The notes: a model not told the origin generated them from the sequence alone. Counted from the first letter of the stretch, positions 1-64,000 are shown. The stretch is DNA of 64,000 nt from Haloplanus sp. GDY1 (GCF_023703775.1 NZ_CP098514.1:930001-994000); one strand, 5' to 3'. Numbers and translations: made by a program.

Positions 1-316
1 CGGTCGAGGTGGCGCCGGTCGGGACGTCGCCCGCCCCCTTCGCACCGCCGCCGGTCGGCTCGCCCGCGGGCGCCGTGCCCGCGACGTCGGTGTCGTTCCC
101 GGTGGCGGAGGCCGGCCCGGACGGCGCGTCGAGCGCGAGGGGGGCGGCCTGCACCTGCGGTTCGATCACCGGTAGGTCGGAGACGTCGACGGTGGCGTCG
201 ACGCCGGCGGCGTCGCTGAACACCGCGAGCGTGTAGCCGCCGCCGAGGGCGGCCGCGAAGACCACGCAGGCCACCGCGAGCAGGGGCAGGACCGCGCGCC
301 GGTCGGCAGCCGTCAC
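1..316 (-). CDS. SipW-type exported protein, 3' part beyond window
   Basis: The reading frame starts with GTG at 316, overlaps the signal peptidase stop as GTGA, and leaves the window after about 105 residues. It opens with a basic MTAADRR stretch, then one hydrophobic segment (about residues 8-30) ending in YTLAVFSD. The FSD motif after the membrane helix is the cleavage-site signature of SipW-processed (TasA/camelysin-type) proteins. Unlike its upstream neighbours it lacks a twin-arginine motif, so Sec export is more likely. The visible mature part is rich in Pro, Ala, Gly and Ser. It is last in a chain of overlapping genes and is presumably processed by the adjacent peptidase. Function beyond being a secreted or membrane-anchored substrate is unknown. 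Confidence 0.6.
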   Translation of the reverse strand, partial: MTAADRRAVLPLLAVACVVFAAALGGGYTLAVFSDAAGVDATVDVSDLPVIEPQVQAAPLALDAPSGPASATGNDTDVAGTAPAGEPTGGGAKGAGDVPTGATST

Positions 317-1542
317 CGCTCGGCACCCCCGTCGGGCGAGAGGGTCGTGACGGTCCCGTCGTCGTCGCGTGGCTCGGTCGCCCCGTCGTCGTCGTCGCGT
401 GGCTCGGTCACCCCGTCGGCGTCGGATGCGTCGTCGGCCGTCTCGGGACCGTCCGCCGCGTCGGTCACCGCTTCGTCGTCCGCCGCGGCGGTCGCCTCGG
501 GGTCGGGGTCGGCGGGAACGTCGCAGGCGTACGTCACCGCCCCGTCGAGGACGACGTAGCGGTCGTCGGCCCGAAGGAGCGGCCGGGAGACGGCGGCGGC
601 GATGGCGCGCAGGTCGGCCGGGCCGGCCACCTCGACGGTGGGGCCGGCCGTCGCCCCGCGGTCGATCCGGACGCTGGGGACGCCCACCGGAGTCGTGCCG
701 TCGCCGCCGTCGGTCACGGCTGGCTGCGTCCCGACGGGCGCGGACGGCGCGAACGACCGCATGCCGGCCGCGAGGACGAACCCCGCCCCCGCGGCGACGG
801 CGACGCCGACCGCGATTCCCGAGGGGCGCTGGTAGGCCGAGTAGCCGGCGTAGGCCGTCACGACACCGAGAACGACGCTCGCGAGCGTGAGGTCCCGCTG
901 CGTGAAGGTGAACTGATCGTCCGTCCCGGCGGGCGACTCGTCGGGTCCGCCGTCGCCGCCGGTCCCCGTGGCCGGCACGCCGTCGCCGTCGTCGTCGCCG
1001 TCGGCGGCGGTCGTGGCCGCCGGATCGGGACGCCCAGACCGGAGCAGGTCGGCGACCTCCGAGGCGATCAGGAGGCCGAGCGGCAACACGACCAGGGCGA
1101 CGAAGCCGAGGGGCGTGCCGACGAACTGGATGACGTGACCGATGAGGGGGATGGTGAGGACCACCCGACCGATCAGCCGGTCCGGCGTCACCGGACCGAG
1201 GTCGGCGTCCTCGTTGGCGTCGCCCTTGGTGACGAACGCGGGGGTGCCGTCCCCCGCCCGTTCGACGCCGATCACCCGGTGGGTCACCGGCACCTCCCCG
1301 CCGGCCTGCTGTTCGAAGACGATCACGTCGCCGACGCGGACCGACCGGGCCGGCACCTCGTCGACGACCACCACGTCGCCGGGGGCGATGGCCGGCGTCA
1401 TGCTCGCGGTCAGGACGACGTAACTCGCCTCGGCGCCGACGGTGCCCGGCACCGCGTAGACGACGAAGGGGGCGATCAACGCCAGGAGGACGACGACGAG
1501 CAGGGCCCGACCGGCCGTCCGTGAGTGTGTGGTGAGATTCAT
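313..1542 (-). CDS. signal peptidase I, SipW/Sec11-like, with extended C-terminus
   Basis: A 409-residue membrane serine protease that removes signal peptides outside the membrane. A hydrophobic segment (12-31) precedes TASMTPAI, giving catalytic Ser47. THRVIG supplies His88 in place of the bacterial lysine, and KGDAN supplies Asp108, the Ser-His-Asp arrangement of ER/archaeal/SipW peptidases. Further membrane helices lie near 140-170, and two more follow an acidic linker at about 215-265. The last 140 residues are soluble, acidic and low in complexity, ending in two DDD(D)G repeats. The family is usually under 250 residues, so the tail is unusual. The ATG at 1542 overlaps the upstream stop (ATGA). 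Embedding among SipW-type substrates suggests it is their dedicated peptidase. Confidence 0.85.
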   Translation of the reverse strand: MNLTTHSRTAGRALLVVVLLALIAPFVVYAVPGTVGAEASYVVLTASMTPAIAPGDVVVVDEVPARSVRVGDVIVFEQQAGGEVPVTHRVIGVERAGDGTPAFVTKGDANEDADLGPVTPDRLIGRVVLTIPLIGHVIQFVGTPLGFVALVVLPLGLLIASEVADLLRSGRPDPAATTAADGDDDGDGVPATGTGGDGGPDESPAGTDDQFTFTQRDLTLASVVLGVVTAYAGYSAYQRPSGIAVGVAVAAGAGFVLAAGMRSFAPSAPVGTQPAVTDGGDGTTPVGVPSVRIDRGATAGPTVEVAGPADLRAIAAAVSRPLLRADDRYVVLDGAVTYACDVPADPDPEATAAADDEAVTDAADGPETADDASDADGVTEPRDDDDGATEPRDDDGTVTTLSPDGGAER

Positions 1543-2741
1543 TCGGTTGCTCCGTTCGGGGGAGTGCGCCCCCGGCCGCCGCGGCCCCGAGGGGGGTCCT
1601 CGGGGTCGTCCGTTCCGTCCTCGCCGGCCGCGACGGGTGGGCCGCCCCGCCGCGTCCCGCACGACAGCGGTTCGAGGTCGGTGAACGACCCCGAGCCCTC
1701 GTCGAACTCCAGTTTGATTCCCTCCCCCTCGCAGGCACACCGCGAGAAGTTCGGGGGCACGTCGAGGAGCGCTCCGCCGACCGAGTCGACGGTGGCCGTC
1801 GTGACGCCGCCGACGTCGAACCGGCGGTGACCGCCGTTCGGCGCGGCCCTGCTGCCGGCCTTCACGACGACGTAGTCGATCGGGACCGGCGACGTGACCT
1901 CGACGACGTACACCTCGCCGGGAGTCCCGGTCACGTCCGCGCCCGTCTCGGGGTCGCGGACGACCCAGGTGACCGCCCCGGGATCGACCGGGGAGTCGGT
2001 GCACAGCGAGACGTTGCTGATGCCGTGGCCGCGGTCGCGGTCCTCCTCGGGCGGGTCCTCCGGGTCCTCGCACGCCGGGAACGCGAAGGAGGGGTTCGTC
2101 CCCTCGACCGGCCGCCGCGGCGTCGGCACGTGCCGGGACTGCTCGGCGTACACGTCGAGCGTGAACGAGAGCGGCGACGCCGCCCGCAGCGCCCGAACCG
2201 CGTCCGGGTCGTCGCGGAGGGCCGCCGGCGCCCAGACGGCGACGGTCAGACAGACCTCGCCGTCCGGCCCGGGCGACAGCGGCGTCGTCCCCTCGCCGAC
2301 GAACTCGGTGAGGAGGACGCCCCCGCCGTCGCCGCCGGAGAGGGCGGCGAGGAGGCCGCCGAGCGTCCCGTCGAACACCGTCGCGCCGTCGGCGGTCACC
2401 CGGGCCGAGAGGTCGTCTTCCGCGTGGGGAACCCGCGGACAGGCCCGGATCCACACCCACCCCGGGTTCGACGCCTCGTCGAGGCCGAGACAGACCGTCC
2501 GCTCGTCCCGCCGGGTGTAGCCGTAGTCGTCGACGGTGAACCCGAGGCTCACTCGCCCGGTGTCGGTGCCGTCGAGCGAGAGCGTCACGGCCCCCGCGGT
2601 CATCGCGTTCGTGGCGAGTGACTCCTCGTCCTGCAGGTAGGCCGCGGCGCCGCGACCCGTCAGGGCGCCGACGGTGCCGACCGTCGAGATGGCCGCGAGC
2701 AGCGTCCGGCGGTTCAGCCGCGGCCCCGTCGCGTCGCTCAT
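1539..2741 (-). CDS. Tat-exported SipW-type surface protein
   Basis: A 400-residue secreted protein. The signal has LNRRTLL, then a hydrophobic core ending AAAYLQDEESLATN, the position where the paralogues at 4608 and 6211 have AYFSD. After it comes AMTAGAVTLSLD, matching the TAG-DL-V strand of those paralogues. Around residue 190 VYAEQSRH corresponds to the FYAEQ-RH motif shared by the cluster. A second domain (about 230-360) has two CxC/C sites (CACEG and LSCGT) and beta-strand-rich sequence. The ATG start at 2741 overlaps the upstream stop by 4 nt, so it is translationally coupled. It is likely a TasA/camelysin-related structural or matrix protein; the exact role is not known. Confidence 0.7.
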   Translation of the reverse strand: MSDATGPRLNRRTLLAAISTVGTVGALTGRGAAAYLQDEESLATNAMTAGAVTLSLDGTDTGRVSLGFTVDDYGYTRRDERTVCLGLDEASNPGWVWIRACPRVPHAEDDLSARVTADGATVFDGTLGGLLAALSGGDGGGVLLTEFVGEGTTPLSPGPDGEVCLTVAVWAPAALRDDPDAVRALRAASPLSFTLDVYAEQSRHVPTPRRPVEGTNPSFAFPACEDPEDPPEEDRDRGHGISNVSLCTDSPVDPGAVTWVVRDPETGADVTGTPGEVYVVEVTSPVPIDYVVVKAGSRAAPNGGHRRFDVGGVTTATVDSVGGALLDVPPNFSRCACEGEGIKLEFDEGSGSFTDLEPLSCGTRRGGPPVAAGEDGTDDPEDPPRGRGGRGRTPPNGATE

Positions 2742-3583
2742 ACCGATCCCTCGAACGGGTTGGTCGTGTCCCCACACGCCGTGACCGCGACGGCGATGTC
2801 GAGGCGGGCGGAGTCGCTCTGGATCACGTTGTTCACCGCGGGGTCGATGGCCCACCGGAGCGCCAGACACCGCTGTGCCCCCTCGGGGATGCAGGCCGCC
2901 TCGACGACGCCGAAATCGAGCGGGACGCCACCGTCGAGGGCGACGTCGACGGCCGCCAGCGTCCCCCGACCGATCACGGCCTCCTCGGAGAAGTCGCGGA
3001 GGCCGTTGCAGCCACCGACCCCGAGGCGACCGGTGTCGTACCAGAGTTCGACGTCGACGTGGTCCTGGAGTTCGCCGCCCTCGACCGCCGGATCGCCCGC
3101 CGTCGGCGCGTCGCCGTCGCTGACCTCGGGTTCGACGAGCGAGTTCTCCGCGAACTCGCTCGCGGTGACCCGGAGCCACGCCCGCGCGTCGGCCTCCTCG
3201 GCCCGCAGGCCGATCACCAGTAGTCCCTCGTCGCCCGGGTGGGCGTTCGGGATGGAGAGGACGGGGCCGGCGTCGACGGCGTCGGGACCGGTCACGTCGA
3301 CGAAGGCCCCCGCGGCGGCCGACTCGTTGAACGAGTCCGAGGAGTTGGTGAGCGGCGCCCGACCGCCGAAGCGGTTGCTCTCCTCGAGGAGGGCGCCGTT
3401 GTACCGCTCGTACCAGGCCACCCGAAGGTTCGGGCCGCCCTCGACGGACTGGGCGTACGTGTACCGCGTGAACGACGGCTCCCGGCCGAGGGCGCCGGCT
3501 ACCCGCGGCGCGGCCGCGAGGAGTCCCACGCCGCCGATGGCGGCCAGGAGTTGCCGTCGCGAGAGTGATGAACCGTTTGTCAT
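2738..3583 (-). CDS. Tat-exported SipW-cluster secreted protein
   Basis: A 281-residue protein starting at ATG 3583, chosen because SLSRRQLLAAIGGVGLLAAA is a textbook twin-arginine signal beginning about 9 residues later. The mature part has WYERYNGALLEESN (like the TYNGEVVAE strand of the next paralogue), DVELWYDTGRLG, and a C-terminal LRWAIDP...NNVIQSD...CGDTTNPFEG. That ending matches the LSWCLPLD...CRHDAVGLNPFE ending of the gene at 3689. It lacks an obvious FSD motif, so cleavage may differ. A hairpin shared with the gene at 4608 lies 28-44 nt upstream of the start. The gene heads a tightly overlapping four-gene run with the signal peptidase. Confidence 0.65.
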   Translation of the reverse strand: MTNGSSLSRRQLLAAIGGVGLLAAAPRVAGALGREPSFTRYTYAQSVEGGPNLRVAWYERYNGALLEESNRFGGRAPLTNSSDSFNESAAAGAFVDVTGPDAVDAGPVLSIPNAHPGDEGLLVIGLRAEEADARAWLRVTASEFAENSLVEPEVSDGDAPTAGDPAVEGGELQDHVDVELWYDTGRLGVGGCNGLRDFSEEAVIGRGTLAAVDVALDGGVPLDFGVVEAACIPEGAQRCLALRWAIDPAVNNVIQSDSARLDIAVAVTACGDTTNPFEGSV

Positions 3584-3604
3584 GGAAACCCCCAGGGGGG
3601 GAGA

Positions 3605-3628
3605 CCCACCGGCGGAGTCGAACCGCCG
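3605..3628 (-). promoter_or_regulatory. repeated leader hairpin (tRNA T-arm-like), copy 1
   Basis: This 24-bp segment is identical to 6096-6119 and lies just upstream of the ATG at 3583. On the minus strand it contains a perfect 5-bp stem GGCGG/CCGCC with the 7-nt loop TTCGACT. A second C-run/G-run stem (CCCCC/GGGGG) follows immediately before the start codon. The identical element sits at the same place before the paralogue starting at 6068. It may be a regulatory mRNA hairpin, a duplicated leader, or a tRNA-derived fragment. Confidence 0.5.
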
Positions 3629-3688
3629 TCGTGCCACCGTGAGTGGGTGCCGTCGCAGCCCGCGATCTCTACTGCGCGGGATCGGGAG

Positions 3689-4564
3689 TTAGGTATAGCT
3701 CCCGTACCCCGGTTCCGCGCCGGGAAGGGCGGCCCTACCCGACCGGATCGGCGCCGTTCCGGACTCGTTCTCGGGCGTCGACGGGCCCGTCTCGAAGGGG
3801 TTCAGCCCCACGGCGTCGTGGCGGCACTGGACCGCCGCGAACCGGAGGTCGAACCGGACGGCGTCGGTGATGGCGCGGTTGTGGTCCGGGCCGTCGAGCG
3901 GCAGACACCACGAGAGCGCGACCGGAACCGGACCGTCCGGGCCGTCGACACAGGCCGGCGCGCCGTCGTCGTCGACGGTCACCGGGAGCCCACCCGCGGC
4001 GTCGGTCGTCAGGCCCGCGAGCGTCCCCTCGTAGAGGACTCGCTCGTCGTCGCCGACGACGCCGTCGCCGTCGGCGTCGATCCACACCGTCACCTCGACG
4101 ACGTCGCCGAGTTCGCCGGTCGCCGGCGTCGCGTCGCCGGCGGCCACCTCCTCGGGTCGGTGGTCGTTCTCGGCGGCCGCCACGAGGCCGACCGCCAGCC
4201 ACAGCCGCGAGGGATTCGCACAGACGTAGAGGTCGGCCGTGACCGTCCCGCAGTCGCCGGGTTTCACGTCGTCGAGGGAGACGACGGGAACGCCCGCCCC
4301 GTCGACGAGGCCGGGCGTCCCGCAGTCGACCGCGCCGGCGTCGCCGCCGGGCGCCTCGGCGACCACCTCGCCGTTGTACGTCGTCCGGTAACCGAGTTTG
4401 AGGTCGAGGCTGCCGGCGGCGACGGTGCTCCGGAACCGCTCGCGGTCGGCGAGATAGCCCAGCGAGCCGACGCCGGCGCCCGCGGCGGCGATGCCGACGG
4501 CGCCGACGCCGAGCAGGATTCGTCGCCGCGACAGGCCGAGTGGGGGAGGCGTATTCGTGTCCAC
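3689..4564 (-). CDS. Tat-exported SipW-type (TasA/camelysin-like) protein
   Basis: A 291-residue secreted protein. The signal LSRRRILLGVGAVGIAAAGA leads to LGYLADRERF...TVAAGSLDLKLGY, the standard SipW cleavage region and first mature strand. VKPGDCGTVTADLYVCANPS matches the VKPGD-G-(I/V)-FS-HL-DNP motif in the 4608 and 6211 proteins. EVTVWIDADGDGVVGDDE is a calcium-type DxDxDG loop. The end VQCRHDAVGLNPFE matches the neighbour at 2738. There are paired cysteines in the mature domain (for example DCG and CAN). It stands 106 bp from the next gene and 43 bp from the previous one, all on one strand, and is probably cotranscribed. It is likely a fibre or matrix subunit by analogy with TasA, not demonstrated. 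Confidence 0.72.
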   Translation of the reverse strand: MDTNTPPPLGLSRRRILLGVGAVGIAAAGAGVGSLGYLADRERFRSTVAAGSLDLKLGYRTTYNGEVVAEAPGGDAGAVDCGTPGLVDGAGVPVVSLDDVKPGDCGTVTADLYVCANPSRLWLAVGLVAAAENDHRPEEVAAGDATPATGELGDVVEVTVWIDADGDGVVGDDERVLYEGTLAGLTTDAAGGLPVTVDDDGAPACVDGPDGPVPVALSWCLPLDGPDHNRAITDAVRFDLRFAAVQCRHDAVGLNPFETGPSTPENESGTAPIRSGRAALPGAEPGYGSYT

Positions 4565-4607
4565 GTGAACCTCCGGATCGAAGGCGAGTGATCGACGCCG
4601 GCGTCGA

Positions 4608-6068
4608 TCACCCGACGACGGTCACGACCTCCGTGCCGGTCTGGCCGCTGGTCTCGCCGCGGTAGGCGAGGGTGAGCGTGACCGACCGGCCGTTCATGTC
4701 GATACCGTCGCCGTCGCCGTCGCGGAACGCGAACACGGTCGCGTACCCGACCTCGCCGGGCGCGAGGATCGGCTCCCGGTCGGCGACGTCGGCGTACCCG
4801 TCGCTCCCGAGGACGACCGTTCCGGGCAGGGTGACGCCACCCGCGACGTCGGTGTACCCGGGCGTCGACGCGTCGACGTACACCTCGTAGCCGTAGCGGC
4901 TCCCGGTGTCGTCGACGTCGTCGCTCAGCAGGGTCAGGGCCGGGTCGGCGGGCGCGACGCCGAGGGACGTGATCGCCACCGGTTCGTCGAACCCGTTCTC
5001 GACGTCGAAGCCGAGACCGACGGGGGCGAGGTCGGGCGTCTCGATGGTGGACGCGTTCGTGATGCGGACCGAGGAACCGATCCCGCTTCCGTCGTTGTGC
5101 CGGCACTGTTCGGCGTAAAAGCCCACGTCGAATGAGACGCCGTCGGACTGTACCTCGTTGGCGTGGTCGACGGGGAGTTCCCAGCGGAAGCCGACGTAGT
5201 ACGTCGTCGAGTTCTCGAAGCAGGCGCGGTCCGCAGCGCCGGCGTCGACGGCACCGGTCCCGTCGAGGGGCACGCCGTAACCCGTCGAGAGGAGGTCGAG
5301 TACCTGTCTGAGCGTCGGGTTGGCCGTGGGATCCTCGTTGCCGCCGAGGAGGACCGCTTCGTCGGCGTCGACCTCGGCGTCGCCGTCGGTGTCGTACCAG
5401 ACGGTGACCCGAATCTCGTCGAGGAGTTCGACGTCGTTGTCGAGCGACGTCGCCACCTCGGACGGGGAGCCGGCTTCCTCGTCGTCGGTCCGTTCGGGGT
5501 CGGTCACGTCGTTCTCGCGGGCCTCGACCAGGCCACCGTCGAGCCAGATGTACCCGGGGTTGTCGAACAGGTGGAGGCTGAACGAAATCGACCCGCTGTC
5601 GCCGGGCTTGACGTCCTCGACGTCGAGGATCGGCCCGTCGAGGTCCTGCGGGACGTCGGCGAACTGGTTCCGGAAGGCGGCTTCGACGATGTCGCGGTCG
5701 GCGTCCGACAGGTCGGCGTAGGGGACGCCCTCCCGGTTGAACGCGATGTCGTCGCGCGTGAAGAGCGGGTCGCGAACGTCGTCGGGAACGGTGATCCGGT
5801 CGCCGATGAGGTTGGTCGCGATGGTGTCGAGGTCCTCGTTCTCGTACTGGTCGGGGTACGCGGTGACGTATTCGAACCCGTTCGGACCCCGGTAGGTGAC
5901 CTGCCAGTCGACCATGAGGTCGAACTGACCGGCCGTCAACCGGTTGCCTTCGAACGACTCCCGATCGGAGAAGTAGGCGGTCGTGCCGAGACCGGCCCCG
6001 GCCGAGGCGACGCCGACGGTGCCGAGACCGGCGAGCAGTCGGCGTCTGGTGATGGTGAATGTACTCAT
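4608..6068 (-). CDS. Tat-exported SipW-type protein with C-terminal beta domain
   Basis: A 486-residue secreted protein with start ATG 6068, placing TITRRRLLAGLG at the N-terminus. The signal ends in GLGTTAYFSDRESFEGNRLT, followed by AGQFDLMVDW, a nearly perfect SipW-substrate signature. The first mature domain (36-340) carries VKPGDSGSISFSLHLFDNPG, VTVWYDTDGDAEVDADE (a calcium-type Asp loop) and PVDHANEVQSD...GFYAEQCRHN. About 145 further residues form a beta-rich domain with a second DGDGDGID loop near the end. It shares long stretches with the vWA protein at 6211 and a leader hairpin with 2738. It is probably a major surface or matrix component. Confidence 0.75.
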   Translation of the reverse strand: MSTFTITRRRLLAGLGTVGVASAGAGLGTTAYFSDRESFEGNRLTAGQFDLMVDWQVTYRGPNGFEYVTAYPDQYENEDLDTIATNLIGDRITVPDDVRDPLFTRDDIAFNREGVPYADLSDADRDIVEAAFRNQFADVPQDLDGPILDVEDVKPGDSGSISFSLHLFDNPGYIWLDGGLVEARENDVTDPERTDDEEAGSPSEVATSLDNDVELLDEIRVTVWYDTDGDAEVDADEAVLLGGNEDPTANPTLRQVLDLLSTGYGVPLDGTGAVDAGAADRACFENSTTYYVGFRWELPVDHANEVQSDGVSFDVGFYAEQCRHNDGSGIGSSVRITNASTIETPDLAPVGLGFDVENGFDEPVAITSLGVAPADPALTLLSDDVDDTGSRYGYEVYVDASTPGYTDVAGGVTLPGTVVLGSDGYADVADREPILAPGEVGYATVFAFRDGDGDGIDMNGRSVTLTLAYRGETSGQTGTEVVTVVG

Positions 6069-6095
6069 GTGTGTGTCAACTCCCACGGGGGGATG

Positions 6096-6119
6096 CCCAC
6101 CGGCGGAGTCGAACCGCCG
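6096..6119 (-). promoter_or_regulatory. repeated leader hairpin (tRNA T-arm-like), copy 2
   Basis: Identical over 24 bp to 3605-3628 and again situated about 30-50 nt upstream of a start codon (ATG 6068). It has a GGCGG/CCGCC stem with loop TTCGACT on the minus strand, and a C-rich/G-rich pair lies between it and the gene. No acceptor stem, D-arm or anticodon arm can be built around it, so it is not a tRNA gene. Confidence 0.5.
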
Positions 6120-6210
6120 GGCGGCCGCCGTCGCGATGACGGTCCGGGTGGGCGACGGTGAGCGCGGTCAGCGAACGAGGACGGGGATTGGGCTCACCGG
6201 ATCGGACGGA

Positions 6211-8040
6211 TTACGAGGGGGTCAACTCCGGAGCGTCGCCGTTCTGGGCGGTTTCGTTCTCGGGGACCTGCCCCGCGCCGTCGTTGTGGCGGCCCTGTTC
6301 GGCGTAGAAGCCGATGTCGAAGGCGACGGTGTCGCCCTGGATCTGGTTCGCGTGGTCGACGGGCACCCACCACTGGAAGCCCAGGCAGTGGGTCACGCCC
6401 GCGCCCGTGAACGGATCGCGGTCCGCGTCGTCTTCGGGGTCGTTGATCTCGTTGAACTCCGTCATGCGGTCGCCGTCCAGCGGGATGCCGCGACCGTCGT
6501 TGCCCATCATCGCGTCGAGCGCGTCGCCGAGGCTGCCGTTGAAGAAGATCTCCTCCTCGACGGTGACCTCGTTGGCGATGTCGTCGGCGACGTCCGGGAA
6601 GTTGCTGACCGGCGTCTCGCGGTAGAACCCGGAGGACGCGATCTGGCTCTGCAGGTAGACGCTCAGGTCCGTCCCGTCACCGAGGTCGGCGTTCGGGTCG
6701 TCGCCGATGTTGAGGACGGCGATCCGGGCGCCGTCCATGCCGCTCTTGACCGCGGTGGCGACCGCGGCGGTTTCGGCCTGTTCGGTGGCGTCGACCTCGC
6801 TGTTGTCCGTGCCGCCGTCGTAGCCGGCCGTGCCGTCGTCGTCGGAGAAGCCCGCGCCGCGCGGGGCGTCGTAATCCGTCCCGTTGACGGTCGCCGTGTA
6901 GACGAGACCCGTGTCGTCGTCGTAGTTCGGGCCGCCGTCGGAGATGACGACGATGACGGGCAGGGCGTCGGGCCGACCCTGATCGTCGAGTACCTGGTCC
7001 GCGATGTCGATGGCCGCGGGCAGGGGCGTGTTGCCGCCGTAGCTCAGGCTCGGCAGGCCGAACGAGTCCGGGCTCACGAGCCCGGAGAGGCCGGTGACGC
7101 TGCCGCCGCCGAAGCTCACCGCACCGACGCGCGCGGAGCCGTCGGTCGGGAGCGCGTCGACGAACTCCATGATGCCGTTCTCGAGGTCGTCCTGTTCCTG
7201 GCCCTGGATCGAGCCGGAGGTGTCGATGGCGAGCATCACGTCCACGTCGCCGGTTCGCTCGGCCTGGTTGTCGCAGTCGGGATCGTACCACATGCGCACC
7301 TGGATCTCGTCGAGGAGTTCGACGACGCCGTCGATCTCGTGGGGATCGTTGCGCTCGGGTTCGGTGATGACACCTTCGCCCGTCAGTTCCTCGTCGAGCA
7401 TGCCGTTGACCCAGACGTAGCCGGGGTTGTCACAGAGGTGGAAGCTGAAGGTGACCTCGCCGAAGTCGCCGGGCTTCACGTCGCCCAGGTTGATGAGGGG
7501 GTCGCCGGACGACGTGTGGTCGTTGCTGGTGCGGTTGGACTGGTAGAGCCCCTCGCTCCGTTCCTCGGCGTCCTCGTTGCCGACGTTGGCGAGTCGGAGG
7601 CCGTCCTCGGGGCCGAGCGCGCAGACGTCGACGTTGTCCAGCGAGTCCTGCACGCCGTCGTTGTCGGGGTCGGGGAGCGCCTCGATGGAGGTGGCGTCCC
7701 AGAAGGCGTCCTTGTTCTCCTGGTCGGTTCCCTCACCGACGAACCGCACCGCGATGGCGCGGGCGTCGGGGTTCGCGACCGCGGGAAGGACGTACGCGCC
7801 GTCCGCATCGGGATCGACGTATTCGACGTGATCCATGCCCGCGGAGCCGTCGAAGTAGTGTTCCTCCCAGTCCACGAGCAGGTCGAGGGTACCGGCAGTA
7901 AGCTGGTTGTTCTCGAAGGTCTCCTGGTCCGAGAAGTACGCAGTGGTGCCGAGTCCTGCGCCCGCGGAGGCGATGCCGATCGTGCCGAGCCCGGCGAGTA
8001 CCTTCCGCCGGGAAACGCTGAATTGTCGGTCGTCGTTCAT
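6211..8040 (-). CDS. Tat-exported SipW-type protein with inserted vWA domain
   Basis: A 609-residue secreted protein; start ATG 8040 gives FSVSRRKVLAGLG at the N-terminus. The signal ends TTAYFSDQETFENN and is followed by LTAGTLDLLVDW. Residues 36-262 and 493-590 form one SipW-substrate domain (VKPGDFGEVTFSFHLCDNPG; PVDHANQIQGD...GFYAEQGRHN). Between them, at about 265-492, lies a von Willebrand A domain with MIDAS residues DTSGS (273-277), Thr338 and SDGG (Asp368). The insertion falls right after WYDPDCD, where the paralogue at 4608 has its Asp-rich loop. vWA domains bind ligands through a metal, so this may be an adhesive tip or minor subunit. It is first in the cluster and divergent from the regulator at 8361. 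Confidence 0.8.
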   Translation of the reverse strand: MNDDRQFSVSRRKVLAGLGTIGIASAGAGLGTTAYFSDQETFENNQLTAGTLDLLVDWEEHYFDGSAGMDHVEYVDPDADGAYVLPAVANPDARAIAVRFVGEGTDQENKDAFWDATSIEALPDPDNDGVQDSLDNVDVCALGPEDGLRLANVGNEDAEERSEGLYQSNRTSNDHTSSGDPLINLGDVKPGDFGEVTFSFHLCDNPGYVWVNGMLDEELTGEGVITEPERNDPHEIDGVVELLDEIQVRMWYDPDCDNQAERTGDVDVMLAIDTSGSIQGQEQDDLENGIMEFVDALPTDGSARVGAVSFGGGSVTGLSGLVSPDSFGLPSLSYGGNTPLPAAIDIADQVLDDQGRPDALPVIVVISDGGPNYDDDTGLVYTATVNGTDYDAPRGAGFSDDDGTAGYDGGTDNSEVDATEQAETAAVATAVKSGMDGARIAVLNIGDDPNADLGDGTDLSVYLQSQIASSGFYRETPVSNFPDVADDIANEVTVEEEIFFNGSLGDALDAMMGNDGRGIPLDGDRMTEFNEINDPEDDADRDPFTGAGVTHCLGFQWWVPVDHANQIQGDTVAFDIGFYAEQGRHNDGAGQVPENETAQNGDAPELTPS

Positions 8041-8360
8041 TGTTGGTTGATGCCCGCGGCGACCGAGGTCGGTCGGCCACCGGTTCGGGACACCACCCCC
8101 TCCGAGGGCTATGAGTATAGGTAATGACCTCGACCCTGCTTCCAAACCTTCGAGTAGCGGTTTCTACGGTCCGATTAGCGGGGAATACGGGATCGTTAGG
8201 ACGCGGGAAGGGCACGCCTGAAGCCGACCGCCCGTCCGGAAGGCCGGGCCTGTACGGTCCCCGCCGAACCGCCATCCCCGTCGGTCCGATCATACCTATA
8301 CCCCTCCGCGGCGCTTGGTCGTGTGTGTCAGTGACGTCCGTGGAGACGACCCGTCGGTCG

Positions 8361-8885
8361 ATGACCGAGTGTCAGATCCATCAACTGCTCGCCAACGAGC
8401 GCCGCAGGGCGGTCATCGAGCGCCTCGACGCCTCGACCGGTACCGTCACCGTGCGCGACCTGTCGACGTGGGTCGCCGCGGCGGAGACGAGTCAGTCGCC
8501 GCCGCCGCCGAAGGTCCGCGACAGCGTCTACACCTCGCTCCACCAGACCCACCTGCCCAAACTCCACGAGGCGGGCGTCGTCGAGTACGACCGCGAGCGG
8601 AGCCTGGTCCACCTCCGTCCGGCCGTCCGGCAGGTCGACCGTCACATGGACGTGGTGAACGGCCTCGGGGTCACCTGGGGCGGCTACTACCGGAGCCTCG
8701 GCGTGTTCGGTCTCGTGCTAGTGATCGCCGCGCTGGCCGGGCTGCCGGTCGTGAGCCTCGTCGATCCGCTGCTCTGGGCCAGCGGCACCCTGGTCACCTT
8801 CGCCGTCTCGGGCGCCGTCCAACTCTGGGACGACCGGTGGCGGGTCCGCCGAACCGTCCGGAACCTCCTCCGGCGACGGCGGTAG
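8361..8885 (+). CDS. DUF7344-type winged-helix regulator with two membrane helices
   Basis: A 174-residue protein. The N-terminal half (TECQIHQLLANERRRAVIER ... SVYTSLHQTHLPKLHEAGVV) is the winged-helix pattern of haloarchaeal DUF7344 regulators. The C-terminal half has two hydrophobic segments (about 118-138 and 142-158) and an Arg-rich tail, so the protein is probably membrane-tethered. A TATA-like CCTATAC at 8293-8299 would suit a leaderless GTG start at 8325 (186 residues). The ATG at 8361 is given because the domain begins immediately after it. It is divergent from the SipW cluster with about 300 bp between, and is plausibly its regulator, by position only. Confidence 0.7.
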   Translation: MTECQIHQLLANERRRAVIERLDASTGTVTVRDLSTWVAAAETSQSPPPPKVRDSVYTSLHQTHLPKLHEAGVVEYDRERSLVHLRPAVRQVDRHMDVVNGLGVTWGGYYRSLGVFGLVLVIAALAGLPVVSLVDPLLWASGTLVTFAVSGAVQLWDDRWRVRRTVRNLLRRRR

Positions 8886-8903
8886 GCGGCGGGAGGATGG
8901 CAA

Positions 8904-9015
8904 GGCGGCAGGCGGCAGGCGGCAGGCGGCAGGCGGCAGGTGGCAGGTAGCAGGCGGCAGGTGGCAGGTAGCAGGCGGCAGGCGGCAGGTAGCAGGCGGC
9001 AGGCGGCAGGTGGCC
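8904..9015. repeat. 16-copy 7-bp tandem repeat
   Basis: Sixteen perfectly phased 7-nt units fill this interval. Ten are GGCGGCA, three GGTAGCA, two GGTGGCA, and the last is GGTGGCC. Variants occur in the order GGTGGCA-GGTAGCA-GGCGGCA at least twice, a small higher-order period. It lies between two plus-strand genes, starting 19 nt after the regulator's stop. Unit length is not a multiple of three and no real gene crosses it. It looks like a slipped-strand minisatellite. Confidence 0.9.
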
Positions 9016-9083
9016 CATACCTATGCCCGATTCGACCGTCTGGAGGACCGTCACTCGCCCGGACGGCGAGTCACGGAGACCTC

Positions 9084-9980
9084 ATGTTCACACTCGTAGA
9101 CGACCTCAGAAATCCCCAGTACACCGGTCCGAACCGGTGTGTCCCGTGTACGATCACCAACGTCGCCATCGCGGCGGTCGGCGCGCTGGCGCTCGGCGCG
9201 CTCGTCCCGCCGCTCGGCGTCGCCTTCCTCGTCGTCGGCCTCCTCGCCATCTACCTCCGGGGCTACCTCGTCCCCGGAACGCCGGCGTTCACCCGGCGGT
9301 ACTTCCCGGACTGGCTCCTGGCCGTCTTCGACAAGGCCGACCCCGCTCCCACGGGCCTCGACGTCGAGGGGACGCTCGTCGCGGCGGGCGTCCTCGTCGA
9401 CGGGCCCGAGGACCTCGAACTCTCGCCCGCGTTCGCGGCGGCGTGGGACGAACGGCTCCGCGAGATGGACGCCGAACGGACCGGTGGAGACGGCGCGAAC
9501 GGCGAGGCGGCGCCCCGAGGGGACAGCCCTGTCGACGTGGTGGCGCTGGCGGCGCTGACGGACCTCGACCCCGACGCGCTCACGATCCAGCGGTACGGCG
9601 AGGCGGTCGTCGCGACCCTCGGTGCGGAGCGCATCGGCCGCTGGGAGTCCCACGCGGCCTTCGCCGCCGACGTGGCCGCCGCGCGCGAACTCGACGACTG
9701 GGTGCCGCGCTGGCGCTCGTTCCCGCTGGCGGTCCGCAGCGAACTGCTCGGCTCGCTCCGCCTGTTCCTCGACCGCTGTCCGGCCTGTGACGCCCCCGTC
9801 ACGCTCGAACAGGACGTCGTGAAGTCCTGCTGTCGGGACTACGACGTGATCGCGGTGTCCTGTTCGGGATGCGGGTCCCGCCTCCTCGAGGCCGACTTCG
9901 ACGTGAGCGTCCTCGAGGGGGAGGACGCGTCGGCGACCGTCGGCACCGAGAGCGACGCGGGCACGGGCGTTCCGAACTGA
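9084..9980 (+). CDS. conserved haloarchaeal-type membrane protein with C-terminal zinc ribbon
   Basis: A 298-residue protein of unknown function. NRCVPCTITN near residue 18 gives a CxxC before two closely packed hydrophobic segments (about 25-60), followed by FTRRYFPDWLL and an acidic soluble domain. Near the C-terminus CPACDAP ... KSCCRDYDVIAVSCSGCGS supplies two cysteine pairs typical of a zinc ribbon. The start is ATG 9084, in front of FTLVDDLRNPQYTGPNRC. It stands alone between the heptamer repeat and a palindromic element whose first base is the last base of its stop codon. No enzymatic motif is visible. Confidence 0.7.
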   Translation: MFTLVDDLRNPQYTGPNRCVPCTITNVAIAAVGALALGALVPPLGVAFLVVGLLAIYLRGYLVPGTPAFTRRYFPDWLLAVFDKADPAPTGLDVEGTLVAAGVLVDGPEDLELSPAFAAAWDERLREMDAERTGGDGANGEAAPRGDSPVDVVALAALTDLDPDALTIQRYGEAVVATLGAERIGRWESHAAFAADVAAARELDDWVPRWRSFPLAVRSELLGSLRLFLDRCPACDAPVTLEQDVVKSCCRDYDVIAVSCSGCGSRLLEADFDVSVLEGEDASATVGTESDAGTGVPN

Positions 9981-10061
9981 TACGGAATATTGTAACTGTT
10001 TACCGGTGGTTCGCCGGATCGTCTCGGCGAACCACCGGCACTGACGTACAATAATCCGTAT
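9980..10061. repeat. 82-nt symmetric palindrome (MITE-like or terminator)
   Basis: Outer arms ATACGGAATATTGTA (9980-9994) and TACAATAATCCGTAT (10047-10061) pair with one mismatch. Eight unpaired nt follow on each side, then a perfect 14-bp inner stem CCGGTGGTTCGCCG / CGGCGAACCACCGG (10003-10016, 10025-10038) with an 8-nt loop. The symmetry is exact in spacing. It starts on the stop codon of the gene at 9084, and the next gene on the same strand starts 50 nt later. The size and layout suit a small non-autonomous mobile element; a strong mRNA 3' hairpin is the alternative. Confidence 0.7.
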
Positions 10062-10110
10062 GAGCCGCCGGGTCGAAACCCACTAAGCCGGTCCCCCCGA
10101 AGGGCCGTCG

Positions 10111-11034
10111 ATGACTCCGTTGGAGCGGTACGAATCGCTCGTCGACGACGCCGAGGCGTTCCGCGCGGCCTGTGACCGGCCGCTGCCCGCCGTCGTCCGC
10201 GTCAACACGATCAAGGCGACGGCCGACCGGGTACGGACCGCCCTCGACGAGGCGGGAATCGCCCACGAACCGACCGACTGGCACCCCGGCGTCCTGCGTC
10301 TCCCCCGGGACTCGCCGGGGCGGAACTGGCCGCACGCTCACGGCTGGATCCACGGGCAAGAGGAGGTGTCGAACCTGCCGGCGCTCGTCCTCGACCCCGA
10401 CCCGGGCGACCGGGTGTGGGACGCCTGTGCCGCCCCGGGAAGCAAGACCACGCAACTGGCGGCGCTGATGGGCGACCGGGGGCTCCTCGTCGGCAACGAC
10501 AACAACCTCGGTCGGCTCTCGGCGCTCCGACACAACGCCGAACGCCTGGGCGTCACGAACCTCGTCGTCACGAACCAGGACGCGCGCAACTTCTCGCTGA
10601 AACCCCTGGGGAGTCAGGGTGCGGGCGTCGACGCCTTCGACCGCGTCCTCGTCGACGCGCCCTGTTCCTGCGAGGGGACGATCCGGAAGAACCCCGACGC
10701 CTTCGACACCTGGTCGCTGGATCACGTCCGGAGCGTCGCCGGCGTCCAGAAGGGCATCCTCCGGCGGGCGGTGCAGGCCACCCGCCCCGGCGGGACCGTC
10801 GTCTACTCCACCTGCACCTTCGCCCCGGAGGAGAACGAGGCGGTGCTGGATCACGTCCTCGAACGCGAGGACTGCCGCCTCGTCGACGTCGACGCTCCCC
10901 TCGACGGCGTCCCCGGCGTCACCGAGTGGGAGGGCGACCGGTTCGACCCGAGCGTCGAGAAGGCGCTCCGCATCTACCCACACCACAACGACACGGGCGG
11001 GTTCTTCTGTGCGAAGTTGGAGGTGGGGTCGTGA
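10111..11034 (+). CDS. RsmB/NOL1/NOP2/Sun-family RNA m5C methyltransferase
   Basis: A 307-residue S-adenosylmethionine enzyme that methylates C5 of cytosine in rRNA or tRNA. The N-terminal ferredoxin-like region contains VVRVNTIKA. SAM motif I is WDACAAPGSKTTQLA (about 109-123). Motif IV FDRVLVDAPCSCEGTIRKNP and motif VI VYSTCTFAPEENE supply the two catalytic cysteines. GGFFCAKLEV near the end is the usual last strand. It lacks a PUA domain; the gene starting at 11031 overlaps its stop (GTGA) and appears to supply a PUA-like partner. Which RNA is the substrate cannot be read from the sequence. Confidence 0.9.
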   Translation: MTPLERYESLVDDAEAFRAACDRPLPAVVRVNTIKATADRVRTALDEAGIAHEPTDWHPGVLRLPRDSPGRNWPHAHGWIHGQEEVSNLPALVLDPDPGDRVWDACAAPGSKTTQLAALMGDRGLLVGNDNNLGRLSALRHNAERLGVTNLVVTNQDARNFSLKPLGSQGAGVDAFDRVLVDAPCSCEGTIRKNPDAFDTWSLDHVRSVAGVQKGILRRAVQATRPGGTVVYSTCTFAPEENEAVLDHVLEREDCRLVDVDAPLDGVPGVTEWEGDRFDPSVEKALRIYPHHNDTGGFFCAKLEVGS

Positions 11035-11555
11035 GCGACGCCCCCACGAACGACGGGCAGGTGTTCGACCGCCTGCCCGCGACGGCCGACGACCGCGAGG
11101 TTGCGGGCCGGGCGACCCGCGCCGAGGTGATCGAGTGGTGGGTCGACCGCTTCGGCCTCCCCGCCGACGCCTTCGACGGCTACACGTTCTGGGAGAAGGG
11201 GGCCGGGAAGGTCTGGATCTTCGCCGCCGACCTCCCCACGCCCGTCGACGCCGAGGGCGTCGGCATGACGTTCCTTCGGACCCGGCAGGAACACTGGAAG
11301 CCGACGACGAACGCCGCCCAGCGGTTCGGTCGTGAGGCGACGCGGAACGTGATCGACCTCGCGCCCGACGAGGCGCGGCGCTTCCTCGCCGGCGAGGACC
11401 TCGACCCGGCGTGGGACGGCGACTGGGGCTACCTGATCGTCGCCCACGAACTCGCGGGCGACCGGGAGCCCATCGGCGTCGGCCTCTACGTCCACGACGA
11501 GTTGCGGTCGGTGGTTCCGAAGGGGCGACGGGCGTCGGTGTCGCCGCCGGAATAA
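11031..11555 (+). CDS. PUA-like partner protein of RNA methyltransferase
   Basis: A 174-residue protein with GTG start at 11031 inside the methyltransferase stop. The C-terminal half (FGREATRNVIDLAPDEARRF ... WGYLIVAHE ... IGVGLYVHDELRSVVPKGRR) resembles the PUA-like C-terminal domain fused to some RsmF-type m5C methyltransferases. The N-terminal half holds EWWVDRFGLPADAFDGY and YTFWEKGAGKVWIFA. This may correspond to the haloarchaeal family DUF7122, from memory. Translational coupling suggests that the two act together on RNA. Confidence 0.65.
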   Translation: MSDAPTNDGQVFDRLPATADDREVAGRATRAEVIEWWVDRFGLPADAFDGYTFWEKGAGKVWIFAADLPTPVDAEGVGMTFLRTRQEHWKPTTNAAQRFGREATRNVIDLAPDEARRFLAGEDLDPAWDGDWGYLIVAHELAGDREPIGVGLYVHDELRSVVPKGRRASVSPPE

Positions 11556-11610
11556 GTCCCGCTAACTTGTATGTTACGTGATTTGTCGGTTGTAAATAGC
11601 AGAAGAGGTT

Positions 11611-12069
11611 TCACGCAGGCGCTGGCTCTTCGCTTGACTCGCCGCCAACGAGGTCAACGTCCAGATGAACCCGCTCGTAGGGCAGGTATGGCCGCTTGGA
11701 CTGGCCCTCGTCGACGACAAACAGCAGGCCGTAGTCCGCGAGCAGGGAGACATCGCCGTGGACGGTCCGGTAGTCGCGGTCGAGTTCATCAGCCAGCGCC
11801 GAAATGCTCTCGGCAGCGCCGTCGGTGTTCAGCAGGGCCCGGAGGAGTTCGATGCGGCGGTCGGTCAGAATCTTCCGCAGCTCCCCGACCGTCGCGAACG
11901 ACACGACCGCCGGCGATGACTCTCCCTCGGTGGCTGCGTCGGCGACCTCGAGTGTGTTCTCACGGGCCTCGTCGAATCGTTCGACGGTCACGCGGAGGAC
12001 GGCCGGGTGCGGGCGGTCGCGAGGGTCACGGTACTTGTCGGGCCAGCCGTCGTGATCGGTGTCGGTCAT
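11611..12069 (-). CDS. HVO_A0114-type winged-helix protein, probable antitoxin
   Basis: A 152-residue DNA-binding protein. FATVGELRKILTDRRIELLR ... SISALADELDRDYRTVHGDV forms the winged helix (about 58-115), and LLADYGLLFVVDEGQSKRPY is the wing and C-terminal strand. This matches the HVO_A0114 family of putative DNA-binding proteins, often found beside TumE-type (DUF6516) toxins. The ATG at 12069 overlaps the upstream toxin-like frame (ATGA). The toxin frame is interrupted while this gene is intact. It probably autoregulates through the inverted repeat at 12381-12406. Confidence 0.75.
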   Translation of the reverse strand: MTDTDHDGWPDKYRDPRDRPHPAVLRVTVERFDEARENTLEVADAATEGESSPAVVSFATVGELRKILTDRRIELLRALLNTDGAAESISALADELDRDYRTVHGDVSLLADYGLLFVVDEGQSKRPYLPYERVHLDVDLVGGESSEEPAPA

Positions 12070-12368
12070 GGGTTGGAATGCTCGGTGTCGGTTAGTTCAG
12101 CGATCTCTTGGAAGAAGAGGACGAGGTGCGACATGAGGTTCCGAAACGGGATCTCGGTATCCTCGCCAAACCGAACATGGCGATGGTGCCAACCGAGGTC
12201 GTCGTCAGCGTGTGCGTCGTCGTAGCGCAGGAATTCGCCCTCTTCCGGGTGGTAGTACTAGAACCGGTAGAACCAGCCGCCGGGGTACTCGTCGTCGCGG
12301 ATCGCGAACAACTCTACGCGGCCACCTGGGACAGCGCGGTTGAGTTCAATCGGCTGGTTCTCCGGCAT
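12066..12368 (-). pseudogene. TumE (DUF6516)-like toxin gene with in-frame amber codon
   Basis: Translation from ATG 12368 gives a coherent 100-codon frame: MPENQPIELNRAVPGG, then ELFAIRDDEYPGGWFYRF, a TAG at 12260-12258, then YYHPEEGEFLRYDDAHA and GWHHRHVRFGEDTEIPFRN to the stop at 12066. Gly-rich YRF-x-YYHPE and a W-H-H-R-H-V histidine cluster fit TumE-type toxins. A Gln codon (CAG) is the likely ancestral codon at the amber site. Sequence on both sides is otherwise clean, so the mutation looks recent. The frame overlaps its antitoxin by 4 nt and has GGGAGG just upstream of its start. Sequencing error or programmed readthrough are alternatives. Confidence 0.7.
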
Positions 12369-12380
12369 CCTCCCACTCAG

Positions 12381-12406
12381 TATGTCCTATGATCCCATAG
12401 AACATA
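12381..12406 (-). promoter_or_regulatory. inverted-repeat operator of the toxin-antitoxin operon
   Basis: Arms TATGTCCTATG (12381-12391) and CATAGAACATA (12396-12406) are complementary except for one position, with a 4-nt spacer. It lies 13 nt upstream of the TumE-like start and overlaps where the TATA/transcription start of that operon is expected. A site in this position is typical of toxin-antitoxin autorepression; binding by the 11611 protein is inferred. Confidence 0.55.
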
Positions 12407-12502
12407 AGCATGTGTAGATTTCTCTCGTAGTTCTGAGACAACCCCGAATTTCACTCGTGGGCAGGGGTGCGCGTGACCGGTCATCGCGGCGAGTGGTCGT
12501 CG

Positions 12503-12727
12503 TCAGACCTGTGCATTATCCGCTCCTTCGGAACACGTCTCGGGCCGGCCGACGATGAGGCCGAGAAGTTCGGTGACTGCCTGTGGAGTCTCGGAGAGAA
12601 GGGAAGCGAAGTCCGGTACGAACGTCGAGGATAGCCTCTTTGATCGCTGTTCCTCTTGGAGATTCAGATTCGGTTGGACATATCCAATCTCCGATGACCA
12701 GGGATTGAAGTGAGATCCGAATCGCAT
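12503..12727 (-). CDS. hypothetical small protein or remnant
   Basis: An open frame of 74 codons from ATG 12727 (MRFGSHFNPWSSEIGYVQPN...) to TGA at 12503. Base composition is lower in G+C than the Bax1 gene next to it, and the protein looks natural in composition, including SSTFVPDFASLL and QAVTELLGLIV. No domain is recognised. It fills most of the otherwise gene-free 12409-12774 interval. It may be a real small gene or the tail of a decayed one. Confidence 0.35.
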   Translation of the reverse strand: MRFGSHFNPWSSEIGYVQPNLNLQEEQRSKRLSSTFVPDFASLLSETPQAVTELLGLIVGRPETCSEGADNAQV

Positions 12728-12774
12728 CAGCAGGCCGATCCCGGTTTCGTATAGCGAATAGCGATGTATCGGGG

Positions 12775-14274
12775 CTACCGGCGCCGGATCGTTCCGCCGC
12801 CCAGTCCCTCCCACTCGACGCGGAGGCCGAGCGCCGAGAGGACGGCGCTGGCGTCGTCGATCCCGTACTCGTCGAGGATCGACTCCACCTCTGCGAGCGA
12901 CTGACCGGGGGTGAGTCGCTCGCGCAGGTCGTCGAGGACGCCGGGGCGGACGAGCGTCCGCCCCACGCGCTCGTGGTCGGGGAACGCGACGCCGTCGAGG
13001 GCGTCCTCGCTCACGCCCCGGTCGGTCGCGAGGTCGGCGAGCGAGACGGCGTCCGCCTCGGGCCGGAGTTCGTCCGGCAGAGTCGCGCGCGTCTCGGCGA
13101 CGAGGTCCGCCTCGTAGCGCCGAAGGGCGTCGACCACGTCCTTCACGCGGACCGACCCCGAGTAGGTGATGGCGCGGTGGTCCCGCGCCTCGATCTCCTC
13201 GCTGACGCCGAGGCTCTCGTCGACGGCGACGAGCATCTCCACGTCCTCGACGTCGGCCAGTTGCCCGAGTTTCTTCTCGACGTACTCGGGGGTCCAGAAC
13301 CCCACGATCTCGAAGAAGACCCGGAAGTCCGAAAAGCGGTAGTCGAACGCGAAGTCGGGGATCATCACCCGCGCACCGACCGCGAGCGGTTCGGGCTCTC
13401 GCACGAGGTCCCAGTCGAGGTCGAGCCCCGCGAACCGCGCGGCGAAGTCCGCCTCGACGCCGCTGTCGTAGGTGGGGTCCGCGACGGGGTCGACCCCCGG
13501 CACGGCCACGTCCTCGTCCGTGAGGACGAGTTCCCGTTCGGTGCCGCGGTCGTCTATGGTCGCCGTCAGCCGCCAGTCGCCGGTCTTCGCGACCGAGCGG
13601 AGCAGTCGGGCGAAGGCCGTGCCGTACCGGCGGGTCCGCCGGAAGAGGTGATCGGGGCCGGTGACGACGACCTCGCGTCCCCCGTCGGTCCGGCGCACCT
13701 CGTACATGAGGCCGAGGCGCTTGACCGCCGACACCAACGCCCTGGGGTCCGAACTCCGCACCCGCACCTCGACGGCGTCGAACAGGGCGGTCTGGGCGAG
13801 CGACAGGTCGTACTGGTCGAGGAGTTCGTCGGGCGACCACCGCGGGTCGAAGTCGGCGAGCACCTGCCGGGACTCGCGGTCGGCATGCAGCGAGTCGGCG
13901 ACGGCGTCGGCGTCGACGCCGAGGCGGTCGGCGGCGCGGGAGAGCGCCCGCTCCCGGTCGGCCTCGCTCACGACGCCGACGGCCTCCGCGGCCTCGAAGG
14001 CGACCCGCCGCGCCCGTTCCGGAGGGACCGCGGCCCGCGTCTCGAAGGTCGCGTCGCGTTCACAGAGCGACGCGAATCCGCGGACGAGTTTGAAGTCGTC
14101 GGCGTCGGCCTCCAGGTCCGCGAGCGCGGCGTCGAGGTCGGCCCGCGGCCGACCGACGTGCTCGGCGAACGTGCCGAGGACGCGCGCCGCGAGCGGTCGG
14201 TCGGCGCGCTCCGCGAACTGTGGGTGGTAGCCGCCGCCGGCCCGCGACACCCGGAGCAGGTCCTTCCGAAGCAC
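12775..14274 (-). CDS. bax1: Bax1-type XPB-associated nuclease (DUF790)
   Basis: A 499-residue protein of the DUF790 family, whose archaeal member Bax1 binds the XPB helicase and cuts DNA in a nucleotide-excision-type pathway. MLRKDLLRVSRAGGGYHPQF is the family N-terminus. The nuclease part is near VMIPDFAFDY (about 305-315), then VFFEIVGFWTPEYVEKKLGQ with an E-x-x-G-x-W pattern and EMLVAVDESLG, consistent with a PD-(D/E)xK-like core. The C-terminal EYGIDDASAVLSALGLRVEW is a helical tail. GTG 14274 is the start: the TATA-like complement of GGATAAAGT sits 24-32 nt upstream, fitting a leaderless mRNA. The XPB gene is upstream on the same strand but separated by an opposing lipoprotein gene. Confidence 0.88.
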   Translation of the reverse strand: MLRKDLLRVSRAGGGYHPQFAERADRPLAARVLGTFAEHVGRPRADLDAALADLEADADDFKLVRGFASLCERDATFETRAAVPPERARRVAFEAAEAVGVVSEADRERALSRAADRLGVDADAVADSLHADRESRQVLADFDPRWSPDELLDQYDLSLAQTALFDAVEVRVRSSDPRALVSAVKRLGLMYEVRRTDGGREVVVTGPDHLFRRTRRYGTAFARLLRSVAKTGDWRLTATIDDRGTERELVLTDEDVAVPGVDPVADPTYDSGVEADFAARFAGLDLDWDLVREPEPLAVGARVMIPDFAFDYRFSDFRVFFEIVGFWTPEYVEKKLGQLADVEDVEMLVAVDESLGVSEEIEARDHRAITYSGSVRVKDVVDALRRYEADLVAETRATLPDELRPEADAVSLADLATDRGVSEDALDGVAFPDHERVGRTLVRPGVLDDLRERLTPGQSLAEVESILDEYGIDDASAVLSALGLRVEWEGLGGGTIRRR

Positions 14275-14382
14275 GGGGGCGACTCGGGGCTCCGCGGATA
14301 AAGTCCCGCCGGCCTCCCGATCCGCTACCGCGGACGACACACGGAGGACAACGCTCTTGTCGGTCGCGGGGGTCCCACCGGT

Positions 14383-14769
14383 ATGGACAGGCGCCGCCTG
14401 CTCTCCCTCCTCGGACTCGTCCTCGCCGCCGGCTGCTCGGCGACGCCCGCGACCGGCCCCCGGACCCCGCCGACGCCCGGCGAGCCGACCGCAGCACCGA
14501 GCGAGGCGGGGTCGATGAGCGTGGCCGACCTCGGCGTCGAGGAGGCCGAGGACGGACACCTTCGCGTGCTGGCGACGGTCGTCAACCCCACGGGGACCGA
14601 ACGCACCGGGACGCTCCGCGTCCGGGTGACGGTCGGCGACGACGCGACCGAACGCTCCCGGGAGGTGACCGTCCCCGCCGACGGGGAGCGATCGGTCACC
14701 CTCGCGTTCGAAACCGTCGCGTACGACGACTTCACGGGCGACGGGTCGCTGCAGTCCTCGCTCCGCTAG
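14383..14769 (+). CDS. small Tat-type lipoprotein
   Basis: A 128-residue exported lipoprotein. MDRRRLLSLLGLVLAAGCSA contains a short twin-arginine-like motif and the lipobox LAAGC, with Cys18 as the lipid-anchored residue. A Thr/Pro-rich linker leads to a single beta domain (LRVLATVVNPTGTERTGTLR ... REVTVPADGERSVTLAFE) that looks like the FxLYD or transglutaminase-associated Ig-like fold. It lies divergent from Bax1 and its last codons overlap the 3' end of the XPB gene by 4 nt, so it splits the XPB-Bax1 pair. Function unknown. Confidence 0.75.
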   Translation: MDRRRLLSLLGLVLAAGCSATPATGPRTPPTPGEPTAAPSEAGSMSVADLGVEEAEDGHLRVLATVVNPTGTERTGTLRVRVTVGDDATERSREVTVPADGERSVTLAFETVAYDDFTGDGSLQSSLR

Positions 14770-16112
14770 CGCCGACGCTCGGCCACCCGCTCCTCGGCCG
14801 TCTCGGCGCTCACCACCTCGTAGCAGATGGCGATCCGACCGTCGGACTTGGGCCTGAGGATCCGCCCCAGTCGCTGGGTGAACTCGCGCTCGCTCCCGCT
14901 GCCGGAGAGCACGACGGCGACGCTCGCGTCGGGCACGTCGACCCCCTCGTCGAGGACGTTCGCGGCGACGACGCGGGAGTAGGTGCCCTCGCGGAACCGG
15001 TCGAGGATCGTCCGCCGCTCGCTCGCGCCAGTCTCGGCGGTGACGGCGGGGATCAGGAACCGCTCCGAGAGGCGGTACACGAGGTCCGTGTGCGCGGTGA
15101 AGACGATGATCCGGTCGTCGCGGTGGCGGTCGAGGAGGCGCGAGAGCGCCGCCACCTTCGCGTCGGAGTTCATCATGATCTCCCGGGCCTCCTGCTTGGC
15201 GAGCAGCGCCTCCCGGGCCCGGGGGTCCGACCCCGACCGCTTGACCAGTTCCTGGTAGTCGCTCCCGCTCGTCAGCGTGAGGTTCGAGGTCCGGAGGTAG
15301 TCGACGAACGTCCCCTGGGCGTCCTCGTAGGCCTCGCGCTCCTCGGGCGTGAGTTCCACCTCCACCCGCCGGAGTTCGTAGTCGGCGAGGTGGTCGCCCG
15401 CCAGGTCGTCGACCGAGCGCTCGTACACCACGGGGCCGAGCAGGTCCGCGACGACCGTGTGGGCGCCGTCCGGGCGCTCGAACGTCGCGGTCAGGCCCAT
15501 GCGGGCCGGCGCGGCCATCAGGCGCGCGACGTCTCGATACCCCTCGCCGCCGAGGTGGTGGGCCTCGTCGAAGACCAGCAGGCCGAACCGGTCGCCGAGT
15601 TCGTCGGCGCGAAGGTACGCGGAGTCGTAGGTCGCGACGGTGAGGTCCTCCACCCGCTGCTCCCCGCCGCCGAGCTGGCCGACCGGGACCGAGAACTCCG
15701 TCTCCAGTTCGCGGCGCCACTGGGTCAGCAGGTCGACGGTGGGCACGACCACGAGCGTCGGCGTCGACAGCGCGGCCATCGCCCCCACGGCGACGACGGT
15801 CTTCCCGCTGCCCGTCGGGAGTTCGACGACGCCCCGGCGGTCCGCGGACTCCCACGCCTCCAGGGCCTCCCGCTGGTACGCCCGGAGGTCGTAACTCGTC
15901 GAGAGGTCGAGGCTCGGGAGGTCGAACACCCGGTCCTCGTAGTCGACGCCGGCGTCGTCGAGGGCGCGCCGGAGGGCGGCGTAGCGGTGGGCGGGCGCCC
16001 GAAGCGTCCGACTCCGGTCGTCGAACTCGACGGGAAGGACGTCGACGACGGCGGGGTCGGGGTCGCCGTCGAGCCTGATCGTGCCGTCCTCGAACCGGGC
16101 GACGAGGGTCAC
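14766..16112 (-). CDS. rad25: XPB/Rad25-type DNA repair helicase
   Basis: A 448-residue superfamily-2 helicase. Motifs in order: VVELPTGSGKTVVAVG (Walker A, about 95-110), LVVVPTVDLLTQW (Ia), LLVFDEAHH (DEAH box, II), GLTATFERPDG (III, with the RED-like region of XPB), IVFTAHTDLVYRL (IV), and NVLDEGVDVPDASV and QRLGRILRPK (V-VI). XPB unwinds damaged DNA and pairs with Bax1. GTG 16112 is preferred because a TATA box centred near 16139 lies 27 nt upstream. An upstream ATG at 16187 would read into the divergent gene. C-terminal EERVAERRR is short, as in archaeal homologues. Confidence 0.9.
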   Translation of the reverse strand: MTLVARFEDGTIRLDGDPDPAVVDVLPVEFDDRSRTLRAPAHRYAALRRALDDAGVDYEDRVFDLPSLDLSTSYDLRAYQREALEAWESADRRGVVELPTGSGKTVVAVGAMAALSTPTLVVVPTVDLLTQWRRELETEFSVPVGQLGGGEQRVEDLTVATYDSAYLRADELGDRFGLLVFDEAHHLGGEGYRDVARLMAAPARMGLTATFERPDGAHTVVADLLGPVVYERSVDDLAGDHLADYELRRVEVELTPEEREAYEDAQGTFVDYLRTSNLTLTSGSDYQELVKRSGSDPRAREALLAKQEAREIMMNSDAKVAALSRLLDRHRDDRIIVFTAHTDLVYRLSERFLIPAVTAETGASERRTILDRFREGTYSRVVAANVLDEGVDVPDASVAVVLSGSGSEREFTQRLGRILRPKSDGRIAICYEVVSAETAEERVAERRR

Positions 16113-16164
16113 GCTCGCGAGGTTGGAGGGGTGGAAATATATGCCCTCCGCACCCCCGTCCGAT
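16113..16164. promoter_or_regulatory. shared bidirectional promoter, rad25 / small protein
   Basis: Only 52 bp separate the two divergent starts. A single AT stretch AAATATATG at 16135-16143 is the only TATA-like sequence. Its centre is 27 nt from the rad25 GTG and 26 nt from the opposing ATG at 16165, so both mRNAs would be leaderless. The core AATATAT is near-symmetric, fitting TBP binding in both directions. Confidence 0.6.
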
Positions 16165-16335
16165 ATGGCACCCGACGACCCCGACACGGACCTCGATGCG
16201 GCGGTGGCGGAGTTCCTCGACGCCGCCGAACGCGTCTACGACGAGTACGACGACGGCTACGTCGACGCCGACAGCGCGCTCTCGCTGCTCGGCGATCACG
16301 TGTCGACGCTGCGGGACGCCCACGAGGACGAATAG
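16165..16335 (+). CDS. small acidic protein
   Basis: A 56-residue, strongly acidic, probably all-helical protein (MAPDDPDTDLDAAVAEFLDA ... RVYDEYDDGYVDADSALSLL). The start ATG 16165 fits the shared TATA box. Its stop TAG abuts the ATG of the aminotransferase at 16336 with no gap, so the two are probably cotranslated. No family recognised; small haloarchaeal helical proteins of this kind are common. Confidence 0.6.
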   Translation: MAPDDPDTDLDAAVAEFLDAAERVYDEYDDGYVDADSALSLLGDHVSTLRDAHEDE

Positions 16336-17457
16336 ATGTCCGAGTTCTCCCCGCGCGTCGAGGCCATCTCGATCAGCGGCATCCGCGAGGTGTTCGAGGC
16401 CGCCGGCGAGGACGCCATCAACCTCGGCCTCGGCCAACCCGACTTCCCGGCGCCGGAGCACGCCCGCGCGGCGGCCGTGGAGGCCATCGAGGCGGGCGAG
16501 GCCGACGCCTACACCGGCAACAAGGGCATCCGCCCGCTCCGGGAGGCCATCGCCGCCAAGCACGAACGCGACCAGGGCGTCGCCGTCGACCCGGGAGACG
16601 TCATCGCGACGGCCGGGGGGAGCGAGGCGCTCCACCTCGCCCTGGAGGCCCACGTCGACGCCGGCCAGGAGGTGCTGATCCCCGATCCGGGCTTCGTCTC
16701 CTACGACGCGCTGACGAAACTCGCGGGCGGCGAGCCGGTGCCGGTCCCCCTGCGCGAGGACCTCACCCTCGACCCCGCGGCGGTGGAGGACGCCATCACC
16801 GACGACACCGCAGCCTTCGTCGTCAACAGCCCCGGAAACCCCACCGGCGCCGTCTCCACCGAGGCCGACGTCCGCGAGTTCGCCCGCATCGCCGACGAAC
16901 ACGACGTGATCTGTCTCTCAGACGAGGTGTACGAACACTTCGTCTTCGACGGCGACCACCACTCGCCGCTCTCCTACGCCGACACCGACAGCGTGGTCGT
17001 CGTCAACGGCTGTTCGAAGACCTACTCGATGACGGGGTGGCGCCTCGGCTGGGTCACGGCCTCGACCCGCCGGATCGAGCGGATGCTCCGCGTCCACCAG
17101 TACATCCAGGCCTGCGCTTCCGCGCCGGCGCAGTACGCCGCCGAGGCGGCGCTCACCGGATCACAGGACGTCGTCGACGAGATGCGCGACACCTTCGAGG
17201 AGCGGCGCGACCTGTTGCTCGCTCGCTTCTCGGAGATGGGCGTCGAGGTGCCGACCCCACAGGGCGCCTTCTACGCGATGCCCCGCGTCCCGGACGGGTT
17301 CGTCGACGCCTGCATCGAGCGGGGGGTGATCGTCGTCCCCGGCGACGCCTTCGGCGCCAACGGCGCCGGCCACGCCCGCATCTCCTACGCCAACGATACC
17401 GACACCCTCGACGAGGCGCTGGACGTGATGGCGGACGTGGTGTCGGACCTGCGGTAG
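16336..17457 (+). CDS. class I/II pyridoxal-phosphate aminotransferase
   Basis: A 373-residue fold-type I aminotransferase. NLGLGQPDFPAPEH (about 30-43) is the substrate-entry loop, ATAGGSEALH holds the cofactor phosphate, VVNSPGNPTG contains the PLP-binding Asn, and LSDEVYEHFVFDG has the PLP-contacting Asp and Tyr. NGCSKTYSMTGWRLGW carries the Schiff-base lysine. The C-terminal HARISYAN supplies the carboxylate-binding Arg. Best match by motif is the aspartate/aromatic aminotransferase group (archaeal AspC-like). It follows the 56-residue protein without a gap; the substrate cannot be fixed from sequence. Confidence 0.88.
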   Translation: MSEFSPRVEAISISGIREVFEAAGEDAINLGLGQPDFPAPEHARAAAVEAIEAGEADAYTGNKGIRPLREAIAAKHERDQGVAVDPGDVIATAGGSEALHLALEAHVDAGQEVLIPDPGFVSYDALTKLAGGEPVPVPLREDLTLDPAAVEDAITDDTAAFVVNSPGNPTGAVSTEADVREFARIADEHDVICLSDEVYEHFVFDGDHHSPLSYADTDSVVVVNGCSKTYSMTGWRLGWVTASTRRIERMLRVHQYIQACASAPAQYAAEAALTGSQDVVDEMRDTFEERRDLLLARFSEMGVEVPTPQGAFYAMPRVPDGFVDACIERGVIVVPGDAFGANGAGHARISYANDTDTLDEALDVMADVVSDLR

Positions 17458-17603
17458 GGGGTCGTCGGTCCCCGGAACGCCGGGAGCCGCTCGGGCGGGA
17501 CCGCGGTGCGAGAATCCCACGTAGTTCGCCCTAGAAGTTTTTATTCGTTCGGGTATCTACCAATAGACGAAACAATGTCCAGAGAAAGCGCCGATACTTC
17601 CCA

Positions 17604-17696
17604 ATGATGGACGACGACCACGCCAGTACGACGGAGCCGGCGCCGACCGAGGGACCGTCACGCGGCGGGACCGATACGACGCCCGGGGACCCCTGA
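17604..17696 (+). CDS. possible 30-residue leader peptide of the amidase gene
   Basis: ATG 17604 opens a 31-codon frame (MMDDDHASTTEPAPTEGPSR...) ending in TGA 17694-17696, which overlaps the amidase ATG as TGATG. It is itself preceded by a 10-codon frame starting at 17574 (MSRESADTSQ) whose TGA likewise overlaps ATG 17604. The nested stop-start overlaps suggest translational coupling. Coding status is uncertain; a GTATCTA-type TATA lies near 17552. Confidence 0.3.
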   Translation: MMDDDHASTTEPAPTEGPSRGGTDTTPGDP

Positions 17697-19153
17697 TGGG
17701 GCGACGATCGCACCGCCTGCCGACGCCGGAACTCGCCACGCGGATCCGACGAGGGGACCTCTCGCCGGTCGCGGTCGTGGACGCGTACCTCGACCGCATC
17801 GCGGCGTGCGACGACGAGATCAACGCGTTCGTCGACGTCTACGAGGACGACGCGCGCGCCGCCGCGAGAGAGGCCGAACGCGCCGTCGAGGCCGGGGACG
17901 AACTCGGTCCGCTGCACGGCGTCCCGGTCGCGGTGAAGGACAACTACGCCGTCGCGGGCAAGCGGTTCACGAACGGGTCGGTGCCGCTGGCCGACCACGT
18001 CGCCGACGCCGACGACCTGACGGTCCGACAGCTGAGAGCCGCCGGCGCCATCGTCCTCGGCAAGACGAACACGCCGGAGCTCGCCACCAAGGCGGTCACG
18101 GACAACGACCTGTTCGGGCCGACCGGCACGCCGTTCGACCCGGATCGCACCGCCGGCGGCTCCTCGGGCGGGAGTGCGGCCGCCGTCGCCGCCGGGATGG
18201 TCCCGCTCGCCCTGGGGACGGACGGGGGCGGGTCGCTCCGGATCCCGGCGAGCGCGTGTGGCGTCTTCGGCATCAAACCCACGTTCGGCCGGGTCCCGAT
18301 AGCGCTCCGCCCCGACGGCTTCAGCCACCACACGCCGATGCGCGGCCGCGGTCCACAGACCCGAACGGTCGAGGGCGGGGCGATGATGCTCGACGTCCTC
18401 GCCGGCCCGCACCCGGCCGATCCGTTCGCGCTCGAAGCGAGCGACGTCGACCTCGTCGCCGCCACCCGGCAGTCCGTCGCGGACCTGACCGTCGCCTGGA
18501 CGGTCGATCTGGACGGCGCCTTTCCCATCGACCCCCGGGTCCGGGACGTCTTCGAGGGGGCGATTTCCGCCTTCGAGTCCACGCCCGCGACCGTGACGGC
18601 GGCGAGCCCCGACCTTCCCAGGAGTCGCACCGAACTGTACGCGTGCTGGAAAGCCGGGTTCGCGGTCGTACTCGCGGAGACGCTGGAGAACCTGAAACGG
18701 GAGGGGAGGGATCTGCTCGGCGACCACCGCGACGACCTCGACGCGGCGAACGTCGACCTGGCCGAGCGCGGGAGGGCGATGAGCGCGGTCGAGTACCGAC
18801 GCTGGGACGTCGTCCGGACCGAACTGTTCGAGGCGATGCAGTCCTTCTTCGGGGAGTACGACGCACTACTGCTGCCGACGATCGCCGTGCCGCCGTTCGA
18901 GCACGGCACGTGGGGGCCGGAGTCGGTCGCCGGCGAGGCCGTCGAACCGCCCCTCGAGTGGACCCTGACCTGGCCGTTCAACCTGACCGGTCACCCGGCC
19001 GCATCGGTCCCCGCCGGATTCACGGACGACGGGCTCCCGGTGGGGCTCCAGATCGTCGGCCCGCGGTTCGACGACGCTCGGGTCCTCGCGCTCAGCGGCG
19101 CCTTCGAGCGGGTCGAGCCGTGGCACGACGCCTACGATCGGGTGGACGGGTGA
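17696..19153 (+). CDS. amidase-signature hydrolase
   Basis: A 485-residue enzyme of the amidase-signature family (Ser-cisSer-Lys triad). GVPVAVKDNYAVAG holds the catalytic lysine near residue 82, and DRTAGGSSGGSAAAVAAG is the Gly/Ser-rich signature with the cis-serine. LGTDGGGSLRIPASACGVFG carries the nucleophilic serine region, and IKPTFGRVP follows. The C-terminal HPAASVPAGFTDDGLPVGLQ is typical. It hydrolyses an amide to acid and ammonia, substrate unknown. It lies convergent with the ABC importer at 19184-24029, suggesting use of an imported amide. Confidence 0.85.
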   Translation: MGRRSHRLPTPELATRIRRGDLSPVAVVDAYLDRIAACDDEINAFVDVYEDDARAAAREAERAVEAGDELGPLHGVPVAVKDNYAVAGKRFTNGSVPLADHVADADDLTVRQLRAAGAIVLGKTNTPELATKAVTDNDLFGPTGTPFDPDRTAGGSSGGSAAAVAAGMVPLALGTDGGGSLRIPASACGVFGIKPTFGRVPIALRPDGFSHHTPMRGRGPQTRTVEGGAMMLDVLAGPHPADPFALEASDVDLVAATRQSVADLTVAWTVDLDGAFPIDPRVRDVFEGAISAFESTPATVTAASPDLPRSRTELYACWKAGFAVVLAETLENLKREGRDLLGDHRDDLDAANVDLAERGRAMSAVEYRRWDVVRTELFEAMQSFFGEYDALLLPTIAVPPFEHGTWGPESVAGEAVEPPLEWTLTWPFNLTGHPAASVPAGFTDDGLPVGLQIVGPRFDDARVLALSGAFERVEPWHDAYDRVDG

Positions 19154-19183
19154 GGATGAAGGGCCGAGGGAGGGGCGGAGTCG

Positions 19184-19891
19184 CTATCCGCCGACCAGGT
19201 AGCTCCGCCTGAGTTCGTCGTTCGCCAGCAGTTGCTCGGTCGGCCCCCGCTCGCTCACCTTGCCCTCGGCGAGGAGGTAGCCGTAGTCCGCCCGTTCGAG
19301 CAGCGTGCCGACGTTTTGCTCGTTGATGAGGATGGCGGTCCCGTCGTCGTGAATCGAATCGATCTCGTCGAACAGCTCCGGGATGAGGGACGGCTGGAGG
19401 CCGGCGGTGGGTTCGTCGAGGATGAGGATGTCCGGATCGGGAACGAGCGCCCGCGCGATGGCGAGCATCTGCTGTTCGCCGCCGCTCATCGTCCCCGCCT
19501 GCTGGTGTTTCCGCTCCTCCAGCCGCGGGAATCGCGCGTAGATGTCGTCCAGTTGTGACTGGGGGAGTTCCTCGAGCGTGTAGGCCCCCATGCGCAGGTT
19601 CTCGAGGACCGTCAGCTCCGGGAACAGGTTGTCGTTCTGCGGGACGTAGCCGATTCCCAGTTCGACCATCTCGTCGGTGGGGCGCGTGTGGATCGGCTGG
19701 TCCCTGAGCGAGACCTCGCCGTCCATGATCGTCGTCTGTCCGATGATCGACTTGATCAGCGTGCTCTTCCCCGCGCCGTTGGGTCCGAAGGTCGCGACGT
19801 ACCCACCCTCCTCGACCGACAGCTCGACGTCCGAGAGGATCTGTAGGTCCCCGTAGCCGGCGTCCAGCGACGAGACCGAGAGGAGCGTCAT
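19184..19891 (-). CDS. livF: branched-chain amino acid/amide-type ABC importer ATPase LivF
   Basis: A 235-residue ATP-binding subunit. Walker A GPNGAGKST (about 36-44), Q-loop near GYVPQNDNLFPELTV, signature MSGGEQQMLAIARAL, Walker B ILILDEPTAGL and the H-loop position occupied by ILINEQNV, the NEQN variant normal for LivF. The short length without C-terminal extension also fits LivF. It is last of five same-strand genes; its ATG overlaps the LivG stop by 4 nt. Confidence 0.9.
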   Translation of the reverse strand: MTLLSVSSLDAGYGDLQILSDVELSVEEGGYVATFGPNGAGKSTLIKSIIGQTTIMDGEVSLRDQPIHTRPTDEMVELGIGYVPQNDNLFPELTVLENLRMGAYTLEELPQSQLDDIYARFPRLEERKHQQAGTMSGGEQQMLAIARALVPDPDILILDEPTAGLQPSLIPELFDEIDSIHDDGTAILINEQNVGTLLERADYGYLLAEGKVSERGPTEQLLANDELRRSYLVGG

Positions 19892-20673
19892 TGCTCGCCT
19901 CCCACGGCCGCCTCGTCGACGTCGCCGATGTACGTTTCGAGGACCTCCCGGTCGTTGACGACGGCCCCGGGGTCGCCGTCGGCCAGCACCGCGCCGTTGT
20001 CCAGAACGATCATGCGGTCGACGAGGTCGACCAGCGTCTCGATCCCGTGTTCGATGACGATCACGGTGACGCCGTTGTCGTTGAGTCGTCGGATCTGGGC
20101 CGTGATCTCCTTGACCAGTTCCTCCTGGACGCCCGCGAACGGTTCGTCGAGCAACAGGAGGTCGGGGTCGACCATCAGCGCCCGACAGAGGTCGAGGAGC
20201 TTTCGCTGTCCCCCGGAGATGTTGGCGCCGTACTCGTCGACGACCCGCTTCAGGTTGAACTGGTCGACGAGTTCGAGGGCTCGGTCGGTCGTCTCGGCCT
20301 CGAACTCCAGGGAGTCGTCCGTCCCGACCATGCCCGCGTACACGCGTTCTCCCGGATGCCCCTGTGCGGCGACCTTCACGTTCTCGAGGACCGTCATCGT
20401 CGGGAAGACCCGCGGGATCTGGAACGTCCGGACCAGCCCCCGCCGGGCGAGTTCGTCCGGATCCTCGCCCGTCACGTTGGTTCGCTTGAACGTGACCGCG
20501 CCGCTCGTCGGCTCCAGGTAGCCGGTGATGCAGTTGAACAGCGTCGACTTCCCGGCCCCGTTGGGTCCGATGAGGCCGATCATGTCGTTTTTGTACACCG
20601 TGAACGAGACGCCGTCGAGCGCGCTGAGACCCCCGAACTCCTTCCGGAGGTCCGACACCTCGAAGAACGTCAT
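19888..20673 (-). CDS. livG: branched-chain amino acid/amide-type ABC importer ATPase LivG
   Basis: A 261-residue ATPase, start ATG 20673 (MTFFEVSDLRKEFGGLSALD). Walker A GPNGAGKST, the LivG-specific LARRGLVRTFQIPRVFPTMT segment, signature ISGGQRKLLDLCRAL, Walker B LLLLDEPFAGV and the H-loop VIVIEHGIETL. EHG-IET in place of EHDM is a minor variation. The start overlaps the LivM stop by 4 nt. With LivF it forms the motor of the importer. Confidence 0.9.
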   Translation of the reverse strand: MTFFEVSDLRKEFGGLSALDGVSFTVYKNDMIGLIGPNGAGKSTLFNCITGYLEPTSGAVTFKRTNVTGEDPDELARRGLVRTFQIPRVFPTMTVLENVKVAAQGHPGERVYAGMVGTDDSLEFEAETTDRALELVDQFNLKRVVDEYGANISGGQRKLLDLCRALMVDPDLLLLDEPFAGVQEELVKEITAQIRRLNDNGVTVIVIEHGIETLVDLVDRMIVLDNGAVLADGDPGAVVNDREVLETYIGDVDEAAVGGEQ

Positions 20674-21737
20674 TTGCGGGTGAACACCTCCCCGAGTTTG
20701 TCCGGGTCGCCCCAGATCCCCTGGGGTCGGTAGTAGATGACCGCCCAGAGGACCGCCCCGATGAGGACGAGTCGGAGGGGCGCGAAGACGCCGCCGCCGA
20801 CGGGCGAGTACTGCTGGAGATAGCGGGTGACCAGACGCAGGCCGATGATGATGCCGATGCCGCCGATGACCGCCCGGTTGTTGGCGGCGCCGCCGACGAG
20901 CATCCCGATCCAGACCGTGACCGTCATCTGGATGGTCGTGAACGTCGGGGCCATCGAGCCGTTGTACAGGGGGACGATGGTCCCCGCGAGCCCCATCAAC
21001 GCGGAGCCGTAGATGAACACCCAGAGCTTGTATCGGGGGACGGCCTTGCCGAGCGACTGGGCCGCCTCCTCGTCGGCGCGGATCGCCCGCAACACGCGCC
21101 CGTACGGCGAACTGGTCAGCCGGTCGACCGCCGCGTAGGCGAGCAGCAGAACCCCCCCGAGGATCAACAGCGTCACGAGGAGTTCGCTCTTGTAGTTCAC
21201 CGCCGCCTCGTGGATGGGCTGGGGAACGTTGAGGATCCCGGTCTGGCCGCCGAACACGAACTGGATCCCGTTTATCACCCGGACCATGATCTCGGCGGAC
21301 GCGAGGGTGACGATCGCGAGGTAGTCCGTGCGCAACTGGAGCGACGTCGCCCCGATGAACAGCCCGGCGACCATCGAGAGGACCACGCCGAGTACGACGC
21401 CGACGGGCACCGGAAGTCCCAGGGCGACGCCGGCGATCGTGGACTCCGAGGCGACCATGGCCGTCGTGTACGCTCCGATGGCGTAGTACAGGTGTGGCCC
21501 GAAGTTGATGAGGCCGGTGTGCCCGACCTGGAGGTTGAGCCCCAGGACGACGAGCCCGTAGGTCAGACCCAGCACCGCGAGGTCGAGCGCGGCGATCATG
21601 AAGTTCGGATAGCCGATCCCCACCTGCGCCGAGAGGAGGGCGACGCCGAAGACGATCAGCCCGACGCTGACGGGGACCGGCGAGAGGACGCGCTGCAGCC
21701 ACTCCGACTGGTCGACGGTGTCCGACAGGTAGCTCAT
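20670..21737 (-). CDS. livM: branched-chain amino acid/amide-type ABC importer permease LivM
   Basis: A 355-residue membrane protein with about ten hydrophobic segments. NLQVGHTGLINFGPHLYYAI is the conserved LivM motif (usually G-x-x-S-x-G-xx-AF), here with H-T-G. SPYGRVLRAIRADEEAAQSL is the cytoplasmic EAA-type loop that contacts the ATPases, and PQGIWG near the C-terminus is the family end motif. It overlaps LivH upstream and LivG downstream by 4 nt each, so the whole importer is one coupled operon. Confidence 0.88.
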   Translation of the reverse strand: MSYLSDTVDQSEWLQRVLSPVPVSVGLIVFGVALLSAQVGIGYPNFMIAALDLAVLGLTYGLVVLGLNLQVGHTGLINFGPHLYYAIGAYTTAMVASESTIAGVALGLPVPVGVVLGVVLSMVAGLFIGATSLQLRTDYLAIVTLASAEIMVRVINGIQFVFGGQTGILNVPQPIHEAAVNYKSELLVTLLILGGVLLLAYAAVDRLTSSPYGRVLRAIRADEEAAQSLGKAVPRYKLWVFIYGSALMGLAGTIVPLYNGSMAPTFTTIQMTVTVWIGMLVGGAANNRAVIGGIGIIIGLRLVTRYLQQYSPVGGGVFAPLRLVLIGAVLWAVIYYRPQGIWGDPDKLGEVFTRK

Positions 21738-22621
21738 GTCGCCGCCTCCACGTCGGCGATCCCGCTCGGCCGCACGAGCAACACCAGGATGAGCAGCACG
21801 AACGCGACCGCGGTACCGAGCGTCGAGACGGCCGTCGGCAGGTAACTGGTCGTGAACGTCACCGCGAGACCGATGACGTACGCCCCCGCGATCGCCCCGT
21901 AGGCGCTACCGATCCCGCCCAGGATCGCCGCCGCGATCAACAGCAGGAGATACTGGTAGCCCAGAAGCGGGTACACGTTCGTACTGACGCCGATCAGGAA
22001 CCCGGCGAGCCCGGCGAGCCCCGACATCGACAGCCACGTGTTCCGGCGGATGTGACTGGTGTCGATCCCGCAGACCTCGGCCAGATCCTCGTCGCTCCCG
22101 GTCGCCCGCATGGCGATGCCGACGTTCGTCCGCTTGAACATCAGGTGGACGACCGTGAAGACGATCACCGCCATTCCGATGACGAACAGCTGCGTCGTGT
22201 TGACGAAGAACCCGCCGAGGACGTCGAACCGGTAGACGTCGGTCGGGATGACGACCGTCTTCGGTTCGCTGCTGAAGACGATCCGAAACCCGGCCCGGAG
22301 GATGTAGCCGACCGCGATCGAGCCGAGCATCAGCATGATCGGCCCCGCACCCGAGCGTCGCAGCGGTCGATAGAACCCGCGTGCCAGCCCGTACCCGCCG
22401 ACCCCCGACAGGAGGACGACGACGGGCAAGGCGAGCAGGGCGTTCCCGCCGAGGGCCTGCACCGTCAACACGCCGATGTACGCCCCCATCGTCAGCCACT
22501 CGCCGTGAGCGAAGTTGATCATGCCGACGACGCGGTAGACGATGCTGAAGCTGATCGCCGCGATGGCGACGAACGAGCCGAACTCCGCGCTGAATATCAG
22601 GACTTGTGCCAGTGAGACCAT
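21734..22621 (-). CDS. livH: branched-chain amino acid/amide-type ABC importer permease LivH
   Basis: A 295-residue permease with about eight hydrophobic segments. Near the N-terminus FSIVYRVVGMINFAHGEWLT is the LivH hallmark, and NVGIAMRATGSDEDLAEVCG is the EAA-like coupling loop. GGIGSAYGAIAGAYVIGL and the final LVRPSGI are also family features. Start ATG 22621 is 13 nt after the substrate-binding protein stop. It pairs with LivM to form the translocation path. Confidence 0.88.
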   Translation of the reverse strand: MVSLAQVLIFSAEFGSFVAIAAISFSIVYRVVGMINFAHGEWLTMGAYIGVLTVQALGGNALLALPVVVLLSGVGGYGLARGFYRPLRRSGAGPIMLMLGSIAVGYILRAGFRIVFSSEPKTVVIPTDVYRFDVLGGFFVNTTQLFVIGMAVIVFTVVHLMFKRTNVGIAMRATGSDEDLAEVCGIDTSHIRRNTWLSMSGLAGLAGFLIGVSTNVYPLLGYQYLLLLIAAAILGGIGSAYGAIAGAYVIGLAVTFTTSYLPTAVSTLGTAVAFVLLILVLLVRPSGIADVEAAT

Positions 22622-22634
22622 TCTTTCCCGGTGA

Positions 22635-24029
22635 TCAACCCTGGATGGCGTCCTGGTACGCCTGGTCGGTGAGGATGCTCCGGACCTCCTCCTCGGAGAT
22701 GGTTTCGGCCGCGTTGAACGACGTGTTCGGCACGTCCACCTCGTAGGTCTGCCCCGGAGCGAACACGTTCCCCTTGTCCGAGTAGTCGAACTTTGACAGC
22801 GCCCCGTCGTAGTTGATGTCGTTGCCCGCCGCCAGCTCCTCTTTCCCCTCGGCGAACGAGGTGACGGTGACCTTGTCGTCGCCGGGTCGGGTCACCGGCC
22901 CGAGGTTGCGCTGGATCGCGTCCGGTTCGGCTGAGCCGGCCCGCTCGATGGCGAGCGCGGTGGACATCACGGCGTCGTACCCGGCGTAGTTCCAGGGGAT
23001 CATGTCCTGGTCGGTGTACTCGGTGTAGCTCTCCCGAACGCGTTCCCGGACCGGCCCGGTGGGATTGCCCGAGAACATCCACATCTCGGCCGACACCTCC
23101 CCGACCGAGTTCTTGATCTGTTCCAGCAACTGCTCCTGCTGGAGCGCGTTTTCGAGCGTGACGGGCACGCCGTACCCACCCTGCTCCCACTCGCGGATGA
23201 TCGTCTGTGCGTCCTGGAGACCGATCGCCAACACCCACATGTCGATGTCGCTCTGGAACAGTCGGCTGAGTTCGGACTGGTAGGTCGATTTCCCCTCCTC
23301 GACCTCGACGCGGTTGACCATCTCCAGTTGATCGATCGGCTTGGTCGACGCGATGTAGGCGTCGGACCACGCGCGCTCACCGGCGCTGGTCCCGTTGAGG
23401 ACCGCGAAGTTCTCGACGCCGCGATCCGCGGCCGATATCGCGCCCGTCGCGGTGGAGATGGAGTCGCTGACCATCGACCGCCACACCCACTCGTCGTCGC
23501 TCAGGTCCTCCGGCGTGCCGTTGTCGCCGCCGCGGGTGTCCTTGTACGTCGACCCCATCCACGGGGTGACGAGCGGCACCTCCTGCTCCTGGAGGAAGTC
23601 CCACAGCGGAACCAGAACCGTACTGTTGTAGCCCATCAACACGTTCGCGTCGTCGGTGTTGATGTGTTGCTGGAGTACCTGCCGCGCCCGATTCACCTGG
23701 ACCTGGGTGTCCCGTCGGGACAGCGTCAGCGTCCGGTCGAGCGGTCCACCCGCCGCGTTCACCTCCTCGATGGCCATGTTCAGGAGCGGCCCCATCGAGT
23801 CTTCGAGGTAGTCCCACTTGCCCGTGAGCCCGCCACCGTATCCGATGAGGATGTCGTCCCCGCCGGACGACGTGCCGCCGGAGGAACTCGCCGTTCCCGT
23901 CGTGCCGCCACCGGAATCCGTACTCTCTCCGCCGCCGCCGCCACCCGTACAGCCCGCCACGATGGTCGCGCCGCCGACGGTGCCGGCTACTTTCAAGAAC
24001 TTGCGCCTGTCCCTGCTTATCTTGGACAT
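22635..24029 (-). CDS. ABC importer substrate-binding lipoprotein (Peripla_BP_6 type)
   Basis: A 464-residue exported lipoprotein. RDRRKFLKVAGTVGGATIVA is a Tat signal followed by the lipobox VAGC, then a long Gly/Ser/Thr linker. The binding protein begins at ILIGYGGGLTGKWDYLEDSM, the usual start of the LivK/amide-binding fold, and continues with VQVNRARQVLQQHINTDDAN. Start ATG 24029 was chosen over a frame 6 codons longer because TATA-like GTATAGG (minus strand, near 24052) lies about 23 nt upstream. It leads the importer operon. Ligand class (amino acid, amide, urea) cannot be told from sequence. Confidence 0.87.
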   Translation of the reverse strand: MSKISRDRRKFLKVAGTVGGATIVAGCTGGGGGGESTDSGGGTTGTASSSGGTSSGGDDILIGYGGGLTGKWDYLEDSMGPLLNMAIEEVNAAGGPLDRTLTLSRRDTQVQVNRARQVLQQHINTDDANVLMGYNSTVLVPLWDFLQEQEVPLVTPWMGSTYKDTRGGDNGTPEDLSDDEWVWRSMVSDSISTATGAISAADRGVENFAVLNGTSAGERAWSDAYIASTKPIDQLEMVNRVEVEEGKSTYQSELSRLFQSDIDMWVLAIGLQDAQTIIREWEQGGYGVPVTLENALQQEQLLEQIKNSVGEVSAEMWMFSGNPTGPVRERVRESYTEYTDQDMIPWNYAGYDAVMSTALAIERAGSAEPDAIQRNLGPVTRPGDDKVTVTSFAEGKEELAAGNDINYDGALSKFDYSDKGNVFAPGQTYEVDVPNTSFNAAETISEEEVRSILTDQAYQDAIQG

Positions 24030-24184
24030 ACATCCAGCATATCTCACCTATACTTAGTAGTTTTCACTAGAATTCAGGATATTCCTAGAAACTCGGCAAG
24101 AATATAAGGACATGGTGAGGGCCGAGAACCGGCGGCTCGGGCGGGTCGGCGGGGACTCCCGCCGCGGGATCGGCCCCGGCGGAG

Positions 24185-24667
24185 TCACCTGTAGACCGAA
24201 CGGGGACCGAACGGGGTTCGCAGGAACTGCCGAAAGACGCCGTGTCCCCGCTCCGCGACGGCGAGGAGTTCCGCGGGGGTGAGTCGAATCCCGTACCCCA
24301 TCTTCGGCGCGACGATCTCGCAACACCGGGCGTCTCCGAGGGAGACGCTCCGCACGTGTGACTCGGCGTATTCGTTCGTGATCGTGGCGACGTCGGCCCG
24401 TCCTTCGGGGGTGCCCTCACCGAGGCCGCGCCAGTGGGTCCGAACGGCGTCGGCGTCGACGTCGGCGACGAGTTCGCTCCGGTCCACGAACCCGAGGAGG
24501 TCCGATCGCTCCTGCCACGTCAGGGATTCGAGTTGGACGGCGTCGAGACACACCGCCTCGTCGAGCGAGGGGGAACCGACCCGGAGTCGGTTCCCGTTCG
24601 GCGTGTACGCCTTCTCCAACGCCACCGTCTGCCGGAATCGTATCGTCGATCTCTCGTCGGTGTCCAT
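24185..24667 (-). CDS. hypothetical protein
   Basis: A 160-residue soluble protein of no recognised family. It has an N-terminal beta stretch (RFRQTVALEKAYTPNGNRLR), LDAVQLESLTWQERSDLLGF, and near the C-terminus GDARCCEIVAPKMGYGIRLT. The last 40 residues are helical and basic (LLAVAERGHGVFRQFLRTPF). It sits between the importer and the Rieske oxygenase, divergent from the latter; the shared 219-bp gap is AT-rich. A role with the neighbouring catabolic genes is only positional. Confidence 0.6.
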   Translation of the reverse strand: MDTDERSTIRFRQTVALEKAYTPNGNRLRVGSPSLDEAVCLDAVQLESLTWQERSDLLGFVDRSELVADVDADAVRTHWRGLGEGTPEGRADVATITNEYAESHVRSVSLGDARCCEIVAPKMGYGIRLTPAELLAVAERGHGVFRQFLRTPFGPRSVYR

Positions 24668-24886
24668 GGTTACTGTCCGTTCGGTTATCCGCTGTCTTCC
24701 AGCGAACGGCGGTGTCCGCCTCGTCGACCGGCGCGTTCGCTCCGGCGAGGAAGTTCCGGACGTCCCTGAAAGAACTCCTCATTCATCGTCTATCTCTCCG
24801 TACTATCTTATAAATATTGAGTTATCTGCGAATATAGCTATTGTATTCAAGGTTATACCCGATTAGCATGAACGTTCGACAATATC
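24668..24886. promoter_or_regulatory. AT-rich divergent promoter region
   Basis: The 219 bp between divergent genes turn AT-rich from about 24790. A plus-strand TATA box GGTTATACCC (24851-24860) lies about 30 nt before the Rieske ATG at 24887, giving a nearly leaderless mRNA. Several further AT blocks (CTTATAAATATTG, GAATATAGC) could serve the minus-strand gene or a regulator. No gene is seen. Confidence 0.5.
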
Positions 24887-26293
24887 ATGAGTGGATCGAA
24901 CTCGCCGTCGAACGTCGGCGACGTCGACGGGCGCGTCGAAGCGGCCTGTCGAGCCATCGAGTCCGACGCGAAGGTGCCCGCGTTCGTGTTCAGCCACCGA
25001 GACGTCTGGGAACTCGAACTCGAACGGATCTTCGGTCGGTCCTGGGTGTTCGTGGGCCACGCGTCGGAGATTCCCGAACCCGGCGACTATCGACTCCGCT
25101 ACATCGGGACGGATCCGTACATCTTCGTCCGGGACGAGGGGGGAACGATCCGGGTGTTGTTCAATAGTTGCCGCCACCGGGGGACCGAGGTCTGCAGATC
25201 TGAGAAGGGTAACACCTCGCACTTTCGGTGTCCCTATCACGGGTGGACGTTCTCGAACGACGGCTCGCTGACCGGCGTCCCGTTCAAGGAGACGTTCCGG
25301 GAGGACTGCTTCGACCTGGAGGAGGAGGACGTCGACCTCTTCGAACCGCCACAGGTGGACTCGTATGCGGGGTTTTACTTCGCCTGCCTCGACGCGGGGA
25401 CGGACCCGTTCGACGAGTGGATCGGCGATTTCGAGTGGTATCTCGACGTGAACTTCGACATAGCCACGGACGGCTGGGAGGTGGTGGGCGACCCACACCG
25501 CTACGAACTCGACACGAACTGGAAACTCGGTGCGGAGAACTTCGCCGGCGACACGTACCACCATCCCTCGACGCACCACTCCGTACTGACCGAGGCGTAC
25601 GGATTCGGCCAGGAGGAGAGCCTCCACGAGACCTTCTCGGGAGGGATGTCCCGCCTCGTCGCGTGCGAGGGGAAACACGGCGCCGACTTCATCACCGGGC
25701 CACCGGACGAGTTGCTCGACTTCCCCGCGGACGTGATCGACGCCAGCGGGCTCGACGACGAGCAGCGGGCCTTCCTCGAGGTGGCCCAGAAGTTCGTCGG
25801 GAACCTCTTCCCGAACTTCTCCTTTCTCACGATGGACGCGACCCGGAACGGCGAGGAGTTCAGGTCCGCCATGAGCGTTCGCAAGTGGCGTCCCATCGGC
25901 CCGAACACGACCGAGATCTGGAACTGGATCCTCGTTCCGACGGGGGTCTCGGACGAGTACCGGGAGGAGGCCTACAGGGCGATGCACGCGACGTTCTCCC
26001 CTTCCGGGAACTTCGAACCCGACGACTACGCCGTCTGGCGGAGCATCCCCGACGCCGCCGAATCGATCACGGCCAGAAAACACGACCTCGAGACGTATCG
26101 GAACAACTTCCAACACCTCGGGATGATCGACGACGCCGAGTACGCGGACCGACTGAACGAGAGTGAGTGGCCGGGCGAGGTCGACGCCGCCCCCTCCTCC
26201 GATATGGCGGGCCACACCGTCTACAGCGGGTGGGCCGAGATGATGTCCGGATCGGGGTCGCGTGGCCGCCCCGAGGAGGCCGACGAACGGTGA
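24887..26293 (+). CDS. Rieske non-heme iron oxygenase, alpha subunit
   Basis: A 468-residue catalytic subunit of an aromatic-ring hydroxylating dioxygenase. NSCRHRGTEVC supplies the first Cys-x-His and HFRCPYHGWTF the second (C-x2-H) of the Rieske [2Fe-2S] site (about 90-125). The mononuclear iron site is NFAGDTYHHPSTHHS (about 218-232, D-x-Y-H and H). VGNLFPNFSFL is a conserved active-site strand. It belongs to the large-subunit type that works with a beta subunit, which follows with a GTGA overlap. No ferredoxin or reductase is seen nearby, so electron donors must be encoded elsewhere. Confidence 0.92.
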   Translation: MSGSNSPSNVGDVDGRVEAACRAIESDAKVPAFVFSHRDVWELELERIFGRSWVFVGHASEIPEPGDYRLRYIGTDPYIFVRDEGGTIRVLFNSCRHRGTEVCRSEKGNTSHFRCPYHGWTFSNDGSLTGVPFKETFREDCFDLEEEDVDLFEPPQVDSYAGFYFACLDAGTDPFDEWIGDFEWYLDVNFDIATDGWEVVGDPHRYELDTNWKLGAENFAGDTYHHPSTHHSVLTEAYGFGQEESLHETFSGGMSRLVACEGKHGADFITGPPDELLDFPADVIDASGLDDEQRAFLEVAQKFVGNLFPNFSFLTMDATRNGEEFRSAMSVRKWRPIGPNTTEIWNWILVPTGVSDEYREEAYRAMHATFSPSGNFEPDDYAVWRSIPDAAESITARKHDLETYRNNFQHLGMIDDAEYADRLNESEWPGEVDAAPSSDMAGHTVYSGWAEMMSGSGSRGRPEEADER

Positions 26294-26793
26294 CCGACGG
26301 GACGCACTCGATCCGCACCCCGGTCCGGGAGTTCCTCTACCGCGAGGCCCGCACGCTCGACCGGCGGCGCTACCGACGGTGGGTCGACGAGTTTCTCGCC
26401 GAGGAGGTGACGTACCGGGTGCCGACACACACCACACAGGAGAAGAACACGCGGTCCGAGTTCAGTTCCGAGTCGTGGCACTTCGACGACGACCGGGAGT
26501 CTCTCGAGGTCCGGATCGACAGACTGGAAAACGAGTACGCCTGGTCGGCGAATCCGCCGTCTCGAATCCGTCGCTTCGTCTCGAACGTCCTCGTCGAACC
26601 GGACGGGGAACTCGCGACCGCGACCGACTACCTGCTGGTCGTCCGCCACGACCGCGACGCACGCGACCCGACGGTTCTCTCGGCCGAACGCCACTCGACG
26701 CTCCGCGCCGACGACGGCGGCCTCTCGCTGGCCCGGCGGAGGGTACTCCTCGACCAGACGGCCATCGGTGTCGACCACCTGCCGATCCTCTGA
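26290..26793 (+). CDS. Rieske oxygenase beta subunit (SnoaL-like fold)
   Basis: A 167-residue protein with GTG start at 26290 overlapping the alpha-subunit stop. VREFLYREARTLDRRRYRRW leads into DEFLAEEVTYRVP, then RLENEYAWSANPPSRIRRFV and LLVVRHDRD, the order typical of ring-hydroxylating dioxygenase small subunits of cone-shaped cystatin-like fold. It has a structural role in the hexamer. A 130-bp AT-rich gap follows before RidA. Confidence 0.88.
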   Translation: MTDGTHSIRTPVREFLYREARTLDRRRYRRWVDEFLAEEVTYRVPTHTTQEKNTRSEFSSESWHFDDDRESLEVRIDRLENEYAWSANPPSRIRRFVSNVLVEPDGELATATDYLLVVRHDRDARDPTVLSAERHSTLRADDGGLSLARRRVLLDQTAIGVDHLPIL

Positions 26794-26923
26794 GGAGACG
26801 GGCGACCGCCGAAAACTATCAGTTCCTGTTCGTCCAGCAGATTCCAAAATTACCGACCATTAGTTTTCTTAAAACCATCAAAGGGAAAAATTGTTGTATT
26901 ATGTCGCGAATCTCTCGTCGAAG

Positions 26924-27301
26924 ATGAAACGAACTGTCGATGTGGACGGCGCTCCGGGACCAGTGGGCAACTTCAGTTTGGCGACGACCGACGGCGATCT
27001 GGTGTTCACCGCCGGCCAGGTGCCCGAGACGGCCGACGGAGAGGTCCTACGGGACGCGTCGATCGAAGAACAGACCAGACAGTGTCTCACGAACCTCGAT
27101 CGGGTGCTCGATGCCGAAGGACTCGGGATGGACGATGTCCTGAAGACCACCGTCTACGTCGTCGATCCCCAGATGTGGAGCCGCGTAAACGAGGCCTACG
27201 GCGAGTTCTTCGACGACTATCCGGCGCGAAGCGTCGTCGGCGTTACCGGGCTGTGGGGAGGCATCGACGTCGAGATCGAAGCGATCGCGGCGGCCCCGTG
27301 A
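26924..27301 (+). CDS. ridA: RidA-family enamine/imine deaminase
   Basis: A 125-residue trimeric Rid protein. VFTAGQVPETADGEV, EEQTRQCLTNLDRVLDAEGL, MDDVLKTTVYVVDP and NEAYGEFFDDYPARSVVGVT follow the family pattern. The arginine in PARS and the final glutamate in VEIEAIA are the catalytic positions of the RidA archetype. The start at ATG 26924 matches the usual N-terminus; a frame 11 codons longer begins with unrelated sequence. Placed after the oxygenase, it probably hydrolyses reactive imines or aminoacrylate-type intermediates. Confidence 0.9.
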   Translation: MKRTVDVDGAPGPVGNFSLATTDGDLVFTAGQVPETADGEVLRDASIEEQTRQCLTNLDRVLDAEGLGMDDVLKTTVYVVDPQMWSRVNEAYGEFFDDYPARSVVGVTGLWGGIDVEIEAIAAAP

Positions 27302-27489
27302 GCGACGGCCGGTATCGCTCGCCGAACGGCCCCGTGACCACCCGATCGACTCCGCCGTCGGCGCGAGCCGCCGATGGCCGCGTCGAACATCCATCACGAA
27401 TAACTAACTCCGGATATAGTGTCAATATCAGCAGTAAATTCCCATATATTTGGGTAACCATTTTCTATATGGGCGTATTTCCGAACAGT

Positions 27490-29124
27490 ATGCAGGACAC
27501 GGGAGCGCCCTCGGGGGCGGAGGTCGACATCGACCGCTTCGAGTCGCGCCGGTCGGTCGTCCACGCTCGAAACGGGATCGTCGCGACCAGCCAACCGCTC
27601 GCCGCCGAGGCGGGCGTGTCGGTACTGCGAGGCGGGGGAAACGCGTTCGACGCCGCGGTGGCGACCGCCGCCGCGCTCAACGTGGTCGAACCGCCCAGTA
27701 CGGGCATCGGCGGCGACGCCTTCGCGCTCTACCGGACCGCGGACGGCGACGTCGGTGCGATGGCCGCGAGCGGCGTCGCGCCCGCGGCGGCGTCCATCGA
27801 GGCGATGCGGGAGGAAACGGGCCGGGAGACGATGCCACAGAGCGGCGCCCACGCGGTCACGGTCCCGGGCGCCCTTCGGGGGTTCGAGGCGCTCCTCGAC
27901 GAGTTCGGGAGGGGGTCGCTGGGCGAGGCCCTGCGTCCCGCGATCGACTACGCCACGAACGGCTACCCGGTCTCCGAGGTCATCTCGAATCTGTGGGCGT
28001 ACGGCCACGACCGCCTCGCGAACGAGGGGGCTCGCGAGGAGTATTCGATCGACGGGCGGGCGCCGCGGCCGGGCGAGGTCGTCACGCTGCCCGCACTCGG
28101 AGAGACGCTCGAACGCATCGCCGACCGCGGCGCGGACGCGTTCTACGAGGGCGACATCGCCGACGCCATCGTCGAGACCGTCCGGGCGAGGGGCGGCTTG
28201 CTCTCCCGGGCTGACCTCGCGGCGTACGACGCCGAATTCGTCGACCCGGTGAGCACGACCTACGGCGGGGTAGAGGTGTTCGAACTCCCGCCGGCCAACC
28301 AGGGGGCGATCGCGCTCGAGGCGCTCAACATCGCCGACGAACTCGGCCTCCGGGAGTACGCTCACGACTCGGTCGAGCGCGTCCACTACGGCGTGGAGGC
28401 GATGAAACTCGCGTTCGAGGACGGCCATCGGTACATCGCGGATCCGAATCACGCGGACGTGCCGCAACTTCACTCGAAAGCGCACGCCAGCCAGCGAGCA
28501 AGCGAGATCACCGCCACGGCCACACGGGATCCGACGCCCGGGGTTCCGGACGCCTCCGACACCGTCCTGTTGACGGTCGCCGACGGCGACGGGAACGTCG
28601 TCTCGTTCATCAACTCCCTGTTCGACGCGTTCGGCAGCGGGATCGCGGCCGGTGACACCGGAGTGATGTTACACAGCCGCGGGGCGGCGTTCTCCCTCGA
28701 TCCCGACGACCCGAACCGCTTAGAGCCCCGGAAGACGCCGTTCCACACGCTCATTCCGGGACTGGCCCGCTTCGGGCCGGACGACTGGGCGGCGTTCGGC
28801 GTCATGGGTGCAGCCATGCAACCGCAGGGGCACCTACAGGTCGTCTCGAACCTCGTCGATTACGACATGTCGCTGCAGGCCGCCGTCGACGCGCCGCGCT
28901 GGCGGTACCTGGCGAACGGGGAGGTGACGGTCGAGTCCCGGATGGACGCGGAAATCGTCTCCGGGCTCTTCAGGCGGGGACACGACGTCCGCGTCCTCCC
29001 GCCGACCGTCTTCGAAGACGCCCCAGTCGGGCACTTCGGCGGGGGTCAGATCGCGAGAAACGACGGCGGGGTGCTGTCCGGCGGGACCGACCCACGCAAG
29101 GACGGGACCGTTAGCGGGTACTGA
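27490..29124 (+). CDS. ggt: gamma-glutamyltransferase-family Ntn hydrolase
   Basis: A 544-residue precursor. ARNGIVATSQPLAAEAGVSV and GGGNAFDAAVATAAALNVVE are the family N-terminus, and STGIGGDAFALYR follows. The self-cleavage site is around SDTVLLTVADGDGNVVSFIN (about residues 356-375). The usual T-T-H-x-S-V-x-D reads T-V-L-L-T-V-A-D, so the nucleophilic Thr is kept but the following T-H is changed. That suggests a substrate other than glutathione, for example an oxamate-amidohydrolase-like or other acyl-amide role. C-terminal GSGIAAGDTGVMLHSRG fits. Start ATG 27490 follows TATA-like TCTATATG by about 23 nt; no signal peptide is present. Confidence 0.85.
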   Translation: MQDTGAPSGAEVDIDRFESRRSVVHARNGIVATSQPLAAEAGVSVLRGGGNAFDAAVATAAALNVVEPPSTGIGGDAFALYRTADGDVGAMAASGVAPAAASIEAMREETGRETMPQSGAHAVTVPGALRGFEALLDEFGRGSLGEALRPAIDYATNGYPVSEVISNLWAYGHDRLANEGAREEYSIDGRAPRPGEVVTLPALGETLERIADRGADAFYEGDIADAIVETVRARGGLLSRADLAAYDAEFVDPVSTTYGGVEVFELPPANQGAIALEALNIADELGLREYAHDSVERVHYGVEAMKLAFEDGHRYIADPNHADVPQLHSKAHASQRASEITATATRDPTPGVPDASDTVLLTVADGDGNVVSFINSLFDAFGSGIAAGDTGVMLHSRGAAFSLDPDDPNRLEPRKTPFHTLIPGLARFGPDDWAAFGVMGAAMQPQGHLQVVSNLVDYDMSLQAAVDAPRWRYLANGEVTVESRMDAEIVSGLFRRGHDVRVLPPTVFEDAPVGHFGGGQIARNDGGVLSGGTDPRKDGTVSGY

Positions 29125-29144
29125 GCGTCGCACCGGGAGGCCCG

Positions 29145-30575
29145 TCACGGGTCGGCCGGCTCCGAGCGCTCGTCGTACCGATCCCCGAGCGCGCCGAGCG
29201 CGACGTTTCGTTCCGTGCAGTACGCGTCCGCGATGCTCGCGAGCAGGGCGTCCTCGAACGCGTCGGCGAACAGCGTCACCCCGAAGGGGAGCCCGGAGGG
29301 CCGGCGACCTCCGGGGACGGCGACGGCCGAGAGGTCGAGCAGGTTCACGAAGTTGGTGTAGTGGCCGAGCGTGCTGTTTCGCTCGATCGGCGCGTCGTCG
29401 ACCTCGTCGTGGGTGTACGTCGTCCCCGTCGTCGGCGTGAGGACGGCGGTCAGGCCCTCGAGCCGGTCGGTCGCCGCTCGCTCCAGCCGACGCAGTTCGT
29501 ACTCGGCGGTGTAGGCGTCGACCGCGGAGAACTCGCGGCCGCGAGTGATGATCTCCCGGGTGATCGGCAGGAGAGCGTCGGGATCGGTCGCGAGAACGTC
29601 CTGGATGGCGGCGAGCCGCTCGGCGACCCAGGGCCCCTGGTACAGGAGCTTCCCGGCCTCCAAAAAGGGCGTGATATCGACCGGCCGGGTCGTCCAGAGG
29701 CGATCGAACCACTCGACCGTCTCCTCGAAACACGCCGCCGCCTCCTCGTCGCCGAAGAACGACAGTTGCTCGGATTCGGGGACGCCGACGACGACGTCGT
29801 CCGGCACTAACGTCGGCGTCAGCGTCACCTCGTCGGCCTGCCGCCGCGAGTACTCGTCGGCCGGGTCGAACCCGGCGGCCGCGCGCTCGACCGCCAGCGC
29901 GTCCCGACACGTCGTGGCGAAGATCGAGACGCAGTCGAGGCTCTTGCACGCCGGGACCACGCCCTCGGTGCTCAGCATCCCGCGCGACGGCTTGAGGCCG
30001 ACGATACCGTTCAGTGCGGCCGGAACACGCCCCGAACCCGCGGTGTCGGTTCCGAGCGCGAAGGCGACCTGCCCGAGGGCGACGGCGACGCCCGATCCGG
30101 AACTCGACCCGCCGGAGATGTATTCGGGGTCGACGGCGTTCGGGGGGGCGCCGTACGGACTGCGCGTCCCGACCAGCCCGGTCGCGAACTGGTCGAGGTT
30201 GGTCTTGCCGACCAGTATCGCCCCGGCGTCGAGCAGCCGTTCGACGACCGTCGCGTGGTCGTCGGGCGAGTACTCGTAGGCCGGACACGCCGCGGTCGTC
30301 GGCGACCCGGCGTGGTCGACGTTGTCCTTGACCGCGAACGGGATCCCGTAGAGGGGCCGTCGTTCCCAGTCGATGCCGTCGCCCGCCGCCGCTTCGAGCG
30401 CTGCGGCCCGCTCGCGCAGGGTGTCCCCGTCGAGCCGGTGGATCCAGACCTCGTCCGGGCCGGCCGCGGCCCGCGAGAGGTGTTCGTCGACGACGTCGGT
30501 CGGCGTACGCGTCCCGGCGGCGTACGCCTCGCGGAGCGATTCGATGCCGAACCCGACCGTCCGAGCGTCGCCCAT
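29145..30575 (-). CDS. allophanate hydrolase-like amidase
   Basis: A 476-residue amidase-signature enzyme. YGIPFAVKDNVDHAGSPTTA holds the catalytic Lys, and KTNLDQFATGLVGTRSPYGA, YISGGSSSGSGVAVALGQ and LGTDTAGSGRVPAALN hold the cis-Ser and nucleophile. GMLSTEGVVPACKSLDCVSI is especially typical of allophanate hydrolase (AtzF/DUR1), which splits allophanate into two ammonia and two CO2. It has only the amidase domain; the extra C-terminal domain of longer homologues is absent. No urea carboxylase or biuret hydrolase is in view, so the source of allophanate is unclear. It converges with the ggt-family gene. Confidence 0.8.
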   Translation of the reverse strand: MGDARTVGFGIESLREAYAAGTRTPTDVVDEHLSRAAAGPDEVWIHRLDGDTLRERAAALEAAAGDGIDWERRPLYGIPFAVKDNVDHAGSPTTAACPAYEYSPDDHATVVERLLDAGAILVGKTNLDQFATGLVGTRSPYGAPPNAVDPEYISGGSSSGSGVAVALGQVAFALGTDTAGSGRVPAALNGIVGLKPSRGMLSTEGVVPACKSLDCVSIFATTCRDALAVERAAAGFDPADEYSRRQADEVTLTPTLVPDDVVVGVPESEQLSFFGDEEAAACFEETVEWFDRLWTTRPVDITPFLEAGKLLYQGPWVAERLAAIQDVLATDPDALLPITREIITRGREFSAVDAYTAEYELRRLERAATDRLEGLTAVLTPTTGTTYTHDEVDDAPIERNSTLGHYTNFVNLLDLSAVAVPGGRRPSGLPFGVTLFADAFEDALLASIADAYCTERNVALGALGDRYDERSEPADP

Positions 30576-31076
30576 CGGCGACTCACTCCGCCGCCCGCCC
30601 GGGGACGGACGGATCGACGGCCGATGCTGAGCGTGCGTTCACGTACCGTACGTGTCGCCCCCGGGACTTATTTCTATTCGTCCTACTATTCGGAGAGTCA
30701 TACGACGTATCTCCACTAATACGTGGTGGAGTGGCGTGATCGTCCCATCCGCTCCGTCGCGCTGGGACCGCGGGCGCGACTGCCGGCGGTGGCTCACACG
30801 TCGGCTCGCCCGGCCCGGGACGGTCGACGCGCCGTGAAGGAACTCGAATAAACTCGCGAGGGTGGTGAAAACACTACGTTAAACTATCCACGCGTCGTAA
30901 GTTGACTGCCCGCTGGCGACTCGGGCTATCCCCCTCCCCCTCAGGTTTTCGAGGTGGAGCCTCCGGCCTCAAGGAGCGCAGGGCCTCCGACCGAAGTCGG
31001 ACGGACGAGCGAGTGGGCCGGAGAGGACCCCGACATGGTGTGACACGACCGACCGTCCGACTCCCCCACCGAACCG
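30576..31076. other. 501-bp intergenic region, structured, no gene seen
   Basis: Near the allophanate hydrolase start a perfect palindrome, CACGTAC-c-GTACGTG (30640-30654), lies about 65 nt upstream and could be an operator. From 30900 to 31070 the DNA is G+C-rich with nested short stems, for example CCGAC-CGAA-GTCGG (30987-31000) and G-G-C-C blocks. It may be a decayed insertion-sequence end or an untranslated RNA. No convincing coding sequence was found. Confidence 0.4.
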
Positions 31077-32258
31077 TTACTTCGCGGTGCTGACGATTTT
31101 GATGACGTCCCCCTCGTCGAGTTCGTGGTCCTCGCCGATCCGACGGTTCGAGCGCGCGTCAACGGCGTGGAGGTAGCCCTCGCCGATGTCGGTGTGGATG
31201 GCGTACGCCAGGTCGGGGGGCGTCGCCCCCCGCGGCAGGAGGACGGCGTCCGGAAGCACGTTCCCGGCGCCGTCGGTCCACTTCGACTCGTTTTGCACCG
31301 GGAAGACGGTGATCCGGTCGAGCAGGTCGTAGACGGCGGCGTCGACGGCGGCCTGGACGCCGGTGCCGCCGTACTCGGTCATCACCTCGCGGATGCGCTC
31401 CAGTCCCTCGCGCTGCGTGTCGGTCACGTCGCCCGTGACCGTGAACTCGGGGTCGCCGGGGTCGTAGTCGACGACGCCCGCCTCCGCCGCGGAGCGCAAC
31501 GCGAGTTCGCCGTCCGCCGTCGTCGGAATCACGGGCTTGTCGGTGTCGCGGAGGCGGTCGAGATGTTCGGCGGGCGCCACGTCGGCCTTGTTGGCGACGA
31601 TCAGGAGGGGTTTGGTGCGGGCGCGAATCTCGCGGGCGAGGGCGGCGCGGTCCTCGTCGGTCCACTGGATCGGGTCCTCGGGGTACTCGAGGGACCGGAG
31701 GCTGGCGGCCACGTCGGCCACCGTCGCGCCGAACCCGGTGAGCATGTCGGTCAGGGCCTCGTCGACGTCGAAGTCGGGGGAGCGGGACTTGCGCTCGACG
31801 CCCTCCCAGTTGCGGGCGACGATGCCCGCGAGCCACCGGTCCATCTCGCGCTCGACGAAGTCGACCTCCTCGACGGGGTCGTACGTGCCGACTTCGACCG
31901 GTTCGCCCTCGGCGTTCGTCCCGCCGGAGGCGTCGACGACGTTCAGGATGGCGTCGGCGTTCGTGAGTTCGTCGAGGAACTGGTTGCCCAGTCCCTTCCC
32001 CTCGTGGGCGCCGGGGACGAGTCCGGCCACGTCCAGGAGTTCGACGGGGACGTATCGCTTGCCGTCGTGACAGCGCTCGTTGCCACAGCGCTCGTCGCGT
32101 GCGAGACAGGGGCAGTCGGTGCGTGCGTGGGTCACCCCGCGGTTGGCGTCGATGGTCGTGAAGGGGTAGTTCCCCACGTCCACGTCCGCGCGCGTGGCCG
32201 CCTTGTAGAACGTGGACTTGCCCGCGTTGGGCTTGCCCGCGAGTGCGAGAGAGAGCAT
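31077..32258 (-). CDS. ychF: YchF/Obg-family P-loop ATPase
   Basis: A 393-residue translation-associated NTPase. G1 is GKPNAGKST (8-16), G2 is near VGNYPFTTIDAN, G3 is DVAGLVPGAHEGKGLGNQFL and G4 is VANKAD. Archaeal features include the cysteine cluster DCPCLARDERCGNERCHDGK (about 48-67). The C-terminal TGS domain begins near DRITVFPVQNE and runs to the end (DARSNRRIGEDHELDEGDVI). Members prefer ATP and bind ribosomes. Start ATG 32258 gives MLSLALAGKPNAGKS, as expected. Confidence 0.93.
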   Translation of the reverse strand: MLSLALAGKPNAGKSTFYKAATRADVDVGNYPFTTIDANRGVTHARTDCPCLARDERCGNERCHDGKRYVPVELLDVAGLVPGAHEGKGLGNQFLDELTNADAILNVVDASGGTNAEGEPVEVGTYDPVEEVDFVEREMDRWLAGIVARNWEGVERKSRSPDFDVDEALTDMLTGFGATVADVAASLRSLEYPEDPIQWTDEDRAALAREIRARTKPLLIVANKADVAPAEHLDRLRDTDKPVIPTTADGELALRSAAEAGVVDYDPGDPEFTVTGDVTDTQREGLERIREVMTEYGGTGVQAAVDAAVYDLLDRITVFPVQNESKWTDGAGNVLPDAVLLPRGATPPDLAYAIHTDIGEGYLHAVDARSNRRIGEDHELDEGDVIKIVSTAK

Positions 32259-32295
32259 ACCGGACGGTGGCGTGTCGGCGGCAACTTACTTTCGG

Positions 32296-33681
32296 TCAGT
32301 CGACGACCCGGAGGTCGACGGCGATGTGGCACTCCTCGGGGTCGGCGTCGGGGAAGTGGAGTCGCCCCCGGGAGTTGTCGACGATCCACTTCACCAGCCA
32401 GAGGCCGAGGCCGCCGGCGTGTTCGAGCGTGGTTTCGAGGCCGCGCTCCAGCGCCGTCCGGTCCGACTCCGGGACCGGCGGCCCGGGGTTGACGACGTCG
32501 ACGGTCACGGTGTCGGCGTCGCGGGACGTGACGAGCGTCACGGACGGCGGGTCGGCGGTGCCGTGGATCACGGCGTTGGTGAGCAGTTCGACGAGCGCGA
32601 CCTCCAGGTGGCCGTCGGCGAAGACGGACACCGCCGGGACGTCGTCGACGGTGATGGTCGCGGCCGGATGCTCCTCGCGAACGCTCGCGACGGCGTCGTC
32701 GACCACCGACCGCAGGTCGAACCGCTCGACCGCCGAGTCGGCGAGGGTCTGCTGGACGTACCGGGCCTTCTCCGCCCGGTCGACCAGCCGACTCGCCACC
32801 CGGTAGGCCCGGTCGAGTTGCGCTCGCTCCGCCTCGTCGAGGGACGCGCCCTCCCGCACCCGCGAGAGCGTGCCGAGGACGACGTTGAGGTCGTTCCGAA
32901 TGTCGTGTCGGAGGATGCGGTTGACGACGGCGAGGCGCTGTTCGTGGCGGTCGACCGCCTGCCGACTCCGGGCGAGCCCGTAGGTCTGTTCGAGCATCAG
33001 GGTGGCGTTCAGCCCCGTGTCGGACGCCTCGGCGTACCGCTCCGGCGGCAGGTAGTAGGGGTTGCGACAGAGCGTGTCCCGGTAGACCACGTACTCGTGG
33101 GTACGAAGCGCCTTGGCGACGGCCCTCTCGTCGAAGTCGTCGAGGCCGTACTGACAGAGCGTCGTCACGGGGTGGTCGGTGTCGTGGGCGTCGAACATGG
33201 CCTCGAACTCGACGATTTCGTCGAAGTCGGCCCCGGTCCGGAACGACCAGGAGTTCTCGCCCGCGGCGGCGAACCCGTCGTAGCCGTCGGCGACGCTCGC
33301 CTCGGCGGCGGCCCCGAGCGTGTCGACGATCCGGTCGGCGTCGAAGCCGTCGTCGAGGTACACCTCGGCGGCGGGGGCGATCCGAAGGTCGCCGGCGTCC
33401 TCCCGGGCGGCCACGTCGATGCCGACCCGCCGGAACGCCGCCCTGACGTCCGCGGGGTCGTTGCGATCGGTCAGGTAGAGACACCGCCGGGATCGGTCGA
33501 GCGCGCTCCCGACGAACGCGGCCGCGACCCGCCGCTGGGCGTCGAGCGAGTCGTAGAACAGCGCGACGTGGTGACCGGGGCCGAGTTCGTCGAAGTCGGC
33601 ACGGAGGTCCGCGTACCGGCGGGCGTCGGCCGATCCGCCGGTGTCGCCGTCGACGGCGGCACCCGACCCCGGTTCGGTCAT
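32296..33681 (-). CDS. MEDS-domain sensor histidine kinase
   Basis: A 461-residue soluble kinase. The N-terminal 200 residues (HVALFYDSLDAQRRVAAAFV, RRCLYLTDRN, YDGFAAAGENSWSF, VTTLCQYGL) form a MEDS (methanogen/methylotroph DcmR-type) sensory domain. The kinase H-box is VNRILRHDIRNDLNVVLGTL with the phospho-His in RHD (about 263). The N-box is VALVELLTNAVIHG and the G-box GGLGLWLVKWIVDNSRG. There are no membrane segments. No response regulator lies adjacent, which is common for halobacterial kinases. Confidence 0.88.
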   Translation of the reverse strand: MTEPGSGAAVDGDTGGSADARRYADLRADFDELGPGHHVALFYDSLDAQRRVAAAFVGSALDRSRRCLYLTDRNDPADVRAAFRRVGIDVAAREDAGDLRIAPAAEVYLDDGFDADRIVDTLGAAAEASVADGYDGFAAAGENSWSFRTGADFDEIVEFEAMFDAHDTDHPVTTLCQYGLDDFDERAVAKALRTHEYVVYRDTLCRNPYYLPPERYAEASDTGLNATLMLEQTYGLARSRQAVDRHEQRLAVVNRILRHDIRNDLNVVLGTLSRVREGASLDEAERAQLDRAYRVASRLVDRAEKARYVQQTLADSAVERFDLRSVVDDAVASVREEHPAATITVDDVPAVSVFADGHLEVALVELLTNAVIHGTADPPSVTLVTSRDADTVTVDVVNPGPPVPESDRTALERGLETTLEHAGGLGLWLVKWIVDNSRGRLHFPDADPEECHIAVDLRVVD

Positions 33682-33735
33682 GTGCCGACTGGACGCCGGA
33701 GCCGTATCAGGCTTGGGAAGTCGTCGACGGGCGGT

Positions 33736-34587
33736 TCACTCCACCTCGCGGCTCGCCTCGGCGCGGACGATGCGCATCTCGCCGCGCGAGCGGATCGACC
33801 CGTCGACGACGGCGTCCTCGTGGAGTTCGAGGTCGTTGCAGGAGACGTCGCCGAGGACGCGCACGTCGGGGTCCAAGCGCACGGCCCCGCCGCGGGTGGT
33901 CACGTCGCCGTGGATGCGGGTGCCCTCGCCGACGGTCACGTCGCCGCGGGCGCGCAGGCTCCCGAAGACGTTGTTGTCGGCGCCCACGTCGATCTCCGTC
34001 GCGCGGACGTTGCCGTGGAGGCGGCAGTCGTCGCCGATCCGGGCGGGCGTCGAGACCTGCCACGAGTCGTCGGACACCTCGCTCCCGCGCGGGATCACGA
34101 GCGGGTCCTCGGGGGCGTCGCCCGAGAGCGCGTCCGCGATCTCCTCGGCGGCGCCCTGCTCTCCCACCCGGAGCAGTTGCGAGAGGACGATGAAGTAGAA
34201 CACGAGCGTCGGGACGGGGTTCCGAATGACGATCCAGCCGTTGGCCTCGAACCCCTCGTCGATCTCCACGTCGTCGCCGATGTCGAGGTCGCCCGACACC
34301 ATCAGCTGGCCGCCGACGTGGACGCGCTCGCCGAGGTAGGCGTCGTCGCCGACGAGGACGTTCCCGGCCACGTCACACCACATGTCGAGCCGGCAGTCCC
34401 CCTCGGCCTCGATGTCGCCGCCGAAGCGGACGCGCTCGCCCGCGACCAGGTTCCGCCCGCGGACGCCGAACTCGACGGTGCTCTGCCCGCCGACGATCAC
34501 GTCGCCGTCGGTCACGAGGTCGTGTTCCTCGACGGTCGTTCCGTCGGGGATCTCCAGCGCATCGAGCGGGTCCGTCCCGAGTGACAC
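33736..34587 (-). CDS. bactofilin-like polymer-forming beta-solenoid protein
   Basis: A 283-residue protein made of short repeated turns (VIVGGQSTVEFGVRGRNLVA, LVGDDAYLGERVHVGGQLMV, NNVFGSLRARGDVTVGEGTR) characteristic of a right-handed beta-helix of the bactofilin/CcmA or hexapeptide type. A single hydrophobic patch near 127-140 (PVPTLVFYFIVLSQLLRV) and an acidic helical insert interrupt the solenoid, so it may associate with membrane. No acyltransferase catalytic His is apparent. Role probably structural or cytoskeletal. Confidence 0.7.
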   Translation of the reverse strand: MSLGTDPLDALEIPDGTTVEEHDLVTDGDVIVGGQSTVEFGVRGRNLVAGERVRFGGDIEAEGDCRLDMWCDVAGNVLVGDDAYLGERVHVGGQLMVSGDLDIGDDVEIDEGFEANGWIVIRNPVPTLVFYFIVLSQLLRVGEQGAAEEIADALSGDAPEDPLVIPRGSEVSDDSWQVSTPARIGDDCRLHGNVRATEIDVGADNNVFGSLRARGDVTVGEGTRIHGDVTTRGGAVRLDPDVRVLGDVSCNDLELHEDAVVDGSIRSRGEMRIVRAEASREVE

Positions 34588-34680
34588 GCGCGTGAATAGA
34601 CGCTGCTGTTATTAAAACGGCCGTCAGACGACCGTCGGACGGACAGGCAGGGTTTTGAGGGCGCACCGATTACGACCGAT

Positions 34681-34890
34681 ATGACCGCGCTCTCCTTCGA
34701 CGACAGCGGCGTCGACGTCGTCTACGAGGGAACCGAGTTCCGACTGGAGAAGGCGCTGATCGAGGACGCCGTCGGCAAGACCTACCCGGACGTGACCGAC
34801 CACGAGGTGCTGAAGATGGTCGAAAAGGAGCCGGCGCTGACGGGCGAACCGCGCCGGATCGGCGACATCGTCGGCCATCGTAGCGATTGA
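34681..34890 (+). CDS. DUF5800 family small protein
   Basis: A 69-residue acidic protein that I recognise as the haloarchaeal DUF5800 family by LSFDDSGVDVVYEGTEFRLE, YPDVTDHEVLKMVEKEPALT and EPRRIGDIVGH. Function is unknown. Its stop codon is the left end of a 72-nt inverted repeat shared with the convergent glycosyltransferase gene. Confidence 0.85.
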   Translation: MTALSFDDSGVDVVYEGTEFRLEKALIEDAVGKTYPDVTDHEVLKMVEKEPALTGEPRRIGDIVGHRSD

Positions 34891-34953
34891 AACTGTGCAC
34901 ACATCGGATCGGACGCCGTACTGCGATCCGATGTGCGATGACTGTCAATCGCT
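34882..34953. terminator. nested inverted repeat between convergent genes
   Basis: Outer arms AGCGATTGA (34882-34890) and TCAATCGCT (34945-34953) include both genes' stop codons. An inner perfect 12-bp stem CACATCGGATCG / CGATCCGATGTG (34900-34911, 34924-34935) encloses a 12-nt loop. Convergent placement suggests a bidirectional terminator. The two-tier layout resembles the palindrome at 9980-10061. Confidence 0.6.
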
Positions 34954-35685
34954 GCTGTAGGTCTCGGCGCGTTCGACCGTCTCGGAGGTCCGCTCGACGT
35001 CCCGGTCGAAGCGCTCGGCGAAGCCGACACGCAGGATGGACTTCGCGATGGCGGCGCCACCCCGGACGGGGTCCAGTTTCGTCTCGCCCGCCCGTTCGTC
35101 GTACTCGATGGGCACCTCCGTCACCCGGTACCCCCGCGCGACCGGACGCATCAGGAGTTCCGCCGAGAGGCCCGTGTTTTCGGTCCACTCGATCCGGTGG
35201 AGGAGGTCACGCCGGTAGGCGCGCATCCCCGTCGTCACGTCGTGGAGGCGACGCCCGAGGAGCAGGCTCGCCAGCGCCGCGAACGCGCGGTTGCCGAGGC
35301 GGTTCAGCGCGGGCATCGTCTCCGCGCCGGGCGTGATGCGGTCGCCGCTCACCACGTCGTACCCTTCGTTGATCCGGTCGAGGAAGTCGGGCAGGCGCTC
35401 CATCGGGTAGGTGTCGTCGCAGTCGGTGGTGACGACCACCGGCCGCTCCGGCGTCAGCACCGCCTCGCGGACGGCGACGCCGTACCCCTGGGGCTCCTGT
35501 TCGACGACGCGGGCGCCCATCCCCCGCGCGATCTCCGGCGTCCGGTCGCTCGACCCGTCGACACAGACCACCTCGGCCCGTCCGTCGGTCACGCGGTCGA
35601 TGTCGGCCAGCACGCTCCCGATCGCCGCCTCCTCGTTGTACGTCCCCATGACGACGGCCACGTCGTCGAAGGTGTACTCGCCCAT
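34945..35685 (-). CDS. family 2 glycosyltransferase, dolichyl-phosphate-sugar synthase type
   Basis: A 246-residue GT-A glycosyltransferase without membrane helices. VAVVMGTYNEEAAIGSVLAD is the nucleotide-binding start, VVCVDGSSDRTPEIARGMGA the first acidic site, TTDCDDTYPMERLPDFLDRI the D-x-D-like metal site, and DVTTGMRAYRRDLL the acceptor loop. These fit DPM1/dolichyl-phosphate glucosyl- or mannosyltransferase-like enzymes of haloarchaeal N-glycosylation. The exact sugar is unknown. It converges with DUF5800. Confidence 0.85.
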   Translation of the reverse strand: MGEYTFDDVAVVMGTYNEEAAIGSVLADIDRVTDGRAEVVCVDGSSDRTPEIARGMGARVVEQEPQGYGVAVREAVLTPERPVVVTTDCDDTYPMERLPDFLDRINEGYDVVSGDRITPGAETMPALNRLGNRAFAALASLLLGRRLHDVTTGMRAYRRDLLHRIEWTENTGLSAELLMRPVARGYRVTEVPIEYDERAGETKLDPVRGGAAIAKSILRVGFAERFDRDVERTSETVERAETYSSD

Positions 35686-35728
35686 GGCAGCGTGCAGGAG
35701 CCCGCTCCACTTGAACGTTTAGGTTTGC

Positions 35729-36478
35729 CTAAAACGTCGCATCGGGTGGACGACAGGTCTCGTGCAGGCGGGTGGTGACGTGGTCGGCGAGTCGTTCGAG
35801 GTTCTCGGTGTCCTCGCGGTTGTACGAGACGAGGGTGTCGAGGGCGGCGTCGTCGCCGCGTTCGTACTCGCGCCAGAGGCGGACGGCGTCCTCGCCGGAG
35901 ACGTCGGGCCGGTCGCGGTCGATGCCCACCTCCCGTTCGATGCGTTTGAGGCCGCCGGTCAGGTCGAGGCGGCGACAGGGGTACAGCAGATCGAGGTGCG
36001 GGACGTCGATGGAGAGGTCGAACGACCGCTCGAGGAAGGGGACGTCGAAGCGGGCGCCGTTGAACGAGACGAGCAGGGGGGCGTCCGCGAACCGGTCGCG
36101 GAGCGCGCCGGCGGTCAGGTCGTCGCCGCGGACGAACGTCTCGACGTCGCCGTCGCGGTAGCAACTGACCGTCGTCACGTCGTCGCGGTCGGCGTCGAGG
36201 CCCGTGGTCTCGATGTCGAAAAAGAGGGCGTCGTCGCGGAAGTTCTCGTAGAGGCGCCAGCGCTCGCCCGAGGGAAAGGAGTCGTCGAAAAAGCGGGCGT
36301 CGCCGCGGCGGAGGTGGTCGGTCGCCACGTCGACGAACTCGTGGATGCGGTCGGCCGTCTTCGGGCCGACGACGGAGCCGTCGAACTCCTCCCAGTGGGT
36401 GATGCCCGCCTCCCAGAGGCGGCGCTCGGTCGTCTCGCCCACCCCCCGGATCGGGATGAAACTGTTCTCGATGCGCAC
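35729..36478 (-). CDS. RNase H-fold 3'-5' exonuclease-like protein
   Basis: A 249-residue protein. The N-terminal 60 residues (PIRGVGETTERRLWEAGITH) are a helix-hairpin-helix-like region. ALFFDIETTGLDADRDDVTT is exonuclease motif I (DxE), LLVSFNGARFDVPFLERSF is motif II, and LVSYNREDTENLERLADHV is motif III (YxxxD). This is the ribonuclease-H-like domain often annotated as a DNA polymerase-type exonuclease or YprB-like. GTG 36478 is preferred to ATG 36505: it gives the expected MRIENSFIP-like start and lies about 27 nt from a T-rich TATA-like element. Confidence 0.82.
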   Translation of the reverse strand: MRIENSFIPIRGVGETTERRLWEAGITHWEEFDGSVVGPKTADRIHEFVDVATDHLRRGDARFFDDSFPSGERWRLYENFRDDALFFDIETTGLDADRDDVTTVSCYRDGDVETFVRGDDLTAGALRDRFADAPLLVSFNGARFDVPFLERSFDLSIDVPHLDLLYPCRRLDLTGGLKRIEREVGIDRDRPDVSGEDAVRLWREYERGDDAALDTLVSYNREDTENLERLADHVTTRLHETCRPPDATF

Positions 36479-36515
36479 GCGTGACACTGACGCGCCGGTC
36501 GTCAAAAACCTCGCG

Positions 36516-37304
36516 CTAGTAGTCGAACGGCGAGGCCTCGCCGGCCGGCGCCCAGCCGTCGGGTTTCAACTGCACGTACGCGCGGGAGCCGATGGCGGCG
36601 ACGACGAGCCCCGTCACCGCGCCCAGCACCACGCTGACCGCGACGACGGCGAGCGCCGGCGCGTTCACCATCCCGAGGAGGTACGCCGGGACGGCACTCG
36701 CCAGCCCGATGGCGAAGATGACGAGCAACAGGAGAAACACATGGAGTCGTCGGCCCGAGGTCAGCGCCCAGCCGTCGCGGAGGGCGTCGACGACGTTCTT
36801 GTCCTCGACGATCACTTCGAACTGGACGAAGTAGAGCGCGACGGCGAGGTAGATGCCCGGGATGATCAGGAAGATGCCACCGACGAATATCAGGACGTTG
36901 ACGACGAAGCCGGCGACGAGCGCGTTCACCACGACCCAGCCGAACCGGCGGGACAGGGAGTCGGGGAACTCCCGGCGCGCCGAACTCACGAACGTCCGGA
37001 TGGTGACGACGCCGAGCGCCTGCGCGACGACGATCTGTGCCAGAAAGAGGACGGCGGCGACGGCCAGTCCGACGTCGAGCGCCAGCGGAGAGGCGCCGCC
37101 CGACATCGCGCCCGGGCCGCCGGGTGGGGCGTTGGCGGGGTCGAGCATGGCCTGCAGCCGTTCCATCACCGCCAGTCCGACGGTCTGGGACGCGACGGTC
37201 GACAGGACGCCGACGACGAGATAGGCCACGAACAGGATGGCGGCCACCCGCGTCGGGAGTCGGGAGAGTCCGTCTTCGATCGCAGCGGGGATATCCAGTG
37301 ACAT
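36516..37304 (-). CDS. polytopic membrane protein (DUF7847-like)
   Basis: A 262-residue membrane protein with about six hydrophobic segments. It opens LDIPAAIEDGLSRLPTRVAA, has a Gly/Pro-rich extracytoplasmic loop (about 58-75), and contains GGIFLIIPGIYLAVALYFVQ followed by DKNVVDALRDGWALTSGRRL. This is the pattern of the membrane domain shared with glycerophosphodiester phosphodiesterase-type and haloarchaeal DUF7847 proteins. Function unknown. The following regulator gene on the same strand may control it. Confidence 0.65.
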   Translation of the reverse strand: MSLDIPAAIEDGLSRLPTRVAAILFVAYLVVGVLSTVASQTVGLAVMERLQAMLDPANAPPGGPGAMSGGASPLALDVGLAVAAVLFLAQIVVAQALGVVTIRTFVSSARREFPDSLSRRFGWVVVNALVAGFVVNVLIFVGGIFLIIPGIYLAVALYFVQFEVIVEDKNVVDALRDGWALTSGRRLHVFLLLLVIFAIGLASAVPAYLLGMVNAPALAVVAVSVVLGAVTGLVVAAIGSRAYVQLKPDGWAPAGEASPFDY

Positions 37305-37353
37305 GTGGACGTGCGTACAAGCCGCGTCGGGCGGAATAAAGGTAAGGTCCCCT

Positions 37354-37731
37354 TCAGTCCCCGGCGACGGAGCCGTCGGCGGGGCCCTCGGCGTCGTCGG
37401 TGGCGACCGTCACGCCGATGCCGTCCGCGTCGAGGCCGACGGTCACGGCGTCGAGGGTCGCCTCGAAGACGGTTCGGTGGTGCCCGTCCGCGTCGTAGGA
37501 GAGCCACGACTCCGCCAGACCGGCGTCGTCGAGGCGGTCGAGTCGGCGGTAGATGGTGGCCCGGGAGGCGGCGCACTCCTCGACCAGGTCGCGGGCCGAC
37601 CGGGGTTCGGCGTGGATCGCTTCGAGGATGGCACGACTGTAGTCGTCCTCCAGGAGGGCCAACACCTCGTCCGTTCGATCCGACTCGCGTTCCTCGGGGG
37701 TGGAGGTGAGCGACGGCGTGGATGCGGTCAT
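37354..37731 (-). CDS. ArsR-like winged-helix regulator
   Basis: A 125-residue DNA-binding protein. DEVLALLEDDYSRAILEAIH, SARDLVEECAASRATIYRRL and DRLDDAGLAESWLSYDADGH form the winged helix typical of haloarchaeal ArsR/HTH_20-type regulators. The C-terminal beta segment VFEATLDAVTVGLDADGIGV and an acidic tail follow. Start ATG 37731 is used, 7 codons inside a longer frame. The ligand is unknown. Confidence 0.75.
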   Translation of the reverse strand: MTASTPSLTSTPEERESDRTDEVLALLEDDYSRAILEAIHAEPRSARDLVEECAASRATIYRRLDRLDDAGLAESWLSYDADGHHRTVFEATLDAVTVGLDADGIGVTVATDDAEGPADGSVAGD

Positions 37732-37833
37732 CGGTCTCGTCCCTAGCCTCACGCGCCAGCCACCCAGTCCTGCTGTCTACGAACGTCGTCCCGGTTCGGC
37801 CGCGGGGCTACGTGTATAGTGTCCCGGAGCCGG

Positions 37834-40800
37834 CTACGTCGAGTCGAGGGCGCCGTCGTCGAACAGGAGGGAGAGCGTCTTTCGCTCCGCGAGGCGCAGG
37901 TGCTTGTTGAGGGTGGGCTGGGTGATGCCGAGGCGTTCGGCCACCTCGCGGCCGTCGTTCTCGCGGGGCCACTCGAAGTAGCCCGCCGAGAGCGCGGCCG
38001 TCAGCGCCTCGCGCTGGCGGTCGGTGAGGCGCTCGGTCACCCGATCGCGGAGTTCCTCGGGCGTCCGCTCCTGGCGCTGGTGTTGTCGCTTGGCGACCAG
38101 TTCGACGGCGGGGGCGAGTTCCCGGAGGCGGTCGGTGAACGAGCGCACGTCCGCGCCCGCCGACACCTCGACGACGATCGTCGTCTCCGCGGGCGTCGCC
38201 GCCGCTCGCCGGAGGACGGCGCCGTACTCGGCCAGCGGCGACCCGAACCAGGAGTCGGTTCGCGCCTCGACGAGCGTCGAGTCGGCGTCGTCGGTCACGA
38301 CCGACACCGACCCCGGGAGCGTCCGCTCCGCGACGGCCCTCACGTCCTCGCCCCCGTCGTCGAAGGTGAAGAAGACGCTCACGTCCCCGTCGCGCGTGAC
38401 CGTTCGTTCGTGGCGCACCCGGCAGTCGGCCTCGCGGGCGGCCCTGGCGAAGGGGAGTCGGGCCGCCGCCCCGTCGCCGTCGCGGAAGACGAGTTCGACC
38501 GTCTCGTCCGACTCCAGGGCGCGACGGCGTTCGATGGCCGTGAGGGCGTAGCCGACGGACGTGCCGAGTTGGTCGAGGAAGTCGCGAACGCGCTCCCCGA
38601 AGGCGTTGGGCGAGGACGCGCCCACCGCGAGGACGCCGTGCGTGATGCCGTCGTAGGTCAGCGGCACGGCACAGACCGACTGGACGCCCTCGGCGAGCGC
38701 GTCCCGCCGCCAGTCGCCGCTCGGGCCGTCGGTCACCAGCGAGTCGGCGACCTCCACCTCGTCGGATCGCCAGGCGCGGACGGCGGGATGGGGGTCGGCC
38801 CCGGCGTCCGCCGTCGACAGTCCCCGCTCGCCGACGGCGCCGGACGACGCTCCGACGCCGACGCGGGGCGTGAGCCGGTCGCCCCCCACCTCCACGCCGC
38901 CGATCCAGGCGCGCTCGTAGGGGCCGGCATCGGCGAGGCGGTCGCAGACCGCGCGTTCCACCTCCGCGGCGCCCGAGGCGTCGGTGATCGCCGCCTCGAC
39001 CTGCTGGGTGAGGGTGGCGATGCGGTCCAGGCGCTCGGCGCGTTCCGTCTGCGTTCGGAGGCGCTCCTCCTGTGCCGCGAGGCGTCGCTGCCCACGGAGG
39101 TGGTTCAGTGCGGCGTCCAGCGTGGCCGAGAGGACGTGTGCGGCCTGAATCGCGTCGGGATCGAGCGACCGGTCCGGCGCCCCCACCAGCAGGACGCCGT
39201 GGTTGCCGAGCGCGATGGCCCGCCAGTCGGCGAGTCCGTCGAGGTCGCCATCGTCGGCGTCGACGACCGTCCCAGTCGCGAAGGCGCTCCAGAGGGGGCC
39301 GTCGCCGGCGTCGACGACCCGATCCCGGTGACCGTCGGGGACGCGGCCGGCGCACACCTCGGGGCGGAGGACGCCCTCGTCGTCGTCGTAGAGGAACGCA
39401 CAGACGGCGGGCAGGTCGAGCGTCTCGGTCGCCGCCTCGACGGCCCGGCGGGCGGCCTCGACCGGCCGGTCCGCCGTCGCGAGGTCCTCGGTCGCCGCGT
39501 TGAACGACGCCATCCGGCGCTCCCGCGACTTCCGGTCGGTCACGTCGCGGCTGACGATCACGATCCGCGGCGGCCCGTTCGGCCACGCGGTCGGGTAGAA
39601 GTCGGAGTGAACCCACCGGATCTCGCCGTCCGGCCGCTCGATGCGGTACTCGTGGGCGTAGCGGTCGTCGGCCGACCCGGACTCGACGTCGTCCTGTATC
39701 CCCTCGACGAACCGCCGGTACGCCGCCTCGTCGTCCTCGTGGAGCGCCCCGAAGAAGCCGTCGGGATACCGGTCGTGGAGGTCGGACAGCGACTGGCCCC
39801 AGATCTCCCCGTAGCCGGAACTCAGGAAGTCGGGGTCCGGGGACGCCCGGTCGAGTTCGTGGGCCGGCGCCAGAAAGACCGCCTCGTCGATGCGGTCGAG
39901 GATGGCCCGCAGTCGCTGCTCGGAGCGTCGCCGCTCGGTCACGTCGCGCGAGATGGTCAGCAGGCGGTCCTCACCGTTGATCGTCGTCGGCGTGGCGGTC
40001 ACGTCCAGCCACCGGATCTCGCCGTCCGCGGTTTCGAGCGCCCAGTCGAGTTCCCGTGGCTCGCCGCCCGCCATCACCTCCTCGAGGGCCTCCATCGCCC
40101 GCTCGGAGGTGTACCCCTCCTCGTCGGCGCTCAAGGCACCGATTCCGCGGTCGAGGATCGTCTCGCGGTCGTAGCCCGTCAACTCGCAGAGGGTGTCGTT
40201 GACCGCGACCAGTTCCCCGGTCTCGGGGTCGTAGACGTTGATGATGTCGGTGACGCCGTTGAAGATCTGTTCGTACTCGCGCTCGCGACGCTTGCGCTCG
40301 GTCACGTCGCGCCCGATGGCCAGATATCGCGTCTCGCCGCCGATCCGGGCGGTCGTGCCGTTGATCTCCAGCCAGCGCCGCTCGCCCTCCTTCGTCTCGA
40401 CTTGCCACTCCAGTTGCGTCGGCTCCTCCGAGCCGACGACCGAACTGATGATCTCCTTGCCGCGGTCCCCGGTGTACCCCTCCTCCTCGACGCTGATCGC
40501 CGCCGCACCCGCGTCGAGCAGTTCCCCCTTCTCGTAGCCGAGGAGGTCACACAGGCTCTCGTTGGCGTCGATCATCTCGCCGGACTCCGGATCGTGGACC
40601 GAGATGGTGTCGTTGACGCCGTCGAAGATCTGTTCGTACTCGCGTTCGCGCCGGCGGCGCTCGGTGACGTCCCGGAAGTTCACCATCGTCGCCGGGTCGC
40701 CGCCGTGCCGGATGCGGGAGACGACCAGATCCAGCGTCCGCACGTCGCCGTCCGCCGTCTCCACCTGCACGTCGTACCGGTTCGGGGGCGACTCGCCCGC

Positions 40801-41394
40801 GACCCGACGGCGGTACCGGTTCCTGACCAGTTCCTGGCTCTCGGAGGTGAACACCTCGTGGAACGGCCCGTCGAGCAGCGTCTCCCGGTCGTAGCCCGTG
40901 ATCTCCGCGAACCGCTCGTTGACGAAGGTGAACTCGCCGTCCTGCACGACGACGACGCCGTCGGAACTCTGCTCGACCAGCGTCGAGTACTTCTCGCGCT
41001 CCTCCGCCACGGCGCGTTCGTACTCGCAGTCCACCACCGCGGCGAGTCTGGTCGCCAGGAGGTGCGGGTCGTCGCGGACGATCCGACGCGGAATCGTGTC
41101 GGCGGCGCCGGCCGACAGGGCCGCGGTCGTCCGGTCGTAGCCGTCCGCGATCAGCACGACCACCGGCGGACCGTCGTCGACGTCCGCGGCGAGGGCGGCG
41201 GCGTCGACCCCGGGGTCGCCGTCGTCGACGAGGAGGCAGTCGACCGTCGGGTCCCCCTCGCGAACGGCCGCCGGAGGAACGGACTCGACGCGAACCGGCG
41301 GGTCGGCGGCGCCGACGCCGGATCGAAACGTCGCCGCCGTCCCGTCGCCCCCGACGACGGCGACCCGGATCGACCCGGAGCGGAGCGATGACAT
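37834..41394 (-). CDS. multidomain PAS/GAF sensor with bacterioopsin-activator-type HTH
   Basis: A 1186-residue soluble sensor-regulator. A degenerate receiver-like domain (1-120, IRVAVVGGDGT ... DCLLVDDGDPGVDA) is followed by four PAS domains. Each ends in a PAC-type VTERRR/VTERKRRE motif (around 245, 370, 495, 640). Two GAF domains follow (about 650-800, 830-980), then a BAT-type GAF/HTH module. The HTH_10 is LTDRQREALTAALSAGYFEW ... LGITQPTLNKHLRLAERKTL near the C-terminus. This layout is that of Bat (bacterioopsin activator)-like regulators. No kinase domain is present, so signals probably act directly on DNA binding. Confidence 0.88.
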   Translation of the reverse strand: MSSLRSGSIRVAVVGGDGTAATFRSGVGAADPPVRVESVPPAAVREGDPTVDCLLVDDGDPGVDAAALAADVDDGPPVVVLIADGYDRTTAALSAGAADTIPRRIVRDDPHLLATRLAAVVDCEYERAVAEEREKYSTLVEQSSDGVVVVQDGEFTFVNERFAEITGYDRETLLDGPFHEVFTSESQELVRNRYRRRVAGESPPNRYDVQVETADGDVRTLDLVVSRIRHGGDPATMVNFRDVTERRRREREYEQIFDGVNDTISVHDPESGEMIDANESLCDLLGYEKGELLDAGAAAISVEEEGYTGDRGKEIISSVVGSEEPTQLEWQVETKEGERRWLEINGTTARIGGETRYLAIGRDVTERKRREREYEQIFNGVTDIINVYDPETGELVAVNDTLCELTGYDRETILDRGIGALSADEEGYTSERAMEALEEVMAGGEPRELDWALETADGEIRWLDVTATPTTINGEDRLLTISRDVTERRRSEQRLRAILDRIDEAVFLAPAHELDRASPDPDFLSSGYGEIWGQSLSDLHDRYPDGFFGALHEDDEAAYRRFVEGIQDDVESGSADDRYAHEYRIERPDGEIRWVHSDFYPTAWPNGPPRIVIVSRDVTDRKSRERRMASFNAATEDLATADRPVEAARRAVEAATETLDLPAVCAFLYDDDEGVLRPEVCAGRVPDGHRDRVVDAGDGPLWSAFATGTVVDADDGDLDGLADWRAIALGNHGVLLVGAPDRSLDPDAIQAAHVLSATLDAALNHLRGQRRLAAQEERLRTQTERAERLDRIATLTQQVEAAITDASGAAEVERAVCDRLADAGPYERAWIGGVEVGGDRLTPRVGVGASSGAVGERGLSTADAGADPHPAVRAWRSDEVEVADSLVTDGPSGDWRRDALAEGVQSVCAVPLTYDGITHGVLAVGASSPNAFGERVRDFLDQLGTSVGYALTAIERRRALESDETVELVFRDGDGAAARLPFARAAREADCRVRHERTVTRDGDVSVFFTFDDGGEDVRAVAERTLPGSVSVVTDDADSTLVEARTDSWFGSPLAEYGAVLRRAAATPAETTIVVEVSAGADVRSFTDRLRELAPAVELVAKRQHQRQERTPEELRDRVTERLTDRQREALTAALSAGYFEWPRENDGREVAERLGITQPTLNKHLRLAERKTLSLLFDDGALDST

Positions 41395-41580
41395 GGCTGA
41401 CACACCCGTCCCGAGCGCCGTAAATCGTTCGTCCGGCGGTCGCTCGCGCCGATCTCTCAGACCCCGAGACGGTCGCCGGGGAACGACGTCGACGGGCCAC
41501 GACACCGATACCCGCCTTCGGCCCTCCTCGGACGGTCACGCCGTCGTCCCGCCCGACAGTCGGGAGCCGCGGCACCGGCC

Positions 41581-42627
41581 TCACTCCTCCGGGAGCACGT
41601 GGACGTCCGCCGGCGGGATCGACACCCGGACGGCCGTCCCCGGGTCGAGCGCCGGAGCGTCGACCGCTCCCGCGCGGACGGCCGCGACGACGGTCACCCC
41701 CGCCCGGTCCAGGTCGACGAGCACCCGACGGTCGTCGCCCTCGTTCAGGGTGCGGCGGACCGTCCCCCGGAGGCCGTCGCCCCCGTCGTCGCCGTCGGAC
41801 GCCGCCGTCACGCCGATCCGCGCGGGGCGAACGCAGATCCGGGCTGGCGACGGGACGGGGTCCTCGACCCGCGCCCGCAGGGTGGCGTCGCCGACGGCGA
41901 GGGTGACCGAGGCGTCGGTCCGCTCGACGACCGTCGCCTCGAAGACGTTCTCGGCGCCGGTGAAGCGGGCGACGAACGCCGTCCGCGGCCGGTTCAGCAC
42001 CGCCTCCGGCGTCCCGACCTGTTCGAGGCTCCCGTCCCGAAGGACGGCGAGTCGGTCGCCGAGGACCGTCGCGGCGCGGCGGTCGTGGGTGACGTAGACG
42101 ACGGGGATGTCGAGGTCGGCGAACAGTCCGGCGAGTTCGTCGCGGAGTCGACGGCCGGTCGGCGCGTCCAGACTCGACAGCGGTTCGTCGAGGAGGAGGC
42201 AGTCGGGGTCGGCCGCGAGCGTCCGCGCGAGGGCGACCCGCTGGCGCTCCCCGCCGGAGAGCGCGGCGGGGCGGCGTTCCAGGACGGAGTCGATCTCCAG
42301 AAGCGCCGCGAGGTCGTCGACGCGACCGGGATCGCTCGCGGCGAAGGCGACGTTCTCGCGGGCCGTCAGGTGCGGAAAGAGGGCGCCGTCCTGGAAGACC
42401 ACTCCGGTGCCGCGGTCCTCGGGCGGGCGGCCCACGAGCGACCGGCCGTCGAGCGTGACGCGGCCGGCGTCGGGGGCGAGGATGCCGGCGACGAGCGAGA
42501 GGAGCGTGGACTTGCCGCTGCCGGACGGGCCGAGGACGGCGAGGGTCTCCGACGACACCCGCAGGTCGAGGGGGCCGAAGTCGAACCCGTCGTAGGCCTT
42601 CGCGAGGCCGGTGACGTCGAGGGTCAC
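41581..42627 (-). CDS. wtpC: molybdate/tungstate ABC importer ATPase
   Basis: A 348-residue ATPase with GTG start 42627 (GTGA overlap with the permease stop). Walker A GPSGSGKSTLLSL, signature LSGGERQRVALARTL, Walker B CLLLDEPLSSLD and H-loop VYVTHDRRAA. The C-terminal 110 residues (about 235-348) form TOBE-type regulatory domains (GATLRARVEDPV-like start, then AVRVSIPPADVHVLPEE). Gene order ATPase-permease-binding protein and the divergent Tfx regulator support molybdate/tungstate. Confidence 0.85.
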   Translation of the reverse strand: MTLDVTGLAKAYDGFDFGPLDLRVSSETLAVLGPSGSGKSTLLSLVAGILAPDAGRVTLDGRSLVGRPPEDRGTGVVFQDGALFPHLTARENVAFAASDPGRVDDLAALLEIDSVLERRPAALSGGERQRVALARTLAADPDCLLLDEPLSSLDAPTGRRLRDELAGLFADLDIPVVYVTHDRRAATVLGDRLAVLRDGSLEQVGTPEAVLNRPRTAFVARFTGAENVFEATVVERTDASVTLAVGDATLRARVEDPVPSPARICVRPARIGVTAASDGDDGGDGLRGTVRRTLNEGDDRRVLVDLDRAGVTVVAAVRAGAVDAPALDPGTAVRVSIPPADVHVLPEE

Positions 42628-43421
42628 TGTAGGGGGTTGGTGCCGAGCGTTTCGAGGGCGATCAGCGTCGCGACGGCGAGGCCGACGAGGACGACGGCGA
42701 TGGGGAAGGCGGCGTCGAGGCCGAGCGTGGTGAAGGAGACCCAGATCTGGACCGGCATCGTCCGCGGGTAGTACGCGAGCATGATCGTCGCGCCGAACTC
42801 GCCCATCGCGCGGGCGAAGGCCAGGGTGATGCCGGCCAGGATCCCGGGCCACGCCAGCGGGAGCGTCACGCGACGGACGGTCGTGAGCCGGCGCTTGCCG
42901 AGCGAGCGGGCGGCGTGTTCGAGCCGCGGGTTCACCCCCTCGATGGCCGCCTTCGAGGTGACGACGACGAACGGCGAGGCGACGAAGGTCTGGGCGAGGA
43001 CGACCCCCGCGAGCGACCGCGTCAGCGGCACGCCCGCGGCGGCGGCCGCGCTCCCGAGGGCGGTGTCCGGGCCGACGACCGTCAGCAACACCATGCCGCT
43101 GACGATCGGCGGGAGGACGAGCGGCAACACGACGACGGCGGTGAGGAGGGCCGGCAGACGCCCCTCCGAGCGGGCGAGCCAGTAGGAAAGCGGGAGGCCG
43201 AGGGCCGTCGCGAGCAGGGTGCTCGCGCCCGCCCCGAGCAGGGACGTTCGGGCGGCGCCGATCACCTCGGGCGCGGTGAGTCGGGCGAGGACCGCCCCCG
43301 GTGGCTGGGCCACGACCAGGGAGACGAGGGGAGCGAGGTAGTAACAGAGCAACACCGCGCCCAGCAGCGCGGTCGCGGACAGCCAGTCGAGGCGGGCGGC
43401 GCCGTCAGGTCGCGACGCCAT
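42624..43421 (-). CDS. wtpB: molybdate/tungstate ABC importer permease
   Basis: A 265-residue permease with about six membrane segments. Inside, SLGKRRLTTVRRVTLPLAWP is the EAA loop of the CysT/ModB/WtpB type, and AFARAMGEFGATIMLAYYPR is a family motif. The ATG 43421 start lies 17 nt inside the 3' end of the binding-protein gene, so translation is coupled. It forms a homodimeric channel for the oxyanion. Confidence 0.88.
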   Translation of the reverse strand: MASRPDGAARLDWLSATALLGAVLLCYYLAPLVSLVVAQPPGAVLARLTAPEVIGAARTSLLGAGASTLLATALGLPLSYWLARSEGRLPALLTAVVVLPLVLPPIVSGMVLLTVVGPDTALGSAAAAAGVPLTRSLAGVVLAQTFVASPFVVVTSKAAIEGVNPRLEHAARSLGKRRLTTVRRVTLPLAWPGILAGITLAFARAMGEFGATIMLAYYPRTMPVQIWVSFTTLGLDAAFPIAVVLVGLAVATLIALETLGTNPLQ

Positions 43422-44301
43422 CGGGAACGGTGCCGGTGAACCGGGGGTAGTCGTCGGGCACGGCGAAGCCGAACTCGTCGAGGTAGTCGCCGGCCGTCGC
43501 GCGCGCGAACACGTCACGAACCGGGGCCGAGTCGTGGCGGATCGTCGCCCCGTAACTGATGGGGGCGCCGGCGACGACCCGCCCGCTCGGGAGTTCGTAC
43601 GAGACGGCGGCGTACCGGTCCGCGAACCGAGGGCTGCTCAGATCCACCTCCGGGGGGAGGGAGACGTAGTCGTATCCCCGCTCCTCGGCCATGCTGCGGT
43701 ACGTGACGGCGGCGTCGATCGATCCGGTTTCGAACTGGCTGAGGAGTTGCGTCTCGGGGTAGATCTGCTCGCGGCGGGGGATCGCCGCCCGGAGGTCCGT
43801 GTCCAACCCGTAGTGGTCGGTGGCGAGTTCGAGGGCGAACAGGGTGCGGTAGCCGAGGGGGTCGAGGTCGGGGTCGGTCCGCCCGAGCGACACCGCATCG
43901 GAGCGGAGGGGCCGATACCAGCGTCCGGGGGCGGCGTCGGCCACCCGCTGCCCGCCCTCGCTGTCGGCGTCGTACGCGAGGACGACGGCGTTCGTCGCGA
44001 ACTCGGCGTACCACGGCGGATCGAGCGGCGCGTCGAACAGCGCCACGTCCGCCAACGCGACGACGTCGGGGTCCTTGGTGCCCGCGGCGACGAGTCGGGC
44101 GACCCGGGCCGAGCCGTGTGCCTCGACCCGCAACCGGGCGTCGACGCGCGGGCGAAGGCCGTTTTCGAGCGCGTCGTTCAGGCTGCCGGCCGCGAGCATC
44201 GACACGGGCGGCGGTGGATCGGCGGTTCGCCCGACACAGCCACCGACTCCCGCGGCGATGGCGGCGAGCGCACCGCGGCGGCCGACCGAGAGTTCGTCCA
44301 T
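43405..44301 (-). CDS. wtpA: molybdate/tungstate-binding lipoprotein
   Basis: A 298-residue exported lipoprotein; start ATG 44301. GRRGALAAIAAGVGGC gives a Tat-like signal and a lipobox with Cys22. The binding fold starts at VSMLAAGSLNDALENGL, with AHGSARVARLVAAGTKDPDV (the Ser and Asp contacting the oxyanion in WtpA) and TNAVVLAYD following. FETGSIDAAVTYRSMAEERG and VAGAPISYGATI are further family motifs. It heads the wtpABC operon and is divergent from Tfx. Confidence 0.87.
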   Translation of the reverse strand: MDELSVGRRGALAAIAAGVGGCVGRTADPPPPVSMLAAGSLNDALENGLRPRVDARLRVEAHGSARVARLVAAGTKDPDVVALADVALFDAPLDPPWYAEFATNAVVLAYDADSEGGQRVADAAPGRWYRPLRSDAVSLGRTDPDLDPLGYRTLFALELATDHYGLDTDLRAAIPRREQIYPETQLLSQFETGSIDAAVTYRSMAEERGYDYVSLPPEVDLSSPRFADRYAAVSYELPSGRVVAGAPISYGATIRHDSAPVRDVFARATAGDYLDEFGFAVPDDYPRFTGTVPDGVAT

Positions 44302-44361
44302 ACGCCTGGCAAAGAAAGGATTGAGGTAAAGGCTTATCTCAAACACGTTCGTTTGACCCGC
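44302..44361. promoter_or_regulatory. divergent wtpA / tfx promoter region
   Basis: Sixty bp separate the two starts. AT-rich AAAGAAAGGATTGAGGTAAAG and GCTTATCTCAAAC contain TATA-like elements for both directions. Tfx proteins bind promoters of molybdenum-related genes, so this gap is the likely Tfx operator; that is inference from family knowledge. Confidence 0.5.
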
Positions 44362-44790
44362 ATGGTCTCGGCCGCGTCGACGACGCTGACCGAACGACAG
44401 GTGGAGGTGCTGGAACTGCGCGAGGCGGGCCACACGCAGCGCGAGGTGGCGGAGATGCTGGGGACCACCGACTCGAACGTGAGCGCCATCGAGCGGGCCG
44501 CGGAGAAGAACGTCGAGAAAGCCCGGGAGACGCTCGATCTGATCCGGGTCGTCCGGTCGCCGGTTCGCTTTACGGTCGAGGCGGGCACCACCTTCGACGC
44601 TCTGGTCGACCGGGTGTACGAGCGGGGCGACGAGACGGGGACGAAACTCGCCTACTGCCGCCCGGAACTCTACACGCACCTGTTCGGGCGACTGGAGGCG
44701 CACACCACGAGAAACCGCCTCGACACGGCGGTCGAACTCGGCCTGACCCGCGACGGCGACGTGACGGTCTTCGCGCCGGAGGGCGACTAG
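44362..44790 (+). CDS. Tfx-family molybdate-responsive DNA-binding regulator
   Basis: A 142-residue regulator. TLTERQVEVLELREAGHTQR, EVAEMLGTTDSNVSAIERAA and ENVEKARETLDLIRV form the helix-turn-helix of the Tfx family (archaeal regulator of molybdenum formylmethanofuran dehydrogenase genes). The C-terminal half (VRFTVEAGTTFDALVDRVYE ... LAYCRPELYTHLF) is the Tfx effector-type domain. It is divergent from wtpABC, which it probably represses or activates according to molybdate. Confidence 0.88.
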   Translation: MVSAASTTLTERQVEVLELREAGHTQREVAEMLGTTDSNVSAIERAAEKNVEKARETLDLIRVVRSPVRFTVEAGTTFDALVDRVYERGDETGTKLAYCRPELYTHLFGRLEAHTTRNRLDTAVELGLTRDGDVTVFAPEGD

Positions 44791-44969
44791 AGGCGCCTCT
44801 CGATGGTCCGGAGGTCCTCCTCGATGGTCCGGACGTAGCGACCGGCGACGAGGACCCCTGGCGTGGCCGAGCAGGAGCGCTCGACCACGTCGACGGGGGG
44901 AGTTCCCGGGGAGTCGGAGCGCGCACACCTGGTGAACGCGCGGCGTGCACTCGCCGGGTCCTTGCACTC
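44787..44969 (-). pseudogene. possible C-terminal remnant of a thioredoxin-fold protein
   Basis: A frame open from 44969 to a stop at 44787, with an in-frame stop just upstream and no plausible start, reads ...DPASARRAFTRCARS, then VVERSCSATPGVLVAGRYVR and TIEEDLRTIERRL. The cis-Pro-like SATPGVLVAGRYV segment resembles the last strands of DsbA/thioredoxin-like proteins. It overlaps the tfx stop convergently. It may be decayed or spurious. Confidence 0.3.
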
Positions 44970-45041
44970 TCAAGCGAAGGATTCTCTCCTCGCGGCTCAC
45001 TAACGCACCGAGAGGAGCGTGTTCGATGGAGGTCGATAGCC

Positions 45042-46397
45042 ATGAGTGAGACGCTCGGACTGAAAGAAGCCGTCTCGATGGCACTCGGGGGCATGATCGG
45101 TGGCGGCATCTACGCCGTCCTCGGCGTGGTGGCGGGGATAACGATGTCCGCCATCTGGGTCGCGTTCTTGCTCGCCGGTGCGGTCGCCATGTGTGCGGGC
45201 TACTCGTACAACACGCTCAACAGCCTCACGGACAACCGGGGCGGATCCGTGACGTTCGTCCAGTGTTATCTCGGAAACGCCACCGCGGCCGGGATCGTCG
45301 GCTGGACGCTCCTGTTCGGGTACATCGGCTCGATGGCGATGTACGCGTTCGCTTTCGGGGAGTTCACGGTCGCGTTCGCCGTCGTCCCGAAAAGCCTCGG
45401 GGGCTTCCCGGCCCGGCCGCTCATCTCGGTCTCCGCGGTGGCCGCGTTCGTCGGTCTGAACCTGCTCGGAGCCCGGACGACCGGCGCCGCGGAGAACGTG
45501 CTCGTCGCGCTGAAGGTCGGCATCCTCGTCGCGTTCGGTATCCTCGGGCTCGTGTATGCGTTCGGCGTCAGCGGTGCCTCCTTCGAATACGGCGTCGGCC
45601 GGCTCGGCGGGTTCGAACCGGTCATGGCGGCCGCTATCTCGTTCGTCGCCTTCCAGGGGTGGCAGCTCCTGTTTTACGACCAAGAGAGCGTCGAGGACCC
45701 CGTCGAAACCATCCGGAAGGCGGTGTACGTCTCCATCCCGGTCGCCGTCGCCATCTACGTCCTCGCGGGGATGGTGACGGTGAACCTCGTCCCGCAGGCG
45801 CTCGAGTCTCACCCACACGTCGCTCTGAAGGACGCCGCCTCGATGGTGATGCAGCCGTACGGTCTGGCACGCGCCGGGGCGGTCGTGCTCGCCCTGTCGG
45901 CGCTGTTCTCGACGGGGAGTGCGATCAACGCGACCCTGTTCTCGTCGGCGCACTTCGCCAAGGGCATGCTCAGTGACGACCTGCTCCCCGATCAGATCGG
46001 GGACGCGGCCGCCGACGGCATCCCCGAACGAACGGTTCTGGTCCTCGGCGCGATCACCGCGGCGTTCACGTGGTACGGGAGTCTCGGTGCCATCACCTCG
46101 TTCGCGTCGTTGTCGTTCATCTTGGTCTTCGGTGCGATGAGCTATCTCGCGTTCCGCCGGCGTGGCCACGACGAGGTGAACGCCGTCGTTCCCGCGGTCG
46201 GAACCGTCGGCGCTCTGGCGTTCTTTCCGCTGATGCTGTACAACCTCTACGATCGCGAGCCAAACACGTTCTACATGGTGATCGGTATCGCCGCCGTCGT
46301 GCTCGCCGTCGAACTCCTCTACTTCGAGCGCGACCTCATCCAGGAGGAGGTCGTGGAGTTCGAGTCAGGGATCGGACCCGTTCGTGAGGACGACTGA
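45042..46397 (+). CDS. APC-family amino acid permease
   Basis: A 451-residue transporter with about twelve membrane segments. MALGGMIGGGIYAVLG is the substrate-binding unwound helix 1 (GxGIGxGI type). AFQGWQLLFYDQESVEDPVE in the sixth helix region and FSTGSAINATLFSSAHFAKG in the eighth are APC features. The tail EERDLIQEEVVEFE-like segment (about 430-451) is soluble and acidic. Substrate unknown. Start ATG 45042. It is monocistronic. Confidence 0.87.
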   Translation: MSETLGLKEAVSMALGGMIGGGIYAVLGVVAGITMSAIWVAFLLAGAVAMCAGYSYNTLNSLTDNRGGSVTFVQCYLGNATAAGIVGWTLLFGYIGSMAMYAFAFGEFTVAFAVVPKSLGGFPARPLISVSAVAAFVGLNLLGARTTGAAENVLVALKVGILVAFGILGLVYAFGVSGASFEYGVGRLGGFEPVMAAAISFVAFQGWQLLFYDQESVEDPVETIRKAVYVSIPVAVAIYVLAGMVTVNLVPQALESHPHVALKDAASMVMQPYGLARAGAVVLALSALFSTGSAINATLFSSAHFAKGMLSDDLLPDQIGDAAADGIPERTVLVLGAITAAFTWYGSLGAITSFASLSFILVFGAMSYLAFRRRGHDEVNAVVPAVGTVGALAFFPLMLYNLYDREPNTFYMVIGIAAVVLAVELLYFERDLIQEEVVEFESGIGPVREDD

Positions 46398-46862
46398 CCC
46401 CGCCGACCGCGAACGGCACAGTCACGGTCGGGAACGCAGCCGTCGGGCAGCAACACGGCGGGAACCACCCCGGCCACACGTCGCTACCCGCTTCCCTCCG
46501 CCCGGTGGGCAAGGCGTCCCGCGTATCGTGAACGGCGGTACGCACCCGTCGCTGTGTCGGACACGCGACCCCGGCGACTCGTAGCGGGAGAGTGGACCTG
46601 TGTTTCACCGGCATCGAGACGGTCACTGACGACCGCCTCCCTGTCTGTGACGGTGTCGGAAATCGTCGCGACTGGAATCCCGTCCGTCGAGTGTCTCAAC
46701 TGCAGACTGGCGATACGGACGCGTATCAACGCCGTGTTCGATCTCCTCGCGAACGACGGGTACCTACGGTTCCCGGAGAGGTCGACGACGACCCACAGCT
46801 GATCGATGTGGGCGAAATCCGAGGGGACACGACGCTCGGGGTCGCCGGAATATCGTCACCTG
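46398..46862. other. 465 bp with no convincing gene
   Basis: Short frames on both strands, for example one around 46554-46799 containing RINAVFDLLANDGYLRFPER, show no consistent codon pattern, start or family match. With the frameshifted gene beyond it, this looks like decayed coding DNA. A UPF0175 antitoxin usually has a PIN-domain partner near it, but none could be assembled here. Confidence 0.4.
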
Positions 46863-47155
46863 TCACTTCGCGGGCGGTTCCACGTCGTCCGAGTCCGCAT
46901 CAGCGAATTCGAGTTCGCGTGCTGTCCCTACCTCGTAAGCTGCGTCGTCTTCGTCGACGAGTCGGCGGCGGAGTTCGACGCCGCGCTCACGGAGGACGTC
47001 ACGCATCGTCCAGCGGTCGACGTCAGCGAGTCTCACAGCAGTGTGATCCGCTGGCGTTCGTAGCGGACGACCACAGCCGCGGTACGTTCGTTCTCGAGTT
47101 CCCCGCCGAGGGAAAGATCGGCGGGAAGCTGTACCCCGACCCCGTCTTCGAGCAC
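46863..47155 (-). pseudogene. UPF0175-like antitoxin, frameshifted
   Basis: Two frames join into one protein. The first, from GTG 47155 to TGA 47033, reads VQLPADLSLGGELENERTAA then VVVRYERQRITLL. The second, from about 47036 to TGA 46863, reads VRLADVDRWTMRDVLRERGV, ELRRRL. UPF0175 proteins have the contiguous order Y-x-x-x-x-(I/L)-(S/T)-L-x-KA-x-LA-x-V-(S/D)-RW. A short deletion therefore removed the E-K-A region and shifted the frame. Without an intact partner the locus is presumably dead. Confidence 0.6.
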
Positions 47156-47236
47156 TCCAGCGGCCCCCAGGTCACGATGTCCCCGGCCGCGTCGCGGTGA
47201 CCGGCCGCGGCGCCGCCGCCCGCCGTCGGCGTCGGT

Positions 47237-48631
47237 TCAGGCGGCCGGGAGCGCCCACCGCCACGCCGACCTGAGGGCGACGACGCCGAACGGGCCGCCG
47301 AACCCGGCCGCGACCGCCGCGACGGAGGGGGCGTAGTAGGCGACGCCCGCCACGGCGGCGACGCCACAGGCTCCGGCCGCGGCCGCCGCCCCGGCCACGC
47401 GTCGGTCGAACGGGCCGAACGCCGTCGTCTCGACGGGGAGTTCGAACGCCTCGACGGCCCGGACGTACTCCCGGAGGTGCGCGACGCTGCGGTCGTACTC
47501 CCCCGCGGACGGCGTGAGCGAGAACGTCCGAGTGTCGCAGGCGCGGTCGACGAGCTCTCCCTCGCACAGCTCTGCGTCCCGGAGGTCGTCGACGGGGGTC
47601 GCCCACTGGACCGCCCCGGTGAGGTCGTCGTACGCGACCACCGCGTCGTCGCGGCGCTGGTACGCCAGCGTGCCGTGGGTGAGAGCGTACTCGACGGCCT
47701 TCAGCCCGCCGAGGCCGGCCGGCAGGAGGCCGAAACAGATCACCGTGGCGGCGACCGCCCCCGCCGACCCGCCGGTGAGCCCGACCCACGCGAGGAGGTA
47801 CGCCGGGCCGCCGCCGATCGCGGACGTCGCGCCCCGCCAGAGCGCGGCGGCGCGGACGGCGCGCCGGTCCGGACGGATCTCGGCCGTCGGTGCCGCGTCC
47901 GGAGCCGCCACTGGCGGGAGCGTCCCCGCCGCCTCGTCGGGGTCGGACGACTGCCCGCCGCGGTAGCCCCGCCACTCCGCGAGTAGCTTCACCGCGACGA
48001 ACGCGACCAGCGCGCCGGTCGGACCACCGGCGGCCGCGAACCAGAGCACCACCACGGCTACCCCGGCCTCGTTCTTCGCGCTTCCGATCACGTCCCGGGG
48101 GGTGCTCGTCTCGTGGCGCCGCTTCCGGAAGTACTCGCGGTTGATGACGCCGACGTGTGAGACGATCAGGGTGACGGCGCTCGCCGCCACAATCGGATCG
48201 GCGAGCGTCGCCGGCACGTCGATGAACCGGCTCAGTACGAAGAGGAACATCCCGACGAGCGCCACGGCAGCCCCGAACGCTCGCAAGACGAACGGGACGT
48301 TCCGGGGGTAGATCGGCGGGAGCGGGTCGACGACCGTGACGTTCCCGCGCCGGCGGTTGAGGTCGCTCGGTCCGGCGGAGACCCCGCCCCACTCGTCGGG
48401 CTTGAGCGGGTTACCCTCCTGTGGGCGCTCCAGTTCGTCGTAGTTCGGCGGACGGCGCGCGAACAGCGCCTTCACTCCGGCGAACGGGACGGCGACGACC
48501 AGTTCCATCGCGTAGACGACCGCGAACGTCTGTGCGCTCCACCCGAGGTGGAACACGCCGACCAGCGGGACGACGTTCGCCGCGACTGTCGCCAGAAACA
48601 CGGCAGGCGAATCGTTCGACGGTGACGCCAT
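47237..48631 (-). CDS. DUF6498-type membrane protein
   Basis: A 464-residue membrane protein, start ATG 48631. AANVVPLVGVFHLGWSAQTF followed by YAMELVVAVPFAGVKALFAR is the DUF6498 N-terminus. About eight hydrophobic segments occur in total. A soluble segment (about 330-410, YQRRDDAVVAYDDLTGAVQW ... REYVRAVEAFE) precedes two last helices (near 420-455). Function unknown. It is the last core-composition gene before the AT-rich island. Confidence 0.7.
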   Translation of the reverse strand: MASPSNDSPAVFLATVAANVVPLVGVFHLGWSAQTFAVVYAMELVVAVPFAGVKALFARRPPNYDELERPQEGNPLKPDEWGGVSAGPSDLNRRRGNVTVVDPLPPIYPRNVPFVLRAFGAAVALVGMFLFVLSRFIDVPATLADPIVAASAVTLIVSHVGVINREYFRKRRHETSTPRDVIGSAKNEAGVAVVVLWFAAAGGPTGALVAFVAVKLLAEWRGYRGGQSSDPDEAAGTLPPVAAPDAAPTAEIRPDRRAVRAAALWRGATSAIGGGPAYLLAWVGLTGGSAGAVAATVICFGLLPAGLGGLKAVEYALTHGTLAYQRRDDAVVAYDDLTGAVQWATPVDDLRDAELCEGELVDRACDTRTFSLTPSAGEYDRSVAHLREYVRAVEAFELPVETTAFGPFDRRVAGAAAAAGACGVAAVAGVAYYAPSVAAVAAGFGGPFGVVALRSAWRWALPAA

Positions 48632-48689
48632 CGATTCACCGTTCGATGACGGCGAATAAAAGATGTCGGTGTGGGATCGACCGTCCGTC

Positions 48690-48816
48690 GCTCCGGCGAC
48701 CGCTCGACCGTGCCGCGGTCCTTGCCGTACTCGACGATGCCGACCTCGGCCACCTTCGGGAGGCGGTGTTGCCGGAGCGACGTGTGAATAGAACACGAAT
48801 CGACGCCGTCTCGGAT
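48690..48816 (-). pseudogene. DUF7344 regulator fragment
   Basis: One frame reads IRDGVDSCSIHTSLRQHRLP, KVAEVGIVEYGKDRGTVERS. This matches the SVYTSLHQTHLPKLHEAGVV, EYDRE segment of the regulator at 8361. There is no start codon or N-terminal recognition part, and downstream the frame runs into the DUF6498 gene in another frame. It is a truncated remnant exactly at the composition boundary, perhaps cut by arrival of the foreign island. Confidence 0.55.
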
Positions 48817-49011
48817 GAAAATAGCCGATCCTCCGAAACTGTTGGAACTACAGCCCGGGCAGTAGTTGCGAACGACAAAATCTGTGCATTAGCACTTCAT
48901 TCCTAACTCCCAGTTATTCGTCTCTCCCACATCTGGACAACCAGGCCTCTCCCAAGATGCGTAGACAGCCCACCAGTTCTGCAGATACCTTTTGCGGAGC
49001 AAAATAACTAA
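48817..49011. promoter_or_regulatory. left boundary and promoter of the AT-rich island
   Basis: Base composition drops here from about 68% to below 50% G+C. AAAATAACTAAG at 48999-49010 and GTTATAG near 49033 are TATA-like and could drive the methyltransferase gene. No tRNA, integrase or obvious attachment repeat is at this edge. Confidence 0.4.
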
Positions 49012-50973
49012 GTGCAGGTCTGCTGTACTACCGTTATAGTGACAACACCCAGCGGTGATTTATCTCCCACTGAGGTACGTATCTTATCTGCCTTACGTAA
49101 TCAAAAAGAGATAGATGGGCCAGGGTGGGGGCTCGGTAACCCTCTCTACTTTCGACAGACCACAGACCTCGAAAAGGGGGAGGTCGAGTACGCATTGCAG
49201 AAACTCGTTGAGAAGGGGTATATCGCACGGGTCAACCGGGGCCTGTATTGCATCAATACAGACGAAAATGCCGTATTTGAGCTTAATAGACCTACCCCTG
49301 ATACTGGAGTCCAGCCACAGGATTTCAAGTCATCCGGCCATGAACCGACCCAAGTATACACTCCCGCGCGAATCGCACGGTTCCTCACCGATTGGGCCGT
49401 AAGGCAGGGGAGAACATCTGTCTTGGAGCCGACTGTGGGGAGCGGGAACATTGCGAAGCAAATCTGCCGTCGGAAATTCGATTTGGGTGCAAATCCAGAG
49501 ACAGTTGAGACAACGGTATTCGGGCGGGAAGTCGACGAAGATGCAGTCAATAAACTAAAAGAGAGGATCCACAGGGAGTTCGAAATCTCGTTGCCGGGAA
49601 TTAGTGCGGGGGATATTTTCGCATACGACGGGCCGATGGTCGAAGCGATCGTCGGCAATCCACCGTACGCTGGGGCGAGCAATTTTTCGCTACCGGATAG
49701 TGTGAAAACTCGATTCACGGAAAAGTACGGATTCAATGGCAATACGGATCTCTACTGCTATGTGACGGCACATGTCACACAGTATCTGGAATCTGGAGGA
49801 CGCCTTGCTGTCGTACTGTCAAACAGTTGGCTCAGGAAGCGGTATGGGACTGAGTTCAAACAGTTCCTTTTCAGCGAATACGATATTCGAGCCATCATTG
49901 GGTTCGAGCACACGACCTTCGACGCGGGGACAAATCCGGTATGTCTTCTTGCAGAGAGAAGTGAGGAATCGAGCGGAGACAGTCAGGAGATTGAATTCAT
50001 CCAATTACGAGATGAAGCAGAGCTCGTAGGTGCCGAGACCATTGATGAACTCCGCAAACAGGCAATGCTGCCCTCCGTAGAGAGTCCCGTCAATCCTGAC
50101 GATAACTTCGACGAGTTGTTGCGAGCTCCAGAGTTGATTGAGTACATCAGGAACGACTCCTTATTCACTGAGCTCGAGACCGTCGCCAATGTGCGAATTG
50201 GACTGCAAACGCTGGCGAAGGAGTTCTATACATTTGATCCGGAGAAAGAATCATCTTCCTCTCCCTCACTTGCTGAAAAGTACAAACAGCCATTTGCACA
50301 CTCACCAAGTAATTTCGAATCGCCACGAATCACTGGCGACAATGCAGACCGGAAACTGCTTGATATTGATGAAACCGATGTCGCCAATCAAAATAGTGCA
50401 GCTGAATACGTAGAATGGGGAGAAAACCGTGAGGTCGGTCAACGGAATACAGACGAGACATTCACTGGTTACAACGAAAAACCTCGTATCAAGGGAGCCA
50501 ACCGTGACCCTTGGTACGATTTGAGCGATGAGAAGACCAAGTGTACTGGACCGGTTCTACTTCCTCGACGAATCTATAAGGCATATACTGCTTACTGGAA
50601 TCAGGATCAAATCGTCGCGAATGAGAATTTCTTGATTGTCACACCGAATGATGCGTCAACGACTGAGAGTCTACTCGCATTCTTAAACTCCACACTCGGT
50701 GAAGTATGTGTTCGGCTAAGTGGCCAGGTCTATGGCGGGGGTGTATGCGAGTTAAGCGTGACAGGTGCTAAATCGATTGCGTGCCCAGAATTCGATCATC
50801 TAAACAGTGACGCCCACGAGTTATTGTCAAAATCGTTCAACACCTTTCTCGATACTCAAAACCGGGAGCAACTTGATCAGACGGTCTACGAAACTCTCGG
50901 ACTCCCAGACTCAGTCAGATCTCTGATTGAAGATACTGCAGCCAAGTCGCTTCGTGAAGTTGCCGTAAAGTGA
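49012..50973 (+). CDS. N6-adenine DNA methyltransferase with winged-helix N-terminus
   Basis: A 653-residue methylase, first gene of the foreign operon. Residues 17-82 (LSPTEVRILSALRNQKEIDG ... YALQKLVEKGYIARVNRGLY) are a winged helix. The SAM-binding part has VYTPARIARFLTDWAV (motif X), VLEPTVGSGNIAKQI (motif I, 137-151) and the catalytic motif IV VGNPPYAGASNF (NPPY 216-219). The remaining 400 residues resemble the target-recognition region of Eco57I-type enzymes. No nuclease motif is seen, so it is probably a modification-only enzyme, like DrmMI of class 1 DISARM. Start GTG 49012 or GTG 49039 (TTPSGDL); not resolved. Confidence 0.85.
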   Translation: MQVCCTTVIVTTPSGDLSPTEVRILSALRNQKEIDGPGWGLGNPLYFRQTTDLEKGEVEYALQKLVEKGYIARVNRGLYCINTDENAVFELNRPTPDTGVQPQDFKSSGHEPTQVYTPARIARFLTDWAVRQGRTSVLEPTVGSGNIAKQICRRKFDLGANPETVETTVFGREVDEDAVNKLKERIHREFEISLPGISAGDIFAYDGPMVEAIVGNPPYAGASNFSLPDSVKTRFTEKYGFNGNTDLYCYVTAHVTQYLESGGRLAVVLSNSWLRKRYGTEFKQFLFSEYDIRAIIGFEHTTFDAGTNPVCLLAERSEESSGDSQEIEFIQLRDEAELVGAETIDELRKQAMLPSVESPVNPDDNFDELLRAPELIEYIRNDSLFTELETVANVRIGLQTLAKEFYTFDPEKESSSSPSLAEKYKQPFAHSPSNFESPRITGDNADRKLLDIDETDVANQNSAAEYVEWGENREVGQRNTDETFTGYNEKPRIKGANRDPWYDLSDEKTKCTGPVLLPRRIYKAYTAYWNQDQIVANENFLIVTPNDASTTESLLAFLNSTLGEVCVRLSGQVYGGGVCELSVTGAKSIACPEFDHLNSDAHELLSKSFNTFLDTQNREQLDQTVYETLGLPDSVRSLIEDTAAKSLREVAVK

Positions 50974-51018
50974 AGGCATGCACAGTTATATTTGCAAGTG
51001 CTGTGGGTGGCGAACGTA

Positions 51019-52803
51019 ATGAGGGTCCGAGAGCTCCCCAAATATCGCGATTGGCTGTCAGCCTTATTTTTGGGGTTCGCTCTTGTAGCAGGAGTAGTCG
51101 GTAGTCTAATTGCTAATATCTATGGAGCCACGTCCACATCATCACTAAAGTCGCTCGCGACCGCCCTCTTAACCGGAAAGACAGCGATTTTTGCAGTTGC
51201 GTTTACGGTGACACTGATTGGTGTCGAGCTCAAATCCTCTGAACTCTCCTCACGAGTCTCCTGGATTTTTACGCGCGTCTGGATTTTTCGTCGGACGTTT
51301 CAGGTCTTCACGCTAGCCCTTCTGCTTGATATAGTATGTCTCTTGGCCGCAAGTTCGATGACCCCGTGGCAGCGGACATCGGCGGCTGCCGTTATCTCGA
51401 TGGCAAGTGCTGTGACGTTGTTAATGATTTACTTCTATCTGATTGAGGCAATTGAGAAACTAACTCCTAGTGGGGTGATAGACATATTCTTAGAGCTCCT
51501 GACGCCGCGTACATACATCTCAGAAGTCGCTGAGCGTGACGGACGAGTTGTAAGTGGGCATCCACTTGACGGGTTGTTCGATGTCGTCGTTGAGTTGAAC
51601 GAAAGTGATGAGGACAAATTGGCGGAATTGAGCCTCGAGAAATATTTCGAGATCGTCGGTGAGGTGATGGAGTACAGTCTCTATGTTCCATCAGATGATC
51701 TAAGACTGCAACAGTTCCTTGTGCCGCATATTAATCACTCTGGATTCTTTTTTCTCGACAACGAGGCGCAGTTTGGTGCTGGTCAGCCCACGATTGTGGT
51801 TCCTGAACAACTCCAGTTCTATGAGGTCTTAACGGTCCGCTATAACGATGTCGGAGCGGATTTATTTAGGCCGGTGTACGAGTCTCATCTCTCTGAACTC
51901 CTCACCGAACTCCCGCAAGAAAAATATGAAAATTTCTATGATGAGATGGATGTTTTAATGGAAACCGCCACTGAGAACCGCTCAAAGCTGCTCGTAGAAG
52001 GGCTCTTCGAAGTATATTGGATGCTGCATGACGATACAGTCTCTTCCTTTGCCGCTCGATACGAGATTGAATCCCGTATCATAAGCGCAATTCAGTCTTG
52101 TGTCATGCATAGAGGATTAGTCGTGGCCGGGAATCAACTTCGCTTACTGGCCGATAGCATCTCTTCAGACAGGTTCTGCGGTGAGGATTTGTTTGCTCTT
52201 ATTGAATTGTATACCACCAAATCTCCCAACATCCTATCTTCAGGACTGTCTTGGCATACCGGAGAGGCCGAACTACTGCGGCACCGGATTAGAAATCCAG
52301 AACGTCATACTGACGTGCCACCGGACGCTGCGTTTATCATTGCTTACAACAATGCAACCGCCAGAATAATACACACCTACTACGTCGGGGTGAAAGGAGA
52401 CTCAGGAATCCCCGTCAATATGCTGGTTGAATATCTAAAGTCGAATATTAAGGCGGCGAACGAGTCCGCCCTCCAACCTGAAGTGGAGTTCTTAATTGAG
52501 CAGTTTGTTCACACGGTCTGTCTGTTCGCAGCTCAGACGACAGTGGATATCACTCCCGAGGATGAACTACTCTCGTTGATTGACGAGGAAGCGCAGTTCG
52601 AACAAATCATCAACCGAGAGGTCGGGAAATTGAGCCGCGCCATCAGGTCGGAGGGTCTTTCTGGATCGGCCTCTCCACCAGAATTACATATCGCTATTCC
52701 GGAGGAGGATATTGACAGAGCCGCATTTCGAAAGGTCATTCGGAATCTCCGGTCGGAGCTCACCAAGCATGACCAACAGGCAGAGATAGGTAGCAAAAAA
52801 TGA
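51019..52803 (+). CDS. membrane-anchored protein of unknown function in defence-like operon
   Basis: A 594-residue protein; ATG 51019 is preferred over TTG 50992. Four hydrophobic segments lie in the first 150 residues (WLSALFLGFALVAGVVGSLI, TAIFAVAFTVTLIGVEL, VFTLALLLDIVCLLAASSM, AAVISMASAVTLLMIYFYLI). The remaining 440 residues are soluble, mainly helical and acidic, with blocks such as LDGLFDVVVELNESDEDKLA, INHSGFFFLDNEAQFGAGQP and HLSELLTELPQEKYENFYDE. No known domain is recognised. It lies 45 nt after the methyltransferase and overlaps the helicase by 4 nt (ATGA), so it belongs to the system. Confidence 0.7.
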   Translation: MRVRELPKYRDWLSALFLGFALVAGVVGSLIANIYGATSTSSLKSLATALLTGKTAIFAVAFTVTLIGVELKSSELSSRVSWIFTRVWIFRRTFQVFTLALLLDIVCLLAASSMTPWQRTSAAAVISMASAVTLLMIYFYLIEAIEKLTPSGVIDIFLELLTPRTYISEVAERDGRVVSGHPLDGLFDVVVELNESDEDKLAELSLEKYFEIVGEVMEYSLYVPSDDLRLQQFLVPHINHSGFFFLDNEAQFGAGQPTIVVPEQLQFYEVLTVRYNDVGADLFRPVYESHLSELLTELPQEKYENFYDEMDVLMETATENRSKLLVEGLFEVYWMLHDDTVSSFAARYEIESRIISAIQSCVMHRGLVVAGNQLRLLADSISSDRFCGEDLFALIELYTTKSPNILSSGLSWHTGEAELLRHRIRNPERHTDVPPDAAFIIAYNNATARIIHTYYVGVKGDSGIPVNMLVEYLKSNIKAANESALQPEVEFLIEQFVHTVCLFAAQTTVDITPEDELLSLIDEEAQFEQIINREVGKLSRAIRSEGLSGSASPPELHIAIPEEDIDRAAFRKVIRNLRSELTKHDQQAEIGSKK

Positions 52804-55694
52804 TTCTGGGTGAAGCAGCTGGTAAGGGCTATCGAGACTTGATTCGCCGTGAATACGAGAAATATACTGAAGCTGGTGATCAGCAGGCACTAGGAGACGC
52901 CTCGTTACGATTGACGACTAGTGATATCGAGTCGTGTGTATCCGACGACGTCCAGGAGAAGCTCGAAGATGCTGGAAAGCTAATTGAATATGATGATGGG
53001 ACGTACCGGACCAGCCACTTCGATTTGCTTTTCCGGATTGTCAATATCCGCAACCGCGAACAGCAACCGTCGCTAGTTTCAGAACACAAAATTGAGATCG
53101 AGGAACAGTATGTTCCAGACTTTGATACACATCCAATCAAAGAGGTGTTATCAGAACTCCCGGACGAACACCGTGCCAACGTAATCTCGCAGATAGAGTC
53201 AGTTGGAATCGAGACGGTATCGAGTCACCAGCGACAGGTTATCGAATCGCTGCTTGACGAAGAAACGGAGTATCTCAGTCTGGAAGCCCCAACTGCGAGC
53301 GGCAAATCACTGTCCTTCTTGTTGCCAGCGATTCTCAAGAGCTTTTATAAGGAAGCTTCTGGGCGGAACGGAACAAACTGTTTGCTACTGTATCCGAGGA
53401 AAGCACTAGCTCGAGACCAATACTCTGACATCCTCCATTACACTGCTAGTCTGAATCGAGTGCTCTCGGAGATTGGTGCGGAGCCGATAACCGTCGGGTT
53501 AGAAGATGGTGACCGAGAGCGAGTGGAGGAATACGATCACGGACAGTCCTACAGGGGATTGGACTGCGTTCACGATGGCTGTGACGGTGTGCTGGAAGTA
53601 CAAAATCCGCAAAGCAATATTCATATCCGGTGTAGCAATCATGATTCCTGCCCCCTTGATTACAGTCACATCGTGGTCGGCAAAGAGCCCATCCGGAAAC
53701 AGCGACCGACCATTACCGTCTCCAATCTGTATATGGTCTACAGAAACCTCCTCTTGTCAGGTGGAGTTGATCGACTCCAAGATGTAGAATTCGTTGTATT
53801 AGACGAAGCGCACGTCAATACCAGCTACAAGGGCGGACATGTAAGTTATATCCTGCAGCTGCTGCAAGATGTTACCTCTCGCCGCGGAGAGAGCGCACAG
53901 ATGGTATTCTCTTCTGCTACCATGGCCCAGCCAAAAGAATTTATCGCGAATTTGGCGGCTATCGACCCCAGCGAACTCACGTACATCAATTACGAGGACG
54001 CCATTGAATCAGCGGATGTAGAGACAGAGAAGCGACTCTTGATTCACCTGTACCTCCTCCCCACTCCTCGAAGAGCAGTTGAAACCCTGAATCAAGCGAT
54101 TACTTTGATACTTGGACTGTGGTCTGAGAAGCACGGCTTCCGAGCGATCAATTTCATTGACAGTATTGGGGAGTTAAACAAGATGAAGAGTTTCGTAAAG
54201 GACACGATTCTCCACCCCGGCCGTCGTGCAGGTGCAGAAGTTATCGATCACCTCCATAGTGTTGAAGACCCCATCCCATCGAATAGCTATTCGTGGAGAC
54301 CACTCTCTCCAGATTCATATCTAACGAGCCGAGCGGCAGGTCAAGACCGGATTCAGGATTTCAGGCAACTGTTCGCAACTCACCACGGAAACCTCAAGCC
54401 GTCCACGCGATCAACTGTTGAGGATCGGTTCAACGATGGGACGTATCGATATCTGTTTTCCACGTCTACCTTGGAAGTTGGTATTGACTTGTCAGGAATC
54501 GCAGCGGTCGTCCAGTATCAACTCCCGCCGACAGGCGAAGAGGGGGTGATTCAACGGGTCGGGCGCGCGGGTCGTGACCCATCGACCCAGCGAGTTGGGC
54601 TTGGGATTCTAATGTTTTCGCCAAACCCGGCGAGCCAGATGTACATGTACGATGAGAACTTAACTCGGAAGCTTCGAGACCCCAAATTCTTGGATACGGA
54701 ACAAATTTCAAATACTCGCTCAATCAAGCTGCAACATGTTCTATCCTTAGTGATGTACTCTCGAGCACTTCGAGACAAGAAAACCTACCTGGAGGGGGAT
54801 CAACGGCTTGAGAGCGAAAAAGATGTCTTGGTCGCATTACGAAATCTTTCCGGAGATTTAGACGGAATAGACACACTGAACGACCGGATTGGACTCCTCA
54901 CCGATAAGGAGTTAGAAGACGGGGTTGAGAGGTTCCGCAACTACATCGATATGATTGTCGAAGGGCGAGAAAAAGAGGCAGACGCCAATGATACGGTTGA
55001 GCCAGATATAGTCATCTCCAGATCCCTACGAGCCTTCAACGAAACCTCGCATCTAAAGAAAGATCTTGTATCGTTACGAGCAGTACTGGAGTCGGAAAAC
55101 GAGTTTACAGATGATTTAGATAGACGGTATTCTGAATTCGTGGATACAGTTGACGAGCTGACGGACATCTTGGCCGAACTCTCAGATTCGATTCATAGGG
55201 CCTGGACCGAGCGTGATGAAAGCCTACTAACTGAATGGTACGACAGCCATTACGAGGATTTTGTCGCGGCACGAGAAGCACTCCCGGCAAAAGACGATAT
55301 CGAAGCGTTGCGGTTCCAGCACGTCCAGCCATGGATTAACGATGCCTACGGGTCACCAGCGAACTTCCATAATGAGACCGGTCATCGCATGAGCGATATC
55401 AGTGACGACTGGGGGGAAATTAGAACGAAACTCAGTGGAAACGGTCAAGAACAGAGCCCTGATGGGGTGCGGGATCTTTTAGCCGACCTAGACGATTCGT
55501 TACAGAGCCTCAAAAATATGGATTTAGAACGACTCTCCGCCTCAAAGTCTATCGACAACTTCCATCAAGCACTAGACAACCAAAACTATGGTCTCTCGAT
55601 ATTCGATGCGCTGAGTGAGATGTTACAAGGCCGCGCTCAGTTCTCACTACTCCTGGAACCCCCACGACCGAAATTCGAAATGAGGTTCGAATAA
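52800..55694 (+). CDS. superfamily-2 helicase, DrmA/MrfA-like, with Cys4 insertion
   Basis: A 964-residue DEAH-type helicase. Motif I is APTASGKSLSFLLPA (163-170 core), Ia is LLLYPRKALARDQYSD, II is VVLDEAHV (335-338) and III is FSSATM. Motif V is FSTSTLEVGIDLSGI and VI is VIQRVGRAGRD (near 580). A Cys4 insertion (C256, C261, C278, C284) lies between Ia and II, suggesting a zinc ribbon. An N-terminal domain of about 140 residues and a 350-residue helical C-terminal part flank the motor. This arrangement matches DrmA of DISARM and the MrfA/YprA group. The start overlaps the membrane protein and the stop overlaps the DUF1998 gene (TAATG). Confidence 0.85.
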   Translation: MILGEAAGKGYRDLIRREYEKYTEAGDQQALGDASLRLTTSDIESCVSDDVQEKLEDAGKLIEYDDGTYRTSHFDLLFRIVNIRNREQQPSLVSEHKIEIEEQYVPDFDTHPIKEVLSELPDEHRANVISQIESVGIETVSSHQRQVIESLLDEETEYLSLEAPTASGKSLSFLLPAILKSFYKEASGRNGTNCLLLYPRKALARDQYSDILHYTASLNRVLSEIGAEPITVGLEDGDRERVEEYDHGQSYRGLDCVHDGCDGVLEVQNPQSNIHIRCSNHDSCPLDYSHIVVGKEPIRKQRPTITVSNLYMVYRNLLLSGGVDRLQDVEFVVLDEAHVNTSYKGGHVSYILQLLQDVTSRRGESAQMVFSSATMAQPKEFIANLAAIDPSELTYINYEDAIESADVETEKRLLIHLYLLPTPRRAVETLNQAITLILGLWSEKHGFRAINFIDSIGELNKMKSFVKDTILHPGRRAGAEVIDHLHSVEDPIPSNSYSWRPLSPDSYLTSRAAGQDRIQDFRQLFATHHGNLKPSTRSTVEDRFNDGTYRYLFSTSTLEVGIDLSGIAAVVQYQLPPTGEEGVIQRVGRAGRDPSTQRVGLGILMFSPNPASQMYMYDENLTRKLRDPKFLDTEQISNTRSIKLQHVLSLVMYSRALRDKKTYLEGDQRLESEKDVLVALRNLSGDLDGIDTLNDRIGLLTDKELEDGVERFRNYIDMIVEGREKEADANDTVEPDIVISRSLRAFNETSHLKKDLVSLRAVLESENEFTDDLDRRYSEFVDTVDELTDILAELSDSIHRAWTERDESLLTEWYDSHYEDFVAAREALPAKDDIEALRFQHVQPWINDAYGSPANFHNETGHRMSDISDDWGEIRTKLSGNGQEQSPDGVRDLLADLDDSLQSLKNMDLERLSASKSIDNFHQALDNQNYGLSIFDALSEMLQGRAQFSLLLEPPRPKFEMRFE

Positions 55695-57817
55695 TGAGTG
55701 ACGATCAAACCACAGATGACCTAGATACGGCATCAGAGTCTTCAAACCGCTCAGGAATGCAGGCTTTGTACAGCTTCACGCCGTTCAGCCTGCAAAATAC
55801 TAGCCCGTACGAATTACTTTTAACTCCAGTCTCGTATCTCCGGACAGATCGGTGGCTGAAGTCGGAATACAGATCTCAGTCCGTTCGTGACTCGTACAAA
55901 GTAACGAAGGAGACGTTTGAGAAGGATGTCGTCCATCCCCATTCTCTCCGTACAAAGACGTTTCGAGAAGAGGATGATGCCTCAATCGAATTCAAGCATC
56001 ACAAATACAAGCAACGAAGTGCCTGGCAGTATCCTCCGATGTATGCCGAATTCAGCTATGAAGCACTAAATTCGGGATACAGCTGTCAGCTGGGGTGGGT
56101 CCTGACATCGTCGAACAAGCAGGAGTGTCCGATGCGTCAACACTGCCCTGACTTCACCGGCGGTAGTCGCTGTGACCACTACGAAGGACCATTCCAGTAC
56201 GAACGCTTGTTCAAGATTTATCCGGGGATAGTACGTGGCTATCAGGATCCGACCTCCGGAAACTATGATTACGTCACTAGTATACGGGGTGATGCGGAGT
56301 CGCTGGCGAAACTGAGTTTCACTACAGCCGGTCAGGTAAACGCCTACATTAACGAGATCACGTTCGATTACAAGCCGAGTTACATGTTTGGCTCCCCATC
56401 ACTCTACACACAGGAGGGGATCGGCTTCCGGATGGAGAACGTGAACGCTGTCCAGCTTTCGTTTGGAGACGAGTCGTTGCATGATATGTTACTTGATCTA
56501 TTGGAGGAAAATGAAGCACTCCGCAACTGGATCGCGCTGAAGTACCACCTCTACGTAGACTTAGATTACGTTGACACTATCAAGCCAAAGGGTGGCTTCG
56601 ACGCGTTTGAAGAGTTGCGTGACGCGGTTGAAGCTGGAATTCGTGGTGGTGAGGACGAGGAGAGGGATGAAGATACCGACCTAGACGCGCTGATTGAGGC
56701 GGTTGAGACCGTTGATTTCGAAACAGATGAGTTGGCGATGGAGTTTGCCGAGATTACGTTTATCCACACCATAGCACACGCGTTGCGTGATTGGTTGGTT
56801 AACACCTACGGGTGTGACCACGATCATATTGAGTACTATCTTGAACACCCAGAGTTAGAATTACAGGACATCCCAGCAGACAGCAAGCGCATCGTCTTCT
56901 TCGAGTCTGCGATTGGAGGATTCGGCTATCTGGATAGTCTCAAGCGAGACCTCCGTGACGAGGACTCAGAGACATCCTTTGAGTCCATTCTCGATTCGGT
57001 CCACTCATTCCTGGACGAACACCGCTCCCAAGTGCACGAGTCAAAATCCAAAGCGACCAACAAACTTGCACAATACGACACCGATGACGCGGAGCGAGTG
57101 GGAACTGGACTTGAGACACTGGAAGATATCAACATTTTCCCCCACCCGAAGGCGATTCGGCAAGGAATCCATCAGGTAAACGACTTGGGCAACCGATCCG
57201 AGCGCGAGCGTGCGCTTCTAGACGATATATTCCAGCACGTGCCGATATGTTGGGACGGATGTACGTTCTGCGTCGACGACGATGAGGACTGCTCGTTCCT
57301 TCCATTCGATCGCCCGTTCCTAATCAGTCGGGATCTGGCGTATCGCGGTACCGAATACCTGCTGGAAAAGATTCGTGAACCCGAAACGTCGGGGAAGTCC
57401 CTACCGAACGATTTCTACGGTATCCTCTACGACGCATTTCTTGAAGCAGAGAGTACGGTTATTTTGGTCGTTCCGAAAATCGATCTGCAGGTGTTGGAGG
57501 ACGTCGCCAAATTCGCTCAGGATTCAAGGGTCCAAGCCCGGTTCGTCACTACTGAGGACGCCTTTGAAACGCTGGACGAGTATGAGACAAGTCGAGTTGA
57601 AGACATCCTGGCGGACACCTCATTAGTCAGCCTATCGAAACGCAGCGGGCCTCTTGATCCGCAGATTGTGATGGATGGTATCGTGAGCATCACCGGTGAC
57701 CTTCCATTCAACTACGACCGTACAAGCGTTGACAGCTCAGATCTCACTATTCGGCATGATCATCAAGAAATTACTGAGGAGCTTGAGGGGATAGGAATCT
57801 CTGTTAACAATGACTGA
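55694..57817 (+). CDS. DrmB-like DUF1998 protein with degenerate PLD-like C-terminus
   Basis: A 707-residue partner of the helicase. A cysteine group C131, C145, C151, C160 (SYEALNSGYSCQ ... ECPMRQHCPDF) lies near the N-terminus. The DUF1998-like core is ITFIHTIAHALRDWLVNTYG ... KRIVFFESAIGGFGYLDSLK. A second zinc-type cluster CWDGCTFCVDDDEDC lies near 518-532. The last 130 residues (ESTVILVVPKIDLQVLEDVA, RFVTTEDAFETLDEY) look like a phospholipase-D fold, as in DrmC, but no HxK motif is visible. So DrmB- and DrmC-like parts may be fused here. The ATG shares one base with the helicase stop. Confidence 0.75.
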   Translation: MSDDQTTDDLDTASESSNRSGMQALYSFTPFSLQNTSPYELLLTPVSYLRTDRWLKSEYRSQSVRDSYKVTKETFEKDVVHPHSLRTKTFREEDDASIEFKHHKYKQRSAWQYPPMYAEFSYEALNSGYSCQLGWVLTSSNKQECPMRQHCPDFTGGSRCDHYEGPFQYERLFKIYPGIVRGYQDPTSGNYDYVTSIRGDAESLAKLSFTTAGQVNAYINEITFDYKPSYMFGSPSLYTQEGIGFRMENVNAVQLSFGDESLHDMLLDLLEENEALRNWIALKYHLYVDLDYVDTIKPKGGFDAFEELRDAVEAGIRGGEDEERDEDTDLDALIEAVETVDFETDELAMEFAEITFIHTIAHALRDWLVNTYGCDHDHIEYYLEHPELELQDIPADSKRIVFFESAIGGFGYLDSLKRDLRDEDSETSFESILDSVHSFLDEHRSQVHESKSKATNKLAQYDTDDAERVGTGLETLEDINIFPHPKAIRQGIHQVNDLGNRSERERALLDDIFQHVPICWDGCTFCVDDDEDCSFLPFDRPFLISRDLAYRGTEYLLEKIREPETSGKSLPNDFYGILYDAFLEAESTVILVVPKIDLQVLEDVAKFAQDSRVQARFVTTEDAFETLDEYETSRVEDILADTSLVSLSKRSGPLDPQIVMDGIVSITGDLPFNYDRTSVDSSDLTIRHDHQEITEELEGIGISVNND

Positions 57818-58314
57818 ATAACCTTTATTGCACCTGAAATTCGGGGAAATAACTCTAACATCGTCTAGAACGCGGATTTTCATTCGATCACTTATCAAAG
57901 TAGTTATTATACACACGTAGAAAACGGAAGCTGCAGGAGCCCGCAGCCGGCACAGTTGTGGTCACCTTGCGCGACTATCGTCGCTCTCCCCAACTTATCC
58001 GGCCGTAGCAGGGTGCCTGCTTACTCCACCCACGAACTCATAGCTCTGCGTGTGGACTGCGGTGAATGTTTTTAAGTCAGGATTACAAATTGGACGCTCG
58101 GAAAGGTAGGAAACTGCACTAAAAACGGAAGCGGACTGTGCATTCGCTTCTATAGTGGCCGCGATTATAGTAGTTTCCCTAGCCAGAGTGACTACTCTAC
58201 CGTGGCCCTCGGGGGGTGACAGCCTCCTGGTGTCAACCAATCAGAATCCAACCCAGCACGCTATGAAACACCAAAATTCGCCGCTGTCAGTGCCAGGCGG
58301 TGCACAGATGAACA
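57818..58314. other. 497-bp AT-rich spacer, no gene seen
   Basis: Follows the last operon gene and precedes the transposase. It holds many AT blocks and a short GCTGC/GCAGC stem near 57930-57950. No convincing frame, tRNA, or insertion-sequence terminal repeat could be paired with sequence after 59988. The octamer TGTGCATT occurs at 58137, as it does near 12510 and 48890. The left end of the insertion sequence may lie here. Confidence 0.4.
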
Positions 58315-59988
58315 ATGACAGACGACAACCAGAACGAGTGCAAGTCTCGTTCCAAGATCGAACAAGACGCGATCAACCACATCGACGATGGCGCTGACGT
58401 CATCGAACTCGTCGCCGGCCTCGATTTCAGCCCGTATCAAGATCAGGGCGACACCTACGACGAGTCTGACGATTCCTTCCCCTTCGACCCGATGGTACGG
58501 GCACTCTTCCTCAAAGACCTCATGGGGTACACGGGGGTTGAGCTCCATACTCGACTGACCGAGAATCCAGATGAGGCAGCAGCGCTCGGCTTCGACGAAG
58601 TGTCTTCCCGGACGACGCTCGACCGAACTCCAGGAAGACGGCTGAGCGATGAGTTCCGTATCCAGATCCAACACACCACTCATCGCATCCTCGAGTACGC
58701 CCACGAGCAGGACAATCCAATCGGCCTGAAATCCCTCGAGCCCGACGAGAAAGACGACGTCTCAGAGCGCACTGAGGACCGCCACATCAAAGAGAAGACC
58801 CTCGAAGTATCCGAGGAGCTTCGCGGACTATTGTACGGTGCTGTTGACCTAGACCGCCCAGAGTCCGGCAGACAGTATTCGACGAGCGGACTCCTCGGCC
58901 TGGAGAGCGTCATGAGTACCGAGGCGTGTGCGGCCGGACAAGGCAGCGAACTCTACAACAACGCCCCAAAGGGCGTGAGTGCCCCCGACGGGGAGACGCT
59001 GCTCCATTACCTTAAGCAACTGGACGTCGAGGAGGTCTGTGAGATAATCCAGGCCGGTGTCGATGTCCAGTTGAAATCCGCACGGCGGCACCTCGAGTTC
59101 ACTCGCCCCGCCGAACTCGCGATCGACATGACGTACGTCGCCTACTACAGCAACGATCGAGAAGCTCTGAACTACGGCGAAGACGACGACCAAGTCGTGG
59201 TGATGGGGGCACCCCCCTCGAAAGGCTACGATTGGTGCATGAAGTTCGCGACCGCCGCAATCGTCGGCGACAACGTCCAATTCATGCTCGCAGTCCGTCC
59301 CCACACCAAGGGCCAAGGAATCGGCGAACTGGTCCGCGAGCTCATTGCAGCAGCCAGCGAACACGTGAGCGTCCAGCGAGTGTACGCTGACGCCGAATTC
59401 TACGCCGTCGACACAATCCGAGCGCTCCAAGCCGCTCGCACTGACTTCGTGATTCGTGTGCCTGCGAACGAGCGCGTCAAGCGGTGGATTCGGCGCGCGA
59501 ATCACGACGTCTGGGTCAAGAAAAACAAAACCATCTACGGTCGCACCCCCGAGAAATCGAATGGGGCGGTACGGGCCACGCACGTGGGCGTGCCGAAGCG
59601 CACGAACCCGGAGAAGACCGTCGTGTTCGCCACCAACAGTGAGGTCGACGACGAGATAGCGCTCGACCGCCGAGAAACCAAACGCAAAATCAACCGTTAT
59701 CGGCGTCATTGGGGCCTGGAGACGGGATATCGCTGCATCACGGACTTCTTCCCGTGGACGACCTCGAAGGAGTATCAAGTCCGGTTGTTCCATTTCGGGT
59801 TCGGCATGTTGGTCTACAACATGTGGCGGCTCGTCGACTTCCTCGTCCAACTGGACCTTGACTCTGAGCAGCGCAGTAAACCGCGACTGAAAGCAAAGCG
59901 ATTCCAGAACCTCGTCGCCCGAATCCTCAGCATGTACGGCTACCCACTCACGCCCGGTCGGGTTCGCCCAGCGGCGAGTCACAACTAA
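58315..59988 (+). CDS. DDE transposase of a haloarchaeal insertion sequence (IS4-like clade)
   Basis: A 557-residue transposase. The catalytic triad is read from LAIDMTYVAYY (D271), YADAEFYAVDTIRAL (D359) and YRRHWGLETGYRCITDFFPW (E469 in a Y-x-x-R-W-x-x-E-x-x-Y-R-type signature). The N-terminal 200 residues are acidic and helical and probably bind the ends. The gene is complete, with start ATG 58315, and its G+C lies between the island and the core. A CCGAAC-TATC-GTTCGG hairpin at 60038-60053 may be its terminator. The family name could not be fixed and the terminal repeats were not found. Confidence 0.8.
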   Translation: MTDDNQNECKSRSKIEQDAINHIDDGADVIELVAGLDFSPYQDQGDTYDESDDSFPFDPMVRALFLKDLMGYTGVELHTRLTENPDEAAALGFDEVSSRTTLDRTPGRRLSDEFRIQIQHTTHRILEYAHEQDNPIGLKSLEPDEKDDVSERTEDRHIKEKTLEVSEELRGLLYGAVDLDRPESGRQYSTSGLLGLESVMSTEACAAGQGSELYNNAPKGVSAPDGETLLHYLKQLDVEEVCEIIQAGVDVQLKSARRHLEFTRPAELAIDMTYVAYYSNDREALNYGEDDDQVVVMGAPPSKGYDWCMKFATAAIVGDNVQFMLAVRPHTKGQGIGELVRELIAAASEHVSVQRVYADAEFYAVDTIRALQAARTDFVIRVPANERVKRWIRRANHDVWVKKNKTIYGRTPEKSNGAVRATHVGVPKRTNPEKTVVFATNSEVDDEIALDRRETKRKINRYRRHWGLETGYRCITDFFPWTTSKEYQVRLFHFGFGMLVYNMWRLVDFLVQLDLDSEQRSKPRLKAKRFQNLVARILSMYGYPLTPGRVRPAASHN

Positions 59989-60229
59989 ACACAGATCCCC
60001 GCAATTCGTCCGCTCTCGCGGAAAAATTCGTTCTACACCGAACTATCGTTCGGCAGGCCGGCATGAGATCGTCATTGTAGCGCTTTCAAGCTCAAATCCC
60101 GGCCAGTTTTCAGCTACTCCCATGCACATTCGAAACCACTGCCCGGAGATTGTATATAGCGATATGAAGTTTATGTGTCGGCTAGGCGGTGCCGAGCGGT
60201 TTATACTCGGCTCGGTCGAACGACGGGGT

Positions 60230-60925
60230 ATGTGCGGGCGGTACACCCTGTTCACGCCGGCGGAAGAACTGGCGGGTCGCTTCGGAACCGCCGTTCCGGA
60301 CCTCGAACCACGGTACAACTGCGCGCCGGGGCAGGACCTCCCGGTCGTGACGGGGGAGGACCCGACGCGAATGCGGCGCCAGCGGTGGGGGTTGATCCCG
60401 TCGTGGGCCGACGAGGCGTCGACGGACCTCATCAACGCCCGCGCGGAGACGCTGACCGAGAAGCCGAGTTTCGCGGACGCCTTCGAGCGACGGCGGTGTC
60501 TCGTCCCGGCCGACGGGTTCTACGAGTGGGTGGATCGCTCGTCGGGGAAGCGACCGTACAGGGTCGCCTTCGAGGACGACCGCCCGTTCGCGATGGCGGG
60601 GATCCGGTCGCGCTGGGAGCCGCCATCCCGGCAGACCGGCCTCGGGGAGTTCGGAGACGGCGAGGTGGCCGGCGACCCCGAGCCGGTGGAGTCGTTCGCC
60701 GTCGTGACGACGGAACCCAACGACGTCGTTTCCGACCTCCACCACCGCATGGCGGTGATCCTCGATCCGGACGCGGAGTCGACGTGGCTTCACGGCTCCG
60801 TCGAGGAGGCCGCCGACCTGCTGGAGCCCCACCCCGCCGAGGAGATGACGGCCTACCCGGTCTCGACGCGCGTGAACGATCCGCAAACCGACACGGCCGA
60901 GCTGATCGAGCGCGCGGCGGAGTGA
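60230..60925 (+). CDS. SRAP/HMCES-type abasic-site DNA-protein crosslink peptidase
   Basis: A 231-residue SOS-response-associated peptidase. MCGRYTLF begins the protein, so Cys2 becomes the N-terminal catalytic nucleophile that crosslinks abasic sites in single-stranded DNA. YNCAPGQDLPVV, MRRQRWGLIPSWADE, INARAETLTEKPSFADAF, RRCLVPADGFYEWV (active-site Glu) and DVVSDLHHRMAVIL (catalytic His) follow the family order. The start is fixed by the Cys requirement and by TATA-like TTTATACTC about 26 nt upstream. Confidence 0.93.
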   Translation: MCGRYTLFTPAEELAGRFGTAVPDLEPRYNCAPGQDLPVVTGEDPTRMRRQRWGLIPSWADEASTDLINARAETLTEKPSFADAFERRRCLVPADGFYEWVDRSSGKRPYRVAFEDDRPFAMAGIRSRWEPPSRQTGLGEFGDGEVAGDPEPVESFAVVTTEPNDVVSDLHHRMAVILDPDAESTWLHGSVEEAADLLEPHPAEEMTAYPVSTRVNDPQTDTAELIERAAE

Positions 60926-61117
60926 GTGTCGTGGTACCACCAAACACCCGTTCAAATTTTGATTTGTGATTCCAGTCCCATCTGTTGCCGAAAGATATGC
61001 CTATTTGCACAAATAACCGAAAGTTCGGGGTGGTATTGTGACCCCACGAATACAAATAAGGACAGTTATCTTCGTCAGTGGGACTACTTTGATTAGGGCG
61101 GCGAACCCAGGGGGTGT

Positions 61118-61492
61118 ATGGGAGACGACGCCGTTCCGGTGAAGACGTACGTCCCGCCCTACCAGAAGGAACGCTGGGAGGAACACGCCGACAGACTCGG
61201 GATGAGTCAAAGCGAGTTCGTCCGGACGATGGTGCAGGCCGGCAGACGTGACTTCGAGGTTCCCGAGCCGCCGTCTCACGACGACGGCGGTGGAGCGGGG
61301 AGTTCGGGGCTCGAACCCCGGGTGAGAGAGGCACTCGACGCGGAGGACGGCCGTTCGTGGGACGACCTGCTCGAACGGGTGACCGAGGACGTCGAGGACC
61401 GCCTGGAGGAGACCCTCCAAGAGCTACAGGAGGAGAACGTCGTCCAGTACAGCGGGCGGGCCGGCGGCTACCGACTCGTGGAGGACTCGTGA
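61118..61492 (+). CDS. DUF5805-type protein
   Basis: A 124-residue protein. TYVPPYQKERWEEHADRLGM, SQSEFVRTMVQAGRRDFEVP is a ribbon-helix-helix-like DNA-binding region. A variable linker and WDDLLERVTEDVEDRLEETL, QELQEENVVQYSGRAGGYRL form a helical/winged C-terminus. This is the haloarchaeal DUF5805 family found upstream of a XerC-like recombinase, from memory. The stop overlaps the recombinase GTG. It may be a recombination accessory or antitoxin-like regulator. Confidence 0.75.
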   Translation: MGDDAVPVKTYVPPYQKERWEEHADRLGMSQSEFVRTMVQAGRRDFEVPEPPSHDDGGGAGSSGLEPRVREALDAEDGRSWDDLLERVTEDVEDRLEETLQELQEENVVQYSGRAGGYRLVEDS

Positions 61493-62508
61493 GCGACGAC
61501 GTCGACGACGCCGTGGGCTACTTCCTGCAGGATATGACCTTCCACGGCAAGACCGACCGCACGCGGGCGGCCTACGAGCGCGTCCTGCGGGACTTCGAGG
61601 CGTTTCTCGACGCCGACCGCGGCGTCGACGGGCCAGCGGAGGCGGCCCACAGGGACTGCATGGCGTGGATCCACGGGTTACGGGGGACCGTCGCGGAGAG
61701 TACCGTCGCCACCTACGCGGCCTATCTCCACCGGTTCTACGCCTACATGACCCAGGTCGGCGCCTTCGACAGCAACCCGATGACCCTCGTCGTCGAGGAG
61801 ATGGACGAGCGCATCAACACCGATCCGACCCGTCGCGAGATATCCCTGCCCGAGATGCGGGAGTTCGTCGCGGGCGTCGCGCACCCGCTCGACCGTGCGC
61901 TGTTGCTCACCATGCTCAAGACGGGCATCCGGGTCGGCGAACTCTGCAATCTGGACCTCCGCGACCTCTCGATTCCGACGACCCGGGAGGAGCTGGGCGT
62001 CTCGATCCGACCGCAGCTCGACGGCCGCGGGGACGCCCTGTTCGTCGCCGCGGACCGGGCCGTCGGCGACGTGACCGACGGCGAGCGCCGGACGGCGGCC
62101 AACAAGCGCAAGCGCGCGACGGTGATCCCCGTCGACGGCGAACTCCGCCGGACGCTCGTCCGGTGGCTGGCCGTCCGCCCGGACCCCGTCTCCCGGGCCG
62201 AGCCGCTCTTTCTCAGCACCGCCGACAACTGGGGGCGGCGGGTGACGCCCCACATCGTCCACCACACCGTCGAAACCCACGCGAGCGACCGTGGCTGGCA
62301 CCACGACGGCGGCGGAGCCGAGGAGAACGTCACGCCCCACTACTTCCGGCACTTCTTCACGACCCACCTTCGCGACCGGACGGGAGACCGTGGGATCGTC
62401 AAGTACCTCCGGGGCGACGTCGCGAGCGACGTCATCGACACCTACACCCACGACTGGGGCGACCGCGTCCGCCGAACCTACGCCGAACACATCTACGAAC
62501 TGACCTGA
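61489..62508 (+). CDS. XerC/XerA-type tyrosine recombinase
   Basis: A 339-residue site-specific recombinase. The N-terminal SAM-like core-binding domain spans about 10-105. The catalytic part has LKTGIRVGELCNLDLRDL (Arg), the Lys-bearing NKRKRATVIPV hairpin, TPHYFRHFFTTHL (H-x-x-R), DTYTHDWGDRVRRTYAEHIY (His and nucleophilic Tyr). GTG 61489 overlaps DUF5805. Complete and chromosomal in style rather than phage-like. It probably serves dimer resolution or local rearrangement; no attachment site is seen. Confidence 0.9.
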   Translation: MSDDVDDAVGYFLQDMTFHGKTDRTRAAYERVLRDFEAFLDADRGVDGPAEAAHRDCMAWIHGLRGTVAESTVATYAAYLHRFYAYMTQVGAFDSNPMTLVVEEMDERINTDPTRREISLPEMREFVAGVAHPLDRALLLTMLKTGIRVGELCNLDLRDLSIPTTREELGVSIRPQLDGRGDALFVAADRAVGDVTDGERRTAANKRKRATVIPVDGELRRTLVRWLAVRPDPVSRAEPLFLSTADNWGRRVTPHIVHHTVETHASDRGWHHDGGGAEENVTPHYFRHFFTTHLRDRTGDRGIVKYLRGDVASDVIDTYTHDWGDRVRRTYAEHIYELT

Positions 62509-62569
62509 TCGCCGTCGCTCTCACCATATATAAATCGTATATCGCTATATCAAATAATCATCGCAGGAG

Positions 62570-62588
62570 TTGAGACTGGTCGTCTCAA
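62570..62588. terminator. hairpin downstream of recombinase
   Basis: TTGAGAC and GTCTCAA form a perfect 7-bp stem around TGGTC. It lies 62 nt after the recombinase stop in an AT-rich gap and about 85 nt before the next genes. Probably a terminator, or an operator of the following toxin-antitoxin pair. Confidence 0.4.
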
Positions 62589-62694
62589 ATACGGTTCTCG
62601 AACTCCTTCGCGATGGACAGTAATTCACCTTCAGCAATTTCGTAGCTTTCACACCTAACACTCTTTACAGCGCATGGCGTACCTCCTTTCAACG

Positions 62695-63066
62695 ATGTCC
62701 ATCGACCGAGATATGTTCGAGAACACGAGCGAGGACGAGCTCGCGGATCTTTCGGTCCCTGATCAGGTTCTCGGGTTTCTCGCCGCCAACGAGGATCGGG
62801 CGTTCAAGGCGCGCGAAATTGCCTCTCAGATCGGCGTTGAGGAGGGGGCGGTGAGCACTGCACTCTCACGATTGAAGGATCGCGGTCTGGTCGAACACAA
62901 GGCGACGTACTGGGCGATAACCGACGACGCCGAGCGCCTCGAAGGATACAGCGGCTACGAACGGGCGACCGCACTGTTCAACGACCAACTCGGTACAGAG
63001 GATAAGGAGACGTGGCGCGAGCACGCACCGCAGAAGCCCCACCCGAGCGTCAAGGATGAACAGTGA
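62695..63066 (+). CDS. MarR/HTH-type antitoxin of a PemK/MazF-like module
   Basis: A 123-residue winged-helix protein. VPDQVLGFLAANEDRAFKAR, EIASQIGVEEGAVSTALSRL and KDRGLVEHKATYWAITDDA make a MarR-like domain; the C-terminal 40 residues (ATALFNDQLGTEDKETWREH...) probably wrap the toxin. Start ATG 62695 fits TATA-like CTTTACAG near 62667 (about 27 nt). The stop overlaps the toxin GTG. Confidence 0.8.
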   Translation: MSIDRDMFENTSEDELADLSVPDQVLGFLAANEDRAFKAREIASQIGVEEGAVSTALSRLKDRGLVEHKATYWAITDDAERLEGYSGYERATALFNDQLGTEDKETWREHAPQKPHPSVKDEQ

Positions 63067-63413
63067 CCGACGAAGGGACACCGATCTTTGAGCGTGGCGA
63101 TGTCGTCTACGGCGATGACCCGTTCAAAGGCGAAGAAGACGCTCGTCCCTGGCTTATCCTCTCGAACCACGAAGGCCGTCCGTTCTACGGCGAGCAGTAT
63201 ATCGCAGTAACACTAACGTCGAAGTCTTGGATGGATGGCCTCATCGCCATTCCTGAGGAGAGCTGGCTTCGTGGCGGGACACCGGACGAGAGTCGGATCG
63301 TCCCGTGGGGCGTCCAATCCATTGACCACGAGGATATCGACTTCTGGCAGGGGTGTCTTGCCGGAGATCTCGTTGACGAGACGGTTGCTGCACTCGTTGA
63401 GGAGCTTCAGTAG
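63063..63413 (+). CDS. PemK/MazF-like toxin
   Basis: A 116-residue protein with GTG start 63063 (GTGA overlap). FERGDVVYGDDPFKGEEDAR, PWLILSNHEGRPFYGEQYIA, VTLTSKSWMDGLIAIPEESW and SRIVPWGVQSIDHEDIDFWQ follow the beta-barrel pattern of PemK/MazF ribonucleases (G-D-(V/I)-V start, RP-W-(L/V)-ILSN). It probably cleaves RNA and is held by the adjacent antitoxin. Confidence 0.82.
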   Translation: MTDEGTPIFERGDVVYGDDPFKGEEDARPWLILSNHEGRPFYGEQYIAVTLTSKSWMDGLIAIPEESWLRGGTPDESRIVPWGVQSIDHEDIDFWQGCLAGDLVDETVAALVEELQ

Positions 63414-63473
63414 CATATACACCATATTCTCATTCAGGAAATGGCCAAGTGACGCAGCTATAGGGTAGCTTGC

Positions 63474-63992
63474 CTATCGTCCAACGAATCGTCGGTAGAA
63501 CGTTGTCTGAACCCCGTACGCTAGGTACCCAGCCACGCCGAGCGCCAAGACAAGCGGGATAAGGGGCAAAATGAACGACGAAGTAAACCCGAATGGAGAC
63601 ACCCCGACTGTATTGAGTGCAACCATCCCGAGAGTCATCACCAGACTGATTGCGAGAAGAGATCCAATCAGGAGGACAATAAACTCTGCAGATCGATCCC
63701 CACCACGTTCCGTATCAGTCATCACATAGCCAGCAATCGCCCCGAGACACACGGCCAAGACGATTCCAGGGCCACCACTGAGGCTGTAGTTGGTCTGCGT
63801 CGCGGCGAGATATCCACCATACGTGATGAAGCCGATGAACCCGACCAGTAATCCAGCAAACGCCCCTTTGACTGCGCCCAGAAGTCGGGTCCGATGATGA
63901 CGGTACCACTCGGTCTCGACTCGATAAGCAAGCAGGTACGACCCGACGAAGACCAAGACTGCTGTCAGAGTCGGTAGGACAAAATATGGCAT
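63474..63992 (-). CDS. small polytopic membrane protein
   Basis: A 172-residue protein with about five hydrophobic segments (LPTLTAVLVFVGSYLLAY, GAFAGLLVGFIGFITYGGYL, PGIVLAVCLGAIAGYVM, FIVLLIGSLLAISLVMTLGM, SFILPLIPLVLALGVAGYLA). Basic loops with VETEWYRHHRTRLLG suggest a cytoplasmic side. No family recognised. Its base composition is lower in G+C than the core. The start ATG 63992 is very close to the window edge, and no promoter can be judged. Confidence 0.65.
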   Translation of the reverse strand: MPYFVLPTLTAVLVFVGSYLLAYRVETEWYRHHRTRLLGAVKGAFAGLLVGFIGFITYGGYLAATQTNYSLSGGPGIVLAVCLGAIAGYVMTDTERGGDRSAEFIVLLIGSLLAISLVMTLGMVALNTVGVSPFGFTSSFILPLIPLVLALGVAGYLAYGVQTTFYRRFVGR

Positions 63993-64000
63993 CGAAAAAC

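What the first reader, a model, noticed from the sequence alone, without database searches (positions are those of the whole stretch)
49012..57817. DISARM-like defence operon with an extra membrane component and a DrmB-DrmC-like fusion
Four tightly spaced genes of clearly foreign composition encode an N6-adenine methyltransferase (NPPY), a protein with four membrane helices and a 440-residue unknown domain, a DrmA/MrfA-like DEAH helicase with a Cys4 insert, and a DUF1998 protein with a PLD-like tail. Canonical DISARM pairs DrmA, DrmB and DrmC with a methyltransferase and either DrmD or DrmE. Here separate drmC, drmD and drmE are absent and a membrane protein is translationally coupled to the helicase. 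This could be a new DISARM class or a related but distinct system acting at the membrane.
Basis: partly seen in the sequence, partly recalled or inferred. Interest (0 to 1): 0.9.

Follow-up and report, generated by a model that had tools for sequence, protein, structure and literature searches.

The report
Membrane-linked split-helicase defence operon, haloarchaeon
A salt-loving archaeon carries a foreign four-gene operon that looks like an antiviral system, pairing a DNA-marking enzyme and a two-part DNA helicase with an uncommon membrane protein; it is related to the DISARM and Dpd defence systems but does not belong to either.

Summary
Four same-strand, tightly packed genes (49012-57817; GC 0.49-0.51 against 0.65-0.73 in the flanking core genes) encode an N6-adenine methyltransferase, a 4-TM protein, a DEAH helicase and a DUF1998-type zinc protein. 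The DISARM label is only partly right. The helicase and its partner form their own deep lineage in the YprA family. They are closer in profile to Dpd (DpdJ) than to DISARM DrmA/DrmB, and the 'DrmC' tail has no HKD nuclease motif in any member. The membrane protein is a DUF2254 relative, a family that is widespread in haloarchaea and mostly found without this helicase. The core (membrane protein, helicase, DUF1998 protein) nevertheless recurs intact in both other haloarchaeal genomes that have it. There it is appended to a complete ARMADA type I operon, and the methyltransferase is downstream and unrelated in detail. In addition, a DUF2254 protein sits in the DrmC position of a separate DrmE-DrmA-DrmB operon, so the link between split YprA helicases and DUF2254 arose at least twice. 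The locus lies in an insertion site that is nearly empty in a congener. Best reading: a rare, mobile, methylation-guarded YprA defence system with a membrane output or tether. Function is untested.

The parts
49012..50973 (+). N6-adenine DNA methyltransferase, 653 aa: N-terminal winged-helix-like segment, SAM motif, NPPY, TaqI_C-like target-recognition region; no nuclease domain recognised
   Evidence: Pfam N6_Mtase 3.5e-16, Eco57I 2.5e-14; PADLOC MTase_II 142 bits
51019..52803 (+). 4-TM membrane protein, 594 aa, divergent DUF2254-like; soluble all-helical C-terminal part without conserved catalytic residues
   Evidence: family of ~580-aa haloarchaeal homologues; relatives reach DUF2254 (L047 29.1 bits, L113 60.9 bits); hydropathy
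52800..55694 (+). YprA-family DEAH helicase core (RecA1-RecA2) with Cys insert, encoded apart from its canopy domain
   Evidence: Pfam DEAD 1.7e-19, Helicase_C 1.1e-15; hhalign to DpdJ E 1e-45; tree
55694..57817 (+). OB-CON-DUF1998/MZB-type canopy partner, 707 aa, two invariant Cys4 sets; ~170-aa tail, PLD-like at most and without HKD
   Evidence: MZB 20.7 bits sub-threshold; hhalign to DpdJ C-terminal half E 3.6e-6, 87%; conserved Cys
58315..59988 (+). transposase (ISH3/IS4-like DDE), flank of the insert; not part of the system
   Evidence: Pfam DDE_Tnp_1 1e-7, NCBIfam ISH3 9.6e-35 below cut-off
60230..60925 (+). core gene SRAP that marks the right edge of the variable stretch
   Evidence: present in all 12 congeners; adjacent to the 44334-44790 HTH gene in G415

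Best explanation
The operon is a mobile antiviral system of the YprA-helicase kind. The methyltransferase marks host DNA. The helicase (52800-55694) and the DUF1998 protein (55694-57817) assemble into one split YprA helicase, as DrmA-DrmB do, which loads on unmarked or single-strand-ended incoming DNA and translocates. The DUF2254-like membrane protein, co-translated with the helicase, ties this complex to the cell membrane and carries the output, either by holding the complex where virus DNA enters or by acting on the membrane when the helicase is triggered. No intact nuclease is encoded in the operon, so DNA cutting would need a host enzyme. Shown: gene content, motifs, operon packing, foreign composition, the near-empty site in a congener, recurrence of the three-gene core, membership of the YprA family. 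Inferred: complex formation, self-marking, target, membrane role and antiviral effect.
For: Gene content and coupling. Helicase and partner homologous to YprA-family defence proteins: DpdJ E 1e-45, BRIGADE-I 5e-33, MrfA 2e-23. The same three genes sit together in G167 and G215, where they follow BrxHII-PglX-TBP-YprA/Vsr, a complete ARMADA type I operon. A DUF2254-like protein lies immediately after DrmB in an independent DrmE-DrmA-DrmB operon, G172. Genes next to DUF2254-like proteins match 177 PADLOC families against 13 for 140 control genes at the same threshold. Insertion site: 15.4 kb in the window against ~550 bp in G415; GC 0.49-0.51. ARMADA and DISARM are experimentally antiviral, and DrmA-DrmB form a complex on DNA (PMC12458937, PMC9142583).
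Against: No experiment. Only three loci in >400 haloarchaeal genomes, two of them nearly identical, so two independent instances of the core. The MTases of window and G167 share only 22% identity and the window's is closer to another MTase, so the marking step may be incidental. DUF2254 proteins mostly occur without any helicase and have no known function. The structural models were unusable.
Confidence: 0.6

Rival explanations
1. It is a divergent DISARM: DrmA and DrmB plus DrmMI-type methyltransferase, with DrmC replaced by the membrane protein and a decayed PLD tail.
For: Split helicase/DUF1998 gene pair and adenine MTase as in DISARM; DrmA profile hits of 82 and 78 bits; a real DISARM operon (G172) has a DUF2254 protein in the DrmC slot.
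Against: Tree places the trio outside a 100/100 DrmA clade, joint monophyly AU p=0.043; profile distance to DrmA far larger than to DpdJ; DrmB match weak (22%); no DrmD or DrmE; split YprA pairs also occur in Dpd and BRIGADE-like loci.
Confidence: 0.15
2. The membrane protein is a membrane-disrupting effector: sensing of foreign DNA by the helicase complex triggers it and the cell stops growing or dies (abortive defence).
For: No intact nuclease in the operon; DUF2254 protein occupies the nuclease slot in one DISARM operon.
Against: ARMADA, the neighbouring system in G167/G215, acts without killing cells (PMC12458937); related DUF2254 proteins are solo genes in ~10% of haloarchaeal genomes, which argues against strong intrinsic toxicity; no pore-like motif seen.
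Confidence: 0.25
3. A DNA-repair or plasmid/gene-transfer control module (MrfA-like) acquired horizontally, not a defence system.
For: YprA relatives include the MrfA repair helicases; MrfA is a significant profile match (2e-23).
Against: No MrfB exonuclease; methyltransferase and membrane protein present; foreign, sporadic, island-borne; neighbours ARMADA in two genomes.
Confidence: 0.1

Closest known systems
Dpd system (DpdJ, with DpdK)
   Same: Helicase core is closest in profile (DpdJ E 1e-45 over 552 columns); Zn insert in RecA1; split DpdJ exists in Deinococcus (1027 + 736 aa + PLD)
   Different: No 7-deazapurine modification genes at the locus (TGT genes only at C1:1.816 Mb); N6-MTase and membrane protein instead; no DpdD-H, no DpdK; the Cys4 of DUF1998, which canonical Dpd has lost, is kept
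DISARM (classes 1 and 2)
   Same: Helicase and DUF1998 partner in separate adjacent genes; adenine MTase; in G172 a DrmE-DrmA-DrmB operon also carries a DUF2254 protein
   Different: Not in the DrmA clade; weak DrmB similarity; no DrmC, DrmD or DrmE; motif VI is QRVGRAGR
ARMADA type I
   Same: YprA helicase + adenine MTase; the module is physically appended to an ARMADA I operon in G167 and G215
   Different: ARMADA's YprA is one 1763-aa protein with Vsr tail (DruE profiles 409 bits); the window has no BrxHII helicase and no ARMADA gene
BRIGADE (haloarchaea)
   Same: Haloarchaeal, Dpd-branch helicase; shared FIDSI motif in RecA2; some loci also split (G233, G121, Halobaculum)
   Different: BRIGADE has base-hypermodification genes and two YprA helicases; none here
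DUF2254 membrane proteins (PF10011)
   Same: N-terminal TM region with the family's conserved stretch; G167 copy passes the Pfam cut-off
   Different: Window copy is far below cut-off (10.6 bits); long helical C-terminal part; coupled to a helicase

Membership tests
DISARM | DrmA-family helicase | tested here: not met
   PADLOC DrmA at most 82 bits, in short stretches, against 350-2943 bits for the real haloarchaeal DrmA listed; outside the DrmA clade; AU p=0.043 for joint monophyly
DISARM | DrmB (DUF1998) as separate adjacent gene | tested here: inconclusive
   Separate adjacent DUF1998-type gene present, but hhalign to 37 DrmB only 22%; no PADLOC DrmB hit
DISARM | PLD nuclease DrmC with HKD | tested here: not met
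   No separate gene; tail lacks HxKx4D in 3/3 homologues, while all 32 haloarchaeal DrmC candidates have it; DrmC is non-essential in published DISARM (PMC9142583)
DISARM | DrmD (class 1) or DrmE (class 2) | tested here: not met
   No such gene among the operon's four proteins or the right-hand flanking genes scanned
DISARM | DNA methyltransferase | tested here: met
   N6_Mtase 3.5e-16; not a DrmMI-specific match
Dpd | DpdJ-branch helicase | tested here: inconclusive
   Best profile match DpdJ, but trio is outside the Dpd clade (97.8/99) in the tree
Dpd | 7-deazapurine DNA modification genes | tested here: not met
   TGT-family genes only at C1:1.816-1.819 Mb, ~0.8 Mb away
ARMADA | BrxHII-like helicase + PglX MTase + YprA with Vsr tail | tested here: not met
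   Absent among the window's operon and scanned flanking genes; present beside the homologous module in G167/G215
YprA helicase family (defence branch) | RecA1/RecA2 core with DUF1998/MZB zinc partner | tested here: met
   Motifs, MZB sub-threshold hit plus invariant Cys4, hhalign to DpdJ, BRIGADE and MrfA
Antiviral defence system | protects cells against virus | not testable with these tools
   needs virus challenge

The most novel reading that the evidence does not exclude
A separate, unnamed class of YprA defence systems whose core is membrane protein + split helicase + DUF1998 protein, in which DNA sensing by the helicase is coupled to the membrane through a DUF2254 protein; the same coupling evolved again in a DISARM operon, making DUF2254 a general membrane output of helicase-based immunity in haloarchaea.
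Probability: 0.35. Interest if true: 0.8.

Novelty: new variant of a known kind. Interest (0 to 1): 0.58.

Why it matters
YprA-helicase systems (DISARM, Dpd, Druantia, ARMADA) are thought to act on DNA in the cytoplasm with nucleases. A lineage without an intact nuclease but with a membrane protein made with the helicase would make the open question of how DISARM works without DrmC directly testable, and would give a first functional setting for DUF2254, a widespread membrane family of unknown function.

Tried and rejected
Single-sequence AlphaFold models of P0002 and P0004 (pLDDT 38.7 and 33.0) are unusable and were not searched. Deeper alignments from genome-search loci were not sent to the structure tool, because its rule names other sources. 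Scans for more members in viral contigs, GTDB-220 contigs and plasmids found none. DISARM and DrmD reference loci sought among plasmids gave only Dpd, BRIGADE, ARMADA and BREX; DrmA references finally came from haloarchaeal genomes. Rejected: housekeeping MrfAB repair (no MrfB, wrong clade). Rejected: MTase and module as one co-evolving unit (MTases 22% identical). The nearby tyrosine recombinase (61357-62508) is not an island integrase: it is core synteny with SRAP in six congeners. No convincing terminal inverted repeats around the transposase. Two literature searches found no paper describing DUF2254 in defence.

Full report
WHAT IS THERE. The window is haloarchaeal chromosome (G000:C1:930001-994000; class-level searches). 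Four ORFs on the + strand, 49012-50973, 51019-52803, 52800-55694 and 55694-57817, have a 45-bp gap and then overlaps of 4 and 1 bp. Their GC is 0.487-0.507 while the flanking core genes have 0.65-0.73. Protein 1 is an N6-adenine methyltransferase with NPPY. Protein 2 has four TM segments and a long helical soluble part (the secondary structure comes from a low-confidence model). Protein 3 has the DEAH-helicase motifs and a Cys-containing insert between RecA1 motifs. Protein 4 has a sub-threshold MZB/DUF1998 match and two Cys4 sets that are invariant in three homologues.

RECURRENCE. In 391 haloarchaeal genomes, full-length relatives of protein 4 occur in only two others, G167 and G215, both of another family (34-36% identity). 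The same two genomes hold the only full-length relatives of the helicase (37%). A search of 125 genomes of that family and 12 of the window's genus added none, nor did plasmids, viral contigs or GTDB-220 contigs. In both, the order is membrane protein - helicase - DUF1998 protein - N6-MTase. Upstream on the same strand lie BrxHII-like helicase, PglX-like MTase, a TBP (annotated in G167) and a 1763-aa YprA with MZB domain, DruE profiles at 409 bits and a Vsr-like tail read by eye. This is a complete ARMADA type I operon in the archaeal order described in PMC12458937. G167 and G215 are close to each other, so the core is seen in two independent lineages. The MTases of the window and of G167 share only 22% identity, and each has a better match to a third MTase (L113) than to the other, so the MTase is an exchangeable partner.

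THE HELICASE IS NOT DrmA. Haloarchaeal DrmA is found in 52 of 391 genomes. I retrieved 40 of these loci, most with DrmB and DrmC and some with large PglX-type MTases, and used them as reference. In a tree of the helicase cores the window protein and its two relatives form a 100/100 clade outside DrmA (100/100) and outside Dpd (97.8/99). Monophyly with DrmA has AU p=0.043, with Dpd/BRIGADE-I 0.46, with ARMADA/BRIGADE-type YprA 0.12 (5000 resamplings, below the program's advice). So the exclusion from DISARM is modest and the deeper position is open. Profile-profile E-values rank DpdJ 1e-45, BRIGADE-I 5e-33, other split haloarchaeal pairs 7e-30, MrfA 2e-23, ARMADA 3e-18, DrmA 1e-11. For the DUF1998 partner: DpdJ C-terminal half 87% probability, split pairs 76%, DrmB 22%. 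Splitting alone does not define DISARM: split pairs also occur in a Deinococcus Dpd locus and in haloarchaeal loci next to queuosine-type genes.

NO INTACT NUCLEASE. All 32 haloarchaeal DrmC candidates have HxKx4D; none of the three protein-4 homologues does. The tail aligns to DrmC with 33% probability. At best it is a decayed PLD domain.

THE MEMBRANE PROTEIN. Protein 2 belongs to a family of ~570-720-aa proteins in 40 of 391 genomes; relatives match Pfam DUF2254 (25-61 bits, cut-off 28.8), while the window copy is below threshold and is the only DUF2254-like hit in its genome. 37 of the 40 genomes lack this helicase. In an independent locus, G172, a DUF2254-like protein (719 aa) follows DrmE-DrmA-DrmB directly, in the place where DrmC usually stands. 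It is the only one of 40 DISARM loci with it, and it branches near the window copy in a tree printed without support values. Other copies lie beside Mokosh-like MkoA, BREX BrxHII, PglX/type IIG MTases, EVE-McrB-like and Mrr-like genes. Neighbours of DUF2254-like genes hit 177 PADLOC families against 13 for an equal number of control genes from 18 loci in the same genomes; families overlap, so this is a direction, not a count of systems.

MOBILITY. SRAP, RHH and the tyrosine recombinase right of the operon are core synteny in six congeners. In G415 the HTH gene at 44334-44790 and SRAP are ~550 bp apart, against 15.4 kb in the window. The operon, an APC permease, a membrane protein gene and a transposase fill this variable site.

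MECHANISM. Shown: the parts, their packing, foreign origin, recurrence and family. From established knowledge: DrmA-DrmB bind DNA as one helicase and are gated by DNA structure, with methylation proposed as a further signal (PMC9142583); ARMADA protects without killing (PMC12458937). Inferred here: the two proteins form a split YprA helicase, the MTase marks self DNA, and the membrane protein tethers the complex or carries the output. I favour tether/output in general (0.6) and do not separate anchor from effector beyond odds of about 60:40.

NOVELTY. PMC12458937, the broad survey of the family, does not mention DUF2254, and the 'membrane' passages shown concern dye assays, not a component. 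Literature searches found no DUF2254 defence paper. This is a new variant of the YprA-helicase kind of defence; calling it a class needs a full family tree and an experiment.

Noticed in passing
L137 / L190 (G172:C1:2893657-2903312): DrmE-DrmA-DrmB operon in which a DUF2254-like 4-TM protein stands in the DrmC position; one of 40 DISARM loci looked at.
   Followed up: partly
L099:8635-17466 (G000:C4:84635-93466): The same genome's contig C4 (107 kb) carries a Druantia type I-like set: DruE1 profile 1567 bits (1807 aa), a weak DruD match (610 aa) and a 523-aa unknown.
   Followed up: partly
L047, L048 (G167, G215): Complete ARMADA type I operon with a TBP gene between MTase and YprA, directly followed by the module studied here: two helicase systems on one strand.
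   Followed up: partly
L049, L050, L081, L065, L095: Another split YprA pair (903-929 aa + 687-726 aa) followed by a PD-(D/E)XK nuclease protein, in several loci near queuosine/TGT-type genes and/or a 1860-aa YprA: BRIGADE-like but with a divided helicase.
   Followed up: partly
L128:2640-10341 (G107:C21): MkoA-like protein (Mokosh, 247 bits), a 583-aa unknown and a 725-aa DUF2254-like membrane protein in a row on one strand.
   Followed up: no
L114 and L122: Two convergent DUF2254-like genes side by side (574-584 and 578 aa) in two genomes.
   Followed up: no
L092:8407-14518 (Deinococcus taeanensis plasmid): Dpd operon whose DpdJ is divided into a 1027-aa helicase and a 736-aa C-terminal protein followed by a PLD protein.
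   Followed up: no
window 44790-60230: Variable stretch between an HTH gene and SRAP that is only ~550 bp in G415; G280 has a different transposase copy at the same place.
   Followed up: partly
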